Below are positions 1-24,041 of a stretch of DNA of 24,041 nucleotides, in pieces (the first letter of the stretch is position 1; each line of letters opens with the position of its first letter). The DNA lies in the IMG/VR virus record IMGVR_UViG_3300025671_006884, positions 1 through 24,041 of that record. The stretch is one strand, 5' to 3'. This DNA is from a virus. A program made the position numbers and the translations under genes. Below the pieces are notes generated by a model. It ran no database searches and was not told the DNA's origin. It worked only from the letters and a program-made list of their open reading frames with translations.

Positions 1-154
1 GAATCTTTTGACCGTTAGGAAGTCTTACGTAACTGAATGTGAGGAGAGATGCAGACCAAATTAGTACAACAACTTTCACTAAATTACCAAGAACTTCACT
101 CTTATCTTCATCATGGTCCTTTTCTTCGACCTTTGCTTTTGGTTTTCCTAGCAT
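1..154 (-). CDS. Small membrane protein, partial (3' end outside window)
   Basis: An open frame starts with ATG at 154 and runs off the left edge, giving 51 codons. The N-terminus is charged (MLGKPKAKVEEKDHDEDKSE) and is followed by a hydrophobic stretch at about residues 22-42 (LGNLVKVVVLIWSASLLTFS) that could be one membrane span. The N-terminal part would then be a short soluble tail. I do not recognise the family. It follows the terminator at 182-208, so it is probably transcribed separately, and a TCTAAATA motif 22 bases upstream of the ATG resembles a T4-type late promoter. There is no clear Shine-Dalgarno sequence. Confidence 0.6.
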   Translation of the reverse strand, partial: MLGKPKAKVEEKDHDEDKSEVLGNLVKVVVLIWSASLLTFSYVRLPNGQKI

Positions 155-175
155 GGGTAAAAAAATAGGTATAAG

Positions 176-183
176 TATTTAGA
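176..183 (-). promoter_or_regulatory. Possible T4-type late promoter (TCTAAATA)
   Basis: Minus-strand TCTAAATA differs by one base from the T4 late consensus TATAAATA. It sits 22 bases before the ATG at 154, the same spacing as two better matches in this window (10902-10909 and 19895-19902). It also lies just past the U-run of the preceding terminator. Weak on sequence alone. Confidence 0.35.
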
Positions 184-208
184 AAAAAGAGGGTAGTTAT
201 ACCCCCTC
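182..208 (-). terminator. Intrinsic terminator of the hli-petF operon
   Basis: The minus strand shows a 5-bp stem GAGGG/CCCTC (204-208 with 189-193) around a 10-base loop, followed at once by TTTTTT. The upstream arm overlaps the last codons and stop of the 46-residue protein gene. It closes the operon that starts at the promoter at 1511-1540. Confidence 0.7.
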
Positions 209-337
209 AAATACTGGTTGCATTATTCCTTTATCTGGTCCGTCGTCGTCATCAATATCAGAAGACTTAAGTAAAGAAATGATAATACCTAATGTAGCAA
301 TACCCGTAAACACATCTACTAGTGTCTCGGTGGTCAT
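197..337 (-). CDS. 46-aa small membrane-anchored acidic protein
   Basis: The likely start is the ATG at 337, which overlaps the TGA stop of the preceding Hli gene (TGATG), a typical translational-coupling arrangement. A longer reading with no such coupling is possible but would overlap Hli throughout. The 46-residue product has a hydrophobic segment at about residues 7-23 (VDVFTGIATLGIIISLL), then an acidic run (DIDDDDGPD) and a short tail. This suggests one membrane helix with a charged C-terminal side. No family is recognised. As the last gene of the photosynthesis/redox operon it may act at the thylakoid membrane, which is inference from position only. Confidence 0.6.
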   Translation of the reverse strand: MTTETLVDVFTGIATLGIIISLLKSSDIDDDDGPDKGIMQPVFEGV

Positions 338-444
338 CACCAGATGCCTGGAATGATTTGACCTGTGGTTGCATATGCACCCATTGCAGCCATGACACCA
401 ATCATAGCTGCCCATCCATTAATACGTTCTGCACGTTCGTTCAT
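337..444 (-). CDS. hli: High-light-inducible protein (short Hli, 35 aa)
   Basis: A 35-residue single-helix chlorophyll-binding protein of the Hli/Scp family, related to one helix of the plant light-harvesting antenna. Residues 5-16 read AERINGWAAMIG, matching the E-x-x-N-G-x-x-A-M core, where Glu and Asn would ligate chlorophyll. The usual Arg after NG is Trp here. The C-terminus (TTGQIIPGIW) is typical of cyanophage Hlis. It is expected to sit in the thylakoid membrane and protect photosystems during infection. The start at 444 has a good Shine-Dalgarno (AGGAGA, seven bases upstream) and overlaps the stop of the 50-aa gene (ATGA). The gene is too short for most length-filtered gene callers. 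Confidence 0.9.
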   Translation of the reverse strand: MNERAERINGWAAMIGVMAAMGAYATTGQIIPGIW

Positions 445-593
445 TGTTCTTTCTCCTGTTTTGTTTTGTTGTAAATAACGACTCTACCATTTTCGTGACT
501 GAATACAAGTTCATCATCGTGCCCCCAGCAGAGTTCTTCGTATAGGGCATTGAGTTTCTCCATGTCTTCATAGAGTTGATTTGGATTAGGCAT
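441..593 (-). CDS. 50-aa conserved-looking small protein
   Basis: The ATG at 593 gives 50 residues. A longer frame reaches 644 but would bury more of the thioredoxin-like gene. The product is soluble, acidic in the middle and basic at the end. It begins [20 protein letters not shown], has a helical N-terminal half and a strand-like segment ELVFSHENGRVVIYN at about 27-41. No catalytic motif is evident and I do not assign a function. It lies between thioredoxin and Hli and overlaps both, so it is very likely co-translated with them. Confidence 0.65.
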   Translation of the reverse strand: MPNPNQLYEDMEKLNALYEELCWGHDDELVFSHENGRVVIYNKTKQEKEQ

Positions 594-879
594 ACTTGTC
601 AAACATTTTACGAATGTTTTGAGTGATACCCATACCACCGACAAACTCTTCTAGTTTAATACCATCAGAGTCTGTCACGATTAGAACTGGAGTTGCGGTA
701 ACCCCATACTTTTTCGCCATATCAAGATTCTCTTGAGGGATGGGAGTATCACTTACGTCTTCAAGGTCAATCTTTTCAATGATATTGGTACGTTCGTCAT
801 TAATAGAACGAAAGTATTTCTCAACAAGCATACAAGGACCACAAGAATCCTTTGAAAAAAGATAGAACTTGTTCGTCAC
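586..879 (-). CDS. Thioredoxin-like protein
   Basis: A 97-residue thioredoxin-fold protein with the active-site motif C13-G-P-C16 near the N-terminus and the cis-proline segment TATP at 61-64, as in thioredoxins and glutaredoxins. It would reduce disulfides in host or phage proteins, and in a cyanobacterium its electrons normally come from photosynthetic ferredoxin. The start is GTG at 879, overlapping the stop of petF (GTGA), with GAGGA six bases upstream. No in-frame ATG lies nearby. The adjacent ferredoxin gene suggests a linked redox role, but a ferredoxin-thioredoxin reductase partner would have to come from the host. The exact subfamily (thioredoxin or glutaredoxin-like) is not settled. 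Confidence 0.85.
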
Positions 880-1169
880 AGATTTTCCTCTTGTTCAGAA
901 AGAATCACACAATCACTGGTAGGATATGCAACACAAGTCAGAATAAATCCTTCTTCCATCTGTTCATCATCAAGGAAGGATTGTTCTTCGTTATCAACAG
1001 TACCACTTACCAGCTTACCAGCACATGCTGAACACGCACCAGCCTTACATGAGTAGGGAAGGTCTACACCTGCCTCCTCACCTGCTTCAAGGATATACTG
1101 ATCATCAGCACACTCAAACTTTGACTCGGTTCCATCAGGGGATTGGATGGTGATGCTGTAAATTGCCAT
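876..1169 (-). CDS. petF: Plant-type [2Fe-2S] ferredoxin
   Basis: A 97-residue ferredoxin with the canonical cluster ligands C41-x4-C46-x2-C49-x29-C79. The length equals that of cyanobacterial PetF. It accepts electrons from photosystem I and passes them to reductases. In cyanophages it may divert electrons to phage-encoded enzymes or to the ferredoxin-dependent supply of ribonucleotide reductase. The ATG at 1169 overlaps the stop of the 28-aa peptide gene (TAATG). It lies between that gene and thioredoxin in one operon under the promoter at 1511-1540. Confidence 0.95.
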
Positions 1170-1255
1170 TAGTAAGTCTCAGATAGTTGTTCTACAGAAT
1201 ACGCCAGTAACACAAAGAAGGCGATACTAGTAATTGTAAAGAGAGTTGAAGTCAT
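1169..1255 (-). CDS. 28-aa single-span membrane peptide
   Basis: ATG at 1255, TAA at 1171-1169, 28 residues. Residues 5-19 ([15 protein letters not shown]) form a plausible membrane helix, followed by a short polar tail ending SETY. A good Shine-Dalgarno (GAGGT, seven bases upstream) overlaps the stop of the upstream Hli gene, and the stop overlaps the petF start. This spacing supports a real gene despite its size. Small single-span subunits are common in photosynthetic complexes, but I do not match it to a named one. Confidence 0.7.
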
Positions 1256-1263
1256 TGTCAACC

Positions 1264-1482
1264 TCAGAATCCAAATGCACCAAAGAAGAAGACACTGCCT
1301 GAAGTTGCATACGATACAACAGCAGCGACAAAACCAAGCATGGCAACACGACCATTCAGTTTTTCTGCCTTCTCGTTGTGGCTTTCAATACCATAACGAT
1401 CAAGGTCTTCCTTGGACATGTACATGGTTGGCTCAGAAGCAAACATATTTTGTTGGCCTCTTTCATTAGTTGTAACTGTCAT
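1264..1482 (-). CDS. hli: High-light-inducible protein (72 aa)
   Basis: A 72-residue Hli/Scp protein. It has a soluble N-terminal part of about 35 residues, then the chlorophyll-binding core AEKLNGRVAMLGF at 39-51 with E40, N43 and R45, and the rest of one membrane helix. The C-terminus (SVFFFGAFGF) is unusually aromatic. It is expected in the thylakoid, protecting photosystems from excess light during infection. The ATG at 1482 has a strong Shine-Dalgarno (AAGGAGA, six bases upstream). It is the first gene after the promoter at 1511-1540 and heads the operon, and a second, shorter Hli lies four genes downstream. Confidence 0.92.
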   Translation of the reverse strand: MTVTTNERGQQNMFASEPTMYMSKEDLDRYGIESHNEKAEKLNGRVAMLGFVAAVVSYATSGSVFFFGAFGF

Positions 1483-1510
1483 CGTCTTCTCCTTTATGAA
1501 GTATTGTTAC

Positions 1511-1540
1511 ATTATATATAATTTCTTAACATTTTGTCAA
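1511..1540 (-). promoter_or_regulatory. Sigma70-type (early) promoter of the hli-petF operon
   Basis: The minus strand carries TTGACA (1540-1535) and TATAAT (1516-1511), both perfect consensus hexamers, separated by 18 bases. The expected start of transcription, near 1504, is about 20 bases before the hli ATG. This should be recognised by host RNA polymerase at once after infection. Confidence 0.88.
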
Positions 1541-1544
1541 GTGG

Positions 1545-1727
1545 TCAGTCAGTGAACTGACACACATCAGACCTTCTACAAAATTGTTTCACGTAACCAT
1601 GAACATCCTTTTCCATGGAATGATGTGCATGATTATGAACCACTCCTATTAGGATTAGGACACCAACAATAACCAAATTAAAACAGGTTACTGGACTTGA
1701 AATAATTTTAAAAAAACTTTCTTTCAT
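1545..1727 (-). CDS. Possible small membrane protein, 60 aa
   Basis: An open frame of 60 residues from ATG 1727 has a hydrophobic segment at about 17-30 (NLVIVGVLILIGVV) followed by a histidine-rich turn (HNHAHH) and two cysteines near the C-terminus. This composition is protein-like. However, the ATG falls directly after the U-run of the terminator at 1728-1751 and has no Shine-Dalgarno, and the frame ends just before the promoter at 1540. It could be translated from read-through transcripts, or it may be a relic. No family is recognised. Confidence 0.45.
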   Translation of the reverse strand: MKESFFKIISSPVTCFNLVIVGVLILIGVVHNHAHHSMEKDVHGYVKQFCRRSDVCQFTD

Positions 1728-1751
1728 AAAAAAAGAGGGTCTTAGACCCTC
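1728..1751 (-). terminator. Intrinsic terminator after the beta-barrel-like gene
   Basis: A perfect 7-bp stem GAGGGTC/GACCCTC (1751-1745 with 1741-1735) closes on a 3-base loop and is followed by seven T on the minus strand. It lies 28 bases after the stop of the 124-residue secreted protein gene. Confidence 0.88.
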
Positions 1752-1778
1752 TAATTATATCAGTTACTGATTTAGATA

Positions 1779-2153
1779 TCAGAAGCTGTACTTAACACCC
1801 AGTTTGCCACCAGCATTCAGGCTGTCAAAGTCACCACCGTCAGTGGTGGTAGCAGACAGTTCTGCATATGCACCCAGTTTCTCGGTCAGAGCTGCAGAAG
1901 CACCGATCTTACCAGAGAACTCAGTCTCAGCTTCTTCACCGTCAAGGGAAACGATGGAAGGACCGCCTTGGACATACCATGCAGCATCTTCACCCAGTTC
2001 GCCTTCGTAGCCGACGTGCAGGTCGGTTACAGCACCAGTGTAGTCATCACCAGCCCAGCCAGCGTTGGTTTCAACGTTGACATAGGGACCTGCAACAGCA
2101 GCGCCGGCGGACATGGACAGAGCAGCAGCAGCTGCGAATACAGATTTAATCAT
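1779..2153 (-). CDS. Small secreted beta-barrel-like (porin-like) protein
   Basis: 124 residues. The N-terminus MIKSVFAAAAALSMSAGAAVA is a typical signal peptide with predicted cleavage after AVA at residue 21. The mature part has alternating polar and hydrophobic residues, many Gly, Ala and acidic residues, and ends in Phe (GVKYSF), as outer-membrane barrels do. The mature part is about 100 residues, small for a full porin, so it may be a single small barrel or a virion surface protein. Weak AGG-type Shine-Dalgarno. It has its own leader, promoters (2294-2327) and terminator, so it is an independent unit, and its base composition (more GC, Ala/Gly-rich) differs from the flanking genes. Host outer-membrane origin is possible. 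The function is not established from the sequence. Confidence 0.75.
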   Translation of the reverse strand: MIKSVFAAAAALSMSAGAAVAGPYVNVETNAGWAGDDYTGAVTDLHVGYEGELGEDAAWYVQGGPSIVSLDGEEAETEFSGKIGASAALTEKLGAYAELSATTTDGGDFDSLNAGGKLGVKYSF

Positions 2154-2199
2154 TTGAAATACCTCGATTTTTCTCGTAGAGCTTACCTACGGATGTAAA

Positions 2200-2289
2200 A
2201 GGACTCGACTTGTCCTTGTTTGATTCACAAACTTTTGCGAGTAGTTGAGGCTTAGTTTGTTACTATTCGTGAAGTTTGTCCCTCACGAA
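2200..2289 (-). other. Structured 5' leader of the beta-barrel-like gene
   Basis: Between the promoter and the ATG at 2153 the transcript can form a 7-bp hairpin (TTCGTGA 2289-2283 with TCACGAA 2272-2266, 10-base loop) and a 5-bp hairpin (AGGAC/GTCCT, 2216-2212 with 2204-2200). The leader is about 135 bases, long for this compact genome, which suggests a role in mRNA stability or translation. No known riboswitch is recognised. Confidence 0.4.
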
Positions 2290-2293
2290 TGTT

Positions 2294-2301
2294 TATTTAT
2301 A
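2294..2301 (-). promoter_or_regulatory. T4-type late promoter motif TATAAATA
   Basis: A perfect minus-strand TATAAATA, the T4 gp55-dependent late consensus. It is fused to the -10 (TAGTAT) of the sigma70-type promoter at 2299-2327, so both may use nearly the same start about 135 bases before the ATG at 2153. Confidence 0.55.
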
Positions 2302-2327
2302 CTAACTCAACCCTCGAAGTTTGTCAA
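2299..2327 (-). promoter_or_regulatory. Sigma70-type promoter of the beta-barrel-like gene
   Basis: Minus-strand TTGACA (2327-2322) and TAGTAT (2304-2299) with a 17-base spacer. The -35 overlaps the stop codon of the GT25 gene, so the beta-barrel-like gene can be expressed apart from the glycan operon. Confidence 0.7.
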
Positions 2328-3124
2328 CCCCCTTGTTGGGGTTGTACGTTAGATGGATCGGATACCCGACCCAGATATGGATTGAAGTCCATCAACTCAG
2401 TGATTTCCATCTGAGCTCCAGTTTGTGACCAGAAGTTAAACTGAGCCTGATAGTTGCTCTTGTGGAATACCTCCACATGGTCTTGGTGAATACTGGAGCC
2501 TAGATCGGTTTTGTATAACAAAAGAGGAATGGCGTAAGTGTTACCAGAATTGTAGATAAGATCATCTGCAACAGGTCTTGGTCTTACATCATTATCAAGT
2601 TTGTACTTGTCACCACGACAGTGAAGACGAATCAGTTTCTCTGCGTGATGACGAGTGATAATATAACATGCGGTAGAGAATTCATTCACAAAACGTTTAT
2701 GAATTCTGATGTGAACATCACCAGTACAGATGATTGAGATTTGAGTGACATCCCAATCATATGGAATCTTACTAAAGAAATCCCTCCATGTAAAGTTCCA
2801 GAACCTGACCAGATCAAGTTCACAATCATCTTCCATCATGATTGCGTATGGTTCACCACTATCGTAGAACTCTTTGATAGCCTTGAGGTGAGAGGTCACA
2901 CAACCGATCTCACCAGGTGAACACATGTCAGGGTACCTACCCTTCAGAATGTGTCCCAGATCGTCTTCTCGACCATCGTAAGCAGACACACGGGTATAGT
3001 TAGTAATCTCCCAGTACTTGAACTGATCCTCCATGTACTTCCATCTCTCAGGTTGTCCGTCGAGATTGATACAATAGATCTTCGGAAGACCTTGAAGTTT
3101 GAATACGGCTTTGTTTCTATCCAT
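2324..3124 (-). CDS. Glycosyltransferase family 25 (LPS type)
   Basis: 266 residues from ATG 3124, which overlaps the stop of the upstream fucosyltransferase-like gene (TAATG). An ATG five codons earlier is possible but less coupled. GT25 enzymes add sugars, often beta-galactose, to LPS cores. Signatures are INLDGQPERW at 19-28, GEIGCVTSH at 71-79 and the metal-binding MEDDCE at 97-102, in the family order and spacing. It is cytoplasmic or membrane-associated, with no signal peptide. It is the last gene of the 21-gene glycan operon. The final codons form a GC-rich hairpin (2343-2326) without a U-run. The donor and acceptor sugars cannot be read from the sequence. Confidence 0.88.
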   Translation of the reverse strand: MDRNKAVFKLQGLPKIYCINLDGQPERWKYMEDQFKYWEITNYTRVSAYDGREDDLGHILKGRYPDMCSPGEIGCVTSHLKAIKEFYDSGEPYAIMMEDDCELDLVRFWNFTWRDFFSKIPYDWDVTQISIICTGDVHIRIHKRFVNEFSTACYIITRHHAEKLIRLHCRGDKYKLDNDVRPRPVADDLIYNSGNTYAIPLLLYKTDLGSSIHQDHVEVFHKSNYQAQFNFWSQTGAQMEITELMDFNPYLGRVSDPSNVQPQQGG

Positions 3125-3918
3125 TACAGTATTTCCCAATGGTCAGGGTACAAATCTTTAGTGTCTAAGTGGGCATTGTTTGGTCCAAACCATTTGGAAG
3201 GAGCAATGACTCTACCACAGTTTGCCAACCATGCACCCCACCATGAGAATGTAGAGTTGGCAATGATAAAGTCACTACACTGTGTCATCAGGTACAGATC
3301 ATGATAGGAACTGTTGCCCTCAGACAGAAGGAATCTATCTGGTTTGAATAGTTCTTGAGAACAAGCCCAGAATGGGTCATCAGTGAATAAAACTACTTCC
3401 CTGTCTGGGTCAAACTTACTCAAGGCTTTCTCGTACCATTCAAGAGAAAGGTTGTGGTGATTACCACTATTGATCAGAAAGTCTCCCCTACGAATGTGTA
3501 AAGCAATGGGACTTTGATCGAATACCTCATCAACGATTGGCTCAGACTCTCCTTGAATCGTAGAGTTGAACTTAAAGTCTTGACGGATAGTGTCTTCAAT
3601 ATGCTTGAAGTATTTCTCCGTCTGAAAGAAACCGAACAGACTAACATTGTCTGGACAGGTTTCAAATAGATCCTCGTTGAAATGGAACCCGTTCTCCTGA
3701 ACGACCGACCCACCTATCATACCACGTTGACAGTGGATCGTAAAGGGGTTGTCCAGTTCGATCTTGAGATAGTTACCAATCCCATCATGAAAGACTTCAT
3801 CATGGTCAGGGATACACATATCGTATCCACGATTTGCAGCAATACCTTTTGTTGCAGCATACTGGAACATCTGGTTTCCAAGTTGTCCAGCCTTACCAAG
3901 ATAATCAAATCCAATCAT
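3124..3918 (-). CDS. Alpha-1,2-fucosyltransferase-like glycosyltransferase (GT11)
   Basis: 264 residues. GT11 enzymes move L-fucose from GDP-fucose onto a galactose acceptor. The N-terminal motif GQLGNQMFQYA at 11-21, the donor-binding H141-I-R-R-G-D146 and the C-terminal ANSTFSWWGAWLA at 220-232 are all intact and in family order. The start overlaps the end of the SDR gene by 14 bases. Because a GDP-mannose 3,5-epimerase is encoded in the same operon and no GDP-fucose synthase is seen, GDP-L-galactose is an alternative donor (inference). Confidence 0.9.
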   Translation of the reverse strand: MIGFDYLGKAGQLGNQMFQYAATKGIAANRGYDMCIPDHDEVFHDGIGNYLKIELDNPFTIHCQRGMIGGSVVQENGFHFNEDLFETCPDNVSLFGFFQTEKYFKHIEDTIRQDFKFNSTIQGESEPIVDEVFDQSPIALHIRRGDFLINSGNHHNLSLEWYEKALSKFDPDREVVLFTDDPFWACSQELFKPDRFLLSEGNSSYHDLYLMTQCSDFIIANSTFSWWGAWLANCGRVIAPSKWFGPNNAHLDTKDLYPDHWEIL

Positions 3919-4753
3919 TTTTCATGTCGTTGAATACTTTTGCGATACCATCCTGAAGATTGGTCTTTGGTAACCACCAACCCATAATGTAATTATTGGC
4001 TTCGTTTCTCTTGTCAAGTTGAACACTATCCTTGGCAAGACCAGGATGAATCTTAATGGGTCTACCAATCAGATTAAATTGACCCATGATAATCTGTGCA
4101 ACTTCCTTGATACTAGAAGAATTGAATGATGTGATGTGAAGAGGATCTTCTGGTTTGAAGTCAGTGTAATTATCCATCACTGTTTCAAGTGCTTCACAAC
4201 AGTCTTCAGCATACAGGAACTGACGTTCTTCTGTACCATCAGTCATCATATCAAAGTCACCATGTTCAAATCCCTTACGAATAAAGTCTGTAATGACGTG
4301 TGACTTGTCATGGTCTTTCTCAATACCATAGACATTCCAGAACTTCACAATCAGACCATTGAGGGACTTGGTATACAACTCACCAAGTTTCTTTGCAGCA
4401 CCGTAAGGTGAGTAAGACATGTTACTCATCTGTGACGAAGCAAACACAAATCTCTTATTATACTTCTCAAGAAGACCAAATACATTGACCATCATCCTTG
4501 CATTATTATCAAGGAACTTGAATGTGTGTTGATACTTCTTTAGGTATCGTGAACCACCAACATCAAACGCGAGGAAGAAAACAAAGTCTGCTTTCTCAAC
4601 CTCACGTTCAAGATTATGATTTGGAATTTGTGTCAAGTCATGACCATGATGTTTGGCAATATCAAACTCAATAACTTCATGACCCTTACGTGTCAAGTAG
4701 TCAGTCAGGTATGCACCGATCTGACCACTCGAACCAAGGTTTAATACTCTCAT
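3905..4753 (-). CDS. NAD-dependent sugar epimerase/dehydratase (extended SDR)
   Basis: 282 residues with a Rossmann fold. The dinucleotide-binding motif GSSGQIG is at 7-13, a serine-rich strand ASSQMS at 105-110 supplies the catalytic Ser, and the catalytic pair is Y117-G-A-A-K121. This is the family that epimerises, dehydrates or reduces nucleotide-linked sugars. The motif GSSGQIG, rather than GGAGFIG, sets it apart from the GalE and RmlB members of the operon. The substrate is unknown. It starts with an ATGA overlap with talC and continues into the GT11 gene. Confidence 0.85.
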   Translation of the reverse strand: MRVLNLGSSGQIGAYLTDYLTRKGHEVIEFDIAKHHGHDLTQIPNHNLEREVEKADFVFFLAFDVGGSRYLKKYQHTFKFLDNNARMMVNVFGLLEKYNKRFVFASSQMSNMSYSPYGAAKKLGELYTKSLNGLIVKFWNVYGIEKDHDKSHVITDFIRKGFEHGDFDMMTDGTEERQFLYAEDCCEALETVMDNYTDFKPEDPLHITSFNSSSIKEVAQIIMGQFNLIGRPIKIHPGLAKDSVQLDKRNEANNYIMGWWLPKTNLQDGIAKVFNDMKNDWI

Positions 4754-5400
4754 ACACCCTCTTTAAATTTCTTCCAATCGTTATCAAATATTTCCAGTCC
4801 CTTATCAGTCAGTACATGATCGTACATCTGGTCGAAGACCTTAGGTGGCATTGTTACCACTTCAGCACCATTATACCATGACCTAACAGCCCGTTGTACA
4901 CTACGAATAGAAGCAGACAAGACCTGTGTACGGATACCATGGATACGATACAGTTCACTGATTGATCTAACGACTTCCAGACCTGCAACAGATTGATCAT
5001 CCAATCGACCAACGAAAGGCGAAACATATGCAGCACCAGCCTTGGCAGCAAGAATGGCCTGCGATGTACAGAAGATCAATGTGACATTGACACGAATTCC
5101 ATTCTTAGATAGTTCCTTACAAGCAAGAAGGCCATCACGGGTACAAGGTACTTTGATTGTTGCCACTGACCCAAACTTCTCAGACAGTCTTTCACCCTCT
5201 CTGAGCATCTCCTGAGCGTCTCCAATGACCTCCATACTGATGTCTTTAACACCAAGATCTTTCAGTTTCTGGTAAACCTCATCAGGATCCTGACCATTCT
5301 TCATGATCAATGTGGGGTTAGTTGTGACTCCATCAATCAGTCCAGTTGCGAAATACTTCTCAATTGTTTCTGTATCAGCAGTGTCAAGAAAAATTCTCAT
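4750..5400 (-). CDS. talC: Transaldolase, TalC type
   Basis: 216 residues, the length of the small TalC/FSA family. Transaldolase moves a dihydroxyacetone unit between pentose-phosphate pathway sugars. The Schiff-base lysine is K83 in ATIKVPCT, with VTTNPT at 25-30 and VSPFVGR at 126-132. Two residues that separate transaldolases from fructose-6-phosphate aldolase are of the transaldolase kind: E57 (Gln in E. coli FSA) and F129 (Tyr131 in FSA). This marks it as a transaldolase by established family knowledge. TalC is a known cyanophage auxiliary metabolic gene, but here it is embedded between glycosyltransferase genes rather than with photosynthesis genes. It overlaps its upstream neighbour by 17 bases and its downstream neighbour by an ATGA. 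Confidence 0.93.
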   Translation of the reverse strand: MRIFLDTADTETIEKYFATGLIDGVTTNPTLIMKNGQDPDEVYQKLKDLGVKDISMEVIGDAQEMLREGERLSEKFGSVATIKVPCTRDGLLACKELSKNGIRVNVTLIFCTSQAILAAKAGAAYVSPFVGRLDDQSVAGLEVVRSISELYRIHGIRTQVLSASIRSVQRAVRSWYNGAEVVTMPPKVFDQMYDHVLTDKGLEIFDNDWKKFKEGV

Positions 5401-6202
5401 AGTATTTTTTCAGATAGGTTTGTTTTGAATAGTACTCCATTAGTTGTTCTTTGTTCATCTGTTGAATCTTCTCCCACTCTGACATGTTAGATGCCATGTG
5501 AGGATTAGTGAACCAAGAGTTTGCACCACGTGCATGTTCAAGGTGATAAATGTAATCAGGTATCCTTCCTACTTTATAACCAAGTGTAGTATATCTATAA
5601 TACCTTTCTTTGTCCTCTGGAGCATATGCTTTGAAGTTCTCATTCTCCATACCACCTTTAATATAGTCAGACCTTCTAAAGAACTGAACCCAACCAAAGT
5701 CGGAGTCATGAATCTTAGAGTTTGATTTTAAGATAGCATAGTCACATGATTCTAGGAAGTCTGAAACAACATCATCAGTCGCCTTTACTTGATACTGGAA
5801 CATTCCCTGTCCATATGGATAAACCACATCGTAAATACCATCCATGATACCTTGATATGCCATCACATATGAATTGATAGGAAGGATTGCATCACAGTCA
5901 TAGTTGACCACAATCTCAGTATCAGCTTCCATAATCATTTCATTGAGAACCTTCTGTCTGTGAAACAGTGGTTCGTCACTCTGTTCAAAGATGTGTTTGA
6001 CTTTTACATCAACATCTAGAATCTCTTTTAAAATAGGAAGGGCATCCCTTTCAAAGACAGACTCTGAATCAACTTCCTTAATGATGATGTTGGTATCAAA
6101 GTTCTCTAAAAGAAATGCCGTAGTTGTAATTACATTCCTCAACCTATCAGGTGATTCGATTCTGATAGGAATAATAAATGTTGCTTGACTGAGGTCTATC
6201 AT
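5384..6202 (-). CDS. GT-A glycosyltransferase (GT2/GT27-like)
   Basis: 272 residues. The N-terminal strand TFIIPIRIESPDR at 8-20 resembles nucleotide-binding starts of family 2 transferases. D102-C-D104 in NYDCDAIL fits the metal-binding DxD. The later APEDKERYYR at 194-203, followed by a histidine-containing HLEH, resembles the acidic acceptor/metal site of galactosyltransferase C-terminal domains. No membrane segments are seen. Donor and acceptor are unknown. It sits between the GalE-like epimerase and talC with short overlaps, so it is part of the operon. Confidence 0.8.
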   Translation of the reverse strand: MIDLSQATFIIPIRIESPDRLRNVITTTAFLLENFDTNIIIKEVDSESVFERDALPILKEILDVDVKVKHIFEQSDEPLFHRQKVLNEMIMEADTEIVVNYDCDAILPINSYVMAYQGIMDGIYDVVYPYGQGMFQYQVKATDDVVSDFLESCDYAILKSNSKIHDSDFGWVQFFRRSDYIKGGMENENFKAYAPEDKERYYRYTTLGYKVGRIPDYIYHLEHARGANSWFTNPHMASNMSEWEKIQQMNKEQLMEYYSKQTYLKKYYENFS

Positions 6203-7095
6203 AGTTGAGTTTTAATCCAGTCCAGAATATTTACTTTGGGTTTCCATGTGAGTTCTGTTTTTGCTTTACGAATGTCTGCAAGTGTTTCTCTCATCTCACC
6301 AGGTCTACCAGACAGGAAGACTTGATTGCCATCAATTGCATTTGCAATCTCTTTGATACTCCAGTTCTCACCGTATCCAATATTATACACCTCACCCCAG
6401 TTGTCAAGTTCCTGGAAACTAATCAATGCATTTGCATCCACTACATCAGACACATGAATGAAGTCACGACGTTGTAGACCGTCACCATAGATTGTCAGAG
6501 GGAAACCTTCTCTCCTCATCTTCAAAAACTTACTGACTGCTGGTGCATATGTTCCTACGTGACGTGCTCTCTCACCATACACATTGGTATAACGGAATGC
6601 AACAGTCTTCATACCATACAGACCATAGTATGCCTTGACCATCTGTTCACCAGAAAGTTTACCAATAGCATATGCATTGAGAGGGTCTTCTCTCATCACC
6701 TCACTGTTTGGAATCGGATTCTTATTACCATATGCAGCAGATGTTGAAGAGTAGATAAACTTTTCAACACCATGTTTACGTGCGGCTTCAAGAACATTAA
6801 TTGTTCCCATGACCTGTGTCTCAATCGTAGGGATAGGATTATCTACAGATGCTTGTACACTAGCCTTTGCTGCAAGGTGGTACACATAATCTACATTCTT
6901 AAATATTTTTTCGATTGTAGAATAATGTCTGATGTCATGATGATAGTTTCTTGCATCTTTATTCCAATAGTAATCATCATGACCATCAGATGATTCATTA
7001 TCAATCACGATAACTTCGTGACCCATCTCAAGAAGTTTGTTGACAAGATGGCTTCCAATAAAACCAGCTCCACCAGTAACAAGTGACGTTCTCAT
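6199..7095 (-). CDS. UDP-glucose 4-epimerase-like SDR
   Basis: 298 residues. The NAD-binding TGGAGFIG is at 7-14. The catalytic residues fit S116-S-T in YSSTSAAYG and Y142-A-I-G-K146. The central segment, ending RRDFIHVSDV, is typical of sugar-nucleotide 4-epimerases. It would interconvert a UDP-sugar such as UDP-glucose/UDP-galactose or their N-acetyl forms, supplying donors to the neighbouring glycosyltransferases. GalE proper is about 340 residues, so this is a short member of the group and the substrate is uncertain. ATGA overlaps link it to both neighbours. Confidence 0.85.
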   Translation of the reverse strand: MRTSLVTGGAGFIGSHLVNKLLEMGHEVIVIDNESSDGHDDYYWNKDARNYHHDIRHYSTIEKIFKNVDYVYHLAAKASVQASVDNPIPTIETQVMGTINVLEAARKHGVEKFIYSSTSAAYGNKNPIPNSEVMREDPLNAYAIGKLSGEQMVKAYYGLYGMKTVAFRYTNVYGERARHVGTYAPAVSKFLKMRREGFPLTIYGDGLQRRDFIHVSDVVDANALISFQELDNWGEVYNIGYGENWSIKEIANAIDGNQVFLSGRPGEMRETLADIRKAKTELTWKPKVNILDWIKTQL

Positions 7096-7871
7096 AGTTT
7101 CTCAAAAATCCTATTCTTAAATGACTCCTCTACGTTTGGTGGTTCAGGAATAATGACCTTTGGTTTACAGTCACCTAACCACCATGCAACCTCAGCAAAT
7201 GTTGAAGCATACGTTCCAACAATTGTATCACATCTAGACAGTAACATCAAGTCAATGAATGCATCAACACTTGCTTGTGTAGAAGTGTTATGTCCTGACT
7301 CTGCCTTATGTGGATGATTGTATCTATCTTGTGAGTGAGTGATGATTCTGTCACCATACTTGTTCTCGAAGTGTTTCAATACATCATCATTATCACCACA
7401 TAAAAAGATTTTCTTATCTTTATCTAAACTATCAATAACATTCTCAAATAGTTCATCACTATGATACTTGTGTCGATCACAATACCAAGACCTGATGTGA
7501 AGACCAATCACTCCATCCCAGTCTTTTGTAAAGTCATCGATGTATTCTAGAATATCTTTGTTGATTTTAAGATGCTTGAATACCTTCTTGTATTTCTCAA
7601 CAAAATGTTCTGGAGTCTTGTCATACAGAAGGTCGATATGTTTGTATTCAGTTTTATATTTGTCTTCACCTGGAAGAGTTGCAAGTCTCCAGTTGTCATA
7701 ACATGGAAACGTATTTAATTCTTCATCAGTTGCAACTCTGATGTCGTCAAAAATATACGCATCTGCATTTTTGATGGTCAATGCTTGTTTGAATGTCCTT
7801 AGAATAGACGCGTAGTTCTTAATTCTATTTGCAAGACCAGGTGAACCATTATGAATTGCAACTTCAATCAT
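7092..7871 (-). CDS. Fucosyltransferase-like GT-B glycosyltransferase
   Basis: 259 residues. The segment GLHIRSWYCDRH at 123-134 contains the H-x-R signature of fucosyltransferase-like folds (compare NodZ and the O-fucosyltransferases). GTYASTFAEVAWWLG at 219-233 fits the nucleotide-sugar loop near the C-terminus. The N-terminal GSPGLANRIKNY is the place of the G-x-G-N-x loop of GT11. It is not a clear GT11, and the family name is a fold-level inference. It lies directly downstream of a GT11-like gene (ATGA overlap), so the two may add consecutive sugars. Confidence 0.7.
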   Translation of the reverse strand: MIEVAIHNGSPGLANRIKNYASILRTFKQALTIKNADAYIFDDIRVATDEELNTFPCYDNWRLATLPGEDKYKTEYKHIDLLYDKTPEHFVEKYKKVFKHLKINKDILEYIDDFTKDWDGVIGLHIRSWYCDRHKYHSDELFENVIDSLDKDKKIFLCGDNDDVLKHFENKYGDRIITHSQDRYNHPHKAESGHNTSTQASVDAFIDLMLLSRCDTIVGTYASTFAEVAWWLGDCKPKVIIPEPPNVEESFKNRIFEKL

Positions 7872-8674
7872 GACTTAATAACCTCCCAGGACTCGGGTAA
7901 CAGATCCTGTGTACTAATATGCTGTAAACCACTACCATACCATACATCAGGACAAATGACACGTTTGTCTGGGTTTTTAGATAGGTATGCAGCCCACCAG
8001 GAGAATGTAGAATTGGATATGATGTGATCACTACACTTAGACAACAGACACAGATCAAAGTGTGACTTATCTACACTGACAGTGATGTCATTGAAGTAGA
8101 AGTTATCACCCTTGAATACTTCTTGTTCCCCACACAACTTTAGATTGTTTGAACAAATAATATAAGGTCTGTCTTTACCCAGGATCTCAATTGCTCTCTC
8201 CCAATATTCCCATGGAAGATTACGATGATTATTAGATGCTCCAGGATAGTCGAAATGATTATTATACTCTCTGACACAAATGGACACAGGATTTTCTCTT
8301 AGAATATCCCCCCACTTATAATCTACCTCAGTGATAACCTCTTCTTTAAATCTAAAGTCCCACTTCAGTTGTCTCCATGCATCTTTAAAATACTTTTCGC
8401 TTTGAAAATACCCATTGAGATGAACATGATTTGGACAACTATCATAAAGTTCTTTACAGAATTCATGTGAATCATGTAGTTCAACTTCATCACCTTGGAT
8501 AGTTCCAAACCTTCCACCACAATGGAGCATTTCAAAACATTTACTTAGTTCTTGGTTCTCAGGGATGACAAAATCATATCCTTTGTTCTTTGCAATACCT
8601 ACGAGTGCAGCATATTGAAACATCTGGTTACCGATTCTACCATTATTTCCAAGGTTGTTCATTCCAATAGTCAT
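7868..8674 (-). CDS. GT11-like glycosyltransferase with altered HxRRGD
   Basis: 268 residues. GRIGNQMFQYA at 12-22 and SNSTFSWWAAYLS near the C-terminus are clear GT11 motifs. The donor-binding HIRRGD, however, is replaced by C133-V-R-E-Y-N138. Only the arginine corresponding to the first Arg remains. This may mean a different donor or a weak enzyme. The start at 8674 overlaps the upstream stop (ATGA). An alternative ATG lies four codons later. It is a paralogue of the gene at 3124-3918, from which it has diverged strongly. Confidence 0.82.
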   Translation of the reverse strand: MTIGMNNLGNNGRIGNQMFQYAALVGIAKNKGYDFVIPENQELSKCFEMLHCGGRFGTIQGDEVELHDSHEFCKELYDSCPNHVHLNGYFQSEKYFKDAWRQLKWDFRFKEEVITEVDYKWGDILRENPVSICVREYNNHFDYPGASNNHRNLPWEYWERAIEILGKDRPYIICSNNLKLCGEQEVFKGDNFYFNDITVSVDKSHFDLCLLSKCSDHIISNSTFSWWAAYLSKNPDKRVICPDVWYGSGLQHISTQDLLPESWEVIKS

Positions 8675-9498
8675 AATTTAATCTCCTTATTTTGTTCTGC
8701 CAGTGTTGTGTCAGTTATATCTCCTACATCAAGTGAATAGAAAGTATGCCAACCTCTTGCATTAGCTGCGTACCAATTATTTAAGGCACCTCTAGTCATC
8801 TTAATCTCTTCCCAGAACTGTCGAGATTGAATCTGGTAGTGATTGTTTAGGATCTCAGGATCATCTGGTCTCCCTACAAATGACAGGTTTATTGTAGGTC
8901 CACCCGTGAAGATTTTATGAATATTAAAATTACTTACACCAAACTTTGTATTTGCAATTTGTTTAGGTGCCCAAAGATTAAACCACTCTGGTTCCTCTTG
9001 ACCAGAACCAGCACACCTTGACCGATGAGTCATCCATACTCTGTCACCAAATGGAGCACGACTAGTAAAATTCTGAACCAAACCACCAGCAGGATGAGTA
9101 AGATGATCATTACTATTAAACCATACCCAGTTGGTTTCGACGGTTCCATAGTCTTCGTACTTCCTAAGAATCTCTTTCAGATCAGTAGTCTTAGGACTAT
9201 ATAAGAACTCATCAAGATCAATTTGTGCAATCCATTGAGTTTCGTTACAAATAGGTAGAAAGAATTTATTGTTTACATCAGTCTGCCTACCAGTGTATCT
9301 CTCTGTAATGTCATTTTGGAAGAGAGTAACAAAGCCTTCACGAATGAAAGGTTCAAGAATAGGCATGTACTCGTCATCACTGAAGTCGTTGACCAGATAG
9401 ATGTGATCAACACCATGATGTTTATAATGTAAAATCCACTCTTTAAGATTCCAACTTTCATTCTTGAATACTGATGCAACTGATAGGTAGTGTTTCAT
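8671..9498 (-). CDS. Glycosyltransferase family 92 (DUF23-like)
   Basis: 275 residues. GT92 members add galactose, for instance to fucose on glycans. FKNESWNLKEWILHYKHHG at 11-29 and the following HIYLVNDFSDD match the family N-terminus. D94-L-D-E-F98 is the metal-binding D-x-D. HKIF and NHY later in the sequence fit the C-terminal half of the domain. There is no signal peptide. GT92 acting on fucose is interesting next to fucosyltransferase-like genes, but specificity cannot be assigned here. ATGA overlaps link it to both neighbours. Confidence 0.85.
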   Translation of the reverse strand: MKHYLSVASVFKNESWNLKEWILHYKHHGVDHIYLVNDFSDDEYMPILEPFIREGFVTLFQNDITERYTGRQTDVNNKFFLPICNETQWIAQIDLDEFLYSPKTTDLKEILRKYEDYGTVETNWVWFNSNDHLTHPAGGLVQNFTSRAPFGDRVWMTHRSRCAGSGQEEPEWFNLWAPKQIANTKFGVSNFNIHKIFTGGPTINLSFVGRPDDPEILNNHYQIQSRQFWEEIKMTRGALNNWYAANARGWHTFYSLDVGDITDTTLAEQNKEIKL

Positions 9499-10208
9499 AA
9501 TGTGATACCGTGTTTCTTTCTACAATATTCAAATTCTTTCTGTACTTCTTCGTCACTGATTGTTGAGGATAGTGCATCCTTATTCACTCTTTGAGTCATC
9601 AGACAGTCATTGAGATAATAACAATCACCATACTTAGTTCTTAATGAATAGTAGAAATCAATGTCCAATAACATACATGTCTTAGGATCCCATCTTACAT
9701 CCATGTCTTTATTCTTATATGAGATAACCGCTACACCACTCATAGTATTGTTACCTCTTGCTCTCAACATATTATCATTCCATCTTGGCATCAAGAATGT
9801 ATCAAATGTTCTACCATCATCTCTGGTGTGATTAGTTCCACACACTAACCACATCTTATCAGAGGTCATTAATGCATTATAAGTTTTCTCCAATGCATCT
9901 TTAGTATAAAAATAGTCATCCATGAACATCATCTTGACAACCTCACCCTTGGCAAGATCCATTCCGATGTTCATATTGGTTGCAACATCTCCTCTATGTT
10001 CTTCGTCTCTGAAGTAGATGATATTGAGGTCAAAGATATTGTCATTACAGAAATCTTCAATCTTTTTATCAACACTCTGGTCAGTAACAATAACTTCTAC
10101 TTCTTTAAGTGTTTGTTGTGAGATGGTACGAAACATATCAGAAAGATATCTAACACCCTTACCACCATACTCATAACAAGGGATGACTACAGATACCTTT
10201 ATTTCCAT
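9495..10208 (-). CDS. Glycosyltransferase family 2
   Basis: 237 residues, a single GT-A domain. VSVVIPCYEYGG at 5-16 is the family's UDP-binding start. MFMDDYFY at 94-101 carries the D-D metal site, and the preceding NMNIGMDLAKGE fits the usual helix. D-I-D-F-Y-Y at about 183-188 may be the acceptor-site acidic pair. The start overlaps the end of the methyltransferase gene by 10 bases, with AAGG just upstream. The sugar is unknown. Confidence 0.87.
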   Translation of the reverse strand: MEIKVSVVIPCYEYGGKGVRYLSDMFRTISQQTLKEVEVIVTDQSVDKKIEDFCNDNIFDLNIIYFRDEEHRGDVATNMNIGMDLAKGEVVKMMFMDDYFYTKDALEKTYNALMTSDKMWLVCGTNHTRDDGRTFDTFLMPRWNDNMLRARGNNTMSGVAVISYKNKDMDVRWDPKTCMLLDIDFYYSLRTKYGDCYYLNDCLMTQRVNKDALSSTISDEEVQKEFEYCRKKHGITL

Positions 10209-10882
10209 ACCTTGACACCAGCACTGATACCATCTTCATAGATCTCAAACTTGTACCCGTGTTTGGTAAGCCACTCTCTGAAAGCCTTTCTCTCATGGTG
10301 GTCATAGTCAGGTTCATGACCATGCCAGTCATCAAATCGGAAGTACAGTTGATCCCACTCACACTTATCAATAAACTTGAATGCAGAGACTGTAGGTTCG
10401 TAGATGTCTAGGTCAATATGAATTGCACCAACCTTACCAATACCAAAGTCAGATGGTTCTTTCTCTACCATCTCATGAACATCTTCAACAAAGATCTTGA
10501 TGTTGGGTGAGACAGAACACTTCTTCTTTACATCTTCTACAGTCTTTGGGATCCAAGTATAGGAGGGGTCACCAATACGGAACGCACCCTCTGCCCATCC
10601 AGCATATGATGGTGTGGGTTGCTGTGTGACCTCCAGACCTTTGAAGTGGTCGAAACCAAAGACTTTACGTGATGGATTTTTCTGTCCAATAGGAAGGATT
10701 GTACCACCACTACAGACACCGAATTCTAGAATATCTCCTTCTCCACCCAACTCTTCGATACGTTCTGCAAAGGTAACGTGATTGAGTGTGTAACTTGCTG
10801 TGTTATTGTCAGTTCTCTTAGGACCTTCAGGAAACACATTATCCTCCTCAACAAAGGAGGGTGCATTATAAACAAATGACAT
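10199..10882 (-). CDS. SAM-dependent methyltransferase (TylF/MycF-like)
   Basis: 227 residues from ATG 10882. A longer frame to 10963 has an unlikely N-terminus lying over the upstream gene. LEFGVCSGGT at 52-61 is the SAM-binding loop of class I methyltransferases. GFDHFKGLE at 77-85 and HIDLDIYEP further on fit the TylF/MycF sugar O-methyltransferase group, where Asp residues bind the metal. It probably methylates a hydroxyl on a sugar, which would cap or modify the phage-directed glycan. A GATAAATA late-promoter motif lies 20 bases upstream. There is no evident Shine-Dalgarno. Confidence 0.8.
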   Translation of the reverse strand: MSFVYNAPSFVEEDNVFPEGPKRTDNNTASYTLNHVTFAERIEELGGEGDILEFGVCSGGTILPIGQKNPSRKVFGFDHFKGLEVTQQPTPSYAGWAEGAFRIGDPSYTWIPKTVEDVKKKCSVSPNIKIFVEDVHEMVEKEPSDFGIGKVGAIHIDLDIYEPTVSAFKFIDKCEWDQLYFRFDDWHGHEPDYDHHERKAFREWLTKHGYKFEIYEDGISAGVKVWK

Positions 10883-10901
10883 AGTAATAATGAATTTGAA
10901 A

Positions 10902-10909
10902 TATTTATC
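10902..10909 (-). promoter_or_regulatory. Internal T4-type late promoter GATAAATA
   Basis: Minus-strand GATAAATA matches the cyanomyovirus late consensus NATAAATA and lies 20 bases before the ATG at 10882. It overlaps the stop codon (TAA) of the upstream gene. It would allow the second half of the glycan operon to be transcribed late. Confidence 0.55.
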
Positions 10910-11627
10910 GGGGGTTGTAACCCTCCACCTCGACACCAGGTGGAAGATTATTGTGAAAACCAAATGGAATTATACCACTATTCTCAGGAACAGGGGACTC
11001 GTATGAGAAGTATTTTGCAATCTCAATAGGAGCTATCTTACAACCACGTTTCTCATATAGGTGTTTGTTGTGGACAGTTATATTACCGTCTTCATTAGTA
11101 TTATTGCTCCCAAACATTTTATAGAAATCTGGAGCAACTTCTGTTAGTTTAAATGGTATCCATTCATGACAAGGAACTTCTAAAAGTTTTTTAGACCTTA
11201 AAGAAAATCCACCATTTCCTACCCTTTGGTGTTCACCGAATGGGGTGATGTATGCCTTTTCTCTGATGGGCCAGGGAGCACCAATGTAATCATAATCAAA
11301 AAACTCATCCATCCAAGCATCAGGATTAAGTATGAACGCATGATCTTGGATGAGTAGAACATAGTCGGTGTCAATATGTTTATGAAGGTGATAGAGAATA
11401 TAATAATTATATTCATCAATATTAGTCAGTGGTCTGACTTGTTCCTCTACTAAAATACCATCAGAGGACAGTTCCTCCTTGTACTTAGTGACATACTCAG
11501 GGGTGGTAACTAACTTGACCTCCCCGAAGTTTGCAACACTCATACAAGTGTGAAGTGCCTTGATGGTCTCTTCTATTCTATTTGTATTATCAATCGCAAA
11601 GCATGTAACTCTGGATAGATCAAGCAT
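10905..11627 (-). CDS. DUF5672-family putative glycosyltransferase
   Basis: 240 residues. Y114-IGAPW119 and VGNGGFSLRS at 136-145 are the marks of the DUF5672 domain, which occurs with glycosyltransferases and has a GT-A-like layout. LLIQDHAFIL at 91-100 occupies the place of the metal-binding acidic motif but reads Q-D-H rather than D-x-D. No signal peptide is visible. It overlaps the end of the RfbH-type gene by 8 bases. The activity is inferred from family association only. Confidence 0.72.
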   Translation of the reverse strand: MLDLSRVTCFAIDNTNRIEETIKALHTCMSVANFGEVKLVTTPEYVTKYKEELSSDGILVEEQVRPLTNIDEYNYYILYHLHKHIDTDYVLLIQDHAFILNPDAWMDEFFDYDYIGAPWPIREKAYITPFGEHQRVGNGGFSLRSKKLLEVPCHEWIPFKLTEVAPDFYKMFGSNNTNEDGNITVHNKHLYEKRGCKIAPIEIAKYFSYESPVPENSGIIPFGFHNNLPPGVEVEGYNPR

Positions 11628-12915
11628 TCTTAAAATCCTCTACTACTTGTCCAATGTAATCAATCATATCATCAGTGATGACAGGAGAACAACCAAGGAA
11701 GAACACTGTGTTAAGAACCTTATTGGCTTCAGGATACTTCATGGCATCATCAAGATGTGAGTAACCAGGATGAAGAAGTATATTACCAGCAAAGTAATTA
11801 CGTGTTTGAACTTTGTTCTTCTCAAGGTGAGCAACAAGAGAGTGTTTCAGTTTCTTGTTGTCACATACAATAGGAACACCAAACCAACTGGTCTCACTGT
11901 CTTCACGCTCATTGACAACACGACAACCAGGAATAGTCTCGATAATCTTTTGAATCCTCTCCTTATTCTTTCTCCTCAGACTATGAATCTCATCAAACTT
12001 CAGGAGTTGAACTGAACCAACTGCACCCTGCATGTCAAGGGGTTTCAGGTTATAACCCATCTGTGAGAACACATACTTGTGATCCACAACATCTTCATAA
12101 CCATCTAACCAGGTATCAAATCGACGACCACATACACCATTAGAGAGGAGATTCTGTTGTCCGACACAGTAACAACCACGACCCCACCAAGCAAAACTAC
12201 GAGCCAGATCTACTATCTCTTTAACATTTGAAGACACCATACCACCTTCAATGGTACAAATGTGGTGAGCAGGATAAAAGGAACAAGATGCTGCGATTGC
12301 ATGTTTGGTAAGATACTCACCTTTGTATTTACTACCAAGACTGTCACAGTTATCTGCAATGATGTGGATATCCTTACTCTTACAGATCTCAACTAGACGA
12401 TCAAGATCATATGCATTACCAAGAACAGGAGAAGAGAAGACTGCACGTGTCTTTGATGTAATCTTTTCCTCAACTTGATCCATGTTCCAGTTCAGATCAT
12501 CCCAGTTGATGTCAACAAAAACTGGTTTTAGACCATTCTGTACCAGTGGAGCAATGGTTGTAGCAAAACCACAAGAACATACGATGACCTCATCACCATC
12601 TTCCCACCCAAAATATTTCTTCAGAGCAGCAATCATCACCAGATTTGCCGATGAACCAGAGTTGACCATGACAGAATGATCGAAACCAAACTTGTTAGAG
12701 AACTCTTTCTCAAACTTGTTCACCTTCTCACCAGAAGACAACCACTTACCTTTCAGTGTAGCATAGATAAGTTCTTGGATCTCTAGATCATTCCAATATG
12801 GACCAGAGTAGTAGACATTATTGCCAGGCTTCCAATCCTTATTCGCCATGAAAGGAAAGACGTTATCGTCCATCTCTTTGGCGTCTTGGATGAAGTTCTC
12901 AATCAGTTGGTACAT
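11620..12915 (-). CDS. rfbH: RfbH-type CDP-4-keto-6-deoxyglucose 3-dehydratase (PLP, Fe-S)
   Basis: 431 residues of the DegT/DnrJ/EryC1 fold. In aminotransferases of this fold a Lys follows SFxxx. Here the segment is S212-FYPA-H217, so the PLP lysine is replaced by His, the hallmark of 3-dehydratases such as RfbH (E1) and ColD. Residues 248-262 contain C-Y-C and, after 11 residues, a further Cys. With C190 this fits the [2Fe-2S] ligand set of RfbH, which ColD lacks. E1 removes the 3-hydroxyl of CDP-4-keto-6-deoxyglucose on the way to 3,6-dideoxyhexoses and needs a reductase (E3). No E3, RfbF or RfbG is visible here. One base separates it from the upstream stop. The family name is strong and the exact substrate is inferred. 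Confidence 0.88.
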   Translation of the reverse strand: MYQLIENFIQDAKEMDDNVFPFMANKDWKPGNNVYYSGPYWNDLEIQELIYATLKGKWLSSGEKVNKFEKEFSNKFGFDHSVMVNSGSSANLVMIAALKKYFGWEDGDEVIVCSCGFATTIAPLVQNGLKPVFVDINWDDLNWNMDQVEEKITSKTRAVFSSPVLGNAYDLDRLVEICKSKDIHIIADNCDSLGSKYKGEYLTKHAIAASCSFYPAHHICTIEGGMVSSNVKEIVDLARSFAWWGRGCYCVGQQNLLSNGVCGRRFDTWLDGYEDVVDHKYVFSQMGYNLKPLDMQGAVGSVQLLKFDEIHSLRRKNKERIQKIIETIPGCRVVNEREDSETSWFGVPIVCDNKKLKHSLVAHLEKNKVQTRNYFAGNILLHPGYSHLDDAMKYPEANKVLNTVFFLGCSPVITDDMIDYIGQVVEDFKNA

Positions 12916-12916
12916 A

Positions 12917-13891
12917 TTATTCTACAGTTTGATTTCTACTATACAACGGACTCTTAATCCTGTAAACATCCCATTCCCTTTCACACTCTTTACCACTGAA
13001 CTCTTTACCATCTCTATCGATGTAGTCCCAGGTTGGTACAATGATATCATCACCACGCCACCAACCATCGGATGTCTTATGGTCGAACCAATACTTAGGA
13101 GCGATTACTTTCTTAACTTCCTCACTTGTCCATACGGGCCAGAAAGAAAATGTCGATGCAGACATAATTACATTCCTAGCATTATATAGGATCGACCAAT
13201 CAACCCCAATATTACCACCCTTATACTTGAAGAATCCAGTTCCTTGTTCGATGTCTTCTTGTTCAGAAAGAGTGGTGGCACCTACAACCTTTGCCCATGG
13301 GATGAACTTGTTTGCATTCTCAGGATCATCTGTGACAACCACAAATTTCATATTGGGATTGTATTCCAACATACGATCACGTGCGTTCTCATAGAATTTA
13401 GGTTCCAACCATGACGCAGTGATCAAATACTCACCACCACGGAAGTGAATCACACATGTATCATCGTCACAGTAATCTCGGACATCGATATTAGTCTTCA
13501 ACCATTTTCTGATGGTGTTCTTTTGACCATCTAGGTATGACAGACACTGAAACAGTCCATCAATCTTTGAATTGTCAGGTAGATTGTTCCACAGACCAGG
13601 ATCAAAAAAGATACCATCATGTCCACACTGAGGAAGAGGGACAGAATGTTCACGAATATAGTGTTTAATACCTTGTGGGAGAGATGCAGGTTGTTGTCCT
13701 TCCCGCGGTGTAGAACCACCAATAACTTCCTCACCAAAATCAAAGTCAGGCATAAAGTTCTTTGCCTTGAATGGAGTGGTCTTCATGACACCCCACTTAT
13801 ATCCATGTCTGTATGCAAGTATCCTTGATACGACAAGGTTCCAGATCTGGTTACCCAGTCCAGAACCCCTATAGATTTCAGTAACGATCAT
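12917..13891 (-). CDS. GT11-like glycosyltransferase (fucosyltransferase family)
   Basis: 324 residues. The N-terminal GSGLGNQIWNL at 9-19 and the C-terminal SASTFSFWPVW at 244-254 match GT11 layout. The donor motif reads H149-F-R-G-G-E154 instead of HxRRGD, so the second Arg and the Asp are altered. It is longer than the two other GT11-like proteins (264 and 268) because of extra C-terminal sequence after 255 and an insertion between the first two motifs. The start overlaps the GT17 stop (ATGA). Confidence 0.8.
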   Translation of the reverse strand: MIVTEIYRGSGLGNQIWNLVVSRILAYRHGYKWGVMKTTPFKAKNFMPDFDFGEEVIGGSTPREGQQPASLPQGIKHYIREHSVPLPQCGHDGIFFDPGLWNNLPDNSKIDGLFQCLSYLDGQKNTIRKWLKTNIDVRDYCDDDTCVIHFRGGEYLITASWLEPKFYENARDRMLEYNPNMKFVVVTDDPENANKFIPWAKVVGATTLSEQEDIEQGTGFFKYKGGNIGVDWSILYNARNVIMSASTFSFWPVWTSEEVKKVIAPKYWFDHKTSDGWWRGDDIIVPTWDYIDRDGKEFSGKECEREWDVYRIKSPLYSRNQTVE

Positions 13892-14772
13892 TTGATTAGA
13901 TAAGAATACTTTTCTTGGTTGTCAATAAGATACTGAGGGAATCGATCTTCGTCAAAGTGACAGATACAATAGGATGCATTGTCTTGACCAAGTGGTGATC
14001 TACCATCCTTGAGTCTTTGTTCCAACTCTCCAATCAGTCTATCATTATTCAACTCAGTATGTGCTGAAGATTTAATCTTCTTCATCACTCGATCATACAT
14101 GGTAGTCTCTTCATCACTACCAACTGTACTCCAGTGCCAACCACCAGGATAGATCCTAAGATTATTCTCTTGAGGAAGTTCACGTCTCATACCAGTCAGA
14201 GTATACTTCTTCAGTGTGGCAAAGTCACACATCTTTGTACCAATCCAACGAGGACCTTCTTCTTCATAAGAGAAGTCTTTAGTTTGAGAATGAATCGTAC
14301 CACTGGTCTCGAACCAGTTCAGTGCAGCTTGGTAATTATCTTGTGCAAAGTTATAGACAGTACCAGGTTTGTAGAATGATTCATACTGTTCAATGACTTC
14401 AGGATTAGGTACTTCATCCAAATCACTCCAGATAATGATGTCTTCATCAGAACAATGTTCCTTCAGTACATCCATAATACTATCTTTATAGTATGTGTCC
14501 CTCATAAAGGACTCTCTCTTCACATTGTATTGAATACCTTTTGCTTGAAGTTCTTCCTGAGAGGGTTCTTCAATCTTGGTGTAGATAATCTTATTTTTAA
14601 ACTTCTTGAATCTCTTATCTGTCTTCTTAAATACAAACCCCTTATCTTCACCAGAGAAAGTTTTACTACCCTCACTGAATACAAAATAATCAACATACGG
14701 ATCAAGGAGATTCATCCGAATCTCCAACAGATCTAACTCATAACCAAAAAGAAATACGTCAAATACTTTCAT
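13888..14772 (-). CDS. Glycosyltransferase family 17
   Basis: 294 residues. GT17 contains beta-1,4-mannosyl-glycoprotein N-acetylglucosaminyltransferase and bacterial and phage relatives. The start FLFGYELDLLEIRMNLL at 7-23 and the following YVDYFVFSEGSKTFSG are highly characteristic. S116-DLDE120 carries the D-x-D-E metal site. G-G-W-H-W-S later in the protein also fits the family. It lacks the signal anchor of eukaryotic members. One base separates it from the FkbM-family gene. Confidence 0.88.
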   Translation of the reverse strand: MKVFDVFLFGYELDLLEIRMNLLDPYVDYFVFSEGSKTFSGEDKGFVFKKTDKRFKKFKNKIIYTKIEEPSQEELQAKGIQYNVKRESFMRDTYYKDSIMDVLKEHCSDEDIIIWSDLDEVPNPEVIEQYESFYKPGTVYNFAQDNYQAALNWFETSGTIHSQTKDFSYEEEGPRWIGTKMCDFATLKKYTLTGMRRELPQENNLRIYPGGWHWSTVGSDEETTMYDRVMKKIKSSAHTELNNDRLIGELEQRLKDGRSPLGQDNASYCICHFDEDRFPQYLIDNQEKYSYLIK

Positions 14773-14773
14773 G

Positions 14774-15487
14774 TCAGTCTCTCAGTTTAAACAATGCATC
14801 ACCACCCATCACATCAGTGTATGGCCAGTTCTGTACTAAATCATATCCAGGAAGGAGATCAGAAACAGTCTGAAGATTAGTAGCACCTTCATACATTTCT
14901 TCTTCATGATACTCGGTGTAGATATAATCAATCTTACCGATCATATTCTTTGCACCAAGGAACACTTCCTTCTCTGCACCTTGAACATCCATCCACAAGA
15001 AGTCGATGTGTTCAATACCATTCTCTTCACAGAAAGAATCAAGACTACGAGTAGAGACTGTAATCCTCTCATCGTATTTGATGAATGGCCAACGGTTACC
15101 CTTTGGACCACCGTCAATGATAGTCTTAGGTTCGTAGATAGAACCAGAGTACCTACCAAAATCCACACCACCATCAGGTGCATTGACATTCCTAGAACGT
15201 GTGAATGTGGTCACACCATCCTGTGCTGCAATTGCGGCAGGAGTGAATGTGTGACGACCATCAGAACGTAGGTTATCATTAGATACACCTTTGACATCCT
15301 TACCACCAGGTTCTGACATCGCTTTGATGTTGGTGGGGTCAGGATCAAACGTATACAGTTTCAGATTAGGACCAAACTGTCGAAGAAACTCCTTCGAGTC
15401 AGTACCATCTGCACATCCCACTTCGAAGATAACCACAGACTCGCGGTTACCTACCATCTCATGAATTTTATCAATTGATAGTCCCAT
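14774..15487 (-). CDS. FkbM-family SAM-dependent methyltransferase
   Basis: 237 residues from ATG 15487. A much longer frame exists to 15682, but this ATG has a clear Shine-Dalgarno (AAGGAGA, six bases upstream), and residues before it lie over the GME gene. FEVGCADGTDS at 21-31 is the SAM-binding loop, and F164-LWMDVQGAE172 is the FkbM signature. FkbM enzymes O-methylate sugars or polyketides, so here it probably methylates a sugar of the glycan. It overlaps the end of the epimerase gene by 17 bases. Confidence 0.87.
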   Translation of the reverse strand: MGLSIDKIHEMVGNRESVVIFEVGCADGTDSKEFLRQFGPNLKLYTFDPDPTNIKAMSEPGGKDVKGVSNDNLRSDGRHTFTPAAIAAQDGVTTFTRSRNVNAPDGGVDFGRYSGSIYEPKTIIDGGPKGNRWPFIKYDERITVSTRSLDSFCEENGIEHIDFLWMDVQGAEKEVFLGAKNMIGKIDYIYTEYHEEEMYEGATNLQTVSDLLPGYDLVQNWPYTDVMGGDALFKLRD

Positions 15488-16586
15488 CTGTCTTCTCCTT
15501 AATTTGTGTACAAATCCATTCATATGTCTTACGGATACCCTCTTCAAGACTCTGAGAGTAATCCCAACCAAGTTTCTCACGGATGAGGTCATTGTTTGAA
15601 TTACGACCACGAACACCCGTAGGAGCATCAAGTTTATAAACTTTCTGAACAACCTTACCTGATACTTTTGCCGCAGTATCAACTAATTGATTGATAGTAA
15701 CCATTTCCTCAGAACCAATATTGACTGGACCCATAAAGTCTGAATCCATCAATCGTCGAGTTGCTTCAATGCATTCGTCAATGTACAGGAAGGAACGAGT
15801 TTGTAAGCCATCTCCCCACACCTCGATAGCTCCACCTGTCTCTGGGAGGTAAGCGACTTTACGGCTGATTGCAGCTGGTGCTTTCTCTCTTCCACCGTCC
15901 CAGGTTCCTTCAGGACCAAAGATGTTATGATAACGAGCAACACGAACGGGAATACCATGATTACGGTTGTAAGCAAAGTAGAGACGTTCTGAGAACAACT
16001 TCTCCCATCCATACTCGGAGTCTGGGTCTGCTGGGTATGCTGATTCTTCACGACAGTCAGGATTGTCTGGATCGAGTTGGTTATGTTCTGGGTACATGCA
16101 AGCAGAACCAGAATAGAAAATCTTAGTAGGTTGTTCTAATGCAGGACGAACACATGCAGTTCCATTTTCTTGTCCATCAAAAGTCTCATTAAGTTTACGA
16201 ACTTCTTCAAGAACATTCAAGTTGATGGACACAGAGTTATGCATGATGTCTGCATCATTCTCACCAGTGAAAACGAAACCTGCACCACCCATATCAGCAG
16301 CAAACTGATAGATTTCATCAAAAGGACGAATTGCGCGATATGGAACAGAGTTATAGAAATTTCCTAACTCACCCTTGAATTGGATGACACGACGTACAAA
16401 ACTTACGTCACGCAGATCACCCTGAATGAACTCGTTTGCTTCAGTATCACCATACTCAGGTCTTTTGAGATCTACACCACGAACCCAATATCCTTCTGAC
16501 CGTAGTCGTTTCACCATGTGACTACCAATGAATCCACCTGCACCAAGGACCAGTGCAGTTTTCTTATACTCAGTCATAACATCCAT
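15471..16586 (-). CDS. GDP-mannose 3,5-epimerase (GME)-like
   Basis: 371 residues. GAGGFIG at 15-21 binds NAD. Catalytic residues of Arabidopsis GME (C145, Y174, K178, K217) correspond to C163, Y192, K196 and K235 with a constant offset of 18. The highly conserved GTWDGGREKAPAA at 227-239, GDGLQTRSF at 258-266 and GVRGRNSNN near the C-terminus also match GME. The reaction converts GDP-D-mannose to GDP-L-galactose (and GDP-L-gulose). It would provide an L-galactose donor for the operon. ATG 16586 or the ATG three codons later could be the start, with no strong Shine-Dalgarno for either. This is the clearest substrate assignment in the operon. Confidence 0.9.
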   Translation of the reverse strand: MDVMTEYKKTALVLGAGGFIGSHMVKRLRSEGYWVRGVDLKRPEYGDTEANEFIQGDLRDVSFVRRVIQFKGELGNFYNSVPYRAIRPFDEIYQFAADMGGAGFVFTGENDADIMHNSVSINLNVLEEVRKLNETFDGQENGTACVRPALEQPTKIFYSGSACMYPEHNQLDPDNPDCREESAYPADPDSEYGWEKLFSERLYFAYNRNHGIPVRVARYHNIFGPEGTWDGGREKAPAAISRKVAYLPETGGAIEVWGDGLQTRSFLYIDECIEATRRLMDSDFMGPVNIGSEEMVTINQLVDTAAKVSGKVVQKVYKLDAPTGVRGRNSNNDLIREKLGWDYSQSLEEGIRKTYEWICTQIKEKTDGTIN

Positions 16587-16614
16587 GAATTACTTACTAT
16601 GTATTCCGTTAAGA

Positions 16615-17436
16615 TCAATATACTTTACACATCATATCAAGTCCTGTGTCGATGTCAAGTTTAGGAACAAACCCTAAAGAATTTAACTTATCGACATTCA
16701 TTGTGAAGTTTTTGATCTGTAGATAGTCCTGATCCTCAGGAAAAGGAACATCAATAATCTCACTCGTACTACCTACCCTCTCCTTACAATATTCAATGAT
16801 CTCCCTAAATGATCGTGACACACCTGTTCCAATATTATAGATCTCATTTGGGTTACCAAAGACCATCAATTCGTTCATAGCCCGACACACATCATCGACA
16901 TACATATAGTCCTTCTGATAATCACCACCACCGTACAGTTTGATAGGATCATTGTTTTTCAGACAACGAATCATATATCCAAGAACATTCTTTCCTGGTG
17001 TCACTGTAGGGTCAATACCAAAGACATTGCCAATCCTAAAGATACGATAATCAATACCAAAGGTCTTACAGTATGAAATAACTAACGACTCTGCACACCT
17101 CTTAGTAATTGAATAGAAACCTGTTGGATTGCAGGGGTCATCTTCCCTTGCATCGATGATGTCATTGTCATAAACAAAACCAGAACTGACAAAATTGAAC
17201 ACAGTATCTGTTCTCTTACAGTGTGACAACACTTCAGTCAGGATCTTCAGATTAGTATCAATGTCGATCTGTAGATCCTTGAAGACATTCTGATTACTCG
17301 TTGTACTAATCAAGTACAAGATATCAGAAGATTCGGGGTGTCTTTGACCACGGGGAATAGGAATATTATCAGGATACATTCGACAGTAATTACTACCAAT
17401 ATATCCTGATGCACCAAACACAGATAGATTAGTCAT
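16615..17436 (-). CDS. NAD-dependent epimerase/reductase-like SDR
   Basis: 273 residues from ATG 17436, which overlaps the rmlC stop by 8 bases. A GTG three codons earlier is less likely. GASGYIG at 8-14 binds the dinucleotide. The catalytic site fits S84-S85 and Y108-S-I-T-K112. It lies directly after rmlB and rmlC, where rmlD normally stands. RmlD has a different N-terminal motif and this protein is not clearly RmlD. It may be a different 4-ketoreductase acting on the same intermediate, giving an L- or D-6-deoxyhexose other than rhamnose. That is inference from position. Confidence 0.78.
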   Translation of the reverse strand: MTNLSVFGASGYIGSNYCRMYPDNIPIPRGQRHPESSDILYLISTTSNQNVFKDLQIDIDTNLKILTEVLSHCKRTDTVFNFVSSGFVYDNDIIDAREDDPCNPTGFYSITKRCAESLVISYCKTFGIDYRIFRIGNVFGIDPTVTPGKNVLGYMIRCLKNNDPIKLYGGGDYQKDYMYVDDVCRAMNELMVFGNPNEIYNIGTGVSRSFREIIEYCKERVGSTSEIIDVPFPEDQDYLQIKNFTMNVDKLNSLGFVPKLDIDTGLDMMCKVY

Positions 17437-17965
17437 ATTTCTCACACTCCTCTAGAGTCTTACCACGTTTGTCTTTCTCAGACAAAATAGGATACGGAAT
17501 ATTCCATTCAATATCTAGAGCAGGATCATTCCAAAGAAGAGTTCGATCATACTCCTTGTAGTAATACTCTGTTGTCTTATATGAGACATGTGCTTTGTCA
17601 CTCTTGACAACAAACCCATGAGCAAATCCTTCAGGAACCCATAACATCAATTCAGGTCGATTCAAATCAACCTTATAGTGCTCACCAAAAGTATTTGATG
17701 TCAATCGAAGATCGACGATAACATCCATGATCCAACCCTTTACACACCTTACAAGTTTGCCTTGCGGTTTCTCAACCTGATAGTGAAGACCACGAAGAAC
17801 ATTCGCAGTAGAAGATGAGTGATTGTCCTGAACAAATTCTACATCCAATCCTATTTCACAAAAATCTTTTTTGTTATATGACTCAATGAAGTATCCACGA
17901 TCATCAAAGTGTCGGGGTTGTTCGATGATGTATGCACCATCAAGTGGTGTATTAATGACTTTCAT
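17429..17965 (-). CDS. rmlC: dTDP-4-dehydrorhamnose 3,5-epimerase
   Basis: 178 residues from ATG 17965, close to the usual length of about 180. L57-RGLHYQ63 includes the catalytic base H61, VPEGFAHGF at 110-118 fits the cupin core, and the Tyr pair at 134-135 fits the catalytic acid position. It epimerises C3 and C5 of dTDP-4-keto-6-deoxyglucose, the RmlB product. It overlaps rmlB by 14 bases. No rmlA is seen in the window, so dTDP-glucose must come from the host. Confidence 0.93.
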   Translation of the reverse strand: MKVINTPLDGAYIIEQPRHFDDRGYFIESYNKKDFCEIGLDVEFVQDNHSSSTANVLRGLHYQVEKPQGKLVRCVKGWIMDVIVDLRLTSNTFGEHYKVDLNRPELMLWVPEGFAHGFVVKSDKAHVSYKTTEYYYKEYDRTLLWNDPALDIEWNIPYPILSEKDKRGKTLEECEKYD

Positions 17966-18869
17966 AATGTTCAATCGTTTTTAAGAGTCCTTGATTGATA
18001 TCAGTTTTTGGTTTCCAACCAATTTCGTTAGTGATCTTTTGGTTTGATGTCGAGTATCTTACATCATGTCCTGGTCTGTCAGTTACAAATTCAATAGGGT
18101 GATCAGGTTTACCCATCAGTGATGTGATACGTTTGACGAGTTCAAGATTAGTCATCTCACACTCACCACCGATGTTGTACCTGTCTCCTACATTACCATG
18201 CTTCCAGACTTCGATCAAGGCATCACAATGATCCTCAACAAAAATCCAATCTCTGACCTGTTGCCCATCACCATAGACAGGAATAGGTAAGTCATTCTTT
18301 ACATTGTGAATGATCTTAGGAATCATCTTCTCATAATGTTGTCTAGGCCCATAGTTGTTAGAACAGTTTGTGATTGTTGTGGGTAGACCATAAGTCTTAT
18401 TGTATGCATTCACAAAGTGGTCACTCGCTGCCTTTGATGCAGAGTATGGATTTCTTGGTTTGTATCTTGATTGTTCGTTAAAAGAACCTTCGGAGATAGA
18501 ACCAAACACCTCATCAGTAGAGATGTGCATAAACCTATTCACCTCCTTCTCCAATGCAAGTTGAAGAAGATTAACTGTACCAATTACATTAGCTTCAATG
18601 AATGGTTTACAGTCATTGATAGAGTTATCTACATGACTCTCTGCTGCAAGATGAAAGATGTCTGTGAAAGTTTCTTGTTCAAAAAGATATCTGACCGCCT
18701 CCTCATCTGCGAGATCAGTCATATAGAGTTCCACATTGTCAGGAACATTGTCCTGACTAGCAGCATAGGTAAACTTGTCTACACATACAAGTCTTTCTTT
18801 GAATGGTGCAAGTTGTCTAAGAAGACTACTACCAATAAACCCTGCACCACCAGTAACTAGAATAGTCAT
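17952..18869 (-). CDS. rmlB: dTDP-glucose 4,6-dehydratase
   Basis: 305 residues, shorter than typical RmlB (about 330-360). GGAGFIG at 7-13 binds NAD. The dehydratase signature T118-D-E120 in HISTDEVFGS supplies the acid/base pair, and Y142-SAS-K146 completes the SDR active site. NCSNNYGPRQHYEKMIP also matches the family. It turns dTDP-glucose into dTDP-4-keto-6-deoxyglucose, which RmlC then uses. ATGA overlap with the cytidylyltransferase-like gene upstream. The missing length may be loops, since all key residues are present. Confidence 0.93.
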   Translation of the reverse strand: MTILVTGGAGFIGSSLLRQLAPFKERLVCVDKFTYAASQDNVPDNVELYMTDLADEEAVRYLFEQETFTDIFHLAAESHVDNSINDCKPFIEANVIGTVNLLQLALEKEVNRFMHISTDEVFGSISEGSFNEQSRYKPRNPYSASKAASDHFVNAYNKTYGLPTTITNCSNNYGPRQHYEKMIPKIIHNVKNDLPIPVYGDGQQVRDWIFVEDHCDALIEVWKHGNVGDRYNIGGECEMTNLELVKRITSLMGKPDHPIEFVTDRPGHDVRYSTSNQKITNEIGWKPKTDINQGLLKTIEHYESH

Positions 18870-19360
18870 TTTTGTTCGTACTTATCAAGGATGGAAGGTG
18901 AGTATTGTTCTGGAATTTCACCTTGTATCTTTTCATTTCTCTTTTTCTCCTCTAACATGAAAACTCTATTACGGAGTTCAGTAGAAGAGTACTTATGTTG
19001 TCTCTTGTGATAATGAATCTCGATATCATTATCGATACAATATTGCTTACCTGTAAAGTCTCTATCTTTATACTCTTCGCTCAAGAATCTGATGTCAATT
19101 CTCTGTGTCTTAATCATGTTCAGAAGATCTTCTTCTGTTTCGTAGACCAGAATCTCATCGACGTATCTACAACCCTGTACCTGTACATACCTCTCATATA
19201 CACTCTGAGTGGGTTTGTTCTTGATACCAGGTCTATCGATGGTTGGGTCTACCTGAAGTGCGACAATCAACCAGTCGCATAATTCCTTTTCCATCTTCAA
19301 CATTGTCACATGTCCAGCATGAAACAAGTCAAAGGAACTACAATTAAAACCAATCTTCAT
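18866..19360 (-). CDS. Cytidylyltransferase-like nucleotidyltransferase
   Basis: 164 residues from ATG 19360. An in-frame TTG two codons earlier is not needed. The HxGH motif H14-A-G-H17 and YSSTELRNR at 124-132 (compare the I-S-S-T-x-L-R of the family) place it with glycerol-3-phosphate cytidylyltransferase and the RfaE-like nucleotidyltransferases. It activates a sugar- or polyol-phosphate with CTP or ATP. It is the first gene of the glycan operon, about 22 bases after the expected start of the promoter at 19389-19417, and has no clear Shine-Dalgarno. It cannot replace RmlA, which has a different fold. Confidence 0.8.
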   Translation of the reverse strand: MKIGFNCSSFDLFHAGHVTMLKMEKELCDWLIVALQVDPTIDRPGIKNKPTQSVYERYVQVQGCRYVDEILVYETEEDLLNMIKTQRIDIRFLSEEYKDRDFTGKQYCIDNDIEIHYHKRQHKYSSTELRNRVFMLEEKKRNEKIQGEIPEQYSPSILDKYEQK

Positions 19361-19388
19361 TATCAAAGATCATAACCACATAGTATGT

Positions 19389-19417
19389 ATTGTATGAAAA
19401 AAGGAGGTCTTTGTCAA
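19389..19417 (-). promoter_or_regulatory. Sigma70-type promoter of the glycan operon, inside a terminator
   Basis: Minus-strand TTGACA (19417-19412) and TACAAT (19394-19389) with a 17-base spacer, giving a start near 19382. The -35 lies in the loop and the adjoining arm base pairs of the terminator at 19397-19424, and the spacer is the 3' arm plus U-run. It can start transcription of the 21-gene operon just as the previous transcript ends. Confidence 0.7.
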
Positions 19418-19424
19418 GACCTCC
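19397..19424 (-). terminator. Strong intrinsic terminator before the glycan operon
   Basis: A perfect 9-bp stem GGAGGTCTT/AAGACCTCC (19424-19416 with 19411-19403), loop GACA, then TTTTTT on the minus strand. It ends transcripts that pass through the structured region 19430-19633. It could also be the expression platform of a leader if the upstream fold can control it. Confidence 0.9.
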
Positions 19425-19633
19425 CATCTGGGCTCCATGCACGCCAAGTTATTTTTATCACTGAGTAATAACTAAATCTCAGGCGGGGAGAATTCCCATC
19501 CGCACCAACTAATCTTTGGAGAATTAGTAAACTCAGTTGGGTCCATTGACTCCACCACTTAGTTTTACGAACTAAGAAACGCGGGATTGAAGGGGACCTT
19601 CACCGACCAGTACTGTTATAGTCCTTCCGTGAC
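19425..19633 (-). ncRNA. Candidate structured RNA upstream of the glycan operon
   Basis: No coding frame is convincing here. The 209 bases can form many stems: TGAAGG/CCTTCA (19602-19597 with 19593-19588), CTTAGTT/AACTAAG (19576-19570 with 19564-19558), CCAACT/AGTTGG (19540-19535 with 19510-19505, enclosing CTAAT/ATTAG), a GC-rich GCGG..GGGA/TCCC..CGC hairpin (19503-19483) and CTGAG/CTCAG (19482-19461). This density exceeds the neighbouring sequence. It could be a free small RNA ended by the terminator at 19397-19424, the structured 3' end of the upstream mRNA, or a leader acting by attenuation on the glycan genes. The wcaG RNA motif, reported upstream of exopolysaccharide genes in cyanophages, is a family to compare. 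I cannot confirm a match. Confidence 0.5.
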
Positions 19634-19873
19634 TCAAAGAGCACCTTTGGAAAGTTTTTCAATATTGAGCTGTTGATTCTTTTTAAGAATGTCAACTAAG
19701 ACTTGAAACTTACCTTCAAGGTCAGAAGATGATGAGGCAGGTGCTTCTTCTTTTGCCTTGAGTTCTGATTTAAGTGAGAGAACTTCAGCCTCAAGAGACC
19801 TAAGTCTCTTCTCAACTTCTTGGTCATACTGACTCATGTATGAACCACTTTCAGATACTTTTCTAGATGCCAT
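19634..19873 (-). CDS. 79-aa coiled-coil protein
   Basis: 79 residues. Residues about 15-45 (heptads such as VEKRLRSLEAEVLSLKSELK) are a probable coiled coil, followed by a Ser/Ala linker (APASSSSD) and a second helical part ending KLSKGAL. No catalytic motif. It may mediate oligomerisation or act as a scaffold or adaptor, which cannot be decided. An AATAAATA late-promoter motif lies 22 bases before the ATG, so it is likely a late gene. A start at M13 is possible. Confidence 0.75.
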   Translation of the reverse strand: MASRKVSESGSYMSQYDQEVEKRLRSLEAEVLSLKSELKAKEEAPASSSSDLEGKFQVLVDILKKNQQLNIEKLSKGAL

Positions 19874-19893
19874 AATAGGGAATAAATTCTGAC

Positions 19894-20127
19894 CTATTTA
19901 TTTACCCTATCCCTCACATAACAAGGAACATTATCTGGATCAAGCCATTTTGTATATTCAAAGTCTTCCATTGCGGTTGACATTTGCATTCCGTTATCAC
20001 ACAGATACATGTCCCTGTACTTACCTGAGAAAGAATTTATTTTTTGAATTCTAAAATCAGGAGAACCATTTTCTAGAATTCCCTCTTCGATATATCGATA
20101 AGGAAATCTCTCAAGGAGAACCTTCAT
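19894..20127 (-). CDS. 77-aa protein of unknown function
   Basis: 77 residues, soluble, with many aromatic and charged residues. There is one Cys at about 43 (MYLCDNGMQMS) and another at about 69 (PCYVRD). The start overlaps the stop of the upstream gene (TGATG), so the two are probably co-translated. The sequence looks like a globular phage protein, but I recognise no domain. The stop lies in the late-promoter motif of the next gene. Confidence 0.75.
   Translation of the reverse strand: MKVLLERFPYRYIEEGILENGSPDFRIQKINSFSGKYRDMYLCDNGMQMSTAMEDFEYTKWLDPDNVPCYVRDRVNK
19895..19902 (-). promoter_or_regulatory. T4-type late promoter AATAAATA
   Basis: Minus-strand AATAAATA matches NATAAATA, 22 bases before the ATG at 19873. 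It overlaps the TAG stop of the gene at 19894-20127. Confidence 0.55.
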
Positions 20128-20342
20128 CAGGCAACCTCTTGTCGTTCCAGATCCTCAGCAAGACAATCAATCAAGATATCATAATCATCAAGTGGATCAC
20201 CAGAAAAAGTAACACCATCGTTTTCGTAAAACTTACGAACCTTTTTGAAAAGTTTCGGATTCTTAACGTCAAGGAAGAAATCTCCATTCACTGCGGAACG
20301 AAGAGTCGTGATGTCTTTTTTGAACTTAGAAGTGATAGTCAT
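20127..20342 (-). CDS. 71-aa protein of unknown function
   Basis: 71 residues from ATG 20342. A frame to 20393 would include the promoter and is not favoured. The sequence has a basic N-terminal half (SKFKKDITTLRSA) and an acidic C-terminal half (DPLDDYDILIDCLAEDLE). Such a charge split is seen in small phage regulators or host-takeover proteins, but no family is recognised. It is the first gene after the promoter at 20365-20393 and is linked to the next gene by a TGATG overlap. Confidence 0.75.
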   Translation of the reverse strand: MTITSKFKKDITTLRSAVNGDFFLDVKNPKLFKKVRKFYENDGVTFSGDPLDDYDILIDCLAEDLERQEVA

Positions 20343-20353
20343 TGTCTGTGTTG

Positions 20354-20393
20354 TTGACCTTAGTAGTATAAGGGTTTTGACCTTGTGGGTCAA
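20354..20393 (-). promoter_or_regulatory. Sigma70-type promoter with GGTCAA repeats
   Basis: Minus-strand TTGACC (20393-20388) and TATACT (20370-20365) with a 17-base spacer. TTGACC-N5-GGTCAA forms an inverted repeat over the -35, and a third copy, GGTCAA (20359-20354), lies after the -10. The two GGTCAA copies sit in AAGGTCAA direct repeats 23 bases apart. The repeats could be an operator. Confidence 0.65.
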
Positions 20394-20395
20394 GA

Positions 20396-20415
20396 GGACA
20401 GTCAGAAAACTGTCC
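20396..20415 (-). other. Hairpin after tRNA-Met/Ile(CAT)
   Basis: A perfect 7-bp stem GGACAGT/ACTGTCC with a 6-base loop, two bases after the tRNA 3' end at 20418. Only weak U content follows (TCTT), so it could be a poor terminator or a 3'-end processing or stability signal of the tRNA transcript. Confidence 0.5.
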
Positions 20416-20417
20416 GA

Positions 20418-20490
20418 TGGGGGATGTGGGGATCGAACCCACCTTTCTCCTGTTATGAGCAGGGTGCTTTCACCAGAGAGCTAAACCCCC
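20418..20490 (-). tRNA. tRNA with CAT anticodon (Met, or Ile2)
   Basis: Cloverleaf of 73 bases: acceptor GGGGGTT/ATCCCCC with one T-T mismatch, T-arm GTGGG-TTCGATC-CCCAC, and anticodon loop CTCATAA with anticodon CAT. CCA is not encoded. A CAT anticodon can mean elongator Met or, after lysidine modification, Ile(AUA). Sequence alone does not decide. It is the last gene of the tRNA cluster. Confidence 0.85.
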
Positions 20491-20492
20491 AA

Positions 20493-20564
20493 TGGTTCTG
20501 CCGAGAATTGAACTCGGTTCACACGCTTATAAGGCATGGGCTTTAACCAATAAGCAACAGAACC
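20493..20564 (-). tRNA. tRNA-Ile (TAT anticodon)
   Basis: 72 bases. Acceptor GGTTCTG/CAGAACC is perfect, D-stem GCTT/AAGC, T-arm CCGAG-TTCAATT-CTCGG. The anticodon stem CATGC/GCGTG encloses loop CTTATAA, giving anticodon TAT, which reads AUA. CCA is not encoded. The 5' base is also the last base of the stop codon of the antitoxin-like gene. Confidence 0.85.
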
Positions 20565-20737
20565 TAAGGAGCTTCGTTGTTTAATTCTGTGTAGAGTTTA
20601 TATGTGGGATCATCAGTCGGCATCATTACTGCTGCACTGCCGTTTTCATTGACTATCCCTATATGTTCTCCATCCTCTACTCTTTGTATCAACTCGTCCC
20701 ATCTTTCTTGAAATTCTTGCACTGTGAAGACTTCCAT
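20564..20737 (-). CDS. Phd/YefM antitoxin-like small protein
   Basis: 57 residues, ATG 20737, TAG at 20566-20564. The fold-type pattern is that of the N-terminal DNA-binding part of Phd/YefM antitoxins: TVQEFQERWDELIQRVEDGE at 5-24 (strand, helix), then HIGIVNENGSAAVMMP at 25-40, the typical beta-hairpin with N-x-x-G-x-x-A-A-V/I-M. The C-terminal toxin-binding tail is very short, and no toxin gene is adjacent. It may neutralise a host toxin or regulate transcription. It lies inside the tRNA cluster, and its stop shares a base with tRNA-Ile. No Shine-Dalgarno is evident. Confidence 0.75.
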   Translation of the reverse strand: MEVFTVQEFQERWDELIQRVEDGEHIGIVNENGSAAVMMPTDDPTYKLYTELNNEAP

Positions 20738-20758
20738 AATTGATAATATTTAGTGGGG

Positions 20759-20774
20759 GATTGGTTACCCAATC
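20759..20774 (-). other. GTAA-tetraloop hairpin abutting tRNA-Pro
   Basis: Minus-strand GATTGG-GTAA-CCAATC, a 6-bp stem with a GNRA tetraloop. Its first base is the discriminator base of tRNA-Pro. It lies between the tRNA and the antitoxin-like gene and probably marks or protects the 3' end. Confidence 0.55.
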
Positions 20775-20845
20775 GGAATGACACGATTCGAACGTGCGAC
20801 CCCTGCTTCCCAAAAGCAGTGCTCTACCAAACTGAGCTACATTCC
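20774..20845 (-). tRNA. tRNA-Pro (TGG anticodon)
   Basis: 72 bases. Anticodon stem CTGCT/AGCAG around TTTGGGA gives TGG. D-arm GCTCAGTTTGGTAGAGC and T-loop TTCGAAT are canonical, and the acceptor begins GGAATG and ends CATTCC. CCA is not encoded. One base separates it from the CCA of tRNA-Ser upstream, suggesting a dimeric precursor. Confidence 0.93.
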
Positions 20846-20846
20846 G

Positions 20847-20934
20847 TGGCGGAGAGTCAGAGATTCGAACTCTGGGTGCTGTTACACACGCTTGTTTTCA
20901 AGACAAGTACCATAAACCACTCGGTCAACTCTCC
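20847..20934 (-). tRNA. tRNA-Ser (TGA anticodon), CCA encoded
   Basis: Class II tRNA with a long variable arm. Acceptor GGAGAGT/ACTCTCC, anticodon stem CTTGT/ACAAG around CTTGAAA gives TGA, T-loop TTCGAAT. After the discriminator G the bases CCA are encoded (20849-20847). Confidence 0.93.
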
Positions 20935-20936
20935 AG

Positions 20937-21185
20937 TTATCGGACTTCAAAGTCCAATCTTCTGACCTTTCTTTTTCTCCTTTCTTCTTGATAGGAGAGA
21001 TCAGAATTACTTAGGAAACTTTTTGAATTCGTTTCCTTGTTTGATTCTACCATAACAACCTTTGTAAGGTCAACAGCAGTCACTTTGTCTTCAATTACCG
21101 TCATCATATTAGGACAACCACAACAATGTGTGTGATGGTCACTTCTGATTTCTTTATTGCATTGTTTGCATCTTACGGTAATCAT
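20937..21185 (-). CDS. Small zinc-ribbon-like protein, 82 aa
   Basis: 82 residues. The N-terminus contains C6-x2-C9 and C21-C22-x-C24 with several His between (DHHTH), a pattern that could bind one zinc ion. A middle part (VTAVDLTKVVMV) looks like a beta strand pair, and the C-terminus is strongly basic (ERRKRKVRR), as in nucleic-acid-binding proteins. The function is unknown. It lies between tRNA-Val and tRNA-Ser and its stop is two bases from the tRNA-Ser 5' end, so it is probably on the tRNA transcript. A role in RNA or DNA binding is inference. Confidence 0.75.
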   Translation of the reverse strand: MITVRCKQCNKEIRSDHHTHCCGCPNMMTVIEDKVTAVDLTKVVMVESNKETNSKSFLSNSDLSYQEERRKRKVRRLDFEVR

Positions 21186-21208
21186 TGTTCATGAAGGCAA
21201 TTGAGACA

Positions 21209-21280
21209 TGCTCGAAGAGGGATTCGAACCCCCGACCATCTCCGTGTAAAGGAGGTGCGCTACCGCTGCGCTATTCGAGC
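21209..21280 (-). tRNA. tRNA-Val (TAC anticodon)
   Basis: 72 bases. Acceptor GCTCGAA/TTCGAGC, D-arm GCGCAGCGGTAGCGC, anticodon loop TTTACAC gives TAC, T-loop TTCGAAT. CCA is not encoded. Three bases separate it from tRNA-Asn upstream. Confidence 0.93.
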
Positions 21281-21283
21281 AGA

Positions 21284-21356
21284 CTGGCCCACTAGGACTC
21301 GAACCTAGGACAACAGAGTTAACAGCTCCGTGCTCTACCAACTGAGCTATAGGCCA
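21284..21356 (-). tRNA. tRNA-Asn (GTT anticodon)
   Basis: 73 bases. Acceptor TGGCCTA/TGGGCCA pairs fully with one wobble, anticodon stem CGGAG/CTCTG around CTGTTAA gives GTT, T-arm CCTAG-GTTCGAGT-CCTAG. CCA is not encoded. Confidence 0.93.
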
Positions 21357-21359
21357 ATG

Positions 21360-21524
21360 TTATATGTTTTTACCTTCTTCTTTGCGTAGTTTGAAGTAGA
21401 GTTGATAGTACCTCTTCTTCATTTCTTCAAGAATCTGGTTATCTTCTATAAAACCAAGTCTTTTAGTGTGTGCGTAACACCCCTCAAGTTCTCCAATGAG
21501 TAAAAGGATATCAACTGGTTTCAT
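21360..21524 (-). CDS. 54-aa small helical protein
   Basis: 54 residues, ATG 21524, TAA at 21362-21360, too short for many gene callers. It starts MKPVDILLLIGELEGCYAHT, continues with KRLGFIEDNQILEEMKKRYY and ends in a basic tail. The pattern suggests two or three helices, and no known family is recognised. It starts three bases after the oxygenase gene's stop and ends four bases before tRNA-Asn, filling the gap exactly, which supports a real gene. No clear Shine-Dalgarno. Confidence 0.65.
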   Translation of the reverse strand: MKPVDILLLIGELEGCYAHTKRLGFIEDNQILEEMKKRYYQLYFKLRKEEGKNI

Positions 21525-21526
21525 GA

Positions 21527-22114
21527 TTATTTATGAAGCCATCCTGTACAAATATACTTAGTCTGACTTTTGGGAGGATAACCCCTGTGAAAATATTCCC
21601 AAGTTGCTGGAAATAAACAAAATCTACCAGTTTTTGGTTGTACTTTAGTACCATCCATGAATTCAGTGTAACCATCTTCTTCAATGTCGTTAAGATACCA
21701 AATGAAAGTAAGAACTCTCATTCTATGATAACCTAACATTGAATCAGTGTGCCAAATGTAACCTCCACCAGGGGTCGTTCTTTGAATTTGATATCCAGTA
21801 TCATCTAAATTAGAAAAACGAGAACGAAGATTAATATTATTTGAACTAAGAATTTCTCTATTAATATAATCAAATAATTGTTTATTTAAGCAATCAAAAA
21901 ATACACTATCCTCTTCTGACCAATTCTCATAATGTGAAATATTGAGGTCCATTGAATCTTTGACAGATTTATCAACTGTTGGACCACCAATACTACCTAT
22001 ACAACCATCAGACTTTTGATCGTCACTTTCAAATTTTTTTATAACATGTTCACAAAACTCTGGGGTTAGAGTATCATCAACAACGTAGATAAGATCTGAA
22101 AAATTTAAAGACAT
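21527..22114 (-). CDS. 2-oxoglutarate/Fe(II)-dependent oxygenase (P4H-like)
   Basis: 195 residues. The facial-triad residues fit H122-T-D124 and H176 (in YFHRGYPP), and K186 ten residues later is placed to bind the 2-oxoglutarate carboxylate. This is the double-stranded beta-helix fold of the prolyl-4-hydroxylase-like family. Such enzymes hydroxylate proteins, nucleic acids or small molecules with O2 and 2-oxoglutarate. The substrate is unknown. 2OG oxygenases are frequent in marine cyanophages. The gene is notably AT-rich in its middle (runs of Asn/Ile codons), and it sits alone between tRNA genes, which suggests recent acquisition. No clear Shine-Dalgarno. Confidence 0.85.
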   Translation of the reverse strand: MSLNFSDLIYVVDDTLTPEFCEHVIKKFESDDQKSDGCIGSIGGPTVDKSVKDSMDLNISHYENWSEEDSVFFDCLNKQLFDYINREILSSNNINLRSRFSNLDDTGYQIQRTTPGGGYIWHTDSMLGYHRMRVLTFIWYLNDIEEDGYTEFMDGTKVQPKTGRFCLFPATWEYFHRGYPPKSQTKYICTGWLHK

Positions 22115-22129
22115 AAGAATATGGTGTGT

Positions 22130-22145
22130 ATTCCCTTTCGGGAAT
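22130..22145 (-). other. GAAA-tetraloop hairpin abutting tRNA-Ala
   Basis: Minus-strand ATTCCC-GAAA-GGGAAT, a perfect 6-bp stem with a GNRA tetraloop. Its first base is the tRNA-Ala discriminator base, the same arrangement as after tRNA-Pro. It precedes the oxygenase ATG by 15 bases. Confidence 0.55.
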
Positions 22146-22217
22146 GGAGAATAGGAGACTCGAACTCCTGACAGCCTGCTTGCAAAGCAGGTGCTCTACC
22201 AACTGAGCTAATTCCCC
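22145..22217 (-). tRNA. tRNA-Ala (TGC anticodon)
   Basis: 73 bases. Acceptor GGGGAAT/ATTCTCC with one wobble pair, D-arm GCTCAGTTGGTAGAGC, anticodon stem CCTGC/GCAGG around TTTGCAA gives TGC, T-arm AGGAG-TTCGAGT-CTCCT. CCA is not encoded. It begins directly after the CCA of tRNA-Thr. Confidence 0.94.
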
Positions 22218-22292
22218 TGGAGCCCCTGACAGGATTTGAACCTGCGACCTGAGCTTTACAAAAGCCCTGCTCTACCACTGAGCTACGGAGGC
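22218..22292 (-). tRNA. tRNA-Thr (TGT anticodon), CCA encoded
   Basis: Acceptor GCCTCCG/CAGGGGC (one C-A mismatch), anticodon stem GGGCT/AGCTC around TTTGTAA gives TGT, T-loop TTCAAAT. The discriminator is T, an unusual base, followed by an encoded CCA (22220-22218) that touches the tRNA-Ala 5' end. Confidence 0.92.
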
Positions 22293-22471
22293 ATACATTA
22301 CACTTATCCGAATGCTTGCTATGGGGTATGTAACCCAACATTCTGACAGTTTGATAATGGAGTAAGACAGGGGTCCTCCCTGAATATCCAAAGGGGGCTG
22401 ATTCCTAACTGCAGGGTTTCGGTATATCCGAACCGCTAGGCACCTTTGGTTGGAACGTCTCAAGTTCCTGA
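22293..22471 (-). ncRNA. Structured non-coding stretch between tRNA-Arg and tRNA-Thr
   Basis: No cloverleaf and no credible gene. A nested fold is clear: outer stem CCAAAGG/CCTTTGG (22449-22443 with 22394-22388), then CCTA/TAGG (22440-22437 with 22407-22404), then GGTTCGG/CCGAAACC with one bulge (22434-22428 with 22422-22415) and a 5-base loop. Before and after it are a GGAAC/GTTCC hairpin and CAGGG..CCCTG and GGG..CCC hairpins. It could be a stable small RNA. T4 likewise encodes stable RNAs C and D of unknown role in its tRNA cluster. It could also be an old, decayed tRNA region. Confidence 0.45.
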
Positions 22472-22545
22472 CGACTCGTGTAGGATTCGAACCTACGACC
22501 GACTGCTTAGAAGGCAGTTGCTCTATCCAGCTGAGCTAACGAGTC
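22472..22545 (-). tRNA. tRNA-Arg (TCT anticodon)
   Basis: 74 bases. Acceptor GACTCGT/ACGAGTC is perfect, D-arm GCTCAGCTGGATAGAGC, anticodon stem ACTGC/GCAGT around CTTCTAA gives TCT, T-arm GTAGG-TTCGAAT-CCTAC. CCA is not encoded. It is the first tRNA of the cluster in transcription order. Confidence 0.95.
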
Positions 22546-22549
22546 AAGT

Positions 22550-22582
22550 GGTAGTTCCTATCGCCTCTAACCCTGAACTACC
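22550..22582 (-). other. 8-bp hairpin before tRNA-Arg
   Basis: Minus-strand GGTAGTTC/GAACTACC (22582-22575 with 22557-22550) around a 17-base loop, four bases before the tRNA-Arg 5' end and 16 bases after the stop of the 130-residue protein. It may separate the mRNA from the tRNA precursor. No U-run, so not a standard terminator. Confidence 0.45.
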
Positions 22583-22598
22583 AAGGGGGTTACAGCAG

Positions 22599-22991
22599 TC
22601 AACGGAACTGATTGATACCAGTTCCAGAGTTCCATCCATTTGGACCTTCATGGAAGTTCTCAGAACCTCCTTGTGTCTCTTTGACAGTGGTCCAGTTCTT
22701 AGTTGCCATCTCATACATCTCTTGATGGATGTTTGGTGACTCAACCTGGTGGGTGGTCTCCCTCTCGACCTTCTTATTATGGTCGATCTCTCTCTGTTTG
22801 TCAAGGGCCTTTTGGGTAAGGACTGGTTTTCCGAACCACGGATCCTCAGGAAGAATGACTGGTGCGGGAACAGACCTGAAGGGTGTGAGAGGTCTCACAA
22901 CCTTCTTTACAACCTTTTTAATTACATCTTCACTCTTAGGAATAAAGATATTATAGATTGACTTGAGTTTGGACTTTATCGTTTTAATCAT
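22599..22991 (-). CDS. 130-aa protein of unknown function
   Basis: 130 residues. The N-terminus is lysine-rich and amphipathic (MIKTIKSKLKSIYNIFIPK), followed by a basic helix (VIKKVVKKVVRP), a proline-rich linker at about 34-54 (TPFRSVPAPVILPEDPWFGK) and a polar C-terminal half ending in a glycine/asparagine-rich tail. It could bind a membrane or nucleic acid through its basic end. No domain is recognised. The start overlaps the stop of the lysozyme-like gene (ATGA), so they are probably translated together. Confidence 0.72.
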   Translation of the reverse strand: MIKTIKSKLKSIYNIFIPKSEDVIKKVVKKVVRPLTPFRSVPAPVILPEDPWFGKPVLTQKALDKQREIDHNKKVERETTHQVESPNIHQEMYEMATKNWTTVKETQGGSENFHEGPNGWNSGTGINQFR

Positions 22992-23635
22992 ACCAAGACC
23001 ATTTTCTTGCTGTAGTCATATGCATACTGTTCACGGTAACCTTTAATACCCCAACCCAACCAATAGTATGATGGTACCATAAGTTGTCTGATCGTTTGAC
23101 CACTTCCTTCGAACTCAGGAAGTACCTTTTGAAACTGTGGTTCATTAACCATCCAGCGAACCTGACAATCTAATTCACTTGGGTTACAATCATATTTAAC
23201 GGCAAAGTTACCAAGACCACGATATCGACTAATAGATGTCCATTGAATCAAACCATAACCACCACTATGACATCGTTCATAAGGTACACGAGCACCTCCC
23301 TCACAAATGTCTGGATGAAAGTTAGACTCTGATTTGATATTTCCCATGATCGTTGCCAGTGCGTTACGATCTTTGATATTAGTATAGTCTTGAAGTTTTG
23401 CAAGAACATACTTTTCGTTTGGAGTACAATCAGGACAGTCCCACTTCTTCTCTACAACTTTGATGGGAATTGCAGTCTCCTCATTCTCACTCACATCTAC
23501 TTGTTCTTGACTTGTTACTTCGGTCAACTCATCTTCAATTGTTGATGCAACACATGCTGTACTTACGAACAATGCAGATGCGAGAAGACTTGAAGTAAAA
23601 AATTTGTTAGTCATAAATGAAGTTTTTCTAAACAT
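22988..23635 (-). CDS. Secreted phage tail-lysozyme-type protein
   Basis: 215 residues. The N-terminus (TNKFFTSSLLASALFVSTA at 9-27) is a signal peptide, cleaved near residue 30. A Cys at 28 could be a lipid site, but the preceding residues are not a good lipobox. A linker rich in Glu/Val follows, with a C-P-D-C pair at 67-70. The domain from about 75 on resembles phage tail lysozyme: IMGNIKSESNFHP at 97-108 includes the likely catalytic E103, and GGYGLIQWT at 125-133 matches the family. It would cut peptidoglycan. The ATG at 23635 has an AAGGA Shine-Dalgarno. The ATG at 23614 is an alternative. Confidence 0.85.
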   Translation of the reverse strand: MFRKTSFMTNKFFTSSLLASALFVSTACVASTIEDELTEVTSQEQVDVSENEETAIPIKVVEKKWDCPDCTPNEKYVLAKLQDYTNIKDRNALATIMGNIKSESNFHPDICEGGARVPYERCHSGGYGLIQWTSISRYRGLGNFAVKYDCNPSELDCQVRWMVNEPQFQKVLPEFEGSGQTIRQLMVPSYYWLGWGIKGYREQYAYDYSKKMVLV

Positions 23636-24041
23636 TAAAATAATCCTTACGGTAGTACCGTCCGAGGATGTTGGAATTGTAATACAAGGGTGTCTCGTCT
23701 GTCAACCGCCGAGACAGGACTTCATTGAGGAACAATTGTCTGGTCTCCTCAAAATTAACCTTTCCCTTTGTACTATGTAGTGACAGAATACTACGAGAAA
23801 ATTTATCCTTACCAAGAAGAGTCACGTCCTCTTTTAATTCAGGACAAGACCCATAATATTTTTTCCAGTCAGATTCTTGTTTTACTTTTCTACTTTTTCC
23901 TTTTGGTTTTCGAAACGACCAAAAATACTTTCTACCAATGTAACATCGGTTGTTGACGTTATTGGTAATGAGATAAACAAAGCCAAAGTTGTCCCCAATA
24001 AAATCAGAGGTAAAGGGTTTACCTTCATAAATCCAGGGGTT
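23628..24041 (-). CDS. GIY-YIG-like nuclease, partial (5' end outside window)
   Basis: The open frame has no stop from 24041 to TAG at 23630-23628, 137 codons, and starts beyond the window. A methionine at 23825 is internal. Near the visible N-terminus GFVYLITN and, about ten residues later, CYIGRKYFW match the GIY-YIG motif (as FVY...YIG). SDWKKYYGS and a helical stretch with F-x-x-E/S-I-L-S follow, as in small phage proteins of this type. Members include homing endonucleases (SegA-E in T4) and other nucleases. It could be a free-standing homing enzyme or a conserved phage gene. It overlaps the lysozyme-like gene by 8 bases. Confidence 0.75.
   Translation of the reverse strand, partial: NPWIYEGKPFTSDFIGDNFGFVYLITNNVNNRCYIGRKYFWSFRKPKGKSRKVKQESDWKKYYGSCPELKEDVTLLGKDKFSRSILSLHSTKGKVNFEETRQLFLNEVLSRRLTDETPLYYNSNILGRYYRKDYFNV

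Follow-up and report, generated by a model that had tools for sequence, protein, structure and literature searches.

The wcaG RNA (Rfam RF01761) is a cyanophage candidate that its original description places in the 5' UTR of genes for exopolysaccharides or of high-light genes and suggests to be a riboswitch (Weinberg 2010, PMC2864571), and its presence in cyanophages is documented in that paper and in others (PMC9602691, PMC9964418, PMC10665884). It is listed as cis-regulatory and a possible riboswitch, and phage genome papers repeat the label. Large cyanophages are also known to carry lipopolysaccharide gene clusters near tRNAs (PMC3037559). Two further kinds of phage element bear on this locus: ROOL and GOLLD, which are phage RNAs found near tRNA islands, with a predicted structure of several pseudoknots in the case of ROOL (PMC12286853), and the PeSLs of T4-like phages, which are composite promoter-terminator motifs (Arbiol 2010 and Comeau 2014, as cited in PMC4503421).

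The window, meaning the whole 24,041-nt stretch of DNA that was analysed, is part of a virus record with close relatives among Synechococcus phages, and its wcaG RNA lies in cyanophage or marine viral DNA. A preliminary description of the sequence had guessed at the wcaG class and proposed a run of the Rfam covariance models, and cmscan on the whole window bore the guess out with a match to RF01761 of 64.3 bits (E 4.5e-10; curated cut-off 42) that covered the model end to end (positions 1-98). Both strands of 19397-19633 were read, and all features of the locus were found on the minus strand, in the following order:

20416..22546, minus strand: nine tRNA genes (the tRNA cluster), upstream of the RNA and on its strand
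19634..19873, minus strand: 79-aa coiled-coil-like ORF directly 5' of the RNA (phrog_35121; PHROG category: unknown function)
19536-19433, minus strand: wcaG RNA (RF01761), the whole C-D element, from the Rfam covariance model with cmscan
18866..19360, minus strand: first gene of the glycan operon, cytidylyltransferase-like (TagD-like), with its ATG at 19360
2324..19360, minus strand: glycan operon, from Pfam and PHROGs

The expected succession of a structured gap, a terminator and a glycan operon is in place (from cmscan, the terminator fold and the Pfam genes, respectively), and the gene 3' of wcaG is separated from it by the terminator and the gene's own promoter. The operon encodes a CTP transferase, NDP-sugar dehydratase/epimerases, a sugar isomerase, an aminotransferase, glycosyltransferases and a transaldolase. 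Structure was confirmed in the span proposed earlier, but the structured part begins at 19634, within the TGA stop of the ORF upstream, the A of which is the first base of unit A's stem. Relatives of this coiled-coil ORF lie between units B and C of the RNA (see below) in other phages, while in the window it lies 5' of unit A. Further upstream, at 19894-20127, the window carries a small ORF (...YTKWLDPD.VPCYV..., phrog_481) of the type that is the most frequent gene directly 5' of the RNA in relatives, and in some of these its coding frame extends into unit A.

Only the 3' half of the element falls within RF01761; in full it is, as read from sequence comparison, a row of four pseudoknot-like units, A-B-C-D:

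19582..19634, minus strand: unit A, outside RF01761, with a stem 19634-19631/19623-19620, UGGUCGG at 19609-19603 and a hairpin 19602-19597/19593-19588
19539..19582, minus strand: unit B, outside RF01761, with an H-type pseudoknot GCG-UUU-CUUAGU..CGU-AAA-ACUAAG and UGGUGGAGUC at 19557-19548
19482..19536, minus strand: unit C, the 5' half of RF01761, with an H-type pseudoknot followed by UGGUGCGGAUGGG at 19507-19495 and CCCGCC at 19487-19482
19439..19482, minus strand: unit D, the 3' half of RF01761, with an H-type pseudoknot CUGAG-AUUU-AGUUAUU..CUCAG..AAUAACU followed by UGGCGUGC at 19446-19439

Unit B additionally has a small hairpin GG(A)GUC/GACCC, and A and B are built on the same plan: a small knot comes first, then UGG, then a short hairpin (UGGUCGG in A, UGGUGGAGUC in B). 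A second full wcaG copy was considered for the upstream region and rejected, as it scored 17.6 bits only and the related units A and B describe the region better. No Rfam family covered A or B when the window and the loci of 16 relatives were scanned; manA, a candidate identity for A-B, gave no match in the same sequences, and neither did the ROOL and GOLLD families.

The covariation that had been named as a check was present in related cyanophages, including in pseudoknot stems that lie outside nested folds. In an alignment of C-D from 63 non-redundant loci (the window included, drawn from the matches listed), 94.9% of cells paired, compared with 78.3% in shuffles and 41-59% in slid versions, and 287 cells were changed on both sides compared with 90 in shuffles. 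The consensus helices were 88.7-100% paired with double changes at 17 pairs, and the pseudoknot stems covaried too, for example as UA, CG and AU at columns 66-81, so that the two H-type pseudoknots in C-D are supported by covariation. For the second unit type, stem 1 occurred as AGUC:GACU, CGUC:GACG, AGAC:GUCU and CGUG:CACG and was 81% paired compared with 60% in shuffled and 24-39% in slid versions, in a set that includes some misclassified rows; 16 A-B sequences supported the same pairing, although double changes were few (9 cells). A search for a pseudoknot partner in these type-2 units yielded a single covarying C-G/U-A contact. Folding energy, the other proposed check, gave a mixed answer: the whole stretch folded better than shuffles (z = -2.0), but with the terminator removed the two halves reached only z = -1.1 and -0.7, and nested minimum free energy was consequently discarded as a proof of structure, which is instead provided by covariation across relatives. 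Unpaired motifs are strongly conserved in the units, which may point to binding or tertiary contacts.

The comparison set comprised at least 120 viral-contig loci found with a wcaG-core pattern and 19 complete isolate phages. All 16 viral-contig loci tested with Rfam scored 77-102 bits, and the wcaG stems stood behind the pattern in 107 of the 120 viral matches listed compared with 1 of 119 matches in bacterial genomes, which were accordingly dismissed as chance. The RNA was found in all 19 complete phages, which is no measure of its commonness because these phages were picked by matching; 18 had a single match, and Syn1 had two adjacent ones (45.1 and 40.9 bits, the second below the cut-off of 42). 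R1, the A-B model, matched 18 of the 19, mostly at the wcaG locus. Among the matches listed, A, B or both were present in 122 of 132 tallied loci, 31 of which had contiguous ABCD as in the window, and in 51 the chain was interrupted by a small ORF at a joint between units, most commonly as A|ORF|BCD (28) or AB|ORF|CD (13). The ORFs inserted at unit joints belong to unrelated kinds. Also among the matches listed, 91 of 115 loci had an upstream ORF whose end lay within 40 nt of the start of the RNA, compared with 14% at random places.

Several variations on this arrangement were observed. In three A|ORF|BCD loci (L035, L002, L078), the unit A hairpin contains an SD-like GGGAG, and its 3' end lies a few nt ahead of the start codon of an inserted membrane-protein ORF (CGGGAGCAAACCCCUUAUG), an arrangement in which translational control by the hairpin is possible. 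Six loci (L018, L028, L041, L086, L103, L128) have an extra pseudoknot unit 3' of D (CCCCUUCCGUGUGGUUG...UGGCG) that lengthens the chain by one, and two forms of 3' flank follow unit D across loci L001-L120, UGGCGUGCAUG(..AAAGACCU) and UGGCGAGCCUG. Lone A-type units occur off the wcaG locus in S-RIM8 (L260, 18445-18536) and S-8S29 (L261, 56132-56208), one of them directly 3' of a tRNA-Leu; the one in S-8S29 lies just 3' of a TATAAT-like box and 5' of a 2OG-Fe(II) oxygenase gene, and judging from this placement units can also be leaders. In S-CREM1 (L131, 2467-2681), manA, abiF and wcaG RNAs are found within 1 kb among tRNA genes, and another wcaG-bearing contig has an abiF RNA beside a group I intron match (L075, 3825-4086).

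The terminator expected ahead of the operon is present, but it does not stand alone, as a promoter overlaps it:

19397..19425, minus strand: intrinsic terminator, with a 10-bp stem 19425-19402, a 4-nt loop GACA and a T run to 19397
19389..19417, minus strand: sigma-70-type promoter, with -35 TTGACA at 19417-19412, 17 nt, and -10 TACAAT at 19394-19389

The terminator hairpin (19425-19402) folded at -16.2 kcal/mol, which none of 200 shuffles equalled. The promoter-like site matches at 11 of 12 positions, its -35 box is shared between the loop and the stem of the terminator, and the predicted transcription start is near 19382, with the operon ATG (19360) 29 nt past the -10 box. Among the matches listed, 93 of 114 loci had a terminator after unit D, a -35-like TTNNNN stood in the loop of 69 of these 93, and the spacing to a TATAAT-like -10 was 17 nt in 68 of the 69; shuffled tails gave the -35-in-loop geometry in 9% only. 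Strict terminators carried such a promoter in 56 of 72 cases after wcaG compared with 6 of 42 elsewhere in the same loci, again among the matches listed. No terminator is present in about one fifth of the listed loci, in some of which unit D is followed at once by a CDS.

The gene that comes next varies. A sugar gene follows in S-SM2, Bellamy, S-SKS1, S-SRM01, DSL-LC03 and SynMITS9220M01, in some cases behind a small CDS, annotated as hypothetical, that overlaps the RNA or lies close to it, and a tRNA follows in S-8S29, S-RIM8, S-CAM1, S-RSM4, S-CREM1 and S-IOM18. In the viral contigs, 39 of 108 first downstream ORFs fell into one epimerase/dehydratase cluster and 12 were cytidylyltransferases; among the matches listed, a glycan gene most often comes next, and first genes are of many different sorts overall. 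In S-B43, which is ~95% identical to the window over the RNA, the terminator-promoter ahead of the TagD gene is separated from the RNA's 3' end by an inserted gene that follows a terminator of its own. The hairpin displaced in this way shows changes on both arms with pairing kept, and neither TTGACA nor the -10 has changed. The inserted gene is hypothetical in S-B43 and annotated as a 2OG-Fe(II) oxygenase in the near-identical records RN05-S and RB11-B.

The account I favour, with slightly better than even confidence, is that the RNA is the structured 3' end of the tRNA-cluster transcript and insulates a glycan operon that begins anew downstream. The transcript would take in the tRNA cluster and small early genes before ending in the A-B-C-D chain, transcription would stop at the intrinsic terminator just past unit D, and a host-type RNA polymerase would restart the glycan operon from the promoter with its -35 in the terminator loop; the RNA, perhaps also stable as a terminator-bounded species, would separate two transcription units and not be a leader to the glycan mRNA. 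The structure is shown by covariation, and the units, the way in which terminator and promoter overlap, the conservation of this geometry and the placement right after a stop codon can be read directly from the sequences; termination and initiation at this site in the cell are what I infer. Counted for the 3'-end reading are the wcaG score, the covariation of C-D, the position of the RNA by an ORF end, the conserved terminator-promoter and the lack of an antiterminator signal, and the insertion in S-B43 between the RNA and an intact terminator-promoter was likewise counted for it. What counts against it is the usual glycan gene downstream, which is what a cis-regulator predicts, along with the fifth of loci without a terminator and the lone leader-like A unit in S-8S29. 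The plain alternative in the preliminary description, a small RNA or a structured mRNA 3' end that carries its own terminator, fits better than the attenuating leader that it had put first.

For that leader, a wcaG RNA would sense a compound and govern terminator read-through into the glycan operon, as the riboswitch suggestion in print and the aptamer-like look of the conserved motifs would have it, and what still speaks most for a cis-regulatory role is the glycan-gene theme downstream; such genes are also expected from one gene island at one site. The leader reading is weakened because the conserved promoter, which starts inside the terminator and past the RNA, would bypass it, and because it would need an alternative pairing with the terminator, for which complementarity between the RNA and the terminator arm stayed at chance level (7.90 with its own terminator, 7.78 with swapped terminators, sd 0.09). 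A conserved promoter-like site in or after the terminator, as judged from its sequence, also suggests that the operon need not be transcribed via the leader only, the RNA mostly abuts an upstream ORF, and several isolates have a tRNA in place of a sugar gene. The RNA is probably not a sugar-sensing switch, and I regard such an attenuator as improbable. Somewhat less doubtful, yet still unlikely, is a stand-alone, trans-acting RNA that would be cut from, or end, the tRNA-cluster transcript as a single folded particle of four units, and which can include the termination step of the 3'-end reading. Adjacent tRNAs and the resemblance to other phage RNAs of tRNA islands, the presence in every complete phage (chosen by match) and mostly once, the conserved unpaired motifs and the retention of units even with an ORF between them speak for it, but inserted ORFs would give a very loose particle and two phages have single units elsewhere. 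Least probable of all, in my estimation, is that the RNA end and terminator-promoter form a PeSL-like boundary between cassettes, retained because it allows gene blocks to be exchanged: S-B43 with its inserted gene and terminator (the one insertion observed), the variety of first downstream genes, and the known PeSLs of T4-like phages are in line with it, while the compensatory changes show that the RNA structure is under selection, and there is one copy per genome here where PeSLs are described, in PMC4503421, as dense in shuffled regions. More broadly, and with a confidence somewhat short of even, I propose that wcaG may be the 3' half of a single-copy ncRNA of cyanophage tRNA clusters, made of repeated pseudoknot-UGG-hairpin units with ORFs at the joints, that does not regulate the sugar genes downstream.

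If the RNA is a 3' end or an independent four-unit RNA, ligand hunts with the 98-nt core would use the wrong construct and ask the wrong question, and the extended element, the -35-in-loop geometry and the ORF insertions open direct and cheap tests. Units A and B, the ORF insertions and the link between wcaG, terminator and promoter appear to be undescribed in the main texts of the freely accessible literature. Compared with known systems, the RNA is, like ROOL and GOLLD, a phage RNA near a tRNA island, and like ROOL has several pseudoknots, but both are much larger. manA (RF01745) is also a cyanophage candidate riboswitch and lies among tRNAs in S-CREM1, but is absent from the window and the 16 loci scanned. 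With PeSLs, as cited in PMC4503421, the locus shares an intrinsic terminator and an early-type promoter combined in a single element between gene blocks, a composite recognised here by sequence, and differs in that this element comes after a conserved multi-pseudoknot RNA. As for wcaG itself, its whole model is filled above the cut-off by C-D, in a cyanophage and with a glycan gene next; the differences are the two upstream units covered by no Rfam model, an operon promoter that lies past the RNA, and a position at the end of an ORF that is not clearly a 5' UTR.
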